A DNA stretch of 64,000 bases, taken from contig NZ_LR597503.1 of the NCBI RefSeq assembly GCF_902150035.1, positions 1 through 64,000 on the forward strand. The letters are read 5' to 3'. Of the stretch, positions 1-64,000 are shown piece by piece; positions within the stretch are counted from its first letter, which is position 1, and each line of letters starts with the position of its first letter. Origin of the DNA: Enorma burkinafasonensis (GTDB taxonomy: Bacteria; Actinomycetota; Coriobacteriia; Coriobacteriales; Coriobacteriaceae). The translations under genes were made by a program, and so were the position numbers. The notes beneath the pieces are model-generated. The model ran no database searches. It saw only the letters and a list, made by a program, of their open reading frames with translations, and was not told where the DNA came from.

Positions 1-61
1 TCCGGACATGCCGTCCTCCGATCTCCCGGGGCCGGCCGATCCGGCCCTCAGGGTATCGGGT

Positions 62-99
62 TCCCACATTCATCCGCACATGTGCGGATGAATGTGGGA
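62..99. repeat. Perfect 38-bp palindrome upstream of typA
   Basis: Bases 62-80 are the exact reverse complement of 81-99, centred on a TGTGCA-type core with no unpaired loop. No T-run follows, so it is not a typical intrinsic terminator. It could be a protein-binding dyad, a repeat remnant, or the terminator of a gene to the left of the window. Confidence 0.75.
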
Positions 100-164
100 G
101 GTGTTCGGATAAAGTTGATAATCAAGGAGATTCCGTCATCGGCGGTTTCATCCGTGCCGATGAG

Positions 165-192
165 ATGACAGCCGGCCGCTAAGCGCTATAAT
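165..192 (+). promoter_or_regulatory. Candidate sigma-70-type promoter of typA
   Basis: ATGACA (165-170) and a perfect TATAAT (187-192) are separated by 16 bp, about 60 bp before the typA start codon. It is the only promoter-like pair seen in this gap. Confidence 0.6.
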
Positions 193-252
193 CTGCTGGT
201 TCACCGAATCAATCTGGTAATTCTACCTCTACTCATATAAGGGGAGCCCTAC

Positions 253-2091
<1,839 letters not shown>

Positions 2092-2141
2092 CGCGTCCGG
2101 CCAAGCGCGGGCGTCCTTTCCGGTCCCGCGCCAGAGTCCTA

Positions 2142-2177
2142 TCAAGCCGGCACGGGCGTTCTGCCCGGCCGGCTTGA
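2142..2177 (+). terminator. Hairpin terminator after typA
   Basis: TCAAGCCGG (2142-2150) pairs exactly with CCGGCTTGA (2169-2177), and the loop can form a second short GGGC/GCCC stem. There is no long T-run, so the termination role is inferred from position. Confidence 0.5.
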
Positions 2178-2213
2178 GCTTCCTGCACAGCCGGCGCGGC
2201 CACTCTGTCCATA

Positions 2214-2357
2214 TTCATGTACCTCGATGCATCGCGCGCGGTCGCCGCTCATCGAGATACATGAAGATAGCCGTTCTGGGCCCAAAATCCGCCGATTCCA
2301 TCCATATCCGTGTACCTCGATGAATCGGGGCCTGCCGAGATACAGGGATATGGACAG
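2214..2357. repeat. Double-hairpin interspersed repeat, copy A
   Basis: Two imperfect hairpins lie in tandem. Arms 2214-2229/2250-2265 match at 15 of 16 positions, and arms 2302-2319/2336-2353 match at 16 of 18. Bases 2223-2357 recur at 11409-11543 in the same orientation with only two differences over 135 bp, so the 2599-11259 gene sits between direct repeats. The layout resembles REP/BIME-type doublets. The rest of the 2092-2598 gap holds the typA terminator and about 240 bp in which I see no gene. Confidence 0.85.
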
Positions 2358-2598
2358 CCGTCAGGGGAGGGCTTTGTAGGCCGCCCCGTCTTTAGCCTCG
2401 GAGTGGGCCGTTCCCTGTGGACGCGCCGGCAAGCAACCCTTCTACCGGCGGGCTTACCAAATCCTGAAACTTCCTTACCGTGCCCTGCAGGGCAGCTGAC
2501 AAGCCGTTCCTATGCTTGTCGAGGACCGCATGGGTTCCGTGCGATAGCTGTGTGCAAGCCGCGTGAGACGTGGCGGACGGGGAAGTCGAGGTACAGGT

Positions 2599-5500
2599 AT
2601 GAACGATGCCGGCATGAGAGACGGCCGCTCGAAGAGGGAAACCGCTCGCGCCGCGAGGCGGCGGCTCTTGGCGCTGGCGGTGAGTTTCATCCTAGTGGCG
2701 CAGGCGATGCTCTCGCCGCTGCTGAGCGTTATCGCCTATGCCGAGAGCGAAGGGGTCTCCTTCGGCGGGTTCTCCTCGGGCGACGGGGCCGATGCCGCGC
2801 GCATCTCCGCCGATTCCAGCGAGCTGCGCATCGCCGTTCTCTCCGACATGCATTATTACCCGGTCAACTTCGTCAGCGACTGCGCGGACTACGATACCTA
2901 CGTCGGCGGCGACCCCAAGATGCTCGAGGAATCGGGCTCCATCGCCGATGCGGCGCTCGAGATGGTGCGTGAGGATGGCCCGGACGTCCTCATCGTCTCG
3001 GGAGACCTCACCAAGGACGGTGAGATCCAGGGGCACCGCGACCTGGCGGCCAAGTTCCAGGAGCTCGAGGACGAGACCGAGACCGAGGTCTTCGTCATCA
3101 ACGGCAACCACGACATCTACAACTACCTCGACGCGTGCACCTTCGAGAACGGCTACAAGGAGAGCGCGCAGACCACCACGCCCGACGAGTTCAAGGAAAT
3201 CTACGCGAACTTCGGCTACAACGGCGAGTTCGATGCACAGTATTTCTCGAATCCCGTTCCCGGTGAGGAGGCCGGCGAGCTCTCGTATGCTGTCGATCTC
3301 GGCCGCTTCACGATCGTCGCCATCGATTCCGGCATGTACAGCCCTGACGCCGGTACCGGTTACGACACCAACGAGCACATCACCGCGGGCCGCGTGGACG
3401 AGGACCTGCTGCCCTGGGTGACCGAGCGCGTGCGCGAGGCGGATGCCGAGGGCGATACCGTGATCGGCCTCATGCACCACGGTGCAGCGCCGCACTTCGA
3501 GGGCGAGGAGGATATCCTCTCCGAGTACGTGGTCGAGGACTGGCAGAATGTGGCGACCGAACTGGCCGACGCCGGCATGCGCTACATCTTCACCGGTCAT
3601 ATGCATGCGAACGACATCGCGGAGTACACCACGGTGAGCGGCAACCACATTACCGACCTGGAGACGGGCTCGCTCTCCTCTTGGAAGAGCCCCATGCGTA
3701 CGGTGACCGTCACCAAGGGCGAGCCGCTCGATGACGGTACACAGCGGACGCACGAGACGTTCACCGTGAGCTCGCGTGGCGTGGACTCGATCGACTTCAC
3801 CGACCATACGGGCCAGACCACGCACATCGATGATTTTCTCGCCTACACCCAAGAGCGGCTCTACCCTGAGACGCTCTTCAACAACATGGCCAACGGCATG
3901 CTTCGCCCCATGCTGCAGGAGATTGGCCAGACGGGCCTGCGCCAGTGGATCACCGAGAACCTGCCCGATAGCGACCTCGACGCGACGATTCTCGACCTCG
4001 TGCGCGGCGCCCTCGCAGGCGGCATGGATATCGAGCTCGGCACAGGCATCGGCCGCGTGCACGTAGAGTACCGTAACGGCGGTGTCCAGCTGTCGCCTTC
4101 CGGTACCGCGGGCCTCATCGGAGACATGACCATCACCGACGCGCAGCTGCTGCGGATCGTCTACGACGTGCTCGACAAGATCGAGGCGCGCTATATCGAC
4201 GACCCCGATTGGCTGCTTGGGCAGGTCGATCAAATCGTCACGCAGGTGTCGAACTACGGGCTCTCCTCGCTCGACGGTGAGCAGCGCACGATCTACGACC
4301 TTGTTTTCTTCATCCTCACCGGCCATTACGCGGGGTCCGAGAACCCGCCCGCGTGGACGGCCGACGCCGTGGCGACCATCCGCCAGGGAGATATCGTGAG
4401 CGACCTCATCACCCTGCTCGTCGACGACGTCATGCCGATTCTGGACGACGCCTTGGTGAACACGTCTATCGACACGGGCATCGCGTTCAGCGGCTTGTGG
4501 AAGACCGCAATCGACAGCGTGACCGATGACGGGAACCTCAAGGCGACGCTCGAGACGTTCGGATTCGACGATCCTGCCATCCGCGGGCTCATCGACGGGC
4601 TCATCAACGAGTACATGAGCCCGAGCTTCCTCACGGGCATGGGCAACCTCGTTGGGGACATCTGCGACTCCATGCTCTACGACACCAACGGTGCCGACGA
4701 CGTGATCGGCGGCGAGGGCCGCACCATCACCTTCGACGGGGCCACCGAGGCGCCCGAGCCCTCGGTGGAGAACGGCCTTCTGCCCACGCAGGTCACGATG
4801 ACGCTGGGCGCAGATCCAACGACTTCGCGCAACATCCGCTGGTACACCGGCACCAACGTAACCCAGGGAACCGTGCAGGTGGCTACGGACGCCGCCTTTG
4901 AGGACATCGTCGCCGAGGTCGATGCGAGCTCCGAGGAGGTCACGAAACCCAGGACTCACCTCAACCTTGGGCTCGTGACCACGTATGGCACCCAGCAGGC
5001 GATGAAGCACTCCGTCACGGTGATGGGCCTTGCCGAGAACACCGACTACTTCTACCGCGTGGGCGATGCCGAGCACGGTTACTGGAGCGATGCCGTCGCC
5101 TTCACCACGGGTGGCGAGACAGACGGCGCGGACGCCTTCACATTCATCGACGTCAATGACTCCCAAGGCATGGTCGAAGCGGACTACGACGTCTACCTGG
5201 ACACCCTCTCCGCCGCGCGGGATACCTTCCCCGATGCCGCCTTCACGGTCCACGGGGGTGACTACGTGGACGATGGCGCCAACGAGGACTACTGGACCTG
5301 GGCGCTCGATGACGATGCGGACGTGGCCCAGGGTATGGCCATGGCGCCTGCCGCCGGCAACCATGAGGCGCGAAGCGACGTCGAGGGCATCACGGATGCG
5401 AACCCCATCGTCTCGCACTTCAACCTTGCGAACGTGCCGGAGGGGCAGGACCTCTCCACGGGTGCGTACTACTCCTTCGAGTACAAGAACGCAGCTTTCG

Positions 5501-8500
5501 TCGTGCTCAACACCAATGACCTCGGTGCGGACGGCGGCATCTCGCAGGAGCAGTACGATTGGGCCTACCGGACGCTCTCCGCAGCCGATACCGAGTGGAA
5601 GATCGTGTTGCTCCACAAGAGCCCCTATTCCAATGGGCCCCATCAGGGCGACGAGGATGTGGTGGTGATCCGCGCCCAGATGGACGCGCTCGCCGCCGCC
5701 TGCGACGTGGACGTAGTGCTCTCCGGGCACGACCATGTCTATAACCGCACGCCGTACCTCGTGCGCGGCGAGACCCAGACCGTCACGACCGAGACCCAGA
5801 CCTACCAGGGCACCAACTACGAGACCGCCGTCAACCCCAGCGGCTGCGTGTTCATCGTCGCCGGCACCTGCGGCGTTAAGAACTACGCGCAGGACACCAC
5901 GGGGGGCATCCCCAGCCAGGTGGCGCTCGACCTGAGCGTCCCCGTCTACACCGGCTTCACCATCGACGGCGACCACCTCTACTACCGCGCCTATTCCGTG
6001 AACGGCGGAACCTCGGATTTGGTCGACAGTTTCGCCATCTCCAAGGCGGAGGAGGAGCCCGCTTGGAAGCAGGTCGAGGAGCAGATCGCCGCACTGCCCG
6101 AGCAGTCGGAGGTCGCACTGGACGACGCCGCCTCCATCGAGGCCGCTCGGGAGGCTTACGACGGCCTTTCCGCCGAGGACCAGAGCCAGGTATCCAACCT
6201 GGACCGCCTCCTTGCGGCAGAGCGCATGCTCGCGCTGCTGCAGAGCGTCGACGGCAAGCGGACGGTGACGGTCGCGAACCATAGTGATTTCACCGCAGCG
6301 ATCAACGACCCCGGTGTGGGCACCATCATCACCCAGGGCACGATCGAGTTCGATGAGGGCGGCCTGTTCGACGACGGCGACCGCGAGATCTACATCCGTC
6401 GCGACGTGGTGGTCCGCGGCACGGGCGAGCTCCGCTACTGCCGTTTCCATGTAGAGGGCGGTGCGACCCTCGTGCTCGCCGACTCCGTCTACGTGAACGA
6501 CACGCGCAGCCAGGGCTCCTTCTACGACGCGCTCAACCCCGTCGAGGTCAACGCCGGCGGCACCCTCATCACGCAGGACAGCGTGTCTTTGCGCACCGAG
6601 TACGGTACGGGCGGCAGCGACGATGGTGTGGCCGTGAAGCTCATGGGGGAGGGCGCCACCGCGATCCTCGGCAGCTCGGGTACCTACTGGGGATCCGAGG
6701 CGGCGGTGCTCTCCACCGCGAGCGGTACCACGCTCGTCATCAACGACGGCACGTATAGCGCCAAGAACAACAATCGCGTGGTCATCGACACGCACGGCGA
6801 CGCCACGGTGAACGGTGGCACCATATCGAGCATGTGGATCTCGGGCACGCTGCGCGTGAACGGCGGAACGTTCGAGCATCAGGACTCGGCGTCGAGCAAC
6901 TGGACCCCGCTTGCCGTCTCGGGTGGCGACGCCTACATCACCGGCGGCACGTTCGAGTCCTATAACGGCCGCGACGGCAACGCCTCCATCAAGCTGGAGA
7001 ACGGCGCCCGCCTGCACATCCTCGCCGATACCGATGGGGCCGTGCGCATCGGCGACGTGAGCGCCTACGTGGGCTCGCCCTCCACGACCGACTACGAGAA
7101 CGTGCGTCTCGGGTACGTGCGCGCGAACGGCTGGAACGGTTCCGAGGACGGAATCTACCGTGTCGACGGGGCCGTGAGCGCGGGTTCCGCAGAGGAGGTC
7201 GCCGCGCTTGGCGGTTCGCACCTTTTGACCGATGACGTCTCGGACAATGGCGACTACATGGCCGCGGTCCTGCCCGACGGCACGAGCACGGTCTTCGGCA
7301 AGTACTGGCTCTACGGTGGCGGCAGCGGCAAGGGCGCGCCCGCGGGTTCGGGTATCATCGGCTCCGGCGACGTCATTGTCTACGGTCCGGTGCGCACCAT
7401 CCAGAACAACCCGGTCACGGGCGTGACTATCGACGGCGACGCCACACGCCTCGTGGACCTCAACCAGGAGGGGGCCGACACGCTGCGCCTCACGGGTTAC
7501 ACGACGCCGGCGAACGCCTTCAACAACGGTATCACCTGGAACTCGGACAACGCGCAGACCGCTTCTGTCGAGGAGCTCAACGGCCAGGGCGTAGTCACGG
7601 TCAAGCAGGCCGGCGGCGCCAACATCACGGCCACTTCCGACTCCAACCAGAACGCCTCCGCCTCGGTCGAGGTCATCGCCGTGCGGCCGGAGCTCGCGGG
7701 CGCCGACATGCTCGACGAGGAGACTGAGACGGCTGCCTACACGGCGGGCAAGGGCTTCGAGAGCGATGCCTACGACTCTCGCCTCACCTGGCGGTACTCG
7801 GTGGATAATCAGACCCTCGCCACGATCGACGCCGAGACCGGCGTGCTTACCAAGGTCAAGCCGGGCGCTGTGGTCGTGACGGCCACGCTCCTCCTTGACG
7901 GCGAGGCGACCGATATAACGGTATCCAAGACCGTCGCGCTCAAGTCCGAGCCCGAAGCGCCTGCCATAGAGGACGTGAACGCGCTCATCGACGTCCAGGT
8001 GGCAGACTCCAACGAGAGCGCGGCGGCTGCGCACGCCACGCAGACGTTCGAGACGCTCATCGCCAACAGCGATGGAGAGAACGACTCCTACGCCATCGGC
8101 GAGGTCTACTCCGAGGAGGCAGCTGCCGCCAACCCGCTCGAGGCATTCACGAACTTCCTCGGCGTCACGCGCGCCGCGAAGGTGTACAAGGTCGACGTGA
8201 CCATCCAGGCTTCGCCCTACGTGGCGGCTTTCGACGAGGCGCTCGGGCTCGATGCGGGCACCCATGAGCTTGCGGGCGAGGAGTCCGTGACCGTGACGCT
8301 GGTGTGGAACGACGCCGACCTGAGCGCTGAGCCCGCCGTCGAGGCGGGTTGGACGCTCGCGGACCCTGATGCCGCGATGGTCGTCTTCCAGGTTGTGTGC
8401 AAGGGGAGCCAGGCGGCGCCCGCGCTCGCCGTGACCCCCGGAGCCGCCCATGCGACGGTGACGGTGGCGGGCGCCGAGGGCGCGACACTCTACGGCGACA

Positions 8501-11259
8501 TCCAATGGTCGGATCACGAGACCGACTGGAGCCCCGATACGTTCCAGACGCTTGCGCCCGGCGCCAATGAGCTCGAGGTCAGCGAGAGCGGCACCTTCTA
8601 CTTCCGCGCCGCGGGCGATGCGGCCAACGACCCGAGCGATGTCGCAAGCGTGTCGATCGCCAAGGTGACCTTCGATGCGGGCGAGGGTTCATTCTCGGGG
8701 GGCTCCGTCGGCTCCTGGTTCCTCGCGGACGGCACGGCGGTCGGTGCGGACAACATGCCCGCCGTCACGCGCGATGGGTACGTCTTCGCGGGCTGGCGGA
8801 CGGCTGACGGCGCCGCCTTCGACGGCGCGACCGCCGTCACCGGGGAGATGGCGGTCACGGCGCAGTGGACGCAGCTCGTAGCCGTCACCGTGACGCCTGC
8901 CGCGGGCAACACCGCCTACACCTACGACGGCTCGGCGAAGCCCTTCGGCTTCATCGCGGAGCCCGAGGGCGTTGCCGCCGACAGCTTCACGGTCGAGTAC
9001 CGCGCGGCGGACGCGGCGGAAACCGACCCCTGGACCAGCGAGGCGCCGGTGAACGCCGGCACCTACGACGTGCGCTTGACGCGCGGCGCGGACGGTACCT
9101 GCGAGGCGTACTCCCACCTCTTCGAGGACGGTCTCGTCATCGCCAAGGCAACGTACGTCACGCCCAGCGTCCTCTACGCAGCGGGAGATGCTGCGGGAAC
9201 CGTGCGCATCATCCTCCAGCACGGCGATGCCGATATGTACTACTGGAGCGAGAGCGACGAACTGGGCGATGCGCTCGAGGCCGAGGGCAACGAGTTCGAG
9301 GTGGACCATGCCGGGACCTACCACGTCTTCGCCCCGGCGGACGATAACCACAACGCGAGCGAGGTAAAGGAAGTCGAAGTGATCGGCGTCACCTTCGACG
9401 ACGGCGACGGCATCGAAGGCGACGAGAACGAGGGCGCCGTCTTCACCGAGGGCGCGACCGAGGTCCTCATGGCGCCGGGCCAAGCCCTGCGCTCCTGGGG
9501 CGGCATGCCCGAGGTATCGTGGGATGGCCATGAGCTCGTGGGCTGGGTCGCGCCCGACGGCAGCGAGGTGACCGACCTCACCGCTATCGAAGAGAGCATG
9601 ACGCTCACCGCCCAGTGGAACCCACCGGCGCCTGAGCCCGGTCCCGTGGCGCCCGCGGCGCCCACGGCCGAGCAGGTCGCCCGGACGCCGGGCATCTCGG
9701 TCACGCTCCATGGTGTGAACGAGCTCAACAGCGAGGATGCCGAGGGCTCGCACCCGGATGCGACGTACGCGACGACGGGGGAGAACGCCCTCATCGCAGA
9801 GAGTTTCGCGGTCGCCGAGCCCGTTCAGGACCAGCAGACCGGCGCCTGGACCGTCCAGGTGACGCTCGACGGCGGCGCGTACCTCGACAGCTACTCCGGT
9901 CAGTATGGCGAGCACTACTTCGCCGACCCCGCCGACCAGGTGGGCGAGCGCACCTTCGCCCTCGCCTACAACGAGATGACGGGTACATGGGCTGTGGCTG
10001 ACGGTCAAGATGCCGCCTTTGCCTTCGATATCACGTGTCTGACGATCCGTCCGGCGAACGCCGAGATCTACGTCGGCGGCGAGAGCGACACCGGCGGCCA
10101 CTTCGTGGACCAGTACGTGGTGGACGGCCAGGGCGAGTCGTACACGATCGAGGAGCTCAATGCTCTGCTGAGCGGCCAGGCGGCGCGCATCGCCTACTTC
10201 GATGGGGACGGTACCGAGATTCAGGACGACACCGACCCCGGGACCTACGAGGCCCGAATCGTGCTCGACGGCACGTCGCGCTCGGGCGAGGAGGCCGTCG
10301 TCACGGTGGACGGCGAGCAGTACGCCTATGCGCTCGAGCCCGCCGAGCTGGTGATCCGCAGCGTGTCCGATAGCGCCGGGGCCGAACGCGGCGACCTGAA
10401 CGTCGACCTGCTCGGGGCAACCGACGCCGGGTCCGTCAGGGCGGCGCTCGCCGAGGCGTCCGGCGGTGTGGTCGCGTCTCTGCCCGCGGGCACGACGGTC
10501 AACTTCAACGGCGACGCGAATGTGCCGCTCATGGACACCGCCGGCGTGACTCTGCTCTCCGACGACCTGCTGCCCGGGCCGCGCGAGGCCGAACTCGTGT
10601 CGCACGCTGAGGACCAGCTGGGGGTGGAGATCGGCTCGGCGGATACCTATGACTTCCAGTACCTCGACTTGGTGGATGAGGCCCAGTCCAACGCCTGGGT
10701 GAGCTCCTCGCTCGGCACCGATGTCTACTGGCGCATTCCCGAGGGCGCCGATCCTTCGAGCGTGCGCGTCTACCACTTCGCCGGCCTTCACCGCGACTAC
10801 GACGCGGACGATGCCGAGGTCTCCGACCTCATCGAGGCGAGCACGGTGGAGACGGTACCCCTTCAGGTGGACGGGGAGAACGGTTTCGTGGGCTTCCATG
10901 TGGACGAGTCCGGCTTCAGCCCGTTCCTCATGACTTGGGAGCAGATGGAGGGTCCCGGCACCGATCCCGAGCCGGACCCCGAGCCTGAGCCCGAGCCGGG
11001 CGATTCCGACTCGGATGGTCCCAACGGAAACGTCGACGGCTCCGGCGATATCGAAAGCGCGGGCGATGGGTCCGGTCAGGACGGTTGCCGGGGCGACGGC
11101 TCCCAGACCAGCGGTTCGCAGGTCGCGAGCACCCCGGACGGAAGGCTCTCGTCCACGGGTGATAGCACCTGGCTGGTTGTCGGCGGGGTTGCCCTGGTCG
11201 GCACGATAGCGGTCGCTGCCGGCGCCCTCGTGCGCCGCGGCAGGCGGCGCCAGGGCTAA
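2599..11259 (+). CDS. Giant cell-wall-anchored protein with two metallophosphoesterase domains
   Basis: A 2886-aa secreted protein. The basic N-terminus and hydrophobic segment (about residues 22-50, ending near AYA) form a signal peptide. A calcineurin-like phosphoesterase follows (SDMHYYP near 77, GNHD near 169, TGHMH near 333). Next come a purple-acid-phosphatase-type N-domain (about 730-840) and a second metallophosphatase (GGDYVDD near 886, AGNHE near 920, SGHDHVYN near 1041). A beta-helix-like stretch (about 1225-1555), two Big_2-like Ig domains (about 1630-1780) and two InlB/Listeria-Bacteroides-type repeats ending in AQW (about 2020-2095 and 2260-2345) lead to a Pro/Glu/Asp spacer, LSSTGD near 2850, a membrane helix and a basic tail. 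Probable role is surface phosphate-ester hydrolysis plus adhesion; substrates are unknown. The ATG at 2599 is preceded by GAGG. GTG or ATG starts slightly up- or downstream are possible. Confidence 0.88.
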   Translation: MNDAGMRDGRSKRETARAARRRLLALAVSFILVAQAMLSPLLSVIAYAESEGVSFGGFSSGDGADAARISADSSELRIAVLSDMHYYPVNFVSDCADYDTYVGGDPKMLEESGSIADAALEMVREDGPDVLIVSGDLTKDGEIQGHRDLAAKFQELEDETETEVFVINGNHDIYNYLDACTFENGYKESAQTTTPDEFKEIYANFGYNGEFDAQYFSNPVPGEEAGELSYAVDLGRFTIVAIDSGMYSPDAGTGYDTNEHITAGRVDEDLLPWVTERVREADAEGDTVIGLMHHGAAPHFEGEEDILSEYVVEDWQNVATELADAGMRYIFTGHMHANDIAEYTTVSGNHITDLETGSLSSWKSPMRTVTVTKGEPLDDGTQRTHETFTVSSRGVDSIDFTDHTGQTTHIDDFLAYTQERLYPETLFNNMANGMLRPMLQEIGQTGLRQWITENLPDSDLDATILDLVRGALAGGMDIELGTGIGRVHVEYRNGGVQLSPSGTAGLIGDMTITDAQLLRIVYDVLDKIEARYIDDPDWLLGQVDQIVTQVSNYGLSSLDGEQRTIYDLVFFILTGHYAGSENPPAWTADAVATIRQGDIVSDLITLLVDDVMPILDDALVNTSIDTGIAFSGLWKTAIDSVTDDGNLKATLETFGFDDPAIRGLIDGLINEYMSPSFLTGMGNLVGDICDSMLYDTNGADDVIGGEGRTITFDGATEAPEPSVENGLLPTQVTMTLGADPTTSRNIRWYTGTNVTQGTVQVATDAAFEDIVAEVDASSEEVTKPRTHLNLGLVTTYGTQQAMKHSVTVMGLAENTDYFYRVGDAEHGYWSDAVAFTTGGETDGADAFTFIDVNDSQGMVEADYDVYLDTLSAARDTFPDAAFTVHGGDYVDDGANEDYWTWALDDDADVAQGMAMAPAAGNHEARSDVEGITDANPIVSHFNLANVPEGQDLSTGAYYSFEYKNAAFVVLNTNDLGADGGISQEQYDWAYRTLSAADTEWKIVLLHKSPYSNGPHQGDEDVVVIRAQMDALAAACDVDVVLSGHDHVYNRTPYLVRGETQTVTTETQTYQGTNYETAVNPSGCVFIVAGTCGVKNYAQDTTGGIPSQVALDLSVPVYTGFTIDGDHLYYRAYSVNGGTSDLVDSFAISKAEEEPAWKQVEEQIAALPEQSEVALDDAASIEAAREAYDGLSAEDQSQVSNLDRLLAAERMLALLQSVDGKRTVTVANHSDFTAAINDPGVGTIITQGTIEFDEGGLFDDGDREIYIRRDVVVRGTGELRYCRFHVEGGATLVLADSVYVNDTRSQGSFYDALNPVEVNAGGTLITQDSVSLRTEYGTGGSDDGVAVKLMGEGATAILGSSGTYWGSEAAVLSTASGTTLVINDGTYSAKNNNRVVIDTHGDATVNGGTISSMWISGTLRVNGGTFEHQDSASSNWTPLAVSGGDAYITGGTFESYNGRDGNASIKLENGARLHILADTDGAVRIGDVSAYVGSPSTTDYENVRLGYVRANGWNGSEDGIYRVDGAVSAGSAEEVAALGGSHLLTDDVSDNGDYMAAVLPDGTSTVFGKYWLYGGGSGKGAPAGSGIIGSGDVIVYGPVRTIQNNPVTGVTIDGDATRLVDLNQEGADTLRLTGYTTPANAFNNGITWNSDNAQTASVEELNGQGVVTVKQAGGANITATSDSNQNASASVEVIAVRPELAGADMLDEETETAAYTAGKGFESDAYDSRLTWRYSVDNQTLATIDAETGVLTKVKPGAVVVTATLLLDGEATDITVSKTVALKSEPEAPAIEDVNALIDVQVADSNESAAAAHATQTFETLIANSDGENDSYAIGEVYSEEAAAANPLEAFTNFLGVTRAAKVYKVDVTIQASPYVAAFDEALGLDAGTHELAGEESVTVTLVWNDADLSAEPAVEAGWTLADPDAAMVVFQVVCKGSQAAPALAVTPGAAHATVTVAGAEGATLYGDIQWSDHETDWSPDTFQTLAPGANELEVSESGTFYFRAAGDAANDPSDVASVSIAKVTFDAGEGSFSGGSVGSWFLADGTAVGADNMPAVTRDGYVFAGWRTADGAAFDGATAVTGEMAVTAQWTQLVAVTVTPAAGNTAYTYDGSAKPFGFIAEPEGVAADSFTVEYRAADAAETDPWTSEAPVNAGTYDVRLTRGADGTCEAYSHLFEDGLVIAKATYVTPSVLYAAGDAAGTVRIILQHGDADMYYWSESDELGDALEAEGNEFEVDHAGTYHVFAPADDNHNASEVKEVEVIGVTFDDGDGIEGDENEGAVFTEGATEVLMAPGQALRSWGGMPEVSWDGHELVGWVAPDGSEVTDLTAIEESMTLTAQWNPPAPEPGPVAPAAPTAEQVARTPGISVTLHGVNELNSEDAEGSHPDATYATTGENALIAESFAVAEPVQDQQTGAWTVQVTLDGGAYLDSYSGQYGEHYFADPADQVGERTFALAYNEMTGTWAVADGQDAAFAFDITCLTIRPANAEIYVGGESDTGGHFVDQYVVDGQGESYTIEELNALLSGQAARIAYFDGDGTEIQDDTDPGTYEARIVLDGTSRSGEEAVVTVDGEQYAYALEPAELVIRSVSDSAGAERGDLNVDLLGATDAGSVRAALAEASGGVVASLPAGTTVNFNGDANVPLMDTAGVTLLSDDLLPGPREAELVSHAEDQLGVEIGSADTYDFQYLDLVDEAQSNAWVSSSLGTDVYWRIPEGADPSSVRVYHFAGLHRDYDADDAEVSDLIEASTVETVPLQVDGENGFVGFHVDESGFSPFLMTWEQMEGPGTDPEPDPEPEPEPGDSDSDGPNGNVDGSGDIESAGDGSGQDGCRGDGSQTSGSQVASTPDGRLSSTGDSTWLVVGGVALVGTIAVAAGALVRRGRRRQG

Positions 11260-11408
11260 CGGCCGCCGCGGATCGGTCCGCCGCAGCCACGTGGAGGCGG
11301 CGTCACCGGGCGTCGCGTGAAAGCGGGTCCCTCGGCATCTGGAAAAGGTGCCGGGGGACCTCCTCGTTCGAAGGCTCCCGCTCGATCGGTGAGTACATAG
11401 TTCTGTAT

Positions 11409-11543
11409 CTCGATGCATCGCGCGCGGTCGCCGCTCATCGAGATACATGAAGATAGCCATTCTGGGCCCAAAATCCGCCGATTCCGTCCATATCCGTGTA
11501 CCTCGATGAATCGGGGCCTGCCGAGATACAGGGATATGGACAG
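11409..11543. repeat. Double-hairpin interspersed repeat, copy B
   Basis: 133 of 135 bases are identical to 2223-2357, in direct orientation. The two differences fall between and beside the hairpins, at the GCCG/GCCA and TTCCA/TTCCG positions. The outer left arm differs slightly from copy A, so the first hairpin is shorter here. It lies in the 11260-11880 gap, which contains no gene I can support. Confidence 0.85.
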
Positions 11544-11743
11544 ATCCGGGGAGCCCAGCGCGCGTGGACACCCGTGCCGGTCGCCTGCGGTAGGCGGCCT
11601 TCCCCCGGTCGAGACACCCGCGAAGAATGCAATGAATAAGATTTGCCATGGGGACAGCGCGTGCTCGCATGGAGGTCCGTCTTTCGAGGTTACCCCCTCG
11701 ACGCCGGCGCGCGTGCCGTTAAGCACATGACTGCAACCGTCTG

Positions 11744-11880
11744 CCTGATAGTTTGCGCAAATGTATATAAAAACTTACGCCCCGCTTGAAAAATACTTGC
11801 GGTTTTTTCTTCTTCGCTAGCCTAAAAAGAACCATGCATGTAATCGGATGAATTTTGCATAAATGTGGTAGGGGGTACAC
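11744..11880 (+). other. AT-rich leader of the second surface protein
   Basis: This stretch is clearly richer in A/T than its surroundings, with GTATATAAAAAC near 11763 and short T and A runs. It ends in a GGGGG-type ribosome-binding site (11868-11873) before the ATG at 11881. It probably contains the promoter and 5' UTR, but I cannot place -35/-10 boxes with confidence. Confidence 0.4.
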
Positions 11881-14800
11881 ATGCGGGGGAAGTCTTTGAG
11901 GGCACGGCTGGCGGCGCGGGCGTCGATGCTGCTCGCCGTCGCGTTCGTGGTGTTCAGCATCCCGATGATCGCCTATGCCGTGAACGGGTCGGGGCGCGCG
12001 TTCAGCGACCATACCGTTCCGACGGTCACGCCGCGTGGCACCACGATCAACCTGTTCGACTACTGGAACTCGAGCACGCAGGGCGAGAACCTCAACTGGG
12101 ATACCGACCAGGGCATCAACGCCGGGCACCAGCTGCATTTCAACTCGGGCTCGTCTCAGAGCCTGCTCAACTCCTGGACGGGTAACAGCGGCAACCCCGC
12201 AGGCGCCGGCTTCCACGGCGAACCGCGCGACGGCATGCTCGAGAGCACGCTGGTGAACGGTTACCCGAGCCTCAAGGCCCAGACCATGGACGGGCGAACG
12301 AACGTATCGGGTTGGCCGCAGGTATCGACCCAGGTCAGCTCCGAATCCCTCGCGTATCTGTTCAACAGCTACGACTACCGCACGAGCGGCGCGAACAACG
12401 TGCAGGGCAAGGCCGCCTACACCGACGTGCAGGGCCTGCTCCAGGTCGATGCGGACGGCTACTACTATTACGACAGCAAGGACAACTTCGCCTCATTCAA
12501 CGAGGACACCAGCTCCTTCACGGTGTATGACGCCCCCGCGGTCACCTACGGCAGCGAGCCGAACGTGACCGACGGCCAGTTCTTCCCCTTCAATAGCGCC
12601 GATGATGTGTTCACGGAGGCCGGCGGCAACCTCGACGGCAGCCAGACGAACGCGGGCAGCCAGGACCTCAACCACTACTTCGGCCTCTCGATGACCTCGC
12701 GCTTCGTCCAGCGCGACGGCGGCACCAACAACGGCCAGGCCGTCACCTACGAGTTCTCCGGTGACGACGACGTCTGGATCTTCATCGACGGCGTGCTCGT
12801 GGCCGACCTGGGCGGCATCCACGACGCGGTGAGCGTGAAGATCGATTTCCAGACCGGGCACATCAAAGTCACCGCGGCCGACGGCACCACCGACGTTACG
12901 CCTTCGCGCATGCGGACCATCATGGAGTGCTTCAAGGAGGCCGGCCGGGAGACGTCTGTCCAGTGGAGCGGCAACACCTTCGCGGACAACACGTACCACA
13001 CCCTCAACTTCTACTATCTCGAGCGCGGCAACAACGCCTCGAACATGAACCTCAAGTACAACCTCGTGAGCGTCCCCGAGAGCGAGATCGTCAAGGTCGA
13101 CCAGGACGGCACGCCGGTCGAGGGCGCGACCTACGAGCTCTATCGGGCGAACGCGAACTACGAGAAAGAGGGCAACGCCGTCTATACCGGCACGACCGAC
13201 GCCAACGGCCGCCTGGTGTTCACCGATGCCAACGGGTTCCCCATCGCCCTCGAGCAGCTCAAGAACGCGAGCAAGAACTACGTGCTCGTCGAGACCACCA
13301 CGCCCGATGGCTACCGGTCCGCGGACGAGGTGCACCTGTACTTCTCGGGCGGCAACCTGCTCGTTGACAACGAATGGGATACGGGCGCCTATGCCCAGGC
13401 GAAGGTGACCACCACGCTTCCGGAGGACACGGTCTACGACGCCGATACGGGCGATCCAGTCGAGATCGCCACGGACGGCCGCATGAACGGCACGGTCTTC
13501 GCGGTCGTGATGAAGCGCGATATGACCAAGCCCTTCGATGACGAGACCGCCTGGTCGCCGGTCTCGGGCGGCGCCATCGAGGGATGGACGGTCGCCGACG
13601 GCCACACCTGGGACGAGGTGCTCGCCGCCGCGCGGCGGAACCCCTACCAGCTGAGCATCACGTCGAGCGGCGCCATCGAGGGCGATATCGAGAACATCCC
13701 CGGCGACGTGAACAAGTACCTCTACCAGATCAAGAACACAGGCGGAGACGAGACCCAGGCCGAGTACTCGATCTCGTACTACTACACCACCGCCACCTCG
13801 ATCGACGAGGCGACGGCGGAGAACACGCGCCGCCTCGATTCCAACGGCGAGCGGGGGCACGATGAGTTCGACCGCACTTTCTCCGTGCGCATCTACATGT
13901 CCAACATCTGGAACCGCCTCATCGTCCACAAGGTCGATGACGCCGGCAACGCCATGAACGGCGTCGAGTTCGCGCTCTACAACGCCGCCGACGTGACCAT
14001 CGAAGCCGACGGCACGGCGGAGCGTCCCGCAGCGCAGCCGGTCGATACCGTGACGACGGGCGACCTGGGCGGCCTCGGCTCGGGCTATGCGGTCTTCCCT
14101 TCGGGGAACAACGAGCTCATGGCCGGTGACTACGTGCTGCTCGAGACGAGCGAGCCTGCAGGCTACGAGGCGAACAAGACCGCCGTCCGCGTGACCGTGA
14201 ACGACGAGGGCGTGTTCGCGCACGCCGGCACCGAGGACGACGGCGTGTCCGTGAGCCGCGGGGTCGGCAGGGTCGTGCGCAGCATGCTCCAGTTCGCCGC
14301 CGACGACAAGGTCGATGCGACCCTGCATGACGTCGAGGCGACGCTGCTCACCAACGACTCGACGGACTTCGTGACCGTGGACACCGCGTGGACGCGTACC
14401 GCCGAGAGCATGCACCTGCAGTATGACGATGCGGGGACGGGTGCCGAGGACTACATCCCGGCGGAGGGGACCGGCAGCCCGTCGAGCCTCACGGTCGAGA
14501 GCGGCTGGTCGTCGCTGTCGATCCGGCAGTGCCTCGACCACGACGACGACACGGAGTCGAGCAAGCAGGACCTCGGCGACCAGGAGCTCTCCGCGGTTTT
14601 CTCCAACAGCGTGACGGTTACGGTCGAGAACCCGCGCGTGGGCGTCGACTACGCGGCCGCGGGCGGCATCTCGGTCGAGAAGCAGCTCGAGGGCAAGGAC
14701 CTCACAGCGGACAACCGCTTCGAGTTCGTGCTCACCGCCGCGGACGCCGCCTCCGCCGCGAAGGCCGGCATCACGAGCCCCGACCTGAGCGTCACCGTCC

Positions 14801-15375
14801 AGAACGAGGACGCTTCGATGGTTTCCGGCGTCGCCACGGCCCCCGTGCCGTTCGACCTCGCGTGGCAGCGCTTCACCGAAGCCGATGCGGGCACGACGTA
14901 CCGCTACACGCTCACGGAGACCGATGCGGGCGCCGAGGGCTACACCTATGATGACGCGACCTACTCGATCGTGATCGAGACCGCGGCGGACCAGCAGACG
15001 GGTGCCGTCACGGTGACCACGACCGTCAGCGACGGGCTCGCGACCGAGCAGTACGTCTACTCCACGGTGGACGGCGCCTCCGGCGATCCGGCGACCATCA
15101 CGTTCGAGAACTCCTATACGGAGCCCGAGCCCGAGCCTGAGCCGGAATCCGAGCCGGAGCCCACGCCCGACCCCGGCGACGACACCCCGGACGATCCCGG
15201 CGATGGCTCCACGGGCGGCACGCCCTCCGAGGACCTGAGCCACGGCAACGGCGACGATGACGTGCTCGCCGCCACGGGCGACAGCACCCCGCTTCTCATC
15301 GGCGGCGTCGCCGCGGTGGGCGCGGCTGCCCTCGCCATCGGCGTGGTCGCCCGTCGCGCACGGGGCTTCAAGTGA
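11881..15375 (+). CDS. LPXTG-like surface adhesin with PA14/fibro-slime-like and SpaA/Cna-B domains
   Basis: A 1164-aa secreted adhesin or pilin-like protein. The signal peptide covers residues 1-33 (ends AYA). A PA14/fibro-slime-type region holds GDDDVWIFIDG near residue 295. Three isopeptide-type domains follow. The first opens with VKVDQDG near 403 and ends with ETTTPDGY; the second opens with HKVDDAG near 682 and ends with ETSEPAGYE; the third, VEKQLEGKD near 933, ends with a TETDAG motif and resembles Spy0128-type pilin domains. The Lys openers and Glu closers are those expected for intramolecular Lys-Asn/Asp bonds. A Glu/Pro stalk, LAATGD near 1130, a hydrophobic helix and a basic tail give cell-wall sorting. 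Its stop overlaps the start of the next gene. Likely a host- or matrix-binding surface protein; the ligand is unknown. Confidence 0.88.
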   Translation: MRGKSLRARLAARASMLLAVAFVVFSIPMIAYAVNGSGRAFSDHTVPTVTPRGTTINLFDYWNSSTQGENLNWDTDQGINAGHQLHFNSGSSQSLLNSWTGNSGNPAGAGFHGEPRDGMLESTLVNGYPSLKAQTMDGRTNVSGWPQVSTQVSSESLAYLFNSYDYRTSGANNVQGKAAYTDVQGLLQVDADGYYYYDSKDNFASFNEDTSSFTVYDAPAVTYGSEPNVTDGQFFPFNSADDVFTEAGGNLDGSQTNAGSQDLNHYFGLSMTSRFVQRDGGTNNGQAVTYEFSGDDDVWIFIDGVLVADLGGIHDAVSVKIDFQTGHIKVTAADGTTDVTPSRMRTIMECFKEAGRETSVQWSGNTFADNTYHTLNFYYLERGNNASNMNLKYNLVSVPESEIVKVDQDGTPVEGATYELYRANANYEKEGNAVYTGTTDANGRLVFTDANGFPIALEQLKNASKNYVLVETTTPDGYRSADEVHLYFSGGNLLVDNEWDTGAYAQAKVTTTLPEDTVYDADTGDPVEIATDGRMNGTVFAVVMKRDMTKPFDDETAWSPVSGGAIEGWTVADGHTWDEVLAAARRNPYQLSITSSGAIEGDIENIPGDVNKYLYQIKNTGGDETQAEYSISYYYTTATSIDEATAENTRRLDSNGERGHDEFDRTFSVRIYMSNIWNRLIVHKVDDAGNAMNGVEFALYNAADVTIEADGTAERPAAQPVDTVTTGDLGGLGSGYAVFPSGNNELMAGDYVLLETSEPAGYEANKTAVRVTVNDEGVFAHAGTEDDGVSVSRGVGRVVRSMLQFAADDKVDATLHDVEATLLTNDSTDFVTVDTAWTRTAESMHLQYDDAGTGAEDYIPAEGTGSPSSLTVESGWSSLSIRQCLDHDDDTESSKQDLGDQELSAVFSNSVTVTVENPRVGVDYAAAGGISVEKQLEGKDLTADNRFEFVLTAADAASAAKAGITSPDLSVTVQNEDASMVSGVATAPVPFDLAWQRFTEADAGTTYRYTLTETDAGAEGYTYDDATYSIVIETAADQQTGAVTVTTTVSDGLATEQYVYSTVDGASGDPATITFENSYTEPEPEPEPESEPEPTPDPGDDTPDDPGDGSTGGTPSEDLSHGNGDDDVLAATGDSTPLLIGGVAAVGAAALAIGVVARRARGFK

Positions 15376-15743
15376 TGACCAGACCTCATGAGGGGGGCGC
15401 CCAGGCGGCCTCCTCCGCATCGGCTCCAACTATGGCCCCGCGGGTCGGGGCGGTCCCCACGATGGTGAACGGGCGGCACGCGTTCGCCGACGAGCGCACG
15501 CTCGTCCTCATCGCCCGCGGGACCGAGTGCGGGGAGGGCATCCTGCTCAGCAAGCGCGAGATCGCCGAGCGGTTCGAGATGAACCAGCGATCCATCGACC
15601 GCGCGCTCACGCGGCTGAGGCGCGACGGCCTGGTGGTCTCGACGCCCCAGTTCAACGATGCCGGCGCGCAGGTGGGAAACGTCTACCGCGCGACCGAGGC
15701 GGGCATGGAGCGCGCAGTCGCGCTCACTAGCGGCACGGCGTAG
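15375..15743 (+). CDS. Small winged-helix DNA-binding protein
   Basis: A 122-aa protein. Its ATG overlaps the stop codon of the adhesin gene (TGATG), which suggests translational coupling. Residues about 50-105 form a winged helix-turn-helix (LLSKREIAERFEMNQRSIDR then RALTRLRRDGLV), as in MarR/helix-turn-helix replication or plasmid-type regulators. The N-terminal 40 residues are low-complexity. A regulator co-expressed with the adhesin is the simplest reading; the target is unknown. An in-frame GTG three bases upstream or an internal ATG could also serve as start. Confidence 0.6.
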   Translation: MTRPHEGGAQAASSASAPTMAPRVGAVPTMVNGRHAFADERTLVLIARGTECGEGILLSKREIAERFEMNQRSIDRALTRLRRDGLVVSTPQFNDAGAQVGNVYRATEAGMERAVALTSGTA

Positions 15744-15813
15744 CGGCGGGGCGGGCGCCTCGGGCTTCGGGACGACGCAGCGGCGGTTGCGCGCCCGCGT
15801 GCCGCTACCGGTT

Positions 15814-15842
15814 CTGTCCATATTCCAGTATCTCGGCACGCG
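15814..15842. repeat. Degenerate half-copy of the double-hairpin repeat (reverse orientation)
   Basis: CTGTCCATATTCCAGTATCT followed by CGGCACG matches the reverse complement of the right edge of the 2302-2357 hairpin with a few differences. It is also part of a CGTGCCG/CGGCACG stem and lies between two convergent genes, so it may act as a bidirectional terminator. Confidence 0.45.
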
Positions 15843-15857
15843 CCCGCACGGCAGCCG

Positions 15858-16772
15858 CTACATGTCCAGGCGTCGCTGCTTTCGCTTGCGCTTGTTCTTG
15901 CGCAGGCGTGCGAGGGCCTGCGCGCGGCGCTCGCGCTCGCGGCGCGCCTCGATGTCGGCGAGCGTGCGCTCGGGGCGGTCCGCCAGCGCCTCGGCCGAGG
16001 CGACGACCGGCGTCTCCTGGCGCGGCGTCGATGAGCCGCCCTCGGCGCCGCGACGGTGACGGCGGTGCACCATGCGCGAGATGTCCACCTCGGTGGGCGT
16101 CTGGATGTTGAACTCGATCGAGAGCCAGCGCAGGAAGACGGTCACGCCGGTCGAGATCACGAGGGCGAGGATGTTCCATACGCCCAGCTTGCTGACAAGG
16201 AAGATGTAAGTCGCCGCGCCGAAGATGGCCGCGAGCGCGTAGAAGTTGCCGCGCTGGAAGATGGTCGGCGTGCGCGCGAGGCAGATGTCGCGCAGCATGC
16301 CGCCGCCCACCGCGGTGAAGAAGCCCATCATGATGCAGGCGGTCGGCGCGAACCCGTAGACGTAGGCCTTGTCGGCGCCGATGGCGGCGAAGAGGCCGAC
16401 CGCGAAGATGTCGAGGACGGCGATGAACTTGTCCGGCTTCTCGATGATGGCGGGGAAGACGAATACCACGGTGGCGGAGACGAGGCACGCGGGCAGGGCG
16501 AGCGGCTGCTTCAGGATGTAGACGTCGCCCACCTGGAGGATGACGTCGCGGATGAGGCCGCCGCCGAGGCCGAGGAGCACGGCGAGCCAGAGGGCACCCA
16601 CATAGTCGAGCTTGTTCTCGCGCGCGGAGAGCACGCCCGTGCCCGCGGAGACCACGACGACGAAAAGCTCGATCCACAGCGGGATGGAGGCGGGCTGCGA
16701 GGACGCCGTGGCGGTGACCGCCGCGGCGGTCGAGGCCGCGACGGGGGCCAGGGATGCGAGCGCATCTGTCAT
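15858..16772 (-). CDS. UPF0126/TRIC-like inner-membrane channel protein
   Basis: A 304-aa polytopic protein with the duplicated UPF0126 (TRIC-type) domain. The glycine-rich signatures GGGLIRDV (near 75) and GGGMLRDI (near 160) mark the two repeats, each within three predicted membrane helices. Prokaryotic relatives form trimeric cation channels; some family members were annotated as YadS or glycine-transport proteins. After about residue 220 the protein ends in an unusual 80-residue charged cytoplasmic tail rich in Arg, Glu and Lys. GAGGAG precedes the ATG. The gene is convergent with the winged-helix gene and stands alone. Confidence 0.85.
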   Translation of the reverse strand: MTDALASLAPVAASTAAAVTATASSQPASIPLWIELFVVVVSAGTGVLSARENKLDYVGALWLAVLLGLGGGLIRDVILQVGDVYILKQPLALPACLVSATVVFVFPAIIEKPDKFIAVLDIFAVGLFAAIGADKAYVYGFAPTACIMMGFFTAVGGGMLRDICLARTPTIFQRGNFYALAAIFGAATYIFLVSKLGVWNILALVISTGVTVFLRWLSIEFNIQTPTEVDISRMVHRRHRRGAEGGSSTPRQETPVVASAEALADRPERTLADIEARRERERRAQALARLRKNKRKRKQRRLDM

Positions 16773-16913
16773 CGGGGCCGCTCCTCTCGGGAATCAAGCA
16801 CGGGGTCCATGCCTATCTTACCTGCTGCGCGGCGGCTTGGCGCGTGCGCGTTGTAGACAAGTTGTGGAAGTCCGCCGCGGCCCGCACGCATCGCGTGGGC
16901 GGGAAAAACGTTG

Positions 16914-16942
16914 TTTGCAAAGCATGCGAGATACGGTACAAT
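16914..16942 (+). promoter_or_regulatory. Candidate promoter of the tRNA-Ser pair
   Basis: TTTGCA (16914-16919) and TACAAT (16937-16942) are 17 bp apart and end 15 bp before the first tRNA. Confidence 0.5.
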
Positions 16943-16957
16943 TTCGTGTGCTGTAAC

Positions 16958-17048
16958 GGAGAGTTGTCCGAGTGGCCGAAGGAGCACGATTGGAAATCGT
17001 GTAGGCGCCAAAAGCGTCTCCAGGGTTCAAATCCCTGACTCTCCGCCA
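16958..17048 (+). tRNA. tRNA-Ser (anticodon GGA)
   Basis: The acceptor arms GGAGAGT/ACTCTCC pair fully, followed by G and an encoded CCA. The anticodon stem CACGA/TCGTG encloses TTGGAAA, giving anticodon GGA. A long variable arm and 91-nt length are typical of tRNA-Ser. Confidence 0.95.
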
Positions 17049-17097
17049 GTTGCTTACCTCCGGCGCGGGCCCAGCTCGCGCCGTCTCACCCCGATGC

Positions 17098-17188
17098 GGA
17101 GGGGTGGCAGAGTGGTTGAATGCGGCGGTCTCGAAAACCGTTTGGCCCTTGTCGGGTCACGAGGGTTCGAATCCCTCCTCCTCCGCCA
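17098..17188 (+). tRNA. tRNA-Ser (anticodon CGA)
   Basis: Acceptor GGAGGGG/CTCCTCC pairs with one G-T wobble, followed by G and CCA. The anticodon loop CTCGAAA gives CGA. The T arm is GAGGG-TTCGAAT-CCCTC. The long variable arm fits serine. It lies 49 bp after the GGA isoacceptor, probably in the same transcript. Confidence 0.95.
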
Positions 17189-17200
17189 GTTTTGATGCGC

Positions 17201-17233
17201 ACGAGCCCGTTCGGTTTGACCGGACGGGCTCGT
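17201..17233 (+). terminator. Hairpin after the tRNA-Ser pair
   Basis: ACGAGCCCGTTCGG pairs with CCGGACGGGCTCGT (13 of 14 positions) around a 5-nt loop. Only a weak T-run follows. Position suggests termination of the tRNA transcript. Confidence 0.6.
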
Positions 17234-17271
17234 CTGGTATTGCCGAGCGAAGGCGACGCGAAGGAGGCGCC

Positions 17272-18183
17272 GTGGATACGAGGGGCTTCGGGCTCGTGGC
17301 ATCATGGCGCGCGCTCACGGCGGCGCGCGGGTGGTGGAAGCCGGTCGCGGTGCTCGCGCTCGTGGGCTGGATCCCGCTCGTCGGCCAGATCGCGGTTTTG
17401 GGCTATGCGCTCGAGTGGGGCAGGCTCGCCGCGTGGGGCTCTGACGGGGCGCCGCGCCGCGATGGCGTGGACGTGGGCAAGGTGCTCGTCTGCGGCATCC
17501 GAGCCCTCATCGTCCGCACGCCCCTGGTCGTCGCGGCCGGGGCCGCCCTCTGGTTCGCGACGGGCGGTCGCTATGCGGTCTTCTCGCCGCTCGAGGCTGG
17601 GTTCTACGGCTCGTGGGTCCAGGCGGCCTCGACGTACCGCATCGATGCCCTGGGCGGCATCGCCTGGGTGCTGGGTCTTGCGATCGGCACCTTCGTCATC
17701 GCCGCGATGCTTCGAGCCACGCTCTACGACGCGCTCACGGCGGGGTGGTGCCTCGACAGGCTCGCGCAGATGGTCGCGCGGGACGCCTCGGGCTTCCTGC
17801 GCGCCGCGCTCTCCGTCATCCTGGGAGCCGCTGCGGTGGCGGCGCTCTCGCTTCTGGCGGCCGCCGCGCTCGACCTGCCCCTGCAGGCGGGCCTGGCCGG
17901 CCTCGCCGCGCACCATGGGCATTGGCATTTCATGTTCGACGGGGGCGCCCTCCTGCACCGTCTCTTCTCGCTCGAGCCCGCGCCCATGCTCATCGCGGTG
18001 CTCGGCGCCGCGGCCATCCAGATCGCGTGCGGCGCGGTCGCGGTGGCGATGCAGCTCGCATGCGTCCATACGGTGGCGTGCTGGTTCCGCCGCTTCGACG
18101 TGAGCCGTTGGGGCGTGTCCTCGGACCCGCTGCCCCCGGGCACGCCGTCCGTTCCGGGCACGCCGTCCGCACCGGGCCGCTAA
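17272..18183 (+). CDS. DUF4013-type multi-pass membrane protein
   Basis: A 303-aa integral membrane protein of unknown function. The N-terminus (GWWKPVAVLALVGWIPLVGQ) matches the DUF4013 pattern, and at least five further hydrophobic segments follow, separated by short charged loops. The C-terminus is a short Pro/Ser/Gly-rich tail with the repeat PGTPSVPGTPSAPG. The GTG start at 17272 is chosen because GGAGG lies 6 bases upstream; the longer open frame runs back through the tRNA and is not credible. It is monocistronic between the tRNA terminator and the ribosomal-protein operon. Confidence 0.75.
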   Translation: MDTRGFGLVASWRALTAARGWWKPVAVLALVGWIPLVGQIAVLGYALEWGRLAAWGSDGAPRRDGVDVGKVLVCGIRALIVRTPLVVAAGAALWFATGGRYAVFSPLEAGFYGSWVQAASTYRIDALGGIAWVLGLAIGTFVIAAMLRATLYDALTAGWCLDRLAQMVARDASGFLRAALSVILGAAAVAALSLLAAAALDLPLQAGLAGLAAHHGHWHFMFDGGALLHRLFSLEPAPMLIAVLGAAAIQIACGAVAVAMQLACVHTVACWFRRFDVSRWGVSSDPLPPGTPSVPGTPSAPGR

Positions 18184-18503
18184 GCAGCTTCGCGGCGGGC
18201 GCTGCGGCATGTACCGGTTCGGGCCCCGATACCGCCCCGACGTCGTTCCGCATCTGTGGATTCCCGATGTGCTCGCCGCCTGCATGGCGCGGCGGCTGTT
18301 CTCGTGCGACCCTTCGGTCTGGCCCTTAAGCTGCGGCGGGAAGATATGGGGAAGGTCCCTGTTGGGAACCGGGCACAGCGCGGAGGGATACCGGACAGCT
18401 TCCGGCAAGACGCATCTGGCACCATGGCCCTGTGGAGCGATGTGGGATGTGTGGAGTCACGATGGCGTAGCTGCGCCTTCTTGTGGTTCGGCGTCCAAGC
18501 GGC

Positions 18504-18554
18504 TATAGTATCTGAGTCTTTTCCTGCTTCGGGCGCACCTTCACGACCCGAAGC
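18504..18554 (+). promoter_or_regulatory. Promoter element and leader hairpin before rpsF
   Basis: TATAGT at 18504-18509 is a probable -10 box. About 17 bases later a perfect 8-bp stem (GCTTCGGG 18526-18533 / CCCGAAGC 18547-18554) closes a 13-nt loop containing GCACC, ending just before the rpsF ribosome-binding site. rpsF operons often carry an S6:S18-binding leader hairpin; position and size fit, but the exact motif is not proven by eye. The rest of the 18184-18578 gap shows no gene. Confidence 0.45.
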
Positions 18555-18578
18555 CGTATGTCCAGAGGAGGTGACAAC

Positions 18579-18872
18579 ATGAAGGCTTATGAACTGCTGT
18601 TCTTCGTCAATCCTTCCCTCGATCCCGAGACCCGTCTCGCGGTGATGAAGCGTATCGACACCACCATCGCCGAGGCCAATGGCAAGGTTGACAACGTTGA
18701 CGAGTGGGGCAAGCGCAAGCTCGCCTATGAGATCAACGACCTCACCGAAGGCGACTACACCCTCATCAACTTCCATGCAGAGCCCGCTTCGATCGCGGAG
18801 CTCGACCGTGTTCTGCGCATCACCGACGCGGTGGAGCGCCACATGATCGTCCGTCGTGACGACAAGGAGTAG
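18579..18872 (+). CDS. rpsF: 30S ribosomal protein S6
   Basis: Protein S6 (97 aa) of the small-subunit platform, which binds 16S rRNA together with S18. The sequence starts MKAYELLFFVNPSLD and carries the family's KRKLAYEIND and ERHMIVR segments. The ATG at 18579 follows an AGAGGAGGTG site. It is the first gene of rpsF-ssb-rpsR-membrane protein-rplI, the order seen in many Gram-positives. Confidence 0.98.
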   Translation: MKAYELLFFVNPSLDPETRLAVMKRIDTTIAEANGKVDNVDEWGKRKLAYEINDLTEGDYTLINFHAEPASIAELDRVLRITDAVERHMIVRRDDKE

Positions 18873-18955
18873 CACGCTGGTATGGAACGGGGCGCGCATG
18901 CGCCTCGGGGGAGCGCCCCTAGGGGCATCCCCAAGCACGAGAGGTAGTGAGTCAC

Positions 18956-19417
18956 ATGAGCATCAACCGAGTTAACATCTCCGGCAATCTCACCCGTGAT
19001 CCGGAGCTGCGCATGACGAGCGGCGGCACCCAGGTGCTCTCGTTCGGCGTGGCAGTGAACGACCGCCGGCGCAACCCGCAGACGGGCGAGTGGGAGGACT
19101 ATCCCAACTTCGTCGACTGCACCATGTTCGGCACGCGTGCGGAGGCGGTAAGCCGCTACCTCAGCAAGGGCTCCAAGGTCGCCATCGAGGGCAAGCTCCG
19201 CTACAGCTCGTGGGAGCGTGACGGTCAGCGCCGCAGCAAGCTCGAGGTCATCGTCGATGAGATCGAGTTCATGTCGCGCGGCCAGCAGGGCTCGGGGGAC
19301 GGCTACGCCTCCCAGCCTGCGTCCCACGGCTACGGGCAGCCCGCGCCGCGTCCCCAGGCGCCTGTCCAGGCCCCGCCGCAGGTCTCCGACGTCTACGACG
19401 ACGAGATCCCGTTCTAG
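18956..19417 (+). CDS. ssb: Single-stranded DNA-binding protein
   Basis: SSB of 153 aa. The OB fold covers residues 1-110 (NISGNLTRDPELR, FVDCTMFG, LSKGSKVAIEGKL), followed by a Gly/Gln/Pro-rich linker and the conserved acidic tip DDEIPF that recruits replication and repair partners. The ATG at 18956 lies 11 bases after GAGAGG; a GTG nine bases earlier is too close to that site. It is placed between rpsF and rpsR and so expressed with the ribosomal proteins. A GC-rich hairpin occupies the 83-bp gap upstream. Confidence 0.97.
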   Translation: MSINRVNISGNLTRDPELRMTSGGTQVLSFGVAVNDRRRNPQTGEWEDYPNFVDCTMFGTRAEAVSRYLSKGSKVAIEGKLRYSSWERDGQRRSKLEVIVDEIEFMSRGQQGSGDGYASQPASHGYGQPAPRPQAPVQAPPQVSDVYDDEIPF

Positions 19418-19477
19418 GGCCTGGCCGAGTGAGTGCGCGACGGGAAACCGCACGCGCAAAACGAAAGGTATTTTGAC

Positions 19478-19744
19478 ATGGCTAATGATTACTCCACACG
19501 TCAGCCGCGTCGTAAGTACTGCCAGTTCTGCAAGGAGCACACCGAGTACATCGACTACAAGGACACGCAGCTCCTTCGCAAGTACATGACCGATCGCGGC
19601 AAGATCAAGCCGCGCCGCGTCACTGGCGCTTGCACGCAGCACCAGCACGACATCGCGAACGCGATCAAGCGTGCGCGCGAGATGGCTCTTCTGCCGTACG
19701 CCGTCCCCGTGGTGTCCTCGCGCGGTAACCGCAACCGCGACTAG
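19478..19744 (+). CDS. rpsR: 30S ribosomal protein S18
   Basis: S18, 88 aa, partner of S6 on the 30S platform. It keeps the metal-binding pattern of the cysteine-containing form (CQFC near residues 16-19 and CTQHQH near 54-59), so it is a zinc-type S18. The core segments [19 protein letters not shown] and [20 protein letters not shown] are highly conserved. The ATG at 19478 is set by CGAAAGG about 10 bases before. Confidence 0.97.
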
Positions 19745-19764
19745 CCTTCCGCGAGCGACCTGTG

Positions 19765-20772
19765 ATGACCCCCGCTGACCGTCGCTCGGATCCCCGCCAG
19801 GGGATCGTGCCCGCAGGGCGTGCCAGCACGAGGAGCGCCCTCTGGTGCATCGAGGTCGCGTTCGCGGTCGTGATCGCGGCGTGGGGCGGCATGCTCGGCA
19901 CGCTGTTCCTCGCCCTCGGTATCCGGGTGATGGCCGAGCGCTCAGGCGCGCGGTCGTTCGTCCGGAGCGCGGTCGCGGTGGCGGCGGGCCTCGTGTTCGC
20001 GACGGTATCGCTGGGCCCGGGCGCGCTGCTCACGGCGTCGATGCCCGTCTGCGCGGGATGCGCGCTCGCGGCGCTCATGTGGGCGCGGCGCGCGACGATC
20101 CTCGCGGTGAGCGTCACGGCCGCCGTGTGCACGGCGCTCGGCTTGGCCGTGGACGGCATCTCCCTTGCCACGCAGGGGCTCGATGTCTCCCAGGTCATGC
20201 CCGCCTACCTCAGCGAGGCGGCTCGGCTCTATGCGGGAGACGGCGTCCAGGGCGACCTGGTCATGGCTACCGTCGAGCCGATCTTCCGGGCGGTCTGGCC
20301 CTTCGTGTACGCGCTGACGGCGCTCATCAACGTCGGGCTGGCGGCGCTCGGCTCCTTCTGGGGAGCGCTGCGCGGCAACGCCGGGGTCCCGTCCCCGCAG
20401 GGGATGCCCCCGATCCGGATGCCGCGGCTCGCCACGTTCGACACCCCGCTGTGGGCGGTCGGGCTCCTGGCGGCATCGGTGCTCGGCATCGCCATCGCCG
20501 AGCTCGCCGGCGACGCGCCGGGGCTTCTGCTCCCCGCGTCGGTCACCCTGCTTCTGAGCGTGCGGTTCATCTTCGCGCTCCAGGGGTTCGGCGTGCTTTT
20601 CGGTCTCATGGACCGGTGGCGGTTCGGGTGCATCATGCGCACGGCGGTCATCGTGGTCGCGGTTTGGCTGGAGGCGATGTTCGTCATGAGCATCGTCGGC
20701 CTCGTAGACGTGTGGGCGAACTTCCGCAAGATTCCGCGGGGGAACGCCGGCACGGAGGCGCAAGATAAGTAA
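19765..20772 (+). CDS. DUF2232/YybS-like membrane protein
   Basis: A 335-aa polytopic membrane protein with about eight hydrophobic segments. Its place between rpsR and rplI is where Firmicutes and Coriobacteriia encode the YybS/DUF2232 protein, and the length and topology fit. Function is unknown; relatives have been described as substrate-binding-component-like membrane proteins. A GTG directly precedes the ATG (GTGATG), so the start may be 19762. The gene ends 37 bases before rplI. Confidence 0.7.
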   Translation: MTPADRRSDPRQGIVPAGRASTRSALWCIEVAFAVVIAAWGGMLGTLFLALGIRVMAERSGARSFVRSAVAVAAGLVFATVSLGPGALLTASMPVCAGCALAALMWARRATILAVSVTAAVCTALGLAVDGISLATQGLDVSQVMPAYLSEAARLYAGDGVQGDLVMATVEPIFRAVWPFVYALTALINVGLAALGSFWGALRGNAGVPSPQGMPPIRMPRLATFDTPLWAVGLLAASVLGIAIAELAGDAPGLLLPASVTLLLSVRFIFALQGFGVLFGLMDRWRFGCIMRTAVIVVAVWLEAMFVMSIVGLVDVWANFRKIPRGNAGTEAQDK

Positions 20773-20809
20773 TGCGCTGCACCATGCAGCGCGCAGGATA
20801 GGAGATCTC

Positions 20810-21343
20810 ATGAAAGTCGTTCTTCTTGGTGAGATCAAGGGCAAAGGTGGAGAGGGCGATATCGTCGACGTCGCTCAGGGCTACGCCGAGAACTACCTGT
20901 TCCCTAAGAAACTCGCCGTTGCGGCTACCAAGGGCAACCTGAAGCAGCTCGAGGAGCGCCGCAACAACATCGCGAAGCGCGAGGCTGTGCGCATCGCCGA
21001 TGCCAACAAGCTCAAGGAGACCCTTGAGGGCAAGCAGGTCACGGTCGACGTCAAGGTCGGCGAGGAGGGCATCCTCTTCGGTTCCGTGACCGCCGCCATG
21101 ATCGCGGACGCCATCAAGGACCAGCTGGGCGTCGAGATCGACCGCAAGCGCGTCGAGCTCGGTAAGCCCATCAAGGTCGCCGGCACCCACGAGGTCGCCA
21201 TCTCGCTCTACCGCGAGATCCGCGCCAACGTGGTGGTTCTCGTGGGCATCACCGCCGAGGAGGCCGCTGCCGAGGAGACCGCCGAGGTCGAGCAGACCGA
21301 GGAGGCCGAGACCGTCGAGGTGGCCGAGGAGGCCGCCGAGTAG
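20810..21343 (+). CDS. rplI: 50S ribosomal protein L9
   Basis: L9 at the base of the L1 stalk. The N-domain (MKVVLLGEIKGKGGEGDIVDV, AENYLFPKKLA) is joined by the long helix to the C-domain (VEIDRKRVELGKPIKVAGTHEV). At 177 aa it exceeds the usual ~150 because of a C-terminal tail of about 28 residues made almost only of Ala, Glu, Thr and Val. That acidic tail is probably disordered. The ATG at 20810 follows TAGGAG. Confidence 0.97.
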   Translation: MKVVLLGEIKGKGGEGDIVDVAQGYAENYLFPKKLAVAATKGNLKQLEERRNNIAKREAVRIADANKLKETLEGKQVTVDVKVGEEGILFGSVTAAMIADAIKDQLGVEIDRKRVELGKPIKVAGTHEVAISLYREIRANVVVLVGITAEEAAAEETAEVEQTEEAETVEVAEEAAE

Positions 21344-21383
21344 CGCTCGCCGCTTTATCGGGTGCGCGCCCGCGCATCCGCTT

Positions 21384-21424
21384 GGGGCCCGTGCCGCGTC
21401 CGTACGCGGTGCGGGCCCTCTTCT
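21384..21424 (+). terminator. Terminator of the rpsF-rplI operon
   Basis: GGGCCCGTGCCGCGT pairs with ACGCGGTGCGGGCCC around a short CCGT loop (13 of 15 positions, with wobble), then TCTTCTT. Confidence 0.75.
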
Positions 21425-21435
21425 TGCAGGGAGGA

Positions 21436-21462
21436 AAAGTTTCAAGGAGAACTTGAAACTTT
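21436..21462. repeat. Perfect inverted repeat in the rplI-dnaB gap
   Basis: AAAGTTTCAAG (21436-21446) and CTTGAAACTTT (21452-21462) are exact reverse complements around GAGAA. T-rich sequence follows, so it could be a second terminator or an operator. Confidence 0.6.
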
Positions 21463-21486
21463 CTCTTGACTTTTCCGCAGAGGAAG

Positions 21487-21800
21487 AAATCCACAGGTGA
21501 GATGCTGCTAACGGTGAATATGTCCCTCCCCGGCGGCGGTTTTTCACAAGCTGCTTTCCGGCGCTGCCAGCCTCAGCTGCCGTAGCTGTCCTGCGCTTTG
21601 TATAGAACAAGCTCATCTACCTGCGGAATCACAAAACGTACAACTATCGGATTGTAAGGTTACTGCAAGTATCGCATCAGCAGTGAATAACAGCAGGTAG
21701 GCTCGGGTGCTGTGGAAAACGTCTTCCAGTCGCGCGGCAAAAATGTGGAAAACGTTGATAACCCGATTCCGTGCAGAATGGGGTACGCGGGTTCTCCACA
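21487..21800. promoter_or_regulatory. AT-richer region with DnaA-box-like words upstream of dnaB
   Basis: Three nonamers match TTATCCACA at 8 of 9 positions: 21711-21719 and 21744-21752 (both TGTGGAAAA) and 21792-21800 (TTCTCCACA). Three more match at 7 of 9 (21487-21495, 21540-21548, 21753-21761). The region is visibly lower in G+C than its flanks and contains no gene. It may be a replication-origin-like or DnaA-controlled region before the helicase gene. Confidence 0.4.
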
Positions 21801-21911
21801 TCGGCATGTTGAAAGCCGAACGGGCCGAAAAGGTCGCATATGCGGCCCGGATGCGGCCGCAAGATGCTCTACCATTGATGGCCCGCGAGGTCGGAGAAAG
21901 GAAGGATCGCG

Positions 21912-23291
21912 ATGCCGGGCGACTACATGACGGGCTCCATCGACCGCGGTGCGCGCCAGGGGCTCCCCAACAACACCGAGGCCGAGGCCAACGTGCTCTC
22001 CGCCATGCTCCTCTCGCCCGAGGTCATCGACGACGCCATCTCGGCGCTTCAGGTCGACGACTTCTACCGCCCCGCCCATCGCGAGCTCTTCGAGGCCATG
22101 GTCTCGATGAACGAGCGCGGCATCCCGGTGGACTCGATCTCGGTGGTCGACTACCTCAACTCGCAGGGCAAGCTCGGTGCCGTGGGCGGCGAGGCCTACA
22201 TCCTGGAGCTCGTGGGCAACACCATCGCGCTCGTGAACTGGCAGCACCATGCCGAGATCATGCGCCGCGACTCGCTGCTGCGCGAACTCATCTTCGCCGC
22301 CGGCAAGATCAGCGACCTCGCCTACGACGCCCCGCTCGATGCCAAGGAGGCGGTCGAGCAGGCCGAGAGCCTCGTCCTCAAGGTCACCGACCGCGAGGTC
22401 TCGAGCGCCTACCGCACCCTCACCGACTACATGATCGAGGCCTACAACGAGGCGTCCGAGGTCTGCGCCGCGGGCGGCCAGGCGCACGGCGTGGCCACGG
22501 GCTTCCCGAGTCTCGACCGGCTGCTTCTGGGCCTGCGCGAGGGCCAGCTGATCATCCTGGGCGCCCGCCCCGCCGTGGGTAAGACCTCGTTCGCGCTGAA
22601 CCTCGCCCTCAACGCCGCGGCCGAGGGCTTCACGGTCGGCTTCTTTTCGCTCGAGATGAGCGGCAAGGAGATCGCCCAGCGCCTCATCTGCGCCCAGGCG
22701 ATGCTCTCCATCTCGGACTTCCGCACCGGGCGCATCTCGCCCGAGCAGTGGTCGAACATCAACGAAGCCACCCAGGAGCTCTCCAAGCTCGACATCCTCA
22801 TCGACGACACCCCCGGCACCACGATCACCGAGATCCGCGCCAAGGCGCGTCGCATGCTCCACAACAAGGAGAACGCCGTCATCATCCTGGACTACCTGCA
22901 GCTCGTGAGCCCGCCGGCAGGCCGGCATGCCGAGAACCGCGCCGTCGAGGTCTCCGAGATGAGCCGCGGCCTCAAGATCCTCGCGAAGGACCTGGGCGTG
23001 CCGGTCATCTCGCTCTCCCAGCTCAGCCGTGCCGTCGAGAGCCGCACCGGCAAGCGGCCGCAGCTCTCGGACCTGCGCGAGTCCGGTTCGATCGAGCAGG
23101 ACGCCGACATCGTCATGTTCCTCGACCGCTCGGCAGACGAGCAGGAGGCCTCGCGCGACGACCGCCCCGATATGGGCGTCACGCGCGTCATCGTCGCGAA
23201 GAACCGTTCCGGCCCCATCGGCGATGTGGACCTCGCCTTCGTGCCGCAGTCGACCAAGTTCTACGAGCTGGACGGCTTCCACGAGGGCTGA
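21912..23291 (+). CDS. dnaB: Replicative DNA helicase DnaB
   Basis: A 459-aa hexameric replicative helicase that unwinds DNA ahead of the fork and recruits primase. The N-terminal domain starts at LPNNTEAEANVLSAMLL. The RecA-like domain has the Walker A GARPAVGKTSFALN near residue 217, the FFSLEMSG motif, Walker B VIILDYLQL near 330, and SQLSRAVE/DLRESGSIEQDAD. No intein is seen. The ATG at 21912 is preceded by AAGGAAGG. It lies downstream of rplI, as in many Gram-positives, but behind a 568-bp gap that holds the terminator and DnaA-box-like words. Confidence 0.97.
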   Translation: MPGDYMTGSIDRGARQGLPNNTEAEANVLSAMLLSPEVIDDAISALQVDDFYRPAHRELFEAMVSMNERGIPVDSISVVDYLNSQGKLGAVGGEAYILELVGNTIALVNWQHHAEIMRRDSLLRELIFAAGKISDLAYDAPLDAKEAVEQAESLVLKVTDREVSSAYRTLTDYMIEAYNEASEVCAAGGQAHGVATGFPSLDRLLLGLREGQLIILGARPAVGKTSFALNLALNAAAEGFTVGFFSLEMSGKEIAQRLICAQAMLSISDFRTGRISPEQWSNINEATQELSKLDILIDDTPGTTITEIRAKARRMLHNKENAVIILDYLQLVSPPAGRHAENRAVEVSEMSRGLKILAKDLGVPVISLSQLSRAVESRTGKRPQLSDLRESGSIEQDADIVMFLDRSADEQEASRDDRPDMGVTRVIVAKNRSGPIGDVDLAFVPQSTKFYELDGFHEG

Positions 23292-23453
23292 TGCCTTCGG
23301 GGGCGGCCGGTGTCGGCGGGGGAGGCGCGACCTTCCCTGCGCTCGCGTCGACTGCCCGGGTGGACGGCTGCCATTCGATCGATTCGTGTACATCTGCGAG
23401 GGCGCGTCTGCAGTTCGAGCATTTTGTGCATAGATTTCGGGGTTCATAAGTTG

Positions 23454-23491
23454 CTCGAATTGCATATTCGAGACCGTTGTTTTATAAAACA
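23454..23491. promoter_or_regulatory. Two perfect dyads in the dnaB-purA gap
   Basis: CTCGAAT-TGCAT-ATTCGAG (23454-23472) and the 14-bp palindrome TGTTTTATAAAACA (23478-23491) lie 5 bp apart in an AT-rich stretch. They look like operators, but no specific regulator is recognised. Confidence 0.45.
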
Positions 23492-23576
23492 CCTGGTAAA
23501 TGGCTTACCCGATATCCTCTGACCACGACGTGTTTGTTCATTTTTCAATCGAATGGAATTCGGTGACACTCGCCAT

Positions 23577-23691
23577 TCAAATGAACCTCGAATTGCGCCG
23601 TTCCTGCAATCCGCTGTTCAAATGAATGTCGAATGGCAGGCGCCCCGTTACCCGGAATGAATGTCGAATGGCAGGCGCCCCCGGTACCCGG
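23577..23691. repeat. Tandem repeats upstream of purA
   Basis: Units 23621-23655 (35 bp) and 23656-23691 (36 bp) are direct tandem copies that start AATGAATGTCGAATGGCAGG and differ in the last bases. A more degenerate copy (TTCAAATGAACCTCGAATTG) precedes them near 23577. No coding function is apparent. Confidence 0.7.
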
Positions 23692-23764
23692 CGTCTTGCG
23701 ACCGCCGCACGCCCGCGTACCGTGAAGGAACGGTTTGCGCCCGCGCCTTCCTGCGGTCTGCGGA

Positions 23765-23770
23765 TATAAT
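23765..23770 (+). promoter_or_regulatory. Candidate -10 box of purA
   Basis: A perfect TATAAT lies 64 bp before the purA start codon. No convincing -35 box is at 16-18 bp, so it may be an activator-dependent promoter. Confidence 0.4.
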
Positions 23771-23834
23771 GGGAATGTTGTGTTACGCGCGCGCGGCGGC
23801 ATGCTCGCGCACGCATGATGGATAGGAGTTGAGC

Positions 23835-25118
<1,284 letters not shown>

Positions 25119-25144
25119 GACGCGGACCGTCAAGGAAAGACACC

Positions 25145-26062
25145 ATGGATCAGTTCGCCATCGTCATCGATAGCGCCGCGGACCTACCCGCCCCGCTCGT
25201 CGAGAAGTACGGCCTGCGCGTCGTGCCGCTGCATGTCACGTTCGGTACCACCGAGTACTCCGACGGCGTGGACATCGAGATCGCCGAGTTCCTCGACCGC
25301 CTCGAGGGCATCGACGAGCTGCCCATCACCTCGCAGCCCGCCCCGGCCGACTTCCTCGCCGTCTACAACGGGCTCATCGACGAGGGCTACACCCAGATCC
25401 TCTCCATCCACCTCTCCGCCGCGCTCTCCGGCACGTGCGAGTGCGCGCGCGGCGCGGCGGCCTACGTCGCGAACGGGCGCGGCGCCCGCATCGAGGTCTT
25501 CGACTCCTGCGCCGCCACGGTCGAGCAGGGCGCGATGGCGCTCGAGGCGGCCTGCATCGCCCGCGCGGGCGGCACCCTCGACGAGGCGCTTCGGCGCATC
25601 GAGGACATCCGCCGCACGAGCCGTATCTACTTCATCCCCGATACCCTCGACAACCTGGTGAAGGGCGGGCGAGCGAGCAAGTTCCAGGGCATGGCGACCT
25701 CGCTGCTCAACATCAAGATCGAGGTCTCGCTTACCGAGACCGGCGCGATCGAGGTGCTCCACAAGGCGAAGGGCATGAAGAACGCGGTCACGCATATCGT
25801 GAAGCTCATGGCCGAGCAGGCCGAAGAGATGGGCCCGCTCGTCTTCTACAAGCTGCATACCAAGGCCTACAAGGCGCTCGAGTACATGGACGCGGCGCTT
25901 GAGCGAACGGAGGCGCCGCTGCGCTGCCTCACGGTCGCGACCATCGGCCCCACCATCGCGACGCACGTGGGCCTGGGCGCGGTGGGGCTGTTCGCCTATC
26001 CGGAGGAGTACCACAACCCCGAGCTCGACGGCATCGCCGAGTACCTGACCCCGAAGTTCTAG
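25145..26062 (+). CDS. DegV/FakB-type fatty-acid-binding protein
   Basis: A 305-aa DegV family protein. Such proteins bind one acyl chain and present it to a FakA kinase for phospholipid synthesis. It starts IVIDSAADLP (the DSxxDL signature) and keeps TSQPAPADF, SIHLSAALSGT (Ser/Thr-rich carboxylate-binding segment) and the C-terminal domain with FIPDTLDNLVKGGR. The ATG at 25145 lies 27 bp after purA and 34 bp before purD, so the three are probably co-transcribed. No FakA gene is seen in the window. Confidence 0.9.
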   Translation: MDQFAIVIDSAADLPAPLVEKYGLRVVPLHVTFGTTEYSDGVDIEIAEFLDRLEGIDELPITSQPAPADFLAVYNGLIDEGYTQILSIHLSAALSGTCECARGAAAYVANGRGARIEVFDSCAATVEQGAMALEAACIARAGGTLDEALRRIEDIRRTSRIYFIPDTLDNLVKGGRASKFQGMATSLLNIKIEVSLTETGAIEVLHKAKGMKNAVTHIVKLMAEQAEEMGPLVFYKLHTKAYKALEYMDAALERTEAPLRCLTVATIGPTIATHVGLGAVGLFAYPEEYHNPELDGIAEYLTPKF

Positions 26063-26096
26063 GCCGGCAGGGGCATCGCCGGCGGGAGGAGGAGCC

Positions 26097-27401
26097 ATGA
26101 CCGTTGACCGTCAGACCATCGACATCCTACTGCTGGGCAGCGGCGGCCGCGAGCACGCGCTCGCGATGAAGCTCGCCGAGAGCCCGCGCTGCGGCACGCT
26201 CTACATCGCGCCGGGCAACGGCGGGACCGCCCAGGTGGGCGAGAACGTCGCGCTCAGCGAGGAGGACCCCGCCGCGGTCGCCGACTTCGCGGTGAACGCC
26301 GGCGTGGGCCTCGTGGTGATCGGCCCCGAGGCGCCGCTCGTCGCCGGCGTCGCCGACGCGGTGCGCGCCGCCGGGATCGCGTGCTTCGGCCCCGGTGCCG
26401 CCGGTGCCGAGGTCGAGGGCTCCAAGCGCTTCTCCAAGGAGCTCATGGGCCGCGCGGGCGTCCCCACGGCCGCCTACGGCTCCTTCACCGACGAGGCCTC
26501 CGCGCTCGCGTACGTGCGCGAGCAGGGCGCCCCGCTCGTGGTCAAGGCGGACGGCCTGGCCGCCGGCAAGGGCGTGGTCGTCGCGACCGAGCTCGCCGAG
26601 GCCGAGGAGGCCGTGCGCGAGTGCTTCGCCGGCGCGTTCGGTGCGGCGGGCTCCACCGTGGTCATCGAGGAGATGCTCACCGGCCCCGAGTGCTCGCTGC
26701 TGGCGTTCACCGACGGCAAGACCGTGCGCCCCATGGCCACCGCGCAGGACCACAAGCGCGCCCTCGAGGGCGACCTCGGCCCCAACACGGGCGGCATGGG
26801 CGTCTACAGCCCGGTCCCCATCGTGACCGATGACGAGCTCGCCGCCATGAAGCAGGCGCTCGTCGATACCGTCGCCGAGCTCGCCGCCGAGGGCATCGAC
26901 TACCGCGGCTGCCTCTACGGCGGCTTCATGCTCACGCCGGAGGGGCCCAAGGTGCTCGAGTTCAACGCGCGCTTCGGCGACCCCGAGACCCAGGTGATCC
27001 TCCCGCGGCTCGAGAACGACCTGGTGGAGGTCATGCTCGCCTGCGCGGAGCAGCGCCTCGACGAGGTCGAGCTCTCCTGGCGCGACTCGTGGGCCGTCGC
27101 CGTGGTGCTCACGAGCGCCGGCTACCCGGGGTCGTACGAGAAGGGCAAGGTCATCACCGGTGTCGAGGACGCCGAGGCCATGGAGGGCGTCACCGTCTAC
27201 CACGCGGGCACGGCGGTCCGCGATGACGGCGAGCTCGTGACGTCCGGCGGCCGCGTGATCGCCGTCACGGCGCTCGGCGATACCTTCGAGGCCGCCCGCG
27301 ACCTCGCCTACGAGGCCTGCGGCAAGATCGACTTCGAGGGCAAGACGCTTCGCCGCGACATCGGGCTTCGGGCGCTCAAGGGCCGCGAGGCCTGGGCGTA
27401 G
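26097..27401 (+). CDS. purD: Phosphoribosylamine-glycine ligase
   Basis: GAR synthetase, which joins phosphoribosylamine and glycine with ATP in de novo purine synthesis. It is 434 aa with the ATP-grasp fold. [12 protein letters not shown] at the N-terminus binds phosphoribosylamine, [14 protein letters not shown] near residue 150 binds ATP, and [10 protein letters not shown] and [11 protein letters not shown] are PurD signatures. GGGAGGAGGAG precedes the ATG. It is the last gene of the purA-degV-purD run and is followed by a hairpin terminator. Confidence 0.97.
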
Positions 27402-27448
27402 GGGCGGTTGCCCCCCGATCGGGCGGTCGAGAAAACAGCACGACGTTC

Positions 27449-27482
27449 AAGCGGGCGCGGGCCGTTGGGTCCGTGCCCGCTT
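27449..27482 (+). terminator. Terminator after purD
   Basis: AAGCGGGCGCGG (27449-27460) pairs with CCGTGCCCGCTT (27471-27482) with one G-T wobble. It lies between the convergent purD and hydrolase genes. Confidence 0.65.
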
Positions 27483-27566
27483 CAGTTAGCGCCCGGATGA
27501 GCGTGCTTCTGTCGAGGCACAGATGCAGGCGCACTCCGCAAGCCGGCACAAAACCGCCCGAACGCG

Positions 27567-28439
27567 CTACCCGCGCTGGCCCCGCTGCTCCATCCAGGAA
27601 AGGGCCTGCCGGTAGACCTGCATGCCGGTCGCGTCGGTGACGTCGCGGTCGAAGTCATGCGGCAGGTAGTAGACGGTCTTCATGACGGCGTCGGGCGCGA
27701 GGCGCGCGAGCGTCTTCGAGATGCGCAGCGGCACGTCCTCGTCGCCGGAGCTCGCCGTCGCGAAGAGGGGAGGCAGCTGGGCGATGTCCTCGGCCGTGAG
27801 CGACCAGGCCTCGGGCGTGCGCTCGCTCGAGGCGCCGTCGAGGCCCATGAGGTCGAGCCAGGCCCCCTCGTGCTGGCGCGCGTAGACGTAGAGCCCGTAG
27901 CGCAGCGGCTTGGGGCCCGAGGTGGGCGGCTCGTCGCGCACCATCCCGGCGACGGTCGCCTGCGAGACCTCGGGCAGCGCGGCGTACGCCTTCGCGGGCT
28001 CGCGGAAGGCAGGGTCGGTGAGGTCGTAGTAGCCGTAGAAGCTCAGGATGCCAAGGGGCTGCGGCAGCGGGGCCTCGGCGGCGCGCCGGCGGATCTCCCG
28101 CGCGAGCACGAGCGCGAGGTACGCCCCTGCCGAGCGCCCGAAGAGGAAGTAGCCATCGAGCTCGCCTGTCTGGATGGGCCGCGCGATCGCGCCCTCCCAG
28201 CAGGAGAAGAGGGCCTCTGCCGTCTCGGGCAGCGCGGACTCGGGCGCGAGCGGGTAGTCGGCGCAGACGAGCGTGTAGCCGGCATCCGCGAACGCGCGCA
28301 CGTAGGGCGCGGGCAGATCGTCGCGCTCACCGTACACGAGGCCGCCGCCGTGCAGGTAGAACACGGCGATGCGCTGGTCCGCCTCCGCGCGGGGCGGGAC
28401 GACGGTCGTGAGCCCTGCGTTCGTGTCTGCCATGGCCAT
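27567..28439 (-). CDS. Alpha/beta-hydrolase (HSL/esterase type) coupled to pucR
   Basis: A 290-aa hydrolase of the hormone-sensitive-lipase-like alpha/beta fold. It has the oxyanion motif HGGG near residue 31, the nucleophile elbow GRSAG near 102, an Asp in SSGDEDVP and the final His in LPHDF. No signal peptide, so it is cytoplasmic. The ATG overlaps the stop of the upstream pucR-like gene (TGATG), implying coupled translation; an ATG two codons later is an alternative. Because it is tied to the regulator of the ureide cluster it may hydrolyse an ester or amide related to that pathway, but this is only context. The substrate is unknown. Confidence 0.8.
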   Translation of the reverse strand: MAMADTNAGLTTVVPPRAEADQRIAVFYLHGGGLVYGERDDLPAPYVRAFADAGYTLVCADYPLAPESALPETAEALFSCWEGAIARPIQTGELDGYFLFGRSAGAYLALVLAREIRRRAAEAPLPQPLGILSFYGYYDLTDPAFREPAKAYAALPEVSQATVAGMVRDEPPTSGPKPLRYGLYVYARQHEGAWLDLMGLDGASSERTPEAWSLTAEDIAQLPPLFATASSGDEDVPLRISKTLARLAPDAVMKTVYYLPHDFDRDVTDATGMQVYRQALSWMEQRGQRG

Positions 28440-30121
28440 CAGCCCTTCCTCAGGGTGTAGATCTTGTCCGCAAGGATGATCTGCAGGTAGTCGTTGGGGT
28501 CCTTGACGTTGATGCGGTAGACCTCGCGCGCGCGTTCCACGCGGTAGCGCACGGTCTTGGGGTGCAGGAACAGCTCCTCGGCGGTCTTGGGGTAGCTGAT
28601 GCCGTTCTCGCACAGGCGCACGAGCGTGTTGAACAGCTCGGGCTGCTCGTCGTGCATGCGCGTGAGGCGCGGGTCGATGAGCTTCTCCTGCTGGAGGTGG
28701 TCGTCGGAGCCGAGCAGCAGCTTGTAGATGCCTAGGTCGTCGAAGCGCATCGAGACGTCGCGGTAGCCCGAGTCGTCGAAGAGCCTGTAGGCGTTTATGA
28801 CGTCGTTGTTGATCTCGGGCAGCCGGTAGCGGTCGGTGGAGCTCGAGAGCACGGCGAAGTGCGTGAAGAGCGGCAGCGTGGACGACTCGTGCAGCTTGGT
28901 GAGGATGCGCTGCACCTCGTCGATGTCGATGCCCGAGAGCTCGCTGCGGTAGTTGTGCAGCACGAGCAGGCGGTCGCCGTTCACGTAGTAGACGATGCCC
29001 GGGTATGCCGAGCGCAGGCGGCGGCGGATGGCCTGGTGCAGCTCGTCCTGGCGGTCGGTGTCGCTCGGGTCGAGCAGCGTGGAGCGCACGAGCAGGACCT
29101 CGTAGAGCGGGAAGCGGTCGACGTTGAGCAGCGCGAGCGCCTCGTCGACGCGCTCCTCGGAGCCGAAGCGGCCGAGCAGCAGGTCGTGCACCGTGTTGTT
29201 GTTCTGGTAGAAGAGCTTCTGCTTGACGGCGTTCTGCTTCAGGATCTCGATCTGCAGCAGGCTCACGATGTTCTCGACGAGCATCGTGTCGACCTGCGAG
29301 AGCTCGGTGCCGTCGCTGTGGATGATGAGGTAGTAGTCCACCCCGTCCGAGCTGGGGATGCGGACGGCGAGCGCGTTCTCGACGCGGTCCGCGCCGTCGA
29401 GCATGTCGGGCACGGACGCGTCGGAGGCGGCCTCGTGGCCGCCCGCGTCGCCGTCTGCGTCCGCACTCTCGGAGGCGTCGCGGTAGAAGAGGCGCGCGTC
29501 GAAGTAAGCGTGCGTCTGGTAGGGGCTCGGGTCGCGCCGCGTTAAGGAGTAGCCCGTGAAGGCCGCCCGCGCGGGGTTGGTGCTGAGGCGCCGGTCCCGC
29601 TGCGTGTCGAGGTAGGTCGTGTCGGCCATGAGCGAGTTCTTGAGCGTGTTCAGGATGTAGGAGATCGACGGCTGCTTGAGCGCGAGCGTCATCACGTGGC
29701 GATGCGACTCGTAGAAGCGGTTGAGCAGCGTGAGGTTGGTGTCGAGCACGTGCCCGAGGACGTCCATGAGGATGGCCTCGTATTTGACCTGGGGCGAGAG
29801 GCGGATGAGCGGCAGGTCGAAGTCGTCGCAGAGCTCCACGATCTCGCGGGGGATCTCGTCGACGGCGCGGCCGGGCTTGATGGCGAGCGCGCCGATGCCG
29901 ATCGTGCTCATGGTGCGGAAGAACCTGCCGAGCCCCACGGCGTCGAGGTCCTCGAGGGCGAAGTAGCTCGAGATGATGAGCTGGTTGCGCCTGCCCCAGT
30001 TCTGGATGTCGGCGCCCTCGAGGATCATCGCGCTCTCGATCTCGTTGTCCAGATGGGACGAGCCGGCGACGACCTCCGAGCCCGCGAAGGAGGGCAGCGA
30101 GAGCATCTCCTTGACGTGCAT
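28439..30121 (-). CDS. PucR-family transcriptional regulator
   Basis: A 560-aa regulator. The N-terminal PucR/purine-catabolism domain begins MHVKEMLSLPSF and runs to about residue 130 (RNQLIISSYFAL, LPLIRLS). A middle GGDEF-like/CdaR-type region follows. The C-terminal PucR-type helix-turn-helix lies at about 500-555 (YPKTAEELFLHPKTVRYRVE). Bacillus PucR activates purine and ureide catabolism genes. Here the gene is divergent from the FdrA-YlbE cluster, which is the obvious target, and overlaps the hydrolase gene. Residues near 215-245 form an Asp/Ala-rich low-complexity insert. The start at 30121 is followed by a good fit to the family N-terminus. Confidence 0.88.
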   Translation of the reverse strand: MHVKEMLSLPSFAGSEVVAGSSHLDNEIESAMILEGADIQNWGRRNQLIISSYFALEDLDAVGLGRFFRTMSTIGIGALAIKPGRAVDEIPREIVELCDDFDLPLIRLSPQVKYEAILMDVLGHVLDTNLTLLNRFYESHRHVMTLALKQPSISYILNTLKNSLMADTTYLDTQRDRRLSTNPARAAFTGYSLTRRDPSPYQTHAYFDARLFYRDASESADADGDAGGHEAASDASVPDMLDGADRVENALAVRIPSSDGVDYYLIIHSDGTELSQVDTMLVENIVSLLQIEILKQNAVKQKLFYQNNNTVHDLLLGRFGSEERVDEALALLNVDRFPLYEVLLVRSTLLDPSDTDRQDELHQAIRRRLRSAYPGIVYYVNGDRLLVLHNYRSELSGIDIDEVQRILTKLHESSTLPLFTHFAVLSSSTDRYRLPEINNDVINAYRLFDDSGYRDVSMRFDDLGIYKLLLGSDDHLQQEKLIDPRLTRMHDEQPELFNTLVRLCENGISYPKTAEELFLHPKTVRYRVERAREVYRINVKDPNDYLQIILADKIYTLRKG

Positions 30122-30244
30122 GGTGCCGACCCCCCTCCTTGGATGCTGGGCGAACAGGCTGGAATCATGCGGTCTTATGCATCAGAACGCGATTTCAGGC
30201 CACATTCCAGTATATCGGTACCCAAAAGAGGCTCATTTCCCTAA

Positions 30245-30274
30245 CGGATAAAACCCTTCATCAAATCTTATCCG
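30245..30274. promoter_or_regulatory. Dyad in the pucR/fdrA-ylbE intergenic region
   Basis: CGGATAA (30245-30251) and TTATCCG (30268-30274) are exact inverted copies with 16 bp between centres of the spacer, in the only AT-rich part of this 287-bp divergent region. It could be the operator of the PucR-type regulator. A degenerate piece of the interspersed repeat (CATTCCAGTATATCGG) lies near 30204. Confidence 0.45.
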
Positions 30275-30408
30275 GCCAGCGCACGGATGCGCGGCCCCCG
30301 AATGGTTCAATGCAGTCGCAATACGGTGCGACGAGTATCCCGGGAATGTCGCGCCTGCGCCACGCAGCGGCGTGCGACCTATCCGCCAGATAGAACAGGA
30401 GGAACGCG

Positions 30409-33400
30409 ATGCTGCAAACGGTCATCAAGCCGAACTCGTATCAGGACTCCATCAACCTGATGCTGCTCACCAACAAGATCAACACCCTAGACGGTGTGAT
30501 CCAGAGCCAGATCATGATGGGTACCGACGCCAACAAGGATATCTACCGGGCCGCCGGCCTGCTCACCGATGAGGCCGCCGCGGCAAACCCGTCCGACATG
30601 GTCATCGTCGTCGAGAGCGACGACCCCGCCATCCTCGACACGGTGCTCGCCGAGACCGAGGCCTTCCTCGCGGACCTGTCCGTGAAGAAGGAAGCCGCCG
30701 GCGGTCCCGCCGAGGCCACGAGCTGGGAAGAGGCCATGGCCCAGCTGCCCGACGCCAACATGGCGCTGTTCTCGATCCCCGGCGAGTACGCCGCCCCCGA
30801 GCTCGAGCGCGCGCTCGATCTGGGCCTCAACGTGTTCTCCTTCACGGACAACGTGCCGCTGGAGGACGAGGTCCGTCTCAAGAAGAAGGCGCATGAGAAG
30901 GGCCTGCTCTTCATGGGTCCCGACTGCGGCACCGGCGTGGTGTCGAGCGTCCCCGTGGCGTTCACGAACGTCATCAACCCGGGCAACATCGGCATCGTCG
31001 GCGCCTCCGGCACCGGCATCCAGGAGGTCACCTGCATGATCGACCGCCTGGGTGGCGGCTGCGTGCACGCCATCGGCACCGGCGGCCGCGACCTCAACGA
31101 GAAGGTCGGCGCCGTGACCGTGAAGGACGCCATCGTCGCCCTCGAGAACCATGACGCGACCGACGTCATCTGCGTCATCTCCAAGCCGCCCGCGCCCGAG
31201 GTCCGCGACGAGGTCGTCGACCTGCTCGAGAAGTGCACCAAGCCCGTCGTGGCCATCTTCATCGGCGAGAAGCCCGAGGCGCACCAGGGAAAGGTCTACC
31301 TGGCCCACACGCTCGAGGAGACCGCCCGCATCGCGGTCGACCTCGCCAACGGCGCCGAGGTCAAGAAGAACTACCTCGAGCCGCTCGACTTCACCTGCGA
31401 CGAGCCGCTCCCCGAGGACAAGACCGTCATCGGCCTGTACTCCGGCGGCACGCTGGCCGGCGAGGCCGCGATGATGATCACCGAGGCGCTCAACCTCGGC
31501 TCCATCATCAAGGAGGACGGCTACATGCTGCGCCACGGCGGCTACGACGTCATCGACCTCGGTGACGACGTCTACACCCAGGGCCGTCCGCACCCCATGA
31601 TCGACCCGGACGTCCGCATCAAGATGATGCGCGACTACTGCGACATGGACACCACCGGCGTCATCGTGTTCGACTGCGTGCTCGGCTACGGCTGCCATCC
31701 CGACATGGCCTCCGCGCTCGCGCCGGTCATCGCCGAGTGCAAGGCCAAGGCCGAGGCAGACGGCCGCACCATCCAGTTCGTGGGCACCGTCGTGGGCACG
31801 AGCCACGACCCGCAGGACTACGAGCGCTCCATCAAGATCCTCGAGGACGCCGGTGCGCGCATGGAGCCCTCCAACGCCATGGCCGTCCGCGCCGCGCTCG
31901 AGTTCAAGGGCATCCACTTCACCGAGGAGGACCGCGAGGTCGTCCCCTACGAGGTCAAGGACGCCACGCCGCTGCCCGAGCCCTCCGAGGCCGTCATGGA
32001 GCTCCTCACCACGAAGCCGCGCGTCATCAACGTCGGCGTCGAGAGCTTCAACGACCCGCTGCGCGCCTACGGCGCCAAGAGCGTCCAGTACACCTGGAAG
32101 CCCATGGCCGGCGGTAACAAGCGCATGATCCACCTCCTCACCGAGCTCGCCAAGGTAGAGGGCATCGACGAGGCCAACGAGCGCATCTGCCAGCGCTTCA
32201 AGGAGAGCCAGCCGCAGCTCGTCGACGTCGTGGTCGCCAAGGACGTCATCCCCGAGCTCAACCGCGAGAAGAAGACCCTCCTGCATGCCGGTCCCCCGAT
32301 CACCTGGGAGAACATGCAGGGCCCCATGCGCGGTTCGTGCATCGGCGCGGCGCTCTTCGAGGGCTGGGCTGAGACCGAGGAGGACGCGGTCAAGATGCTC
32401 GAGGCCGGCGAGGTCGAGTTCATCCCCTGCCACCACTGCCACGCCGTGGGCCCCATGGGCGGCATCACCTCCGCCAACATGGCCGTGCTCAAGATCGTGA
32501 ACCTCGCTGACGGCACCACCGCCTACTGCACCATGAACGAGGGCATCGGCAAGGTCCTGCGCTTCGGCGCCTACAGCCAGGAGGTCGTCGACCGCCTGCA
32601 CTGGATGGCCGACGAGCTCGGCCCGGTGCTCTCCAAGGCGCTCAAGCTCTCCGACGGCGGCATCAATCTGAACGTGCTCATCGCGCGCGCCATCACCCAG
32701 GGCGACGAGTTCCACCAGCGCAACATGGCCGCCACGCTCAACTTCCTCAAGGAGGTCGCGCCGCTCATCGTCAAGACCGACGCCCCCGAGGACGCCAAGG
32801 AGCGCGTCATCCAGTTCCTGGCCGACACCGACCAGTTCTTCCTGAACATCATGATGGCCATGGGCAAGTCGATCGTGGACTACGTCCGCAAGGACGAGGA
32901 GGGCTGCGTCGTCTCCACCATGACCCGTAACGGCTACGAGTTCGGCGTGCGCGTCACCGGCCTCGGCGACCAGTGGTTCACCGCGCCCGTGAACACCCCG
33001 ATCGGCCTCTACTTCACCGGCTTCACCGCCGAGGACGGCTGCCCGGACAACGGCGACTCCGCGATCTGCGAGACCGTCGGCGTGGGCGGCATGGCCATGG
33101 TCGCGGCCCCCGGCGTCACCCGCTTCGTGGGTGCCGGCGGCTTCGAGGACGCCCTCAACATCTCCAACGAGATGGAGAAGATCTGCGTGGAGCACAACCC
33201 CAACTGGTCCATCCCCACGTGGGACTTCAAGGGCACGTGCCTCGGCATCGACATCCGCAAGGTCGTCGCCACGGGCATCACGCCGCTCATCAACACCGGC
33301 ATCGCCCATAAGAAGGCCGGCATCGGCCAGGTGGGCGCCGGCACCGTCCGTGCCCCGCTCGCCTGCTTCGAGCAGGCGCTCGAGGCCTACTGCGCCAAGC

Positions 33401-33414
33401 TCGGCATCGAGTAG
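30409..33414 (+). CDS. Single-chain FdrA-YlbE fusion, predicted oxamate carbamoyltransferase large subunit
   Basis: A 1001-aa cytoplasmic protein. Residues about 1-515 match FdrA, an acyl-CoA-synthetase-like protein (Rossmann domain with FMGPDCGTGVV and GIVGASGTGIQE, then a ligase-CoA-like domain with GLYSGGTLAGEA and CVLGYGCHPD). Residues about 520-1001 match YlbE/DUF1116 (AGPPITWENMQGPMRG, CHHCHAVGPMGG, AGIGQVGAGTVR). In E. coli these are separate proteins of about 555 and 420 aa that, with YlbF, have been assigned as oxamate carbamoyltransferase: oxalurate + phosphate to oxamate + carbamoyl phosphate. Here they are one chain, with YlbF encoded 18 bp downstream and carbamate kinases nearby. 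AGGAGG precedes the ATG. The family match is clear; the reaction is transferred from the E. coli assignment. Confidence 0.88.
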   Translation: MLQTVIKPNSYQDSINLMLLTNKINTLDGVIQSQIMMGTDANKDIYRAAGLLTDEAAAANPSDMVIVVESDDPAILDTVLAETEAFLADLSVKKEAAGGPAEATSWEEAMAQLPDANMALFSIPGEYAAPELERALDLGLNVFSFTDNVPLEDEVRLKKKAHEKGLLFMGPDCGTGVVSSVPVAFTNVINPGNIGIVGASGTGIQEVTCMIDRLGGGCVHAIGTGGRDLNEKVGAVTVKDAIVALENHDATDVICVISKPPAPEVRDEVVDLLEKCTKPVVAIFIGEKPEAHQGKVYLAHTLEETARIAVDLANGAEVKKNYLEPLDFTCDEPLPEDKTVIGLYSGGTLAGEAAMMITEALNLGSIIKEDGYMLRHGGYDVIDLGDDVYTQGRPHPMIDPDVRIKMMRDYCDMDTTGVIVFDCVLGYGCHPDMASALAPVIAECKAKAEADGRTIQFVGTVVGTSHDPQDYERSIKILEDAGARMEPSNAMAVRAALEFKGIHFTEEDREVVPYEVKDATPLPEPSEAVMELLTTKPRVINVGVESFNDPLRAYGAKSVQYTWKPMAGGNKRMIHLLTELAKVEGIDEANERICQRFKESQPQLVDVVVAKDVIPELNREKKTLLHAGPPITWENMQGPMRGSCIGAALFEGWAETEEDAVKMLEAGEVEFIPCHHCHAVGPMGGITSANMAVLKIVNLADGTTAYCTMNEGIGKVLRFGAYSQEVVDRLHWMADELGPVLSKALKLSDGGINLNVLIARAITQGDEFHQRNMAATLNFLKEVAPLIVKTDAPEDAKERVIQFLADTDQFFLNIMMAMGKSIVDYVRKDEEGCVVSTMTRNGYEFGVRVTGLGDQWFTAPVNTPIGLYFTGFTAEDGCPDNGDSAICETVGVGGMAMVAAPGVTRFVGAGGFEDALNISNEMEKICVEHNPNWSIPTWDFKGTCLGIDIRKVVATGITPLINTGIAHKKAGIGQVGAGTVRAPLACFEQALEAYCAKLGIE

Positions 33415-33432
33415 CGCGCAAGGCAGGCAACC

Positions 33433-34314
33433 ATGAACGTCTCCTCCGCCAGCGATTATGCGCTCCAGCTTCTGGGCGACGCGGCCCAGGGCCGGGTGCA
33501 CAGCGTGTTCGGCACGAGCTTCAACGTTGAGCTCGCCGGCGAGCTCGTGCACGTGGGCCCGGACGACCAGCCGCTCTCGTGCCTGGGCGTCGCGATCGCG
33601 GCGGGGGAGATGCCCTGCGTCCTGCGCGCCATCGAGGCGGGCGACGCGGTCGCATGGGACGGGGCGCGCCTCGTCATCCAGACGGCGTCGCGTCCGGTCT
33701 CGCTCCTCATCGCGGGAGCCCCGGTGGCGCACCTGTCCGTCCCGCGCATCGAGGGCGCGCCCGTCGGGCTCGACGCCGCGAGCGCCGCGGCGGTCGCGAG
33801 CCTGGATCTCGCCGAGCGCATCGGGCTGCCGTGGTTCGGCGAGGAGCGCTCGGTCGTGGCGCTCACCAGCCTCGCGCGCTTCTCCTCGATGTGCCTGGCG
33901 CGCGAGCTCGGCGAGCGGAACCCCCTTCGGGAGGAATCCGCCACGCGCGCGATGCGCTCGGCCGTCGAGTACCTGGTGGGGCGGGGCCTCGGCCTCACGC
34001 CGTCGGGGGACGACGTGCTTTGCGGCTACGGCTGCGGCCTCAGGCTCCTCTACGGGGGCTCGGGGCTCGCGCAGACGTTCTTCACCGCCGTCGCGGAGGT
34101 CTATCCCGGGAAGACCACCGCGGTCAGCGAGGCGTATCTCAAGGCCATCTGCGCCGGGTACGCCAACGCCGACTACATCGATCTGTGCGCGACCCTGCGC
34201 GCAGGCGAGGTGGCGATGCTGCCCGCCCGGCTCTCCCGCGTGCTCGAGGTCGGGCACACCTCGGGTGCGGACGGGCTTCTCGGGTTCGCTGCAGCGTTCT
34301 GCTGCCTTATCTAA
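33433..34314 (+). CDS. YlbF/AllH-like DUF2877 protein, predicted oxamate carbamoyltransferase subunit
   Basis: A 293-aa protein of the DUF2877 family. It carries the signature GLGLTPSGDDVLCGYG near residues 188-203 and a second conserved TSGAD near its end. In E. coli the homologue YlbF works with FdrA and YlbE in the allantoin regulon. The gene follows the FdrA-YlbE fusion by 18 bp, so all three parts of the predicted enzyme are made from one transcript. No signal peptide or membrane segment is seen. The final residues (FAAAFCCLI) are hydrophobic but too short to call a membrane anchor. Confidence 0.85.
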   Translation: MNVSSASDYALQLLGDAAQGRVHSVFGTSFNVELAGELVHVGPDDQPLSCLGVAIAAGEMPCVLRAIEAGDAVAWDGARLVIQTASRPVSLLIAGAPVAHLSVPRIEGAPVGLDAASAAAVASLDLAERIGLPWFGEERSVVALTSLARFSSMCLARELGERNPLREESATRAMRSAVEYLVGRGLGLTPSGDDVLCGYGCGLRLLYGGSGLAQTFFTAVAEVYPGKTTAVSEAYLKAICAGYANADYIDLCATLRAGEVAMLPARLSRVLEVGHTSGADGLLGFAAAFCCLI

Positions 34315-34347
34315 CCGGTTATGGCCACAGCAAGAAAGGAAACGCTT

Positions 34348-35610
34348 ATGGCTACTGAAGTCAAGAAGAAGGGCCCGGACCTGACAGTCCTCATGCTGAT
34401 CTCGATGGCTGTCGCGGTCGTCGCCGGCCTCGTCGTCGGTCAGCCCATGACCCAGGTCCAGTTCATCGGCGATATCTTCTTCGCCCTCATCCAGATGTCC
34501 ATCCCCATCTTCGTGCTTGCCACCGTGGTCAAGTCCGTGGGTGGCCTCACCCCGCAGACGCTTTCCGGCATCGCCGGCAAGGGCGTCATCATCTTCATCG
34601 TCTCCTCCGGCATCGCCGCGGCGCTCGGCATCGGCCTCGGTGTCCTCTTCCAGCCCGGCGCCGGCGCCGGCACCGACGCCGTCATGGCCGCTGCCGGCTA
34701 TGATGGCGAGGCCGTCGACATGATGACCATCCAGGACACCCTCACCGGGTTCTTCGGCACCAACATCGTGTCCTCGCTCGCCAACGGCTCGATGATCCAG
34801 ATCATCATCTTCGCCATCGCGCTCGGCCTGGTCATCAGCTTCTGGCGCCAGACCCATGAGACCTGCATGGTCTACGACGTCATCTCCGAGGTCTCCGACC
34901 TGCTGCTCAACATCATCCGCGGTGTCATGAACATCGCCCCCATCGGCATCTTCTGCTACGTCTCCTCCATGGTCGCCTCCGTCGGCATGAGCGTCCTGGT
35001 CCCGCTCGCGAAGTACTTCCTCGTGATGGCGTTCGGCATGGTCATCATGTTCGTGGCGTACCTCTTCGTCTGCGGTGCGTACTGCAAGGTGAACCCGCTC
35101 AAGCTGGGTGCCAAGATGGGCCGCATGCTCGTCACCGCCTTCACCACCATCTCCTCCGCCGTGACCCTCCCCACCGCTATGGAGGACGCGAAGAAGAAGA
35201 TCGGCATCCGCGAGGACGTCTGCGACGTGCTCCTGCCCCTCGGCGTGCCGCTGAACTCCAACGGCGTGGCCATCCACATGACCGTGGACGCCCTGTGCAT
35301 CGCCCAGCTCTACGGCATCACGTTCGGTCCGTCCGACTTCCTGACCTGCTGGCTCATCTGCACCATGATCTCGTTCGTGAACGCCGCCACCCCGGGCGCC
35401 TCGCTCGTGTCGCTCACGATGATGATCCCGGCCCTCGGCCTGCCCATGGAGGCCATCGGCATCTTCGGCGGTCTCGAGTACCCCACCGGTGCCACCCGCA
35501 CCCCGCTTAACGTCACCGGCGACGTCTTCGCCGCGATGCTCGTAGCCGGCCCCGACGGTATCGACCACGACATCTTCGACGGTAAGAAGGAATTCCAAGA
35601 GGCTGCATAA
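34348..35610 (+). CDS. Dicarboxylate/amino acid:cation symporter (DAACS family), first copy
   Basis: A 420-aa multi-pass symporter of the sodium:dicarboxylate family. The signature segment is TTISSAVTLPTAMEDAKKK followed by LPLGVPLNSNGVAIHM, which corresponds to the serine-rich hairpin and the NMDGT motif of GltP/GltPh-type transporters; here that motif reads NSNGV. The long ALG-rich helices and a final hairpin fit the eight-helix fold. It probably moves a carboxylated ureide or product of the cluster (ureidoglycolate, oxalurate or oxamate), but that comes from context. The ATG at 34348 lies 8 bases after AAAGGA; the frame extends nine codons upstream. Confidence 0.88.
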   Translation: MATEVKKKGPDLTVLMLISMAVAVVAGLVVGQPMTQVQFIGDIFFALIQMSIPIFVLATVVKSVGGLTPQTLSGIAGKGVIIFIVSSGIAAALGIGLGVLFQPGAGAGTDAVMAAAGYDGEAVDMMTIQDTLTGFFGTNIVSSLANGSMIQIIIFAIALGLVISFWRQTHETCMVYDVISEVSDLLLNIIRGVMNIAPIGIFCYVSSMVASVGMSVLVPLAKYFLVMAFGMVIMFVAYLFVCGAYCKVNPLKLGAKMGRMLVTAFTTISSAVTLPTAMEDAKKKIGIREDVCDVLLPLGVPLNSNGVAIHMTVDALCIAQLYGITFGPSDFLTCWLICTMISFVNAATPGASLVSLTMMIPALGLPMEAIGIFGGLEYPTGATRTPLNVTGDVFAAMLVAGPDGIDHDIFDGKKEFQEAA

Positions 35611-35877
35611 GCGGCCGATCCCTCCACATCCGGGGCCGTCGCTTTGGCCACATCTCCTCTCAGCGGCGGCCTCGGAGAATCGCGGGAGCGGGTGCTGACG
35701 CGCGCCTGTGGTCCGCGGCCTGCCTCCCGCGCCCGCGATGCCTTGTGACCATCAAGGTTGGTCCCCACTCGGACCTAAAAGCCTTGTAGCGGCCCTCGCG
35801 CCGCAGCCGCCCTTCTGGGCGTGTCTCATCAACCTACGTGGGGAAGAGTGGTTTCCCCTAGGGAATCAGTGATTACC
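35611..35877 (+). other. GC-rich, hairpin-rich gap between the two symporter genes
   Basis: About 267 bp without a credible gene. Several short stems can form, e.g. GACCA/TGGTC and GGTCC/GGACC near 35746-35775 and GGGGAA/TTCCCC near 35840-35857, the last just before the start of the next gene. I do not recognise a riboswitch class. It may end the first transcript and act as a leader for the second. Confidence 0.35.
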
Positions 35878-37158
35878 ATGAGCAATGAAGGTACCCTAAG
35901 TACCCGTAAATTCAAGTACAACGCCACGCTCGCCATCGTGATCGGTATGGTCGCCGGCTACATCGCCGGCGTCATCGGCGGCCCGGTGATGTCGAACGTC
36001 CAGTTCATCGGCGACATCTTCTTCCGCCTCGTCCAGATGGGCATCGTGCCGTTCGTCATGTGCACCATCATCGAGGCCGTGGGCGGGCTCACCGCGCGCG
36101 ACCTTTCGGGCATCGGCGTGAAGGGCATCGCCTGGTTCGCCGGGTCCTCGATCCTCGCCGCCGCATGCGGTGTCGCCGCCGCGACGATCTTCCAGCCCGG
36201 TGCCGGCCTTGCCGACACCGCGCTCGTGCAGGACGCTGTCTACGAGGCGACCGGGACGGGCTCCGTGACCGTCCAGGAGACCCTCACGAACTTCTTCAGC
36301 AGCAACATCATCTCGTCGATGGGTGCGGGCACCATGGTCCCGTGTATCGTGTTCTCCATCGCGCTCGGGCTGGCCATCAGCTACTGGCGCACCAAGCACG
36401 AGGGCGAGCCCTGCCCGCTGTTCGATGTCATCTGCCAGCTCGGCGAGACGCTGCTCATCATCATCCGCGGCGTCATGACGGTCGCTCCCATCGGCATCTT
36501 CTGCTACGTCGCCTCGGTCGTCGGCCAGCTCGGTCCCGACGTGCTGCTGCCGCTCCTCAAGTACCTCCTGGTGCTGGGCGGCACGGTCTTCGTGTTCCTG
36601 GTGCTGTGGATCGTCGTCGTGTGCGTGCGCTGCGGGCTCAGCCCGGTCGTTCTCATCAAGCGCATCTGGCGCATGTCCATCATGTCCATCGCCACCGTCT
36701 CCTCGGCGGTGACCCTTCCGGTCGAGATGGACGATGCGAAGAACAAGATCGGCATCCGTTCGGATATCGCCGACCTGGTGCTGCCGCTCGGCATGCCGCT
36801 CAACTCCAACGGCGCCTCGATCCACCTCGCCGTTACCGCCATCACCATCGCCCAGATCTACGGCATGACGTTTGGCGGCTTTGACTTCGTGTACCTTACG
36901 GTCATCTCGACGTTGCTCTCGCTCGCGAACGCGGTGGCGCCCGGTGCCGACATCGTCTCGCTGACGATGATCGTGCCGCAGCTCGGCCTGCCGCTCTCGA
37001 GCATCGGCATCTTCGCCGGCCTCACCTACCCGGTGGGCGCCATCCGTACCATCCTGAACGTGGACTCCGACGTGTTCTGCGCCATGATGGTGGCGGCCGG
37101 GGAGAAGGACGGCATCGACAAAGACGTCTTCTATGGGAAGAAGGCTACCGAGGGTTAG
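35878..37158 (+). CDS. Dicarboxylate/amino acid:cation symporter (DAACS family), second copy
   Basis: A 426-aa paralogue of the preceding symporter. The same blocks are present: FIGDIFFRLVQM, TVSSAVTLPVEMDDAKNK and LPLGMPLNSNGASIHL, again with NSNG in place of NMDG. The two proteins differ along most of their length, so this is an old duplication with room for different substrates, for example uptake of one ureide and export of another. The ATG at 35878 is chosen to match the paralogue; an in-frame GTG at 35869 has slightly better spacing to AGGGAA. It lies 99 bp before the AllD-like gene. Confidence 0.87.
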   Translation: MSNEGTLSTRKFKYNATLAIVIGMVAGYIAGVIGGPVMSNVQFIGDIFFRLVQMGIVPFVMCTIIEAVGGLTARDLSGIGVKGIAWFAGSSILAAACGVAAATIFQPGAGLADTALVQDAVYEATGTGSVTVQETLTNFFSSNIISSMGAGTMVPCIVFSIALGLAISYWRTKHEGEPCPLFDVICQLGETLLIIIRGVMTVAPIGIFCYVASVVGQLGPDVLLPLLKYLLVLGGTVFVFLVLWIVVVCVRCGLSPVVLIKRIWRMSIMSIATVSSAVTLPVEMDDAKNKIGIRSDIADLVLPLGMPLNSNGASIHLAVTAITIAQIYGMTFGGFDFVYLTVISTLLSLANAVAPGADIVSLTMIVPQLGLPLSSIGIFAGLTYPVGAIRTILNVDSDVFCAMMVAAGEKDGIDKDVFYGKKATEG

Positions 37159-37257
37159 CGCACTTCCCAGCCTGATCGCCGGGCGGCGCCGAGTGTGTCG
37201 CCCGGTACACCCGCCGGCCCGGGCCGCTGCCCAGGCCCAACTCAAGGAGGTTTCCCT

Positions 37258-38310
37258 ATGATCGTCCCCCGTGAAGAACTCAAGCAGCTCATGAAGAACA
37301 AGTTCATGGCCGCCGGCCTGCACGAGGACCACGCCGAGGACATGGCCGAGGTGCTCACCTGGTCGTCCGAGCGCGGCCTGCACAGCCACGGCGAGGTGCG
37401 CGTCGAGTACTACACCGAGCGCATCTCCAAGGGCGGCACGACCATCGACCCCGAGTGGACCTGGAAGCAGACCGGCCCCTGCTCGGGTATCCTCGACGGC
37501 GACAACGGCTGCGGCTACCCCTTCGCCATCCAGGGCATGAAGAAGGCCATCGAGCTCGCCAAGGAGAACGGCATCGGCTTCGTGGGCGTCGCCAACGTGG
37601 GCCACACGGGCGCCATCAGCTACTACACCGAGATGGCCGCCAAGGAGGGCATGATCGGCCTGTCCTGCACCCAGTCCGACCCGATGGTCATCCCCTACGG
37701 CGGTGCCGAGCCGTTTTACGGCACGAACCCCATCGCCATCGCCGCCCCCACGGCCGACGGCCGCATCGTGAGCTTCGACATGGCCACGACCGTGCAGGCG
37801 TGGGGCAAGATCCTCGACGCCAAGAGCGCCGGCCGCTCCATCCCCGAGGGCTGGGCGGTCGATGAGGACGGCCTGCCCGTCACCGACCCGCACAAGGTCA
37901 ACGCGCTCGTCGCCATCGCCGGCGCCAAGGGCTACGGCCTCATGATGATGGTCGACATCCTCTCCGGCGTGCTGCTGGGCGTGCCCGCGGGCAAGCACGT
38001 CTCGTCCATGTACCACGACCTCTCCGAGGGCCGTCGCCTCGGCCACCTGAACGTCGCGATCAACCCCGAGTTCTTCTGCGGCGACAAGCAGTTCCGCGAG
38101 GCCATGTCCGTCGTGCTCGACGAGCTCAACGCCGTCAAACCGGGCGTGGGCTTTGACAAGGTCTACTGGCCGGGCGAGCGCGCGCAGCTGCGCATCCAGG
38201 CCACCAAGGATGCCGGCGGCATCGAGGTCGTCGACGACATCTACGATTACCTGGTCTCCGACGACCTGTATCGCCACAGCTGGGACCACAAGAACCGCTT
38301 CGCGGAGTAA
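37258..38310 (+). CDS. allD: Ureidoglycolate dehydrogenase (AllD-like)
   Basis: A 350-aa NAD(P)-dependent dehydrogenase of the malate/L-lactate (Ldh2) family. Almost every block of E. coli AllD is recognisable: RGLHSHGEVRVEYYTERISK, TGPCSGILDGDN, GHTGAISYY, QSDPMVIPYGGAEPFYGTNP, FDMATTVQAWGKILDA, AGAKGYGLMMMVD and VSSMYHDL. The expected reaction is (S)-ureidoglycolate + NAD+ to oxalurate + NADH. Oxalurate is the substrate of the FdrA/YlbE/YlbF enzyme encoded upstream, so these genes form consecutive steps. The ATG at 37258 has AAGGAGG 9 bases upstream. The NADH produced must be reoxidised elsewhere. Confidence 0.93.
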   Translation: MIVPREELKQLMKNKFMAAGLHEDHAEDMAEVLTWSSERGLHSHGEVRVEYYTERISKGGTTIDPEWTWKQTGPCSGILDGDNGCGYPFAIQGMKKAIELAKENGIGFVGVANVGHTGAISYYTEMAAKEGMIGLSCTQSDPMVIPYGGAEPFYGTNPIAIAAPTADGRIVSFDMATTVQAWGKILDAKSAGRSIPEGWAVDEDGLPVTDPHKVNALVAIAGAKGYGLMMMVDILSGVLLGVPAGKHVSSMYHDLSEGRRLGHLNVAINPEFFCGDKQFREAMSVVLDELNAVKPGVGFDKVYWPGERAQLRIQATKDAGGIEVVDDIYDYLVSDDLYRHSWDHKNRFAE

Positions 38311-38344
38311 GCTCCCACGACCCCATCTGATGTGTGACCGCGTG

Positions 38345-38396
38345 CCGCCCTTGCGTCGATATGTGCGTGATGCGGTGCGGGATACCGCAAGGGCGG
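38345..38396 (+). promoter_or_regulatory. Long stem-loop between allD and the permease gene
   Basis: CCGCCCTTGCG (38345-38355) and CGCAAGGGCGG (38386-38396) are exact 11-bp arms around a 30-nt loop. There is no T-run. It may be a terminator, processing site or attenuator separating allD from the lower-GC pair downstream. Confidence 0.5.
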
Positions 38397-38431
38397 ACGC
38401 GGCGTAAGAGACGAAAGAGAAGGTGAATAAC

Positions 38432-39796
38432 ATGGGAGTGAGCATCAAACGCATTCTCAAAGGCATCGCGCTCGCTTTGCCCCTCTTCTTGGCTACGGCG
38501 GTTCCCGCCTTCGCCGATGAGGCGTCTGGTATGGCACCGGCACCTGAGGGTGCCATGGCATTTGTGGTCATCATCCCGCTCGTGGTGATTATCGCGCTGC
38601 TCATCATGAAGGTGGATATGTTGATTGCCGGTCTTGCCGGCGGCGCGCTCGCTATGGTCATAGGCGGTATTGGCATCGCCGACCTGCAGGCGCAGCTGCT
38701 GGAGACGGTTCCCAGCATGCTTTCGAATACCGCTCCCATCATCAACTCCGCTGTGGCGACCGCCGTGTTCAAGTCGGGCGGCTACATGGCGGCTCTCATG
38801 CTCGTGCGCCGCGCGGTTGGCGAGCGTACGTGGATTATGGCGGCGTTCATCGTGCTGCTGCAGTCTGCGGCTACATACATGTCGGGCATTGGCGGCGGCT
38901 CAGCCATGGTTATTGCCCCGCTCGCCTTCGCTGCGCTCGGTGCCATCCCCGAGTTGATCGCGGGCATGTGCGTCGCTACGGCAGTGTGCTTCACCACCTC
39001 GCCCGCCTCGCTCGAAACGAGCATGCTTACGCAGTTCACGGGTGCCTCGGTGAATGAATACGTCGACACGATTCGCATCATCACCCTGCTCTTCGTGGCT
39101 GTTGGCGTCGGCATCGCGGTCTTTGGCGCCATCAGGCGCAAGGCCGTCTTCGTAGGTGCCGAGGACGAGGAGTTCAAGGACATGACGACCGCCGACCTGG
39201 TGCGTACCATGATTCCGGCCGTGTTTTTGCTCTTCGCGGTAATCGGCGGCCCGTTCATCAATAGCGCCGTGGGCATGCCGGTGCTCGGAACCGCCGCCTA
39301 TATGATTATCACCGTGGCGCTCATCGGCATGTGCACGAAATTCACGTTCAACGAGAGCTGCCAGGCGTTCATCGATGGGTCGTCCTATATCTTGACGCGC
39401 TTGCTCGGCGTCGCCGTGTTCCTGGCCTTCATCAACGTCATCCGCGATACGGGGGCCTTCACATCCATCGTGAACGTCGCGCAGACGGCTCCCGCGTTCT
39501 TGCTCGTACCCGCCATGATCCTTGCGGGCTTCCTCATCGGCTTCCCTGCTGGCGCCTACGTAGGCTCCATCCTTGCGCTCATCCTGCCCATCGCCGTTTC
39601 TTTGGGTTTCTCGCTCTTCGAGGTTGGTCTTGTGACCATTGGCGTTGGCTTCGGCAGTCAGATAGCGTACGTGAACATCACCATGCAGGCGATGTCCTCC
39701 GGCTTCCAGATTCCTATCGACAAGGTTGTTAAGGGCAACTTGCCATGGGTTGCCGCGTCGCTTGCCGTGTTGCTGGTCCTTGGCTTCGTGCTGTAA
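38432..39796 (+). CDS. Ion-transporter-superfamily-like permease
   Basis: A 454-aa membrane protein with an apparent N-terminal signal-like helix (LALPLFLATAVPAFA) and about 11 further hydrophobic segments. Two similar halves and re-entrant Gly/Ser-rich loops (SGIGGGSAMV, TTSPASLETSM, GFPAGAYVGS) recall the DcuC/GntP/CitM-type ion transporter superfamily, but I cannot name a family. It is paired with the amidohydrolase gene 63 bp downstream, like the codB-codA arrangement, so it may import that enzyme's substrate. Codon choice (more TTG, GCT, GTT) is less GC-biased than in its neighbours. A GTG at 38423 is an alternative start. Confidence 0.7.
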   Translation: MGVSIKRILKGIALALPLFLATAVPAFADEASGMAPAPEGAMAFVVIIPLVVIIALLIMKVDMLIAGLAGGALAMVIGGIGIADLQAQLLETVPSMLSNTAPIINSAVATAVFKSGGYMAALMLVRRAVGERTWIMAAFIVLLQSAATYMSGIGGGSAMVIAPLAFAALGAIPELIAGMCVATAVCFTTSPASLETSMLTQFTGASVNEYVDTIRIITLLFVAVGVGIAVFGAIRRKAVFVGAEDEEFKDMTTADLVRTMIPAVFLLFAVIGGPFINSAVGMPVLGTAAYMIITVALIGMCTKFTFNESCQAFIDGSSYILTRLLGVAVFLAFINVIRDTGAFTSIVNVAQTAPAFLLVPAMILAGFLIGFPAGAYVGSILALILPIAVSLGFSLFEVGLVTIGVGFGSQIAYVNITMQAMSSGFQIPIDKVVKGNLPWVAASLAVLLVLGFVL

Positions 39797-39859
39797 GCGG
39801 AGCTTGGTATCAGCCGTCTTTGTAGGGAGATTATCCATATCGTGCAAAGGAGTGGGTCA

Positions 39860-41089
39860 ATGGACATGGAGCTTCTTATTACTAACGCTGCGGTTCCGGG
39901 ATATGACGGCTTGGTCGACGTCGCCGTTGCAGGCGACCGCATCGCCGCAGTGGGAACCGGGCTCGCGTGCGATGCGGCGCGCATCATCGATGCCGAGGGG
40001 CGCGTGCTCATTCCCTCGCTCGTCGACAGCCACATTCACCTCGATAAGGCCTACATCATGGATCGCCTGCCCAACAAATCGGGCACGCTCCAGGAGGCAA
40101 TCGCGGTGACGGCGCAGCTCAAACCGACGTTCACTAAGGAAGACGTGGTGGAGCGCGCGACGCGCGCCATGAAGACGCTGCTGCGCTACGGTACCACCTA
40201 TATCCGCACGCACGCAGAGTTCGACCCTGCGCAGGGCTTCACCGGGTTCGAGACGGTGCTCGAGATGCGCGAGAAGTATCGCGACCTCATGGACATCCAG
40301 GTTGTCGCTTTCCCGCAGGAGGGCATTTTCAAATGTCCGGGTGTGGAGCAGATGATGGTCGAGGCAATGGAGATGGGTGCTGACGTGGTTGGTGCCATTC
40401 CATACAATGATACGCCCGTCGACAAACACCTCGACTTCGTCTTTGACTTGGCGAAGAAGTATGACAAGCCGCTCGACTTCCATCAGGATTTCAAGGACGA
40501 CGCCGACAACATCACCATCGAGGAGATTTGCGACCGCACGATTGCCGAGGGGATGCAAGGCCGCGTGTCGGTGGGGCACCTCACGGCTTTGGGCGCGCTG
40601 CCGGACGCCGAGCTTGAGGCCATCATGCGTAAGATGGCGGACGCGCAGATCAGCGTCATGTGCTTGCCCATGACTGACCAGCATCTGGGCGGCCGCAATG
40701 ACGCCTACAATGTGCGCCGCGCCGTGACGCCCGTTCGCAAACTACGTGACGCGGGTGTGAACGTGTGCTTCGCCACAAACAATATCCGCAACGCCTTTAC
40801 GCCGTATGGCACCGGGGACCTGTTCCAAGTTGCCATGCTGGGCATTCCCGTGTGTCACTTGGGCGGTGCCGACGATCTGCCGACCGTTCTGCCCATGATG
40901 ACCGAGAACCCGGCGCGGGCCATCGGCCTCGAGGGTTACGGAATTGCGGAGGGCAACAAGGCCGATATGGTTCTGCTCGACACCACATCTGTGCAGACTG
41001 CTGTCATCGACCTGCCCGAGCGCCTCTACGTGATCAAGAACGGCAAGGTCATCGTCGAGACTCATACACAGATCGAGACCTCCTTCTAG
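39860..41089 (+). CDS. Cytosine-deaminase-like amidohydrolase
   Basis: A 409-aa metal-dependent hydrolase of the CodA/AtzC branch of the amidohydrolase superfamily. Metal and catalytic residues are visible in order: SHIHLDKA (HxH), HAEFD, FHQDFKDD, VGHLTALG and a late NN/Asp segment (CFATNNIRN) where CodA has CFGHDD. That last change, Asn for the His-Asp pair, suggests a substrate other than cytosine. Possible substrates are a cyclic ureide, amine-substituted triazine or creatinine-like compound; none can be chosen from sequence. The ATG at 39860 lies 8 bases after AAAGGAG. Like the permease before it, it is lower in GC than the flanking genes. Confidence 0.8.
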   Translation: MDMELLITNAAVPGYDGLVDVAVAGDRIAAVGTGLACDAARIIDAEGRVLIPSLVDSHIHLDKAYIMDRLPNKSGTLQEAIAVTAQLKPTFTKEDVVERATRAMKTLLRYGTTYIRTHAEFDPAQGFTGFETVLEMREKYRDLMDIQVVAFPQEGIFKCPGVEQMMVEAMEMGADVVGAIPYNDTPVDKHLDFVFDLAKKYDKPLDFHQDFKDDADNITIEEICDRTIAEGMQGRVSVGHLTALGALPDAELEAIMRKMADAQISVMCLPMTDQHLGGRNDAYNVRRAVTPVRKLRDAGVNVCFATNNIRNAFTPYGTGDLFQVAMLGIPVCHLGGADDLPTVLPMMTENPARAIGLEGYGIAEGNKADMVLLDTTSVQTAVIDLPERLYVIKNGKVIVETHTQIETSF

Positions 41090-41149
41090 TTGTATCTGAT
41101 CATGTTCGCTTCAGATGCCGACATGGTCGTATAGAGAAAGGATTTTGCT

Positions 41150-42112
41150 ATGTCCAAGCCTCTTGGCAAGCCCGAGCGCATCGTCGTCGCGCTGGGCGGC
41201 AACGCTCTCGGCAACACGCCCGAGGAGCAGATCGAGAAGGTGGGCAACGCCGCCCACGCGCTGCTCGGCCTCATCGAGCAGGGCAACGAGATCATCATCA
41301 CCCACGGCAACGGCCCGCAGGTCGGCATGATCCAGAATGCCTTCGCGGCCGCCCACGACGCCATCGGCACGCCGGCTATGGACCTGCCCGAGTGCGGCGC
41401 CATGAGCCAGGGCTACATCGGCTACCACTTGCAGCAAGGCCTCGGCCGTGAGCTGCACAAGCGCTACAAGCGTTGGCACGTCGCCTCCGTGGTAACCCAG
41501 ATCGAGGTCGACCCCGATGACCCGAGCTTCCAGAACCCCACGAAGCCCATCGGCCCCTTCTACACCGAGGAACAGGCCAAGGAGATTATGGCCGAGGACC
41601 CGTCCAAGGTCTTCGTGGACGACTCAGGCCGCGGCTGGCGTCGCGTCGTCGCCTCGCCCGATCCCAAGAAGATCGTCGAGGCTCCGAGTATCCTGAACCT
41701 GCTCGACAACGAGTTCATCGTCATCGCCTGCGGTGGCGGCGGCATCCCGGTCGTGCGCGACTACAATAACAAGGGCTGCTACAAGGGCGTTGCGGCCGTC
41801 ATCGACAAGGATGCCGGCGGCGAGCTGCTCGCCGAGGACTGCGACGCCGACGTGCTGTTCCTGCTCACCGCCGTGGAGCATGTGGCCATCAACTTCGGCA
41901 AGCCCGACCAGCAGGAGCTGACCGACATCACCGCCGACGAGGCCGAGCGCCTCGCCGACGAGGGCCAGTTCGGCAAGGGCTCCATGGAGCCCAAGGTCCG
42001 CGCCGCGATCAAGTTCGCGCGCAGCCGCAAGGGCCGTACCTGCATCATCGGCGCCCTCGACAAGGCAGCCGAGACCATGGCCGGTCTGTCGGGCACCCGC
42101 ATCCACATGTAG
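41150..42112 (+). CDS. arcC: Carbamate kinase, first copy
   Basis: A 320-aa carbamate kinase, which turns carbamoyl phosphate + ADP into ATP + carbamate (then NH3 + CO2). Signatures are VALGGNALG at the N-terminus, THGNGPQVG, ECGAMSQGYIGY, SGRGWRRVVASP, IACGGGGIPVV, VIDKD, LLTAVEHV and the final MEPKVRAA and GTRI. In this cluster the carbamoyl phosphate should come from the predicted oxamate carbamoyltransferase, so this is the ATP-forming step. RBS AGAAAGGA precedes the ATG. A second copy, with about 36 of 320 residues different, lies 1.5 kb downstream. A strong hairpin follows the gene. Confidence 0.96.
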   Translation: MSKPLGKPERIVVALGGNALGNTPEEQIEKVGNAAHALLGLIEQGNEIIITHGNGPQVGMIQNAFAAAHDAIGTPAMDLPECGAMSQGYIGYHLQQGLGRELHKRYKRWHVASVVTQIEVDPDDPSFQNPTKPIGPFYTEEQAKEIMAEDPSKVFVDDSGRGWRRVVASPDPKKIVEAPSILNLLDNEFIVIACGGGGIPVVRDYNNKGCYKGVAAVIDKDAGGELLAEDCDADVLFLLTAVEHVAINFGKPDQQELTDITADEAERLADEGQFGKGSMEPKVRAAIKFARSRKGRTCIIGALDKAAETMAGLSGTRIHM

Positions 42113-42147
42113 GCGCTCCCGCAGACGCTCGACCTGAACCGGTAACG

Positions 42148-42206
42148 GACGGGCGGTCCCAGCGGCTCCCGGCGCACGGCGCCCGGTGCCCCGGGGCCGC
42201 CCGTCT
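42148..42206 (+). terminator. Hairpin after the first carbamate kinase
   Basis: GACGGGCGG (42148-42156) pairs exactly with CCGCCCGTC (42197-42205), with additional inner pairing, then TTCG. It separates the kinase from the dehydrogenase gene. Confidence 0.6.
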
Positions 42207-42285
42207 TCGTAGGCGGGCCGGCCGGCTCCTGCACGACGGCCCGCACATGCCTCGCTCCAGCTACGACATCAGGAGGGTGGTCCCT

Positions 42286-43254
42286 ATGACCAAGAAGATC
42301 GTGATTCTCGATGCGTGGGCGACGGTGCCCGGCGACATCTCGTGGGAGCCGATTGCCGAGATGGGGGACCTGACCATCTACGACCGCACCCCGCCCGAGC
42401 TCATCGCCGAGCGCATCGGCGATGCGGAGATCGTCATCTCGAGCAAGGTGGTCATCGGCCGCGACGTGTTCGAGCGCTGCCCCAACCTGGAGTACATCGG
42501 CCTGCTCTCCACGGGCTACAACGTGATCGATATCGAGGCGGCGCGCGAGCACGGTATCTCGGTGTGCAACGTGCCCGGCTACAGCACCATGGCGGTCGCT
42601 CAGATGGCCATGGCGCTCCTGCTCGAGATCACCAACATGGTCGGCATGCACGCCCAGGCGGTGAACGAGGGAAAATGGGTCGAGAGCCCCGATTGGTGCT
42701 TCTGGCTCAAGGACCATATCGAGCTGCTCGACAAGACCATGGGCATCATCGGGTTCGGTTCCATCGGGCAGGCGGCGGGAAAGATGGCCAACGCCTTCGG
42801 GATGAGGGTCATAGGCCAGAGCCGCCACGCGCATCCCGAGCTCGAGGACGAGATGACCCGTACCACCACCGACGTCGAGGAGGTCTTCCGCGCATCCGAC
42901 GTGATCCTCGTCTCGGCGCCGCTGAACGACGACAGCCGCGACATCATCCGCAAGGAGAACATCGACAAGATGAAGGACGGCGTGATCGTCATCAACATCG
43001 CGCGCCCGGGGCATGTCGTCGAGCAGGACGTGGTCGATGCCCTCGAGAGCGGCAAGATGCGCGGGTTCGGCGCGGACGCGTCCTACACCGAGTGGACCGA
43101 CGACCACACGGTGCTCGAGGGGGTCGAGAACTGCTACCTCACCCCGCATATCGCCTGGTGCCCCTTCGAGACCCGCCAGCGCATGATCGACATCGTGTGC
43201 GACAACCTGCGCCACTACCTCGACGGCGACCGCATCAACTGCGTGAACCCGTAG
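42286..43254 (+). CDS. D-2-hydroxyacid dehydrogenase (glycerate/hydroxypyruvate type)
   Basis: A 322-aa NAD(H)-dependent dehydrogenase. The dinucleotide fold has GFGSIGQAAGKMA near residue 155. The catalytic Arg is in NIARPGHVVE and the catalytic His in LTPHIAWCP, with a Trp at the position typical of glycerate/glyoxylate-type members. AGGAGG lies before the ATG at 42286. It sits between the two carbamate kinase copies. Inference: it could reoxidise the NADH made by the AllD-like enzyme by reducing glyoxylate, hydroxypyruvate or tartronate semialdehyde-type acids, which would balance an anaerobic ureide pathway. Substrate is not decidable from sequence. Confidence 0.88.
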   Translation: MTKKIVILDAWATVPGDISWEPIAEMGDLTIYDRTPPELIAERIGDAEIVISSKVVIGRDVFERCPNLEYIGLLSTGYNVIDIEAAREHGISVCNVPGYSTMAVAQMAMALLLEITNMVGMHAQAVNEGKWVESPDWCFWLKDHIELLDKTMGIIGFGSIGQAAGKMANAFGMRVIGQSRHAHPELEDEMTRTTTDVEEVFRASDVILVSAPLNDDSRDIIRKENIDKMKDGVIVINIARPGHVVEQDVVDALESGKMRGFGADASYTEWTDDHTVLEGVENCYLTPHIAWCPFETRQRMIDIVCDNLRHYLDGDRINCVNP

Positions 43255-43576
43255 GGTAGCGCCGGCCGCGAGCGCCGCGACCGTGCATGAAAGAACCCCA
43301 CTATGCATAAAGTTGGCTCTGAGGGAAGTTCCATGCATCTAGGGGCGAAAGGGGCCGAATTTGATGCGAACGCGATGGTTTTATAGGCCATACCTTGGGG
43401 TTAAAGAAAAATCCATACGTGCTTACGCTGAGCGGCGAGAACATACCGCTCACCCGATTGCTAGCGCAATTCGAGTTGAGAAATGAATAAAAACGCGAAC
43501 TTGGAGCATATAATCTCAGACCTACCCGCTCGAGCGCGGGTTGTTTGGCAGCTGGTATCGAAGGAAGGGAACGAAT
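43255..43576 (+). other. AT-richer gap before the second carbamate kinase
   Basis: 322 bp without a credible gene. It has three ATGCAT-type words (43288-43340), a possible -10 box TATAAT at 43509-43514, and a short ACCCGC/GCGGGT hairpin near 43524-43541 just before the ribosome-binding site. It suggests that the second kinase has its own promoter. Confidence 0.4.
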
Positions 43577-44539
43577 ATGTCCAAGCCCATCGGCAAGCCC
43601 GACCGCATCGTGGTCGCCCTCGGCGGCAACGCCCTCGGCAACACGCCCGAGGAGCAGATCGAGCGCGTCAACAACACCGCCAAGGCGCTCCTGGGCCTCA
43701 TCGAGCAGGGTAACGAGATCATCATCACCCACGGCAACGGCCCGCAGGTCGGCATGATCCAGAACGCCTTCGCCGCCGCCCATGAGGCCATCGGCACCCC
43801 GGCCATGGACCTGCCCGAGTGCGGCGCCATGAGCCAGGGCTACATCGGCTACCACCTGCAGCAGGGCATCGGTCGCGAGATGCACCGCCGCTACAAGCGC
43901 TGGCATGCCGCCACGGTCGTCACCCAGATCGAGTGCGATCCGGACGACCCCGCGTTCCAGAACCCCACGAAGCCCATCGGCCCGTTCCTCACCAAGGAGC
44001 AGGCTGACGCCCAGAAGGCCGAGCATCCCGAGATGACCTTCGTCGAGGACTCCGGCCGCGGCTGGCGCCGTGTGGTCGCCTCGCCCGAGCCCAAGAAGAT
44101 CGTCGAGGCCGACTCGATCCTGAACCTGCTCGACAACGAGTTCATCGTCATCGCCTGCGGTGGCGGCGGCATCCCGGTCGTCCGCGACTACAACGACAAG
44201 GGCTGCTACAAGGGCGTCGCGGCCGTCATCGACAAGGACCTGGGCGGCGAGCTTCTGGCCGAGGACTGCGATGCGGACGTGCTGTTCCTGCTCACCGCCG
44301 TGGAGCACGTTGCCATCAACTTCGGCAAGCCCGACCAGAAGGAGCTCGAGGAGCTCACCGCCGACGAGGCCGAGCGCCTCGCCGACGAGGGCCAGTTCGG
44401 CAAGGGCTCCATGGAGCCGAAGGTCCGCGCGGCCATCAAGTTCGCGCGCAGCCGCAAGGGCCGTATGTGCATCATCGGCGCCCTCGACAAGGCCGCTGAG
44501 ACCATGGCCGGTCTGTCCGGCACGCGCATCTACGCGTAG
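43577..44539 (+). CDS. arcC: Carbamate kinase, second copy
   Basis: A 320-aa paralogue of the kinase at 41150-42112, identical at about 89% of positions with no gaps. All catalytic segments (VALGGNALG, HGNGPQVG, SGRGWRRVV, CGGGGIPVVRDYN) are unchanged. Differences cluster at residues about 136-158 (the FLTKEQADAQKAEHPEM stretch), a surface loop of the lid region. It has its own leader and terminator. It may serve the DDAH/arginine side of the region or allow higher dosage; sequence does not decide. AAGGAAGGG precedes the ATG at 43577. Confidence 0.96.
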   Translation: MSKPIGKPDRIVVALGGNALGNTPEEQIERVNNTAKALLGLIEQGNEIIITHGNGPQVGMIQNAFAAAHEAIGTPAMDLPECGAMSQGYIGYHLQQGIGREMHRRYKRWHAATVVTQIECDPDDPAFQNPTKPIGPFLTKEQADAQKAEHPEMTFVEDSGRGWRRVVASPEPKKIVEADSILNLLDNEFIVIACGGGGIPVVRDYNDKGCYKGVAAVIDKDLGGELLAEDCDADVLFLLTAVEHVAINFGKPDQKELEELTADEAERLADEGQFGKGSMEPKVRAAIKFARSRKGRMCIIGALDKAAETMAGLSGTRIYA

Positions 44540-44613
44540 CGCCGCCGCACGGGGCCGCGCGAGACGCGGCCGCCTGGTAACAGCGTGATGAGCCCTGGGA
44601 TCTAGGGTGAAGC

Positions 44614-44665
44614 GCCTCCCATTTCCTGGACCGCCCATACAGGTCCGGGGGATGGGAGGCTTTCT
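44614..44665 (+). terminator. Intrinsic terminator after the second carbamate kinase
   Basis: GCCTCCCAT (44614-44622) pairs exactly with ATGGGAGGC (44652-44660), with an inner GGACC/GGTCC stem, followed by TTTCT. The following 44670-44850 stretch holds no gene I recognise. Confidence 0.8.
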
Positions 44666-44854
44666 CATGTCTATCGACCTGCGAGACGGGCGCGATCGCG
44701 CTCGGGGAGCTGGCCGCCGGCCTCTGCAGCGCATCGATGGCGACCTGTGACATGAGGCCGAGGCGGAGCCCGAGCCCGAGGGGACGTGCTCCGAGATCAT
44801 CCCGGATGTGGTTGGCAGCACTGCCCTTCGGCTGTAATTTCTCAAGTGACCCCG

Positions 44855-44882
44855 TTGACACGAACACATGTTCTTATATAAT
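44855..44882 (+). promoter_or_regulatory. Consensus promoter of the higBA pair
   Basis: Perfect TTGACA (44855-44860) and perfect TATAAT (44877-44882) with 16 bp between them, about 65 bp before the toxin start. Strong promoters under antitoxin control are usual for such pairs. Confidence 0.75.
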
Positions 44883-44945
44883 GCGGTTACTAGATGGACT
44901 GAGACGCCCGAATGATCATTGACAATAGTAACGCGAAACGATACT

Positions 44946-45224
44946 ATGATTAGGTCATTTGGAGACAAGGATACCGAGCGGCTCTCCATGGGATCGCGCG
45001 TTTCGAGGTTCGTTGCGTTCGAGCGCGTCGCGTTGAGGAAGATTCGTCAGCTGCAAATCGCAAACGAGCTGTCCGACCTCAGGATTCCTCCGGGAAATCG
45101 TCTCGAGGCGTTGAGTGGAGATAGGGCGGGCCAGTTCAGCATCCGCATCAACGACCAGTTCCGGGTCTGTTTTCGATGAATCGAGGGAGGTGCCGAGGAT
45201 GTCGAAATCGTCGACTACCACTGA
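44946..45224 (+). pseudogene. higB: HigB/RelE-type toxin interrupted by an in-frame UGA
   Basis: The frame starts MIRSFGDKDTERL, typical of the HigB (plasmid maintenance killer) toxins, and continues to INDQFRVCFR, where TGA occurs at 45177-45179. Family members have Trp (TGG) at this place. Directly after the TGA, in the same frame, the codons read IEGGAEDVEIVDYH and then stop at 45222-45224, which is the normal toxin C-terminus. So a single G-to-A change has cut off the last 14 residues. In the studied Proteus HigB the C-terminal Asp-Tyr-His takes part in mRNA cleavage, so the 77-aa product is probably inactive unless the UGA is read through. A sequencing error is possible. The antitoxin gene overlaps the lost segment. 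Confidence 0.85.
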
Positions 45225-45543
45225 GCCTGTCGGCGAGGGGGAGATGGTTGCCCCCATTACTCCGGGCGAGCTGCTGCGCGACGAGTTTCTCGTGCCCATG
45301 GGCATCTCGCAGTACCGCCTTGCCAAGGAGACGGGCATACCCGCGCAGCGCATCGGGCAGATCGTATTGGGGCGTCGCTCCGTGACCGCCGACACCGACC
45401 TAAGGCTCTGTCGTTTCTTCGGGTTGTCCGATGGGTATTGGTTGCGTGCGCAGGCGGCGCACGACATCGAGGTCGCTCGTCGTAAGCTTGAGCCTGAGCT
45501 CAGGAAGATACGGCCTCTCTCCAAGATTGCCGCGGCGCTGTAG
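45199..45543 (+). CDS. higA: HigA-type antitoxin
   Basis: A 114-aa antitoxin with a Xre/Cro-type helix-turn-helix (ITPGELLRDEFLVPMGISQY then RLAKETGIPAQRIGQIVLGRR, about residues 19-60), the HigA form that represses its own promoter and blocks the toxin. It is intact. The ATG at 45199 follows GAGGGAGG and lies inside the last codons of the original toxin frame, the usual higBA arrangement. The C-terminal helix is Arg/Glu-rich. With a truncated toxin it may be kept as a repressor or as a protective antitoxin against a related toxin. Confidence 0.92.
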   Translation: MSKSSTTTEPVGEGEMVAPITPGELLRDEFLVPMGISQYRLAKETGIPAQRIGQIVLGRRSVTADTDLRLCRFFGLSDGYWLRAQAAHDIEVARRKLEPELRKIRPLSKIAAAL

Positions 45544-45583
45544 CCCGCGCCATGCAAATCCCCGCCTTCGTGCGCTGTCGGGG

Positions 45584-46234
45584 CTACCAGACCGTGAACT
45601 GGGCGTTCTCGGTGTTCCAGTGGATGTCGCGGATGTAGTCACGCACCGCGGCGGCGTCGCGCGCCTCGAAGAGCTCGAGGATGCGGCGGTGCTCGTCGTT
45701 CGCCTTGCGCAGCAGCCGGTAGGCCTCCTCGCGGTCCACGGTGCTGTAGTCGCGCTTGATGAAGCAGCGTTCCAGCTGGCGGAGGAGCTCTATCAGGCGC
45801 TGGTTCCCGCAGAGGTGGTAGTAGGTGTAGTGGAACTCGCGCTGCAGGTCGTCGTACTTGAGCATGAGGCGGCTCTCGATGGCGAGGTCCATCGATCCCA
45901 CGAGGAAGCGCATCTGCGCGACGGTGTCGTCGTCGAGTCTCGGGCAGGCGAGATAGGCCGCCTGGCCGTCGAGGGGCCCCATGATCTCGAAGACCTCGAG
46001 AGCGTTCTCGCGGTCGAACCCGCGCACGCGGAAGCCGCGGCGGGGGAGGTTGTCGAGGTAGCCGTCGCTCGCGAGCTGGATGAGCGCCTCGCGCACGGGG
46101 GTGCGCGAGACCCCCATGGCGTCGCAGATCGCCTGCTCGCTCACGCGGTCGCCGGCGGAGAGCTCGCCCGAGTCGATGCGGCCGGCGATGTAGGCGTAGA
46201 CGTTGTCCTTGAGCGAGCTGTGCGGTGCGCCCAT
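45584..46234 (-). CDS. GntR-family (FCD) regulator of the DDAH/antiporter genes
   Basis: A 216-aa regulator. The N-terminal winged helix (VSEQAICDAMGVSRTPVREA near residues 29-48) is the GntR motif, and the helical FCD effector domain fills the rest, with the metal/ligand residues expected (REFHYTYYH, EHRRILELF). The start at 46234 has GGAGG just before; the open frame extends upstream without a better site. It is divergent from the DDAH gene. Two copies of TTGTAT-N5-ATACAA lie upstream of the DDAH and antiporter genes and fit known FadR/FCD-type operators, so it probably represses both until an arginine-like effector binds. Confidence 0.88.
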   Translation of the reverse strand: MGAPHSSLKDNVYAYIAGRIDSGELSAGDRVSEQAICDAMGVSRTPVREALIQLASDGYLDNLPRRGFRVRGFDRENALEVFEIMGPLDGQAAYLACPRLDDDTVAQMRFLVGSMDLAIESRLMLKYDDLQREFHYTYYHLCGNQRLIELLRQLERCFIKRDYSTVDREEAYRLLRKANDEHRRILELFEARDAAAVRDYIRDIHWNTENAQFTVW

Positions 46235-46391
46235 GCGGGCCTCCTTCACGGATGGGAATGCCGCGGCGCGTATACCGCACGCAACCCGTGGTCGAACGAT
46301 GCCGCCCACAGTATATCAAGGCCGGGGAGCGGCCATATCGCACCGGCTGCGATTTAGCGAAACGCTCACCGACGTTTAGCTACCGTTCAGA

Positions 46392-46408
46392 TTGTATACA
46401 ATATACAA
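46392..46408. promoter_or_regulatory. GntR-type operator upstream of the DDAH gene
   Basis: TTGTAT-ACAAT-ATACAA is a perfect inverted repeat with 6-bp arms, extending to 7 bp here (TTGTATA/TATACAA). It sits in the divergent gntR-DDAH region, 80 bp before the DDAH start, and matches the site at 47315-47331. Confidence 0.75.
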
Positions 46409-46488
46409 CTGAGAAGCGGAGCCATAGGATGAGGGTGTCGAAAGGGGATGGAGGTCATCCCCGCACCGAGCTTTGGAGGTTCGATCCC

Positions 46489-47265
46489 ATGACCAAGTTC
46501 AGCCACGTCATCATCCGCCGCCCCGGCAAGTCGCTCAGCAACGGCATCACGAGCGCCCCCGAGCTCGGCCAGCCCATCTACGAGCGCGCCATCGAGGAGC
46601 ACTACGACTACGAGCACGCCCTCGAGCAGTGCGGCGTCGACGTGACGGTGCTCCCCGCCCTCGAGCAGTACCCCGACAGCTGCTTCGTCGAGGACCCGGC
46701 TGTCATCACCCGCTGCGGCGCCATCATCACCAACCCCGGCGCCGCGAGCCGCAACGGCGAGAAGGACGAGATCGAGCCGGTCATCCGCCGCTTCTTCGAT
46801 GACGAGCACGTCAAGCACATCGAGGCCCCCGGCACGCTCGACGGCGGCGACGTCATGATGGTCGGCGACCACTTCTACGTCGGCCGCTCGGCCCGCACCA
46901 ACGAGGAGGGCATCCGCCAGTTCTGCGAGATCCTCGCCGGCTGGGGCCTCGAGGGCTCCGAGGTCCCGCTGGAGGAGGTCCTGCACCTCAAGACCGGCGT
47001 GAACTACATCGAGAACAACAACATGCTCGTCTCGGGCGAGTTCATCGACAAGCCCGACTTCGCCCAGTACAACAAGATCGTCGTGCCCGAGGAGGAGGCC
47101 TACGGCGCGAACTGCATCTGGGTCAACGACACCGTGATCGTGGCCGAGGGCTACCCGACCGTCCTGAAGGCGGTCCAGGATCTGGGCTACAAGACGCTCG
47201 TGGTCGACACCTCCGAGTACCGCAAGGTCGACGGCGGCCTCTCCTGCCTGTCGCTGCGTTTCTAG
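46489..47265 (+). CDS. NG,NG-dimethylarginine dimethylaminohydrolase (DDAH)
   Basis: A 258-aa amidinotransferase-fold hydrolase. It aligns block by block with Pseudomonas DDAH: MTKFSHVIIRRPGKSL, YPDSCFVEDPAV (substrate-binding Asp and Glu), GAASRNGE, EAPGTLDGGDVMMVGDHFYV, SARTNEEG, VLHLKTGVNY (catalytic His) and the end DGGLSCLSLRF (nucleophilic Cys). At the third catalytic position it has Asp (LDGGD), as in human DDAH1, where the Pseudomonas enzyme has Glu. The expected reaction is ADMA or monomethylarginine + water to citrulline + dimethylamine or methylamine. TTGGAGG precedes the ATG at 46489. The longer frame upstream covers the operator and is rejected. Arginine deiminases are about 400 aa, so that name does not fit. 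Confidence 0.92.
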   Translation: MTKFSHVIIRRPGKSLSNGITSAPELGQPIYERAIEEHYDYEHALEQCGVDVTVLPALEQYPDSCFVEDPAVITRCGAIITNPGAASRNGEKDEIEPVIRRFFDDEHVKHIEAPGTLDGGDVMMVGDHFYVGRSARTNEEGIRQFCEILAGWGLEGSEVPLEEVLHLKTGVNYIENNNMLVSGEFIDKPDFAQYNKIVVPEEEAYGANCIWVNDTVIVAEGYPTVLKAVQDLGYKTLVVDTSEYRKVDGGLSCLSLRF

Positions 47266-47280
47266 CGCTCCCCGTCCGCG

Positions 47281-47316
47281 AGGGCCGGTGCACCGGAAAG
47301 CCGGTCACCGGCCCTT
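47281..47316 (+). terminator. Terminator between the DDAH and antiporter genes
   Basis: AGGGCCGGTG (47281-47290) pairs exactly with CACCGGCCCT (47306-47315) and inner CCGG/CCGG pairing is possible. Its last base is the first base of the second GntR operator. Confidence 0.7.
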
Positions 47317-47331
47317 GTATTCTGTATACAA
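47315..47331. promoter_or_regulatory. GntR-type operator upstream of the antiporter gene
   Basis: TTGTAT-TCTGT-ATACAA has the same 6-bp arms and 5-bp spacing as the site at 46392-46408 but a different spacer. It lies 23 bp before the antiporter start codon, close enough to block initiation. Confidence 0.75.
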
Positions 47332-47353
47332 CCTGTAAGAGATAGGAGTGATC

Positions 47354-48835
47354 ATGGCTCAAGAGAGGGATAGCGCCGCGAGCGTGGGCGCCGACGGCAT
47401 CATCGACCCCGAGGGCCTCGACCTCTTCCGCCTTACCATGATGGTGATCACCGCGAGCATCTGCGGCGGCATCTTCTCGCTGGCCGGCGACATGGCCGCC
47501 GGCGGCGCCAACTCCGGTGCGGTCATCGTGTCGTGGGCGATCTGCTTCATCGGCGTGTTCGCGCTCATGATGGTGTTCAACGGGCTCTCGCAGGCGCGGC
47601 CCAAGCTCACCGGCGGCATCTACGCCTACGCCGCCGCGGGCTTCGGCGACTACGTGGGCTTCAACTCGGCGTGGGGCTACTGGATCAGCGCGTGCCTGTC
47701 CAACGTGAGCTTCGCGCTTCTGCTGTTCAGCGCGCTCGGCTACTTCTTCCCGGCGTTCGAGGCCGGCAACAACGTGCTCTCGATCGTGTGCGCGAGCATT
47801 TTCCTGTGGGTGCTCACCTTCCTGGTGACGCGCGGCGTGAAGGAGGCGGCGGGCATCAACGTCATCGTGACGCTCGCCAAGCTCGTCCCGCTCGGCCTGT
47901 TCGTGCTGTCCATCATCCTTCTGGGCAAGTTCGACGCCGCCATCTTCATGGACAACTTCTGGGGCGAGCCCGGGGGTCCGAGCTTCGGCGACCAGGTGGT
48001 CTCGACGATGATCGCGCTCGTGTGGGTGTTCACCGGCATCGAGGGCGCCGTGGTGATCTCGGGCCGCGCGAAGTACGTGAAGGACGTCGGCCGCGCGACG
48101 GCGCTCGGGTTCATCGCCGTGTTCGTACTGTACCTCCTCATCTCGCTGCTCTCGCTCGGCATCATGCCGCGCGCCGAGATGGCCGAGCTCGCGACGCCCT
48201 CCATGGCGGGCATCCTGGAGCACGCCATCGGGCCCGTGGGCGCCGCGGTGGTGAACCTCGGCGTGATCCTGTCGCTCGTGGGAGCTATGCTCGGCTACGT
48301 CATCATCGCCGCCGAGACGCCCTTCGAGGCCGCGCGCCAGGGCACGTTCCCGCTCGCGTTCGCGAAGACCAACGAGCAGGGCGCCCCCATCGTGACCGTG
48401 CTGGTGAGCTCGGGCATCACCCAGCTCTTCCTCATCCTCTCGGTGATCGCGGCGAGCACCTACCAGTTCTTCTACACCTGCGCGGTCAACACGATCCTGA
48501 TCCCGTACGTGTGCTCGGCCGCCTACTACATGGTCATCGGCTGGAAGAACGAGGGGCTCGACGGCCCGCGCGCCCCCAAGCTCTGGGTCGCGCGGCTCTT
48601 CGGCACCCTGGGCTTCATCTACACCATCTTCCTGGTGTGGTCGACCGGGCTGCAGGGCGTCATGATCACGACCATCCTCTTCGCCCCGGCCATCGTGGTG
48701 TACGCCCTCGGCGAGCGCGGCCGCGGCAAGCCGGTGCTGCCGCTCGCGCACGACAAGGTCATCGCCGCCGTCGTGGTCGTCGTCGCGATCATCTCCCTCT
48801 ACCTGCACTTCACGGGTATCGCGCCCATCGTGTAG
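47354..48835 (+). CDS. APC-family amino acid antiporter (arginine/ornithine type)
   Basis: A 493-aa, 12-13-helix transporter of the basic amino acid/polyamine antiporter group. It has the unwound first-helix motif (TASICGGIFSLAGDMA), GGIYAYAAAGFG and FTGIEGAVVISGRAK, which are seen in ArcD/YdgI-type arginine-ornithine exchangers. Regulated with the DDAH gene, it may bring in arginine or methylated arginines in exchange for citrulline or ornithine. Specificity is inferred. The ATG at 47354 follows TAGGAG; a GTG two codons earlier overlaps that site. A stem (GGCACCCG/CGGGTGCC) follows the stop. Confidence 0.88.
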   Translation: MAQERDSAASVGADGIIDPEGLDLFRLTMMVITASICGGIFSLAGDMAAGGANSGAVIVSWAICFIGVFALMMVFNGLSQARPKLTGGIYAYAAAGFGDYVGFNSAWGYWISACLSNVSFALLLFSALGYFFPAFEAGNNVLSIVCASIFLWVLTFLVTRGVKEAAGINVIVTLAKLVPLGLFVLSIILLGKFDAAIFMDNFWGEPGGPSFGDQVVSTMIALVWVFTGIEGAVVISGRAKYVKDVGRATALGFIAVFVLYLLISLLSLGIMPRAEMAELATPSMAGILEHAIGPVGAAVVNLGVILSLVGAMLGYVIIAAETPFEAARQGTFPLAFAKTNEQGAPIVTVLVSSGITQLFLILSVIAASTYQFFYTCAVNTILIPYVCSAAYYMVIGWKNEGLDGPRAPKLWVARLFGTLGFIYTIFLVWSTGLQGVMITTILFAPAIVVYALGERGRGKPVLPLAHDKVIAAVVVVVAIISLYLHFTGIAPIV

Positions 48836-48842
48836 TCGCAAG

Positions 48843-48924
48843 GGCACCCGAGCGCTACACTGGTTCCAACGGCCGGGTGCCGAGCGCCCGGTGCCGTGCC
48901 CGCGCGCGACCGCGTGCGGGCACG
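48843..48924 (+). terminator. Hairpins after the antiporter gene
   Basis: GGCACCCG (48843-48850) pairs with CGGGTGCC (48874-48881), and a second stem CGTGCCCGC/GCGGGCACG spans 48895-48924. Neither has a T-run. Confidence 0.5.
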
Positions 48925-48958
48925 GGTGTCTGGAAGCACAGGAATCGGGAGGGAAACC

Positions 48959-49762
48959 ATGTTCTGTCCTCATTGCGGCGCACAGCTGCCGGACGGGTCG
49001 GCGTTCTGCGGCAACTGCGGCTCGCCGCTTGCCGCCGCGAACACCGCCGCCCAGCCCGCGGCGCCCAGCCAGCCCGCGCAGGGCGCCCAGCCCGCCGGTG
49101 CCTACCCGCCGAGCGTGCCCCCGCAGGGGCCCGTCGTCGCGGGCGGCCAGGGGCCCAAGCGCCCCTTCCACGTGACGCGCGGCATGACCATCGGCGTGCT
49201 CGCCGTGGGCGTCGTCGCCATCGTCGCGATCGTGCTCGCGGTGACGGGCGTCTTCGGCGGCGGGAAGCGCGGCAGCGCCGAGTCGGTCGCCGACAGTGTC
49301 GAGTCCGTGTACAACGACCTGCTCTCGAGTGACCTCGACAGCGACGCGTGGGCGCGCTTCAGCAACGGCCTGGTCGACCTCATGCATGATGATGCCGTGC
49401 GCGCCGGCATGGAGCAGATGGGCTACGACAGCGAGGAGGAGTTCGGCGAGGATCTGGGCGGCGCTCTGGGCTCGGCGATGAGTTACGCCTCCGGTGCACT
49501 CGACATGGTCGACCTCTCCATCGAGGTCGAGGTCGGCGACCACATGAGCGCGAGCGAGATCTCGTCGATGAACGACAACCTCGACTACATGGGGCTCGAC
49601 TTCGAGATTGATGACGCCTACGAGCTCGATGCGAGCATAACGGCGACGCTGCTCGAGGACTACGGCGGCTACGAGGCCGGCGAGACGCAGTCGCAGGACA
49701 TGGGTTCCACGGGCCTGAGCGCGGTCGAGATCGACGGCTCCTGGTACCTCTGGGGCAACTAG
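48959..49762 (+). CDS. Zinc-ribbon membrane protein
   Basis: A 267-aa protein. It starts with a zinc ribbon (MFCPHCGAQL and FCGNCGSPL, two CxxC pairs in the first 25 residues), has an Ala/Pro/Gln-rich linker, then one membrane helix (about residues 76-102, GVLAVGVVAIVAIVLAVTGV) and an acidic extracellular domain rich in Asp and Glu. The architecture is common in Gram-positive membrane proteins of unknown role. The ATG at 48959 has GGAGGG upstream; the frame further upstream is not needed. It stands alone. Confidence 0.8.
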   Translation: MFCPHCGAQLPDGSAFCGNCGSPLAAANTAAQPAAPSQPAQGAQPAGAYPPSVPPQGPVVAGGQGPKRPFHVTRGMTIGVLAVGVVAIVAIVLAVTGVFGGGKRGSAESVADSVESVYNDLLSSDLDSDAWARFSNGLVDLMHDDAVRAGMEQMGYDSEEEFGEDLGGALGSAMSYASGALDMVDLSIEVEVGDHMSASEISSMNDNLDYMGLDFEIDDAYELDASITATLLEDYGGYEAGETQSQDMGSTGLSAVEIDGSWYLWGN

Positions 49763-49880
49763 CGGCCTGTCGCGGCGAGACGGCGCGAAGGGAACCTGAA
49801 CGATGGGGCGTCGCATCCGCGGCGCCCTTCTCATATCGAGGGCCGTCCCGAGGCGGCCCGCGCCCGGGCCCGCGCCCGCG

Positions 49881-51266
49881 CTACGCCGTGAACTCCCAGC
49901 AGGCGGACGCCTGCGAGAGCACGCGCGAGAGCTGCCAGGTGCGGGCGCTGCGGTAGCTGCTGTTGGGGTCGTGGACGGTGACCATGCCGCGCTCGTCGAT
50001 GCCCGAGAGCACGATGAAGTGGCCGGTCGTGGTGAAGTCGCCGGGGCCCATCGCGCAGATGACCGGATGGCCGGCCCGGAGCGCCTCGGTGACGGCTGCC
50101 GACGAGACCTGGATGCCGTTGCCGTCGATCCCGAGGCCCTCGGCGCCCTCGGACATGAAGCGCCACTCGGTCGCGCCGGTGGGCGCGTAGTTGCCCTCGT
50201 CGGCATAGGCGGCCATGCGCGCTGGCGTGTACGACGTGTCGCCCGTGAGGTAGATGTAGACCATCGTGAGGCAGGTGGGGCCGCAGCCGTTGATGGCGAC
50301 CGTCCCGCCCGCATAGGGCTTGGTGCTCCAGACGGGGTCGATCTGGTAGAGGTAGGGCATCGAGCCCTGCGACCATTCCGTCGAGGGGGTCGAGAGCGGC
50401 AGGCTGCCGGCGTCGAGCGGGGCGATGTCGAGCTGACGCGCCTCGCTCGCAGCATCCGCGCCGACGGGCGCGGCGAAAAAGAGGGCCGAGGCGAGCCAGA
50501 CGGCGAGCGCGCCGCATGCGGAGGTGGCGATGGCGCGCGAAATGCTCACCGAGCCGTCGCCGTGCCCTCCCGACCACGCGCGCGACTGCCGGTGCGAGCC
50601 GTAGCGCGAGGCGCCGGCGAACGAGACGCGGTGGCCGCCGTAGGAGTGGGTGAGGTAGCACGAGCCGCCCCGACGGGACGCGCGCGAGAAGAGACCGCCC
50701 ACCGCGGATCCGATGGCGCCGAGGAGCGCGGCGAGCGCGGCGACGACGGTGCCGGCGACCATGAGGGCGACCTTGCCGGCGCCCTGGGCGCGCGCGGTAC
50801 CCGGGGACCCGCCGCGTGGCCGGCTTCCCGCTGCCGGGCCCGTCCCCGCCCGCGCGCCGCCGCGGCGCCCGTCGCCACGGCGCGTTCCCGCGGGGTTCGA
50901 TGGCGGTCGCGCGCCCGCGGGGCCCGTGGCCGTGCGCGTGCCCGCCCGCGCGCCTTGGGAGGGGCGCTTCCGCGGGGCGGGGGAGTCGCCTGCAGGGAGG
51001 TCCGTCACGCCTGCCCCACCGGCGCGGCGGGGAGGCTTGTCGTCGTAGAGGGTGCCCTGGTGGATGCGACTGCGGGAGGGGGCGCCCGTGCGCTGCCGCT
51101 CGGGGGAGGGGGCCTGCCCGCGGGCCGCGCCGAAGGACGCGAGCCGCGCCGAGCGCGAGGTCGCCTGCCCGGCGGCGCTCAGGGACTCGCGGCCGGGCGC
51201 GGACCTTCGGGCGCCGGGGGCGGAGGGCGGCATGCGGTCGCCGTCGGATCGCCGACGTTCAGCCAT
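49881..51266 (-). CDS. Exported C39-like cysteine peptidase with long basic N-terminus
   Basis: A 461-aa membrane-anchored protein. Residues 1-160 are low-complexity, rich in Arg, Gly, Pro, Ala and Ser, and probably cytoplasmic and disordered. Hydrophobic segments lie at about 164-190 and 240-270, the second ending in a signal-like AAPVGADA. Residues about 300-461 are a peptidase C39-like domain, with NGCGPTCLTM (nucleophile Cys) and TGHFIVLSGID (catalytic His), then an Asp in HDPNSS. Such domains hydrolyse peptides outside the cell, sometimes in peptidoglycan. The start at 51266 follows GGAGGG. The very basic GC-rich N-terminus is unusual. Confidence 0.78.
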   Translation of the reverse strand: MAERRRSDGDRMPPSAPGARRSAPGRESLSAAGQATSRSARLASFGAARGQAPSPERQRTGAPSRSRIHQGTLYDDKPPRRAGGAGVTDLPAGDSPAPRKRPSQGARAGTRTATGPAGARPPSNPAGTRRGDGRRGGARAGTGPAAGSRPRGGSPGTARAQGAGKVALMVAGTVVAALAALLGAIGSAVGGLFSRASRRGGSCYLTHSYGGHRVSFAGASRYGSHRQSRAWSGGHGDGSVSISRAIATSACGALAVWLASALFFAAPVGADAASEARQLDIAPLDAGSLPLSTPSTEWSQGSMPYLYQIDPVWSTKPYAGGTVAINGCGPTCLTMVYIYLTGDTSYTPARMAAYADEGNYAPTGATEWRFMSEGAEGLGIDGNGIQVSSAAVTEALRAGHPVICAMGPGDFTTTGHFIVLSGIDERGMVTVHDPNSSYRSARTWQLSRVLSQASACWEFTA

Positions 51267-51468
51267 CGTCCCTCCTTCCCTTGCGTATCCGCACCATACT
51301 ACCGCATGGCGCCGTGCCGGCATAGGCGTGGGCGCCGCCACCGCGCGCGGTGGGCCGGCGGGCCGCGCCGGATGGTTCGGATGGGCGCCCGTGGGGCATA
51401 ATGGGGGACAGCCGGCGCCGCGCCGCGCTTGGCGCTCGCGCGCGAGCCGCCCGGCGGAAAGGATCGAC

Positions 51469-52413
51469 ATGCCCGCACTCATCACGCACCGCCTGTTTGG
51501 CGAGGAGAGCATCGACGCCCTGCCCCAGGGCATCATCGGCACCGAGGACGAGCGGATCGCCTTCCTAATCGCCAACCAGGGGCCCGACCCCTACTTCTTC
51601 CGCGTGCGCACGCCGCGCCTCGCCTCGTGCATGGAGCTCGCCCGCGCCATGCACCGCTGCCGCCCCTCGCGCCAGTTCGCCGCGCTCCGCGACGGCGTGA
51701 GCCACCTGCAGCGCCATGACGCGGCACTCGGGCGCGCCTTCGCGCTCGGCCTGCTGTCGCACTACGAGCTCGACCGCACGGCGCACCCCTTCGTCTACGC
51801 GCAGCAGTGGGGCGTGCAGGGTACCGACGAGAGCCTCGAGGGCGTGGGGAGCCAGGTCCACGCCATCATCGAGAGCGACCTCGACGTGCTCATGCTCCAG
51901 CTCAAGCGCGACGGCGCGACGGTCGCGGACTACCCGCCCGAGAGCGCGCTTATCACCTCCAAGCGCATCGACAAGGTCGCCGGCACCCTCATGAGCTTCA
52001 TCGGCCTCAAGGTCTATGGCCTCACGGTCGGCGCGGCGGAGTACGGCCGGTCCGTGGCGGACATGCGGATGGCCTACCGCGCGATCGAGCCGGCGGGCTC
52101 GCCGCTCTCGAACGTCATCGACTTCGCGGAGACCGCGGCGCGCGGGGCGTCGCTGCTCGCCTCGCTCGCGCACCGCGTCACGACCGTCCAGCCGTACCGC
52201 GCGGGCAACATGGGGCACCTGAGCTGGAGCGACCCGTTCACCGGCGAGGAGTCGCACGAGAGCTTCCCCGAGGTCTTCGAGCGCGCCCTCGCGGGCTACC
52301 GCGACGCCGCCGCACGCTTCATCGAGTCCGACGACATGGAGGGTCTGACGCGCCACCTCAACTACTCCGGCCGCCCACTCGACGTCTGCGAGGAGTACGA
52401 GCGGGACGAGTAG
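51469..52413 (+). CDS. Zinc-dependent phospholipase C-like protein
   Basis: A 314-aa protein with a Zn_dep_PLPC-type fold. The motif order THRLFGEE, ANQGPDPYFF and GLLSHYELDRTAHPFVYA supplies the His and Asp ligands expected for a zinc phospholipase C/S1-P1 nuclease-type site. No signal peptide is seen, so the action is probably inside the cell. Many Gram-positive anaerobes carry such genes without known substrate. GGAAAGGA precedes the ATG at 51469; the frame upstream runs antisense to the C39 peptidase gene and is not credible. Confidence 0.8.
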   Translation: MPALITHRLFGEESIDALPQGIIGTEDERIAFLIANQGPDPYFFRVRTPRLASCMELARAMHRCRPSRQFAALRDGVSHLQRHDAALGRAFALGLLSHYELDRTAHPFVYAQQWGVQGTDESLEGVGSQVHAIIESDLDVLMLQLKRDGATVADYPPESALITSKRIDKVAGTLMSFIGLKVYGLTVGAAEYGRSVADMRMAYRAIEPAGSPLSNVIDFAETAARGASLLASLAHRVTTVQPYRAGNMGHLSWSDPFTGEESHESFPEVFERALAGYRDAAARFIESDDMEGLTRHLNYSGRPLDVCEEYERDE

Positions 52414-52593
52414 CGCCGGCGGCGCCATGCGGATGCCGCCCGCGGCGGGACGCCGCGCCGTCCGTTACGGAATCATGATGTTCATGCGGGCCGTGCTGCT
52501 CTACCATAGAGCGGTATGGCCCGCGGACGCTGCATGCCGCGGCCTGCCGCCGCGCCCGCGCGCGGCGTCCACATGATCTCGGAGGGGACGGCG

Positions 52594-53844
52594 ATGAACT
52601 ACACCAAGCTCGAGCGCAACTGGGTTATGTACGACGTGGGCAACTCCGCGCTCGTGCTCTTCAACACCTCGGTGGTGCCCATCTACTTCGACGCCATCAA
52701 CACGGCGGCGAACTCCGCCGAGCTCGTGACCGCCTGGGCGAACGCCCAGACCGTCGCGTCGCTCGTCGTGGCGCTCCTCATGCCCATCCTGGGCTCGCTC
52801 GCCGATTTCGCAGGCAACAAGATCAAGTTCTTCCTCGGGTTCTTCCTGACGGGCCTCGTGCTCTGCCTTGCGCAGGCCATCCCCATGGGGGCGATGCCGT
52901 TTCTCGTGGTGTACGTGCTGTGCACCATCGGGCTCAACTCGTCGATGACGTTCTACGACGCGATGCTGCCGGATGTCACCACCGACGAGCGGATGGACGC
53001 CGTGTCGTCGTCCGGTTACGCGTGGGGCTACATCGGCTCGTGCGTGCCGTTCATCGTGTGCATCGCGCTCATCCTGGGCGGGCCCGCGGCCCTCGACCTC
53101 GACATGCTCCTCTGCGTGCGCGTGGCGTTCGTCATCACCGGCCTTTGGTGGCTCGCCTTCACGCTGCCGCTCATCAGGACCTACCGCCAGCGCTACGCCA
53201 AGGAGCTCGCCCCCGGCGAGACCTTCGCGAGCGAGGTGCGCCGCACCATCACCGGTCTGGGCACCACGATGCGCCGCATCGCGAAGGACCGCGCCATCCT
53301 CATCTACATGGTCGCGTTCTTCTTCTACATCGACGGCGTGCACACGGTCATCTCGATGGCGACGACCTACGGCACCTCGCTCGGCATCGACTCGACGCAG
53401 CTCATCCTGGCGCTCCTCGTGACGCAGTTCGTGGCGTTCCCCTCGGCCATCGCCTACGGCAAGCTCGCCAAGAGCCAGGGCACGCTCAAGATGATCATCG
53501 TCGCGGTGGCGGCCTACGTGGTCATCGTGCTGTTCGCCGCGTTCTTTCTGAAGTCGGCTGTCGAGTTCTGGATCCTCGCGATCGTGGTGGGCATGTTCCA
53601 GGGCGGCATCCAGGCGCTCTCGCGCAGCTACTTCGGCAAGCTCATCCCCAAGGAGCGCGCCAACGAGTACTACGGCTTCTTCGATATCTTCGGGCGCTAC
53701 GCCTCCGTGATGGGAACTCTGCTAGTATCTGTCGTGACATCGCTCACGGGGGATGCTTCTTTAGGAGTGCTTTCCATCGGGATCCTTTTGGTCGTGGGCT
53801 TTGTCATGCTCATCCGGCTTTCCCGCATCAAGGGCATGGCCTAG
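52594..53844 (+). CDS. UMF1/Atg22-type major facilitator transporter
   Basis: A 416-aa MFS transporter with 12 hydrophobic segments. The N-terminus (NWVMYDVGNSALVLFNTSVVP), the NSSMTFYDAMLPDVT segment and VGMFQGGIQALSRSYFGKLIP are the signatures of the UMF1/Atg22-like group, implicated in amino-acid or other efflux. GGAGGGG lies before the ATG at 52594. It is transcribed towards queT with 100 bp between. Substrate unknown. Confidence 0.85.
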   Translation: MNYTKLERNWVMYDVGNSALVLFNTSVVPIYFDAINTAANSAELVTAWANAQTVASLVVALLMPILGSLADFAGNKIKFFLGFFLTGLVLCLAQAIPMGAMPFLVVYVLCTIGLNSSMTFYDAMLPDVTTDERMDAVSSSGYAWGYIGSCVPFIVCIALILGGPAALDLDMLLCVRVAFVITGLWWLAFTLPLIRTYRQRYAKELAPGETFASEVRRTITGLGTTMRRIAKDRAILIYMVAFFFYIDGVHTVISMATTYGTSLGIDSTQLILALLVTQFVAFPSAIAYGKLAKSQGTLKMIIVAVAAYVVIVLFAAFFLKSAVEFWILAIVVGMFQGGIQALSRSYFGKLIPKERANEYYGFFDIFGRYASVMGTLLVSVVTSLTGDASLGVLSIGILLVVGFVMLIRLSRIKGMA

Positions 53845-53895
53845 GGGCCGGGCGCGACGGCCCCGCTCGCCTTCCCCGGGCGCTTCGCCTGCGGG

Positions 53896-53932
53896 TATGT
53901 CGGATGCGCATCCAGTAAAGCCCTCCGACATA
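53896..53932 (+). promoter_or_regulatory. Leader hairpin overlapping the queT ribosome-binding region
   Basis: TATGTCGGA (53896-53904) and TCCGACATA (53924-53932) are exact 9-bp arms; the loop contains the alternative hairpin GGATGCGCATCC (53902-53913). The 3' arm ends at the AGAAGG ribosome-binding site of queT. Two mutually exclusive stems next to a Shine-Dalgarno site suggest translational control. It does not match the preQ1-I consensus by eye. Confidence 0.5.
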
Positions 53933-53945
53933 GAAGGTGAATGCC

Positions 53946-54521
53946 ATGAAATCGAATGACGTGGCCCGCATAGGGGTCATCGCCGCCGTGTACGCGGCCT
54001 GCACGCTGATCGCGCTCATGTTCTTGGGCAGCTTGGCGTGGGGGCCCATCCAGTTCCGCGTGTCCGAGGCGCTCTGCGCGCTCGCGCTCTTCACGCCGGC
54101 CGCCGTGCCCGGGCTCACGCTCGGCTGCGCGATCGCCAACGTCGCGAACATCGCGCTCTCGGGCACGGGCATGCTGGGGCTGCTCGACGTCGTGTTCGGG
54201 TCCGCCGCCACCTGCGCCGGCGCCTGGTTCACGTGGAAGATGAGAAAGCGCCCCCTGGTCGCGCTCGCCGGCCCCGTGATCGCCAACGCGCTCATCGTCC
54301 CGGCCTACCTGCCGATCCTGCTCCAGGCCACCGGCTTCTACACCATCCCCTTCACCTCGATCTCGCTCGATGGCGCCTGGCCGCTCATGTACCTCTTCGG
54401 CTTGGTGACCACGGGTGCCGGCGAAGCGGTTATCATGTATGTGCTGGGGTACCCCCTCGCGCAGTCGCTCGCGCGCTCGCCCTACTTCAAGGAGCTCTCG
54501 CCCTTCGGGCGCAGGGCATAA
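53946..54521 (+). CDS. queT: QueT-type queuosine-precursor transporter
   Basis: A 191-aa integral membrane protein of the QueT family (S component of an ECF-type uptake system for preQ0/preQ1 or queuine). The block GPIQFRVSEALCALALFTPAAVPGL and six hydrophobic helices are characteristic. The ATG at 53946 is 8 bases after AGAAGG; an in-frame GTG at 53937 overlaps that site. No other queuosine genes are in the window, so a salvage role is likely, working with a shared ECF energy-coupling module encoded elsewhere. Confidence 0.85.
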   Translation: MKSNDVARIGVIAAVYAACTLIALMFLGSLAWGPIQFRVSEALCALALFTPAAVPGLTLGCAIANVANIALSGTGMLGLLDVVFGSAATCAGAWFTWKMRKRPLVALAGPVIANALIVPAYLPILLQATGFYTIPFTSISLDGAWPLMYLFGLVTTGAGEAVIMYVLGYPLAQSLARSPYFKELSPFGRRA

Positions 54522-54603
54522 GGGCACGTTACCGCCCGCGCGCCCGGGGTGCCGAACGTGCACTTGCGGCCGGCGCCGCGCGCCTGCCGGGAAAGGTCGC
54601 GCC

Positions 54604-55791
54604 ATGGAGCCGGTCATCGTGATCCCCACCTATTGGGCGAGCGCTCGCGCCGATGCGCGGGCCTTCGGCTCCTACGACCATGCGACCCTGCTCGACAGCC
54701 CCTCCCCCGAGCTCGACCGCTGCCTCGCGTCCCTCGAGCAGGTGCACGATGTCGCGCCCATCGTGCTGCTCGTGGTGTGCCCGCTCTCGGCGACCGGGGA
54801 GGTCGTCCGCCGCGTGGGGAAGATCGTCGAGGCGCACCCGTCGCTTGCCATCACGACCGTGACCAACGACGAGGCCGCGCTTGTCATGGAGGAGGTCGAG
54901 CGCATCGCGCCGCGCGGGGCGGGCGAGTGCGTGTCGCTGCGCGGCTACGGGGCGATCCGCAACATGGGGCTCGCCGTTGCCGCCATCCAGGGGCGCGACA
55001 CGGTGGTCTTCCTCGATGACGACGAGGTCGCCATCGACTCCGCGTTCATGGCCGAGGCCCGCTACGCGCTCGGGCACGAGACGCGCCAGGGGCTCCCCAT
55101 CCTGGCGAAGAGCGGCTACTACTACAACGAGGCGGGCTCCCCCTTCGCCGACGAGGGCAAGGTGGGGCCCGGCATGCGCTGGTGGACCCGCCGCGCCGAG
55201 TTCAACGAGTGGATGCGCCGCGCGCTCGGGGGAACGCGCATCTCGCGCTCGAACTACCTGTGCGGCGGCTGCTGCGCGCTTTCGGCCCGCGCCTTCACGC
55301 GGGTGGCCTTCGACCCCTACATCACGCGCGGCGAGGACCTCGACTACCTGTGCAACCTGCGCCTCCACGGCCTCGACGTGTGGTTCGACAACGCGTGGGC
55401 CGTCAGGCACCTGCCGCCTTCGGGCGAGGGAGGCGCCCAGCGCTTCATGGCCGACGTCTACCGGTGGTACTACGAGCGCGCGAAGCTCGCGGACGCGAGT
55501 CGCCGCAACGACCTGACCTCGGTCACCGCCGCGTCGCTCATGCCCTATCCGGGGCCGTGGTTCTCTGACGAGCTCGACGCGCGCGTGCGCAAGACGGCCC
55601 TCGCCCGGGCGCTCACCACCTCCGAGCGCGGGGCCTACTGGGACATCTACCGGCACGGCAAGGACCAGGCCGAGCGCTATGCGAGCGAGCATCGCGGCAA
55701 CTATCTGCGCATCCAGAGCTTCTGGCCCGCTATCATGGATGGCCTGTGGAACAACACCGCCCTCGCTTCCCGTCTGGAGGATCGCCGATGA
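54604..55791 (+). CDS. GT-A type glycosyltransferase
   Basis: A 395-aa glycosyltransferase-2-like protein. The fold starts EPVIVIPTYW; the nucleotide-sugar metal-binding motif is VVFLDDDEVAID near residue 135, and GEDLDYLCNLRLHG near 245 is the usual acceptor/base region. A Cys-rich NYLCGGCCALS block is notable. No membrane helix is predicted. The stop overlaps the start of the histidine kinase gene (ATGA), so the two are translated together, which may tie cell-surface glycan synthesis to the signalling pair. The ATG at 54604 follows GGAAAGG. Donor and acceptor are unknown. Confidence 0.75.
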   Translation: MEPVIVIPTYWASARADARAFGSYDHATLLDSPSPELDRCLASLEQVHDVAPIVLLVVCPLSATGEVVRRVGKIVEAHPSLAITTVTNDEAALVMEEVERIAPRGAGECVSLRGYGAIRNMGLAVAAIQGRDTVVFLDDDEVAIDSAFMAEARYALGHETRQGLPILAKSGYYYNEAGSPFADEGKVGPGMRWWTRRAEFNEWMRRALGGTRISRSNYLCGGCCALSARAFTRVAFDPYITRGEDLDYLCNLRLHGLDVWFDNAWAVRHLPPSGEGGAQRFMADVYRWYYERAKLADASRRNDLTSVTAASLMPYPGPWFSDELDARVRKTALARALTTSERGAYWDIYRHGKDQAERYASEHRGNYLRIQSFWPAIMDGLWNNTALASRLEDRR

Positions 55792-57134
55792 GCATACGCG
55801 GCCCCCGCCCCGTGCGACGCCTTGAGATCCCCTCGCTGCTCTGGGCATGCGTGGCCCTGATCGCCTTTTTCGTGGTGGTCTACCTCGCCACACTGCTCGC
55901 GACCGGCCTGGACTCCGCGCTCGCGGCGGGGCTCTGCGTGCTGTTCACGCTGTTCGCCGCCTTCTGCGCCTACCTGGCGTTCAACCCCGACATGCTGCGC
56001 TCGCAGTACACCGAGGCCACGCTCTCCATGGCGTCGGACATGCTCGAGGACCTGCAGGTGGGCCTCACGCCCGAGAGCGCCGAGGCCATCTGCCGGCGCC
56101 TTCTGCCCGAGACCCACGCGAGCACCATCGCCGTGACCGACGAGACGCACGTGCTCGCCTGCGTGGGCGCCATGGTGCGCGACTTCCCGCCGGGCTCGCT
56201 CATCCACACGCCGGCGACCCACTACGTGCTCGAGCACGGCATCATCCAGTCGTTCACGCAGGAGCGGGTCTCGGTCGAGAACGGCCGCTCGTGCGAGATC
56301 CCCGCTGGCATCATCGCGCCGGTCAAGGTGCGCGGGCGCGCGGTGGGCACGCTCAAGTTCTACTTCAGCAGCCCGCACGCGGTGAACCGCACCCAGTACG
56401 CGCTCGTCTCGGGCTTCGCCGAGCTCATCTCGACGCAGCTCGCCATCCACGAGCTCGAGCTCCAGGAGGAGCTCACGGCCCGCGCCGAGGTGCGCGCGCT
56501 CCAGGCGCAGATCAACCCGCACTTCCTCTTCAACACGCTCAACACCATCGCGTCGTTCACGCGCACCGACCCCGCGCGCGCCCGCGAGCTGCTGCGCGAG
56601 TTCTCGTCGTTCTACCGCTCGACGCTCGACAACTCCGGCTCGCTCATCCCCATCTCGCGCGAGATCGCCCAGACGCGGCGCTACCTCATGTTCGAGAAGG
56701 CGCGCTTCGGCGAGGACCGCATCGCCGACGAGTTCTCCATCGAGGAGGGCGTCGAGGACACGCTCGTGCCGGCCTTCGTGGTGCAACCGCTGGTGGAGAA
56801 CGCCGTACGGCACGCCATGAAGGACGAGGGGGCGCTCCACATCCGCGTGACGGTGCGCGGCTGCGAGGGGGACGCCCTCTCCATCGAGGTCGCCGACGAC
56901 GGCGCCGGCATGGACGAGGAGACCGCGGCCCGGCTCTTCGACGCGTCGATGCCCAAGCTCGACACCTCGGCGCCCCAAGGCGGCGGCGCGGGCGTGGCGA
57001 TGCGCAACATCTCCGAGCGCATCAAGCGCTTCTACGGGCCGCGCTCGTTCGCGCGCGTCGACTCGCGCCCGGGCGAGGGCACCACCATCACCTTGCATCT
57101 GGATTTGCTGCAGAGTATCTTCGATGAGGGGTAA
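55788..57134 (+). CDS. LytS/YehU-type sensor histidine kinase
   Basis: A 448-aa membrane sensor kinase. Two helices near residues 17-65 are followed by a GAF-like domain (about 90-230), the LytS-type phosphoacceptor QINPHFLFNTLNTI near 241 (with His), and the ATPase domain (VVQPLVENAVRHA, EVADDGAGMD, GVAMRNISERI). It should phosphorylate the LytTR regulator encoded 71 bp downstream. ATG overlaps the upstream glycosyltransferase stop, with GGAGG 8 bases before. The GAF domain suggests sensing of a small ligand; none is known. Confidence 0.92.
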   Translation: MSIRGPRPVRRLEIPSLLWACVALIAFFVVVYLATLLATGLDSALAAGLCVLFTLFAAFCAYLAFNPDMLRSQYTEATLSMASDMLEDLQVGLTPESAEAICRRLLPETHASTIAVTDETHVLACVGAMVRDFPPGSLIHTPATHYVLEHGIIQSFTQERVSVENGRSCEIPAGIIAPVKVRGRAVGTLKFYFSSPHAVNRTQYALVSGFAELISTQLAIHELELQEELTARAEVRALQAQINPHFLFNTLNTIASFTRTDPARARELLREFSSFYRSTLDNSGSLIPISREIAQTRRYLMFEKARFGEDRIADEFSIEEGVEDTLVPAFVVQPLVENAVRHAMKDEGALHIRVTVRGCEGDALSIEVADDGAGMDEETAARLFDASMPKLDTSAPQGGGAGVAMRNISERIKRFYGPRSFARVDSRPGEGTTITLHLDLLQSIFDEG

Positions 57135-57205
57135 AATACTGCTATTCATGAATGATGCGCGCTGGTTTGCGCTTGCAGATGAATAGATGAAGGGATCACA
57201 AGCCT

Positions 57206-57922
57206 ATGCTGCGTGCGATGATCGTCGATGACGAGGCTCCTGCCCGCTCTGAATTGAGGTTTCTGCTCGAGCAGACGGGCAAGATCAACTCGATCACCGA
57301 GGCGTCGAGCGTCCGCTCCGCGATCGAGATGCTCATGGGGAGCCGCGTGGACGTGGTTTTCCTCGACATCTCCATGCCGGGCGCCTCGGGCCTCCAGCTC
57401 GCCGAGGCCCTGCATAAGCTCAAGAACCCGCCCGCGATCGTGTTCGTGACCGCCTACAGCGACCATGCCGTCGAGGCGTTCGACGTCGACGCGGTCGACT
57501 ACCTGCTCAAGCCCGTCGAGGAGGCCCGTCTCGACCAGGCGATCGAGAAGGTCCTCACGCGCGTGAAGCCCCAGGCGGAGAGCAAGGCCACCATCGAGCG
57601 CATCCCGGTCGAGAAGGGCGGGCGCAAGGTGCTCATCCCCGTCGACCAGATTCGCTACATCATGGCGAAGGACGACTACTCCTGCATCTTCACCGATGAC
57701 GACCGCTTCCTCTCCACCACCTCGCTCGCCCAGTTCGAGGCGAAGCTGTGCGACTTCGGCTTCTTCCGCGTTCATCGCCGCTACATCGTGAACCTCGCCT
57801 GCGTCGAGGACGTCGAGACGGTGCCCTCGGGCGCCATCCAGCTCGGCATCACCGGCGTGGAGGACCGCGTCCCGGTGAGCCGCCGCCGCGTCGTGCCGCT
57901 CAAGAAAGCGCTCAGCCTGTAG
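57206..57922 (+). CDS. LytTR-family response regulator
   Basis: A 238-aa regulator. The receiver domain has IVDDEAPAR (acidic pocket) and the phospho-acceptor Asp in VVFLDISMPG near residue 54, with the conserved Thr in FVTAYSD and Lys in YLLKPVEE. The LytTR DNA-binding domain runs from about 130 to the end (YIMAKDDYSCIF, FFRVHRRYIVNL). It is the partner of the preceding kinase. A palindrome ATTCATGAAT (57143-57152) in the gap before it could be part of its own control region. Confidence 0.94.
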   Translation: MLRAMIVDDEAPARSELRFLLEQTGKINSITEASSVRSAIEMLMGSRVDVVFLDISMPGASGLQLAEALHKLKNPPAIVFVTAYSDHAVEAFDVDAVDYLLKPVEEARLDQAIEKVLTRVKPQAESKATIERIPVEKGGRKVLIPVDQIRYIMAKDDYSCIFTDDDRFLSTTSLAQFEAKLCDFGFFRVHRRYIVNLACVEDVETVPSGAIQLGITGVEDRVPVSRRRVVPLKKALSL

Positions 57923-57931
57923 GAGGTGCCC

Positions 57932-58426
57932 GTGGTCGAGCAGAACGAGCAGCCCGTACCCCGTCGCGTCGACGTCATCTCCGACACGCACGGCCGCCTC
58001 TCCGACGCGCTCCTGGCCGAGCTCAAGGGCGCCGACCTGATCGTCCATGCGGGCGACATCACCTCCGAGGAGGACTGGGAGCACCTGAAGATGCTCGGCC
58101 CCATCGTCGCCGTCTTAGGCAACAACGACTACTTCCGCGAGTACGGCCCCGAGGTCCAGCGGCTCGCCCGCTTCACCTACGAGGGGCTCGACTTCGCTGT
58201 CGCGCACTACCGCGAGGACCTGCCGCTCCGCGAGGTCGATGTCGCGGTGTGCGGGCACACGCACCGCGCGGTGATCTCCGAGGTGGGGAAGTGCCTCGTG
58301 GTGAACCCCGGATCGCCCACCTTCCCGCGCGGCGGGCGCGGCCCCAGCATGGCGCGCCTCACGGTGGCCGCCGGGCGCGTGCTCACGGCAGATATCGTCG
58401 ACCTGGCGCGCGACAGCTTCTGGTAG
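57932..58426 (+). CDS. YfcE/MJ0936-type metallophosphoesterase
   Basis: A 164-aa phosphodiesterase. It has the calcineurin-like metal motifs in order: ISDTHG near residue 15, HAGDIT, LGNND and CGHTHRAVI, and the NPGSPTFPR end typical of YfcE/MJ0936 enzymes. Test substrates of the family include bis-p-nitrophenyl phosphate; the natural one is uncertain. Two GTG starts compete; 57932 is chosen because AGGAGG lies 5 bases before it, while 57926 overlaps that site. It follows the response regulator by 9 bp and is likely co-transcribed. Confidence 0.88.
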   Translation: MVEQNEQPVPRRVDVISDTHGRLSDALLAELKGADLIVHAGDITSEEDWEHLKMLGPIVAVLGNNDYFREYGPEVQRLARFTYEGLDFAVAHYREDLPLREVDVAVCGHTHRAVISEVGKCLVVNPGSPTFPRGGRGPSMARLTVAAGRVLTADIVDLARDSFW

Positions 58427-58490
58427 GGAGCGTCTCGACGCCCCGTGGGGGCTCCGCGGATCCCCTCCATAAAATGATCCCAAATTCCCC

Positions 58491-58519
58491 TTGCGCGCAC
58501 GCGCGGCTCTTGGTACACT
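58491..58519 (+). promoter_or_regulatory. Candidate promoter of tRNA-Asp
   Basis: TTGCGC (58491-58496) and TACACT (58514-58519) are 17 bp apart and end 21 bp before the tRNA. Confidence 0.6.
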
Positions 58520-58540
58520 TGCTCTCGCAGCATTTGCTGA

Positions 58541-58618
<78 letters not shown>

Positions 58619-58626
58619 TTGCATGT

Positions 58627-58652
58627 AAAGCCCCGCCTTGCGCGGGGCTTTT
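58627..58652 (+). terminator. Intrinsic terminator of tRNA-Asp
   Basis: AAAGCCCCGC pairs exactly with GCGGGGCTTT around CTTGC, followed by TT. Confidence 0.85.
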
Positions 58653-58717
58653 GCATATTCGGAGGCATCGGTCCGCGTCGGGGCACGGCGCGGCGACCGG
58701 CGTCTGGAGAGGGAGCC

Positions 58718-59212
58718 ATGTACATCTCGAGGAAGACCGACTACGCCCTGCGCATGCTTTCGCTGCTCGTCTCCCGCGAGGGGGAGCCGCTTTCGGTGAG
58801 GGTCGCTGCCGACCAGGTGGACGTGCCCTATTCCTTCGCCCGCTCCATCCAGCACGCCCTCACGCAGGCCGGTATCGTCGAAAGCGTCCGCGGCGTCCAC
58901 GGCGGCATGCGCCTCAAGGCCGATCCCGCCGAGGTTCCCATGCTCGACGTCATCCGCGCCGTCGAGGGCGACCTCGCGCTCAACGAGTGCACGGCGCCCG
59001 ACGGCGCGTGCGCGCGCATGTCCGTCTGCTGCTACCATCCGCTCTGGCTCGGCGCGGAGCGGCTGCTCGAGAGCTACTTCGGCTCGGTCTCGCTTGCCGA
59101 CGTGGTGCTGTGGAAGCGCTTCCCGGCGGTCGACGCGGCGTTCAGCGACCCGGCCTCCTTCATCCAGTATGCCGACTGCGCCTCGCTCAGGGCGCACGGC
59201 GAAGCGCGCTGA
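58718..59212 (+). CDS. Rrf2-family regulator
   Basis: A 164-aa Rrf2 protein. It begins MYISRKTDYALRML, the family hallmark, with a winged helix (VDVPYSFARSIQHALTQAGIV, VRGVHGGMRL). Four to five cysteines in NECTAPDGACARMSVCCYH (about residues 89-108) fit an iron-sulfur-cluster site, so it probably senses iron-sulfur status, oxygen or nitric oxide. The stop codon overlaps the start of the DNA glycosylase gene (TGATG), tying the two. GGAGAGGG precedes the ATG at 58718. Confidence 0.9.
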   Translation: MYISRKTDYALRMLSLLVSREGEPLSVRVAADQVDVPYSFARSIQHALTQAGIVESVRGVHGGMRLKADPAEVPMLDVIRAVEGDLALNECTAPDGACARMSVCCYHPLWLGAERLLESYFGSVSLADVVLWKRFPAVDAAFSDPASFIQYADCASLRAHGEAR

Positions 59213-60162
59213 TGGCCGCCGATTCCGCCGAGGCGTTCCGGTCCCTCGTCCGCGCCGAGGGCCGTCGGCTCTACCGCGACCTGCCCTGGCGCAGGACGCG
59301 CGACCCCTACCGCATCTGGCTCTCCGAGGTGATGCTGCAGCAGACGCAGGTCGCCCGGGTCGAGCAGCGCATGCCCGCGTGGCTCGACCGGTTCCCCACC
59401 ATCGAGGCGCTCGCCGCGGCGCCCGTGGCGGACGTGCTCGCGGCATGGCAGGGGATGGGCTACAACCGGCGCGCCCTCGCGCTCAGGCAGGCCGCCTGCG
59501 ACGTGGTCGAGCGCCATGGCGGCATCATGCCGCGCGACGCGGCCGCTCTGCGGGCGCTGCCCGGTATCGGGCCCGCCACCGCCCAGGGCATCCGCTCGTT
59601 CGCCTTCGACCTGCCGGGCGTGTACCTCGAGACCAACGTGCGCACGGTCTTTCTGCACCACTTCTTCCCCGATGTCCCCGGCGTTCCCGACCGCGAGCTC
59701 GTGCCGCTCATCGAGGCGACCTGCCCGGGCCCCATGCCTGAGGCGGCCGAGCGCGACGGGGGTGCGGAGACCGCCCGCTTCGCGCTGCCTCAGGATGCTG
59801 AGGACACGCCGCGCGCGTGGTACTACGCCCTTCTTGACTACGGCGCCCAGCTCAAGAAGGAGCTTCCCAACCCGTCCAGGCGCTCGGCGGGCTACACGCG
59901 CCAGTCGCGCTTCGAGGGCTCGCGGCGCCAGAAGCGCGCCGAGATCGTGCGGATCCTTCTGGACGCGCACCGCGACGGACACGGCCTCGCGCTCGAGGAG
60001 GTCATCGGCGCGCTCGACCGGGTGGAGCGCGCGGCGTCCCGGCCGCCGGTCGAGGCGAAGCTCGTCGAGGAGCTGCTCGACGCGCTGGTAGCCGAGGGGT
60101 TCTGCGCGGTCGACGGGGATGCGGCGGCGGGTGCCGACGGCCGCGTGTGGACGATTGCGTAA
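59212..60162 (+). CDS. MutY-like HhH-GPD DNA glycosylase lacking the iron-sulfur cluster
   Basis: A 316-aa helix-hairpin-helix glycosylase. WLSEVMLQQTQVARVEQRMP near residue 37 matches MutY, including the catalytic Glu, and LPGIGPATAQGI is the HhH. But where MutY has its catalytic Asp (DGNV) this protein has ETNV. The Cys-x6-Cys-x2-Cys-x5-Cys cluster is missing: the protein has only three scattered cysteines and instead a block NPSRRSAGYTRQSRFEGS. The C-terminal 80 residues do not look like the MutY NUDIX-type 8-oxoG-recognition domain. It belongs to the cluster-free branch, with uncertain substrate. It is translationally coupled to the Rrf2 gene. Confidence 0.82.
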   Translation: MAADSAEAFRSLVRAEGRRLYRDLPWRRTRDPYRIWLSEVMLQQTQVARVEQRMPAWLDRFPTIEALAAAPVADVLAAWQGMGYNRRALALRQAACDVVERHGGIMPRDAAALRALPGIGPATAQGIRSFAFDLPGVYLETNVRTVFLHHFFPDVPGVPDRELVPLIEATCPGPMPEAAERDGGAETARFALPQDAEDTPRAWYYALLDYGAQLKKELPNPSRRSAGYTRQSRFEGSRRQKRAEIVRILLDAHRDGHGLALEEVIGALDRVERAASRPPVEAKLVEELLDALVAEGFCAVDGDAAAGADGRVWTIA

Positions 60163-60186
60163 TTTTGACGCTGTCCTAATAAGGAA

Positions 60187-60213
60187 TTGGAACTGCCCGT
60201 CGTTGGGTATACA
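60187..60213 (+). promoter_or_regulatory. Candidate promoter of rubrerythrin
   Basis: TTGGAA (60187-60192) and TATACA (60208-60213) with 15 bp spacing, about 60 bp before the start codon. Spacing is short, so confidence is low. Confidence 0.35.
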
Positions 60214-60274
60214 GTGGGCATAGCCGCATATCGCCGTGCGGTGGACCCGTGTTCGACGACAGAAGGGAAGAGCC

Positions 60275-60814
60275 ATGGATTTCGAGAACTCCCAGACCAA
60301 GAAGAACCTCGAGACCGCGTTTGCGGGTGAGTCGCAGGCCCATACCAAGTACCGCTACTACTCCTCGCAGGCCAAGAAGGACGGCTACGTCCAGATCTCC
60401 AACATCTTCATGGAGACCGCTCTGAACGAGGCCGAGCACGCCAAGCTGTGGTTCAAGTACCTCCATGGCGGCGCCGTGCCGGGCACCCTCGACAACCTGA
60501 AGGATGCCGCCGCCGGCGAGAACTACGAGTGGACCACCATGTACGCCGAGTTCGCCGCCACCGCCGAGGAGGAGGGCTTCAAGGAGATCGCCGCCAAGTT
60601 CAAGGGCGTCGGCGCGGTCGAGAAGGCGCATGAGGAGCGCTACCTCAAGCTCGCCGAGCGCATCGAGAAGGGCGAGGTCTTCGAGCGCGAGGGCGTCAAG
60701 GTGTGGAAGTGCGGCAACTGCGGCCACCTGCATGTCGGCCCGACCGCGCCCGAGATCTGCCCGGTCTGCAACCACCCGAAGAGCTACTTCGAGGAGCATG
60801 TGGTCAACTACTAG
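60275..60814 (+). CDS. Rubrerythrin
   Basis: A 179-aa non-haem iron peroxidase that reduces hydrogen peroxide in anaerobes. The N-terminal ferritin-like domain has the di-iron ligands in [20 protein letters not shown] and EKAHEERY. The C-terminal rubredoxin-like domain has [10 protein letters not shown] and [11 protein letters not shown] (four Cys). Codon use is strongly biased, as expected for high expression. GAAGGGAAG precedes the ATG at 60275, and a strong terminator follows. Confidence 0.96.
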
Positions 60815-60846
60815 GTCCCGGCCCCGCTAGCTTCTAGCCTCTAGCC

Positions 60847-60884
60847 GCCCGCCCGATGTCCCCTGGGATGTCGGGCGGGCTTTT
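60847..60884 (+). terminator. Intrinsic terminator after rubrerythrin
   Basis: GCCCGCCCGA (60847-60856) pairs with TCGGGCGGGC (60871-60880), followed by TTTT. The stem continues inward with two mismatches. Confidence 0.85.
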
Positions 60885-61020
60885 GCGTCGCGGGTGTCCA
60901 CCGCACGGGCGGCGGCGATCTTCGCTCGTGCTCGCCGGGGCGCTCGCGTGGTCGGCCGTGCGGGCTGGGAGCGCGCGCCGTCAGCCTCCCCCGGAAAGAT
61001 CGGGGGAAGGTTCCCGTGAC

Positions 61021-61075
61021 GTTTCGGACAGGTTTGGGCGAGGTTCCGGCAAGCTTTCGGAACGATTCGGGCAGC
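61021..61075. repeat. Five tandem degenerate 11-bp repeats
   Basis: Units GTTTCGGACAG, GTTTGGGCGAG, GTTCCGGCAAG, CTTTCGGAACG and ATTCGGGCAGC follow one another without gaps. They lie in the 60815-61232 gap, which has no gene. A period of 11 bp is close to one helical turn, so bound proteins would line up on one face of the DNA. Confidence 0.55.
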
Positions 61076-61232
61076 TCGATTATCTTCGCAGGTAGATGAC
61101 GCGCCTGCATACCTTGTGCCCGTCGGCGGCACCCATGCGGGCGAAATCTCGCGGCAGCGTCCTTGACCGCGCGTGCGCCCTCCGCCATCCTGTAGGTTCC
61201 CTCTCCCGTGCATGCCTCGTGAGGAGGCTTGC

Positions 61233-61811
61233 ATGAACCTGTTCATCGAGACGCCGCAGCAGGCGTCGACCCGCATGGCCGCCGAGCGCCGGCGCGAAAG
61301 CGACGCGTGGCTCAAGGCCGTGCAAGACGAGTACGAGGCCCAGCGCGCGCACGGCACGGAGCCGGATCGCGCGGACGACCCCTTGAGCTCGTGGGGTGCG
61401 CCCGACTGGTCGGAGTTCCAGCGCCAGATGCAAGACGACGGCCCCCGCTTCGGCCTCGGCCGGCTGCTCGGAAGGCGGCGCGCCAAGCGCCGCTCGCCGC
61501 GGCCCGAGGCTGCCGGCGGGGCGGGCGCTGCCCCGGCGCATCCCCATGCCGACCCTTCCTATTCGATATCCCAGGAATCCTATCGCGAGGAGCTCGCGTT
61601 CCATAAGCGGCGCGGACGCCGTCGCCGCTTGGCGGCCGTCGTGCGCGCGCTCGCGCTCATCGTCATGATCCCGGTGCTGCTCGCCGCGATCTTCGTGGGC
61701 TCGTACGTGCTCACCTGCATCCTGAACGGCGCCTCCCCCGAGGAGGTGGCGACCCTGCTAGGTGAGATGGCCACGCGGGTGACCGCCTTCGCAAGAGAAC
61801 TGATGGCGTGA
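61233..61811 (+). CDS. Hypothetical single-pass membrane protein
   Basis: A 192-aa protein that I do not recognise. The N-terminal 130 residues are hydrophilic and charged (many Arg, Glu, Gln, Asp) with a basic GRLLGRRRAKRRS patch. A basic stretch (KRRGRRRR) precedes one hydrophobic helix at about 140-165 (ALALIVMIPVLLAAIFVGSY), and a short C-terminal tail follows. GAGGAGG lies upstream of the ATG at 61233. It is probably membrane-anchored with a cytoplasmic N-domain. It stands alone before the HicAB pair. Confidence 0.65.
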   Translation: MNLFIETPQQASTRMAAERRRESDAWLKAVQDEYEAQRAHGTEPDRADDPLSSWGAPDWSEFQRQMQDDGPRFGLGRLLGRRRAKRRSPRPEAAGGAGAAPAHPHADPSYSISQESYREELAFHKRRGRRRRLAAVVRALALIVMIPVLLAAIFVGSYVLTCILNGASPEEVATLLGEMATRVTAFARELMA

Positions 61812-61834
61812 CATAACTATAAAGTATTTATAAT
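61808..61834 (+). promoter_or_regulatory. Candidate promoter of hicAB
   Basis: GTGACA (61808-61813) and a perfect TATAAT (61829-61834) with 15 bp spacing, in an abrupt AT-rich stretch directly before the toxin gene. Confidence 0.5.
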
Positions 61835-61847
61835 AAAGGGGTGACAT

Positions 61848-62036
61848 ATGCCGAGGGAATGCGAGGTTCGCGAGGTCCTTGGGCGTTTCCGAAAGGAAGG
61901 TTGGGTGCTCTTCCCTGGGAAGGGAAGCCATGTGGTTGTTCGAAAAGGAGGAAAGACCATAAGCGTGCCTACATCCCATAAGGAAATCGCACTAGGAACC
62001 TATCGTCAGATCGCTCGTTTGGCGGGTTGGAGATAA
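61848..62036 (+). CDS. hicA: HicA-type mRNA interferase toxin
   Basis: A 62-aa double-stranded-RNA-binding-fold toxin. The catalytic His lies in GKGSHVVVRKGGKTISVP (about residue 27), with the usual HKEIALGTYRQIARLAG end (helix that packs against HicB). It cleaves mRNA when released from HicB. It is intact, small and directly followed by the antitoxin (11 bp gap). The lower GC of this pair and its own promoter suggest horizontal acquisition. Confidence 0.9.
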   Translation: MPRECEVREVLGRFRKEGWVLFPGKGSHVVVRKGGKTISVPTSHKEIALGTYRQIARLAGWR

Positions 62037-62047
62037 GGGGGCTGATC

Positions 62048-62491
62048 ATGGAGCGTTTCGTATATCAAGCGATGCTGCATCCGGAAGATGACGGCTATCG
62101 CGTGGAGATCCCGGACCTCCCGGGATGCCTCTCGTTCGGTCGCACCTATCGTGAGGCGATCGAGATGGGAATCGATGCGATGAAGACCTATATCGCGGCG
62201 CTCATGGCATGCGGCGACCCTATTCCGGAGGCCCGGTTCGGTCTCGAGCGCTCGGAGGGGTTGCCTGTGGTCCTCTGCGTCGAAACCGACGAGAGCTATA
62301 TCGTCGAGGGAGATGTGGTGTCCGCCGCTCAGGCGGCGCGCGACCTCGACATCTCGCCGAGTCGGGTGACGCATATGATCAGGGACGGCATTCTGGTGGG
62401 ATATCGTCAGGGCAGAAGAACCTATGTGACGAAGGAGTCGATTCGCCGCAGGAAGGAGTCGCCGGGACACGCGGGACGTCCCCGTCAGTAG
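62048..62491 (+). CDS. hicB: HicB-type antitoxin
   Basis: A 147-aa antitoxin. The partial RNase-H-like domain (FVYQAMLHPEDDGYRVEIPD then LPGCLSFGRTYREAIEMG) fills residues 1-85. The C-terminal DNA-binding region (VVSAAQAARDLDISPSRVTH then MIRDGILVGYRQGRRTYVTK) looks like an excisionase/MerR-type helix-turn-helix, rather than the ribbon-helix-helix or Xre domain common in HicB. It should neutralise HicA and repress the operon. The ATG at 62048 is chosen because the conserved fold begins there. Confidence 0.9.
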   Translation: MERFVYQAMLHPEDDGYRVEIPDLPGCLSFGRTYREAIEMGIDAMKTYIAALMACGDPIPEARFGLERSEGLPVVLCVETDESYIVEGDVVSAAQAARDLDISPSRVTHMIRDGILVGYRQGRRTYVTKESIRRRKESPGHAGRPRQ

Positions 62492-62585
62492 ATCGCGGCC
62501 GCTCCATCGATGGAGGCGTGGCCTCTCATGAGATCGCGGAGGCGGTGGATTCCGCCGAAGCCGCCGCTGCGCTGTGTTGCGCGAG

Positions 62586-63245
62586 CTATACCCTGGCGCT
62601 CGGGCAGATGTCGGCGAGCGGGCACGCTCCGCAGAGCGGCTTGCGCGCGTCGCAGATCTCGCGGCCGAGCATGATCCACTGGTGGTTCACGTCGTTCCAG
62701 TACTCGCGCGGGAGGATCTTGAGCAGGTCCTGCTCGGTCTTGAGGGGCTCTTTCGCATGCGTCTTGGGCGAGAGCATGAGCCGGTGCGCGATGCGGTTCA
62801 CATGGGTGTCGACCGCGATGCCCTCCACGATGCCGAAGCCGACGTTGAGCACGATGTTGGCCGTCTTGCGCCCCACGCCGGGGAGCTTCACGAGCTCCTT
62901 CATGTCGGCGGGCACCTCGCCGCCGTAGTCGGCGACGATCATCTGCGCGCACTCGACCGCGTGCTTGGCCTTCGTCTTGTAGAAACCGAGCGACTTGATG
63001 ACCTCGGCCACCTCGGCGGGCGTGGCGCCGGCCATGGCCTCGGGCGTGGGCCAGCGGCGGAAGAGCTCCGGGGTGACCTTGTTCACCTGGGCGTCGGTCG
63101 TCTGCGCGGAGAGGAGGACCGATATCACGAGCCGGAACGGGTTCTCGTGGTCGAGGAAGCACTCGACCGGGCCGTAGCGCTCGTTCAGGCGGCGGCACAC
63201 CTCGATGGCGCGCTCGCGTTTCGCGGCGTTGGTCTCGCGCGGCAT
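62586..63245 (-). CDS. nth: Endonuclease III
   Basis: A 219-aa bifunctional DNA glycosylase/AP lyase for oxidised pyrimidines. It has LLSAQTTDAQVNKVTPELF, the HhH LPGVGRKTANIVLN with catalytic Lys, catalytic Asp in VDTHVNR, and the iron-sulfur cluster C-x6-C-x2-C-x5-C in EICDARKPLCGACPLADIC. All key residues are present, in contrast to the MutY-like protein at 59212-60162. It starts two bases after the rmuC stop, so the two are one operon read leftward. Confidence 0.97.
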   Translation of the reverse strand: MPRETNAAKRERAIEVCRRLNERYGPVECFLDHENPFRLVISVLLSAQTTDAQVNKVTPELFRRWPTPEAMAGATPAEVAEVIKSLGFYKTKAKHAVECAQMIVADYGGEVPADMKELVKLPGVGRKTANIVLNVGFGIVEGIAVDTHVNRIAHRLMLSPKTHAKEPLKTEQDLLKILPREYWNDVNHQWIMLGREICDARKPLCGACPLADICPSARV

Positions 63246-63247
63246 GG

Positions 63248-64000
63248 CTAGTCCTCCTTAGGGGGCGCCGCCGCTTCCGCGGTGGCGCCATCGGTGTCTG
63301 CGGGGTCGATGCCGAGCAGCCGCTCGGCCTCATCGAGGCTCTCGAGCTCGACGATGCCGTCGAGCGCCCTGTTCATCTTGTTGGCGCGCGCCCCGAGCAG
63401 CTCGTCCACCGTCTTGCCCACGGTGTTGAGCTGCTTTTTGGCCCTGAGCAGCGACTTGTGGTACCGGCCGAACTCGGTCTTCACCGCGGCGAGCACGTGC
63501 TGGATCTCGGCGGCGCGCTTCTGGATGGCGACGGTCTGGAAGCCCATCTGGAGGCTGTTGAGCAGCGCGGCCATCGTGCTGGGGCCGGCGACGTTCACGC
63601 GGTAGGTGCGGCTCAGCTCCTCGATGAGGCCCGGGCGGTTCACGACCTCGGCGTAGAGGCCCTCGAACGGCAGGAAGAGGATGCCGAAGGTCGTGGTCGC
63701 GGGCGGCTCCACGTATTTGTCGCGGATGTCTTTCGCCTCCTGCTTGATGCGGCCCTCGAGCGTCTTCCACGCGGCATCGATGGCGGCGGTGTCGCCCGCC
63801 TCCTCGGCGGCGCGCAGGTGCTCGTAGGCGTCGCCGGGGAACTTCGAGTCGATGGGGAGCCAGACCGTGTCGCCGTCGAGGCCGGGGAGCCGCACGGCGA
63901 ACTCGACGCGCGCGGTGCTGCCGGGGACCGTGGTGACGTTCTCCGCGTACTGGGCGGGCGAGAGGATCTCGCGCAAGATGGCGCCGAGCTGGATCTCCCC
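63248..64000 (-). CDS. rmuC: RmuC-family DNA recombination protein (partial)
   Basis: The C-terminal 250 residues of an RmuC protein; the 5' part lies beyond the right edge of the window. Visible motifs are SPAQYAENV, VEFAVRLPG, LPIDSKFPGDAYEHL, KYVEPPATTTFGILFLPFEGLYAEV, and GPSTMAALLNSLQMGFQTVAI. RmuC has a restriction-endonuclease-like fold and limits DNA inversions. It precedes nth in a leftward operon of repair genes. The C-terminus is an Ala/Asp/Pro-rich tail. Confidence 0.93.
   Translation of the reverse strand, partial: GEIQLGAILREILSPAQYAENVTTVPGSTARVEFAVRLPGLDGDTVWLPIDSKFPGDAYEHLRAAEEAGDTAAIDAAWKTLEGRIKQEAKDIRDKYVEPPATTTFGILFLPFEGLYAEVVNRPGLIEELSRTYRVNVAGPSTMAALLNSLQMGFQTVAIQKRAAEIQHVLAAVKTEFGRYHKSLLRAKKQLNTVGKTVDELLGARANKMNRALDGIVELESLDEAERLLGIDPADTDGATAEAAAPPKED

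Follow-up and report, generated by a model that had tools for sequence, protein, structure and literature searches.

A fused AllF–AllG chain, probably a variant oxamic transcarbamylase, in Enorma burkinafasonensis and its relatives

Oxamic transcarbamylase (OXTCase) is a three-part enzyme with which a urea-like product of purine waste is degraded to yield ATP. We observed that its AllF (FdrA) and AllG (YlbE, DUF1116) subunits are encoded as one continuous chain in Enorma burkinafasonensis, a gut bacterium of the Collinsella/Enorma group, and that this fusion is common, has a single ancient origin and is not peculiar to this genome. We consider it probable that the fusion is an OXTCase variant with which imported ureidoglycolate or oxalurate is fermented for ATP. 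The locus lies in the window, by which we mean the whole 64,000-nucleotide stretch of DNA analysed, and comprises the following features.

28439..30121, − strand: PucR-family regulator, 560 aa, divergent from the operon (PF07905 and PF13556)
30409..31986, + strand: AllF (FdrA) part of the fusion, residues 1–526 (NF004760; E. coli AllF, 38% identity; PDB 3dmy)
31987..32157, + strand: joint segment, residues ~527–583 (AllF C-terminus in E. coli, AllG N-terminus in paralogues, separate ORF in L022)
32158..33414, + strand: AllG part of the fusion, residues 584–1001 and stop (PF06545; E. coli AllG, 58% identity; PDB 3clq)
33433..34314, + strand: AllH (YlbF, DUF2877), 293 aa, 18 bp after the fusion stop (PF11392, 82 bits, cut-off 25)
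34321..35610, + strand: SDF/DAACS sodium:dicarboxylate symporter 1, candidate importer (PF00375, 286 bits)
35821..37158, + strand: SDF/DAACS sodium:dicarboxylate symporter 2 (PF00375, 287 bits)
37258..38310, + strand: AllD, ureidoglycolate dehydrogenase, 350 aa (TIGR03175, 525 bits, cut-off 496)
38423..39796, + strand: predicted membrane transporter, paired with the amidohydrolase (no Pfam or NCBIfam family)
39842..41089, + strand: cytosine-deaminase-like amidohydrolase, lacking the deaminase Glu and the metal-site Asp
41150..42112, + strand: carbamate kinase 1 (TIGR00746, 363.7 bits, cut-off 358)
43574..44539, + strand: carbamate kinase 2 (TIGR00746, 364.8 bits, cut-off 358)

The fused gene (30409..33414, + strand) is a single frame of 1001 codons plus stop, with an ATG start and the sequence AGGAGG immediately 5′ of it. 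In BLASTP comparisons, fusion residues 1–580 align with E. coli AllF 1–554/555 (37.8% identity, 4.6e-119) and residues 586–1000 with E. coli AllG 5–418/419 (58.3% identity, 4.2e-177); since these alignments span nearly all of both E. coli proteins, both parts are full length, and no extra linker lies between them. The corresponding HMM scores are 649 bits for FdrA (NF004760, cut-off 433) and 287 bits for AllG (PF06545, cut-off 27). The initial annotation, which had read complete FdrA and YlbE in one 1001-codon frame with DUF2877 18 bp downstream, and had named a lack of full-length alignment to the two proteins as refuting it, is borne out on each of these points. We stress that the length of the frame alone is no proof of a gene, because an antisense ORF of 1703 codons occupies the same stretch. 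An assembly artefact or frameshift accident is nevertheless ruled out, because 65 of the 77 relatives, all from other genomes, carry the same uninterrupted single ORF.

The search in other Coriobacteriia that the initial annotation had proposed found the fused ORF in 19 of the 30 AllG genes from a draw of 398 genomes. Visualized on a phylogenetic tree, the fused copies form one clade (bootstrap/SH-aLRT 100/100) whose members come from Coriobacteriia, Bacillota, Chloroflexota and one Fusobacteriota genome, a spread that rules out a fusion restricted to the Enorma lineage. A single change from split to fused suffices on this tree, and several independent fusions are not required; the two interrupted copies in the fused group (L094, L101) we take to be sequence gaps or errors. 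The event would have been the in-frame joining, once, of AllG to an E. coli-type AllF that ended in the joint segment. We found no mention of an AllF–AllG fusion in open-licence PMC papers.

PDB entries 3dmy (E. coli FdrA) and 3clq (an AllG-like protein of Enterococcus faecalis) each resemble their part of the fusion in sequence and in fold; against the fusion model, 3dmy matches residues 99–567 (Z 39, yet an overall rmsd of 19 Å) and 3clq residues 581–999 (Z 55.6). The single-chain model has a pTM of 0.73 and does not fix how AllF packs against AllG, and we found no experimentally solved structure in which the two are joined; 3dmy and 3clq are separate chains. Between the parts lies the joint segment of about 57 residues, which has no fixed ownership. 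In E. coli it is the end of AllF, in distant paralogues it forms the start of AllG, and one relative (L022) encodes it as a free-standing gene of 60 codons, so that its attachment differs from relative to relative. The numbering of the solved 3clq chain begins at 57, which suggests that this chain, unlike the fusion, has no joint segment ahead of its AllG fold. In the fusion, we consider it most likely that the segment connects the AllF fold with the AllG fold, and it may lie at an active site shared by the two. We infer that the two parts work in contact, as the initial annotation had proposed, and the travelling segment supports this.

AllH, the third subunit, carries the motifs GRGxGLTPSGDD and GHTSGxD, which are invariant or nearly so among 57 homologues, but is otherwise poorly conserved (25–69% identity among relatives), and it therefore cannot be assumed that it could be swapped with E. 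coli AllH. Its AF2 model is confident (pLDDT 94.7, pTM 0.93) and has no PDB match at E ≤ 0.001 (best VIA-align Z 4.8), which is no proof of a new fold. Because both AllF and AllG are full length in one protein, with AllH adjoining, their ratio in the fusion is 1:1, as had been claimed; this matters because the subunit ratio was left open in the E. coli OXTCase study (PMC11326118). The fusion had been suggested as an attractive single target; with AllH, the enzyme still has a second chain.

The locus has the sequence features by which OXTCase is recognized: full-length AllF and AllG, AllH alongside, the conserved residues, and carbamate kinase and AllD nearby. All 170 alignment columns with at least 98% conservation across the family are kept in the window fusion, as against 162 of the 170 in E. 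coli, and the fusion departs from none of the columns that are at least 95% conserved, while E. coli differs at 8 of the 170. The separate AllF and AllG chains of the characterised enzyme, which are not a catalytic requirement, are absent, and because the two make one ORF of 1001 codons we regard the protein as a variant architecture and not as a plain member of the family. In E. coli, AllFGH is encoded by three separate genes, and its OXTCase activity was demonstrated with purified protein in 2024 (PMC11326118); the initial wording, in which the function was only predicted or assigned, is outdated. We infer both the activity and the substrate of the fused form.

The likeness to the E. coli system extends to full-length alignment of both parts, the adjacent AllH and a carbamate kinase in the operon, but there the separate AllF and AllG genes belong to the allantoin regulon with AllC, AllD and AllE, whereas Enorma burkinafasonensis has one gene, a PucR-type regulator and SDF symporters, and lacks AllB, AllC and AllE. 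The setting is thus not that of the E. coli allantoin regulon, to which the initial annotation had referred. Family searches of the genome, which is 99.96% complete, gave no match to AllC or AllE, and for AllB a best match of 220 bits, below the cut-off of 358, which may be some other cyclic amidohydrolase. Across genomes, a divergent PucR gene stands beside 59 of 60 fused loci, and 48 of these loci have an SDF gene no more than 10 kb away. An SDF symporter adjoins 49 of 62 fused loci as against 0 of 20 E. coli-type split loci, and allantoin genes adjoin 8 of 62 as against 18 of 20 (Fisher p about 1e-10, which is not a true probability since the genomes are related). Fused copies thus sit mostly in a module of PucR, AllH, carbamate kinase and dicarboxylate symporter without allantoin genes, and split copies in allantoin operons; these neighbourhoods suggest that the fused version of the enzyme works mostly outside the allantoin pathway, beside its own candidate importer.

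From these observations, we propose that oxalurate in Enorma burkinafasonensis would come from a source other than allantoin. The most likely route begins with the two putative SDF importers, which would take up ureidoglycolate or oxalurate; AllD would then oxidise ureidoglycolate to oxalurate, the fusion with AllH would convert oxalurate and phosphate reversibly to oxamate and carbamoyl phosphate, and carbamate kinase would turn carbamoyl phosphate into ATP, CO2 and ammonia. One point counts against the proposed import: dicarboxylates are the usual cargo of SDF symporters, and oxalurate and ureidoglycolate each have a single carboxylate. Downstream of AllD, the family-less transporter adjoins the amidohydrolase in L052, L067, L070, L077, L104 and L172 also. 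The amidohydrolase is distantly akin to cyclic amidohydrolases; the motifs that it lacks are intact in the CodA-like loci L133–L138 of the same alignment, so that our conclusion is independent of the E. coli CodA row.

The same symporter preference fits a different reading, which we judge unlikely: that the fused enzymes are paralogous carbamoyltransferases acting on another ureido acid brought in from outside, such as an N-carbamoyl dicarboxylate, with only some members still serving oxalurate. The acid would enter through SDF symporters, the fused enzyme would make carbamoyl phosphate and carbamate kinase would make ATP. Consistent with this, 28 of 60 fused loci lack AllD, AllC and the amidohydrolase and have just PucR, AllH and, mostly, an SDF symporter and a carbamate kinase; moreover, split and fused copies coexist in at least four Enterococcus genomes (E. 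casseliflavus, E. termitis, E. phoeniculicola and Enterococcus sp. JM4C), the split one in an allantoin operon and the fused one in a separate operon, as different jobs would predict. However, fused copies also occur in complete or near-complete allantoin operons (L049, L051, L053, L061, L064 and L172, in hosts that include Collinsella phocaeensis, C. vaginalis, Olsenella profusa, Tetragenococcus and an Enterococcus), a setting that links the fused form with the oxalurate step, and E. coli OXTCase shares most of the near-invariant residues. A bona fide AllD above cut-off is present in 24 of the 42 fused-copy genomes, Enorma burkinafasonensis among them; the other 18 have none, and this weighs against our own proposal: the substrate there would have to be oxalurate or something else. 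A bolder reading, which we likewise judge unlikely, is that the fused clade is a separately evolved carbamoyltransferase branch working in a self-contained module of ureide import, cleavage and ATP synthesis, that its substrate is not oxalurate derived from allantoin, and that the joint is a functional element of a shared active site, placed in the course of evolution on one subunit, on the other or on a gene of its own.

That the organism degrades allantoin after all, by enzymes too diverged for the family models to recognise, is in our view very improbable: the retained AllD and OXTCase and the amidohydrolase's distant cyclic-amidohydrolase kinship would suit it, but the genome yields not one match to AllC or AllE, the top AllB match falls far below its cut-off, and AllC is also missing in close relatives with fused copies. 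Scarcely credible is an acyl-CoA synthetase (NDP-forming), despite the NCBIfam name 'acyl-CoA synthetase FdrA', Pfam CoA_binding and Ligase_CoA matches, and the Rossmann-type folds of AllF residues 13–313, which resemble the succinyl-CoA synthetase alpha chain SucD (Z 19). The SucD phosphohistidine loop has no conserved counterpart (E. coli AllF is unaligned there and the window fusion aligns over only a short stretch), Pfam finds no ATP-grasp domain in the fusion chain, the SucD reaction differs, and the E. coli homologue has proven OXTCase activity (PMC11326118); we regard this reading as largely refuted.

The fused OXTCase variant that we favour has a parallel in ammonia oxidisers, whose stand-alone allFGHK genes are proposed to use oxalurate from other organisms (PMC12625717). 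Both systems combine OXTCase with carbamate kinase without upstream allantoin genes, but the ammonia oxidisers have biuret/triuret hydrolases, whereas Enorma burkinafasonensis has SDF symporters and AllD; that paper does not mention a fusion (PMC12625717). Pfam detects no OTCase-type domains of the ATCase/OTCase family in the fusion or in AllH. For some sixty years OXTCase was an orphan activity, and to our knowledge no other transcarbamylase resembles it. The fusion settles the AllF:AllG ratio and leaves two chains to be assembled, and the moving joint segment points to the most likely meeting place of AllF and AllG. The neighbourhoods, for their part, allow two predictions: a family of transporters for oxalurate or ureidoglycolate, and a way in which gut Coriobacteriia, enterococci and lactobacilli would gain ATP from the purine waste of others.

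The initial annotation described an FdrA-YlbE (AllF-AllG) fusion with YlbF (AllH) beside it, and this is borne out by two adjacent ORFs:

30409-33414 (+), AllF-AllG fusion ORF, 1001 codons, with a good ribosome-binding site
33433-34314 (+), AllH ORF, 293 codons, beginning 18 bp after the fusion ORF

Both halves of the fusion align over their full length with the E. coli proteins: residues 1-580 match AllF 1-554 (of 555) with 38% identity, and residues 586-1000 match AllG 5-418 (of 419) with 58% identity. Since only five residues separate the two alignments, no linker was added at the joint. In E. coli K-12 the allF stop and the allG start are separated by about 10 bp with a ribosome-binding site in between. 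We stress that the claim of a fusion rests on homology: GC-rich DNA such as this readily yields long ORFs, and the fusion ORF is itself overlapped by an antisense one of 1703 codons.

A 2024 study of the purified E. coli enzyme demonstrated that AllFGH is the oxamic transcarbamylase (OXTCase); it handled AllF, AllG and AllH as three separate chains, left the subunit ratio open and reported no fusion of AllF and AllG (PMC11326118). The current Pfam domain names are AllG and AllH. The NCBIfam name for the first part of the fusion is still 'acyl-CoA synthetase FdrA', which is misleading, as the alignment of the AllF part shows no conservation of the phosphohistidine loop of SucD.

A segment like that at the joint (fusion residues ~527-583) forms the end of AllF in E. 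coli, Shouchella and the allantoin operons of Bacilli. Distant paralogues from Elusimicrobia, archaea, other Coriobacteriia and other Bacilli have an AllF that ends near residue 490-507, and there the segment begins AllG; in one comparison locus (L022:1041-1260) it stands alone between the two genes as an ORF of 60 codons with a ribosome-binding site of its own. The motif VxNxGxxxF...W/F-x-P-x-AGG is discernible in nearly all. An inferred location at the AllF/AllG interface best accounts for a segment that is always present yet attached to either partner. The AlphaFold2 single-chain model of the fusion (pLDDT 87, pTM 0.73) does not settle how AllF and AllG pack; in a fold search, residues 581-999 matched 3clq and residues 99-567 matched 3dmy, the overall rmsd to 3dmy being large. 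AllH is far more variable than AllF and AllG (25-69% identity) but keeps the motifs GRGxGLTPSGDD, TTxxS and GHTSGxD. Its predicted structure is a very confident model; the fold search returned no similar solved structure at E ≤ 0.001 (best VIA-align Z 4.8), and known folds therefore do not reveal its role.

The fusion is a widespread variant of single origin, which the initial annotation had missed. Scanning one genome per species with the window protein as seed gave 77 loci: 65 uninterrupted single ORFs, 2 interrupted, 2 cut by contig ends and 8 split genes. The closest named relative was Collinsella massiliensis at 97% identity; an uncultured Coriobacteriaceae genome (95%) and Enorma massiliensis (94%) came next. 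As such seeding is biased to close relatives, we added unbiased draws. Among 398 genomes of the window's class, 19 of 30 AllG genes were fused; for the class to which Enterococcus casseliflavus belongs (399 genomes), the count was 3 of 42. When 95 AllG cores were placed in a maximum-likelihood tree (IQ-TREE, LG+C20), all 52 fused rows and one stand-alone AllG formed one clade with support 100/100. The nearest relatives of this clade are split E. coli-type genes, and a single change suffices for the fused versus split character. The clade's members come from Coriobacteriia, Bacillota, Chloroflexota and one Leptotrichiaceae genome, which suggests spread by horizontal transfer. The stand-alone member, a second AllG of an Olsenella (L044:16352-17782; 66% identity) encoded near a contig end, lies on a long branch within the clade and is perhaps a secondary split.

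The initial reading of the enzyme holds in outline, but not as to its setting. Near 60 fused loci we found a divergent PucR (59), AllH (58), a sodium:dicarboxylate (SDF) symporter (48), carbamate kinase (43) and AllD (24), with any of AllB, AllC or AllE in 7. With two more loci added, allantoin genes occur at 8/62 and SDF at 49/62, against 18/20 and 0/20 at E. coli-type split loci (Fisher p ~1e-10, a guide only, as the sequences are related). Genome searches found neither AllC nor AllE in the window's genome, where the best AllB match fell below cut-off. In the other fused genomes, no AllC-like protein above ~30 bits was found in 22/41, and one at ≥550 bits in 11/41; 18/42 fused genomes had no AllD above cut-off. 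An allFGHK set without upstream allantoin genes was described in ammonia oxidisers in 2025 (PMC12625717).

Further genes lie downstream in the window:

38423-39796, predicted membrane transporter, adjoining the amidohydrolase
39842-41089, cytosine-deaminase-like amidohydrolase
41150-42112 and 43574-44539, a pair of carbamate kinases, closely similar and within 2.5 kb of each other
42283-43254, D-2-hydroxyacid dehydrogenase, encoded between these kinases
45584-48835, GntR regulator, dimethylargininase-like protein and arginine/ornithine-type antiporter, adjacent to the second kinase

In all amidohydrolase subfamily members seen (16 genomes aligned, two more added), Phe (HQDF) takes the place of the deaminase Glu (HCDE) and Asn (NN) that of the metal-site Asp (DD), whereas HCDE/DD is retained in CodA-like paralogues that some of these genomes also carry. 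The amidohydrolase adjoins the fused OXTCase in four lactobacilli, at a place without AllD. The transporter matched no Pfam or NCBIfam family; its adjacency to the amidohydrolase recurs in Enterococcus, Streptococcus, Desemzia and Cytobacillus. Relatives of the dehydrogenase lie near the fused OXTCase at two other loci (L044 and L076). The genes at 45584-48835 and the second kinase possibly provide another route to ATP, starting from methylated arginine.

For the fused system, the most likely route is that SDF symporters would import ureidoglycolate or oxalurate, AllD (a family assignment over cut-off) would oxidise ureidoglycolate to oxalurate, OXTCase would cleave oxalurate with phosphate to oxamate and carbamoyl phosphate, as proven for the E. 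coli enzyme, and carbamate kinase (a family assignment) would yield ATP. The main competing reading has the fused branch favouring another ureido acid. Against it, fused genes sit within complete or near-complete allantoin operons at six comparison loci (L049, L051, L053, L061, L064 and L209), which argues for oxalurate as the substrate of at least these fusions. Four Enterococcus genomes carry both OXTCase systems: the split copy belongs to an allC-allE-allD-allF-allG operon, the fused one to a PucR-FG-carbamate kinase operon accompanied either by an SDF symporter or by the pair of transporter and amidohydrolase. Both systems are complete in E. casseliflavus (L169/L170) and E. termitis (L173/L174), whose split and fused enzymes offer a natural pair for substrate comparison.
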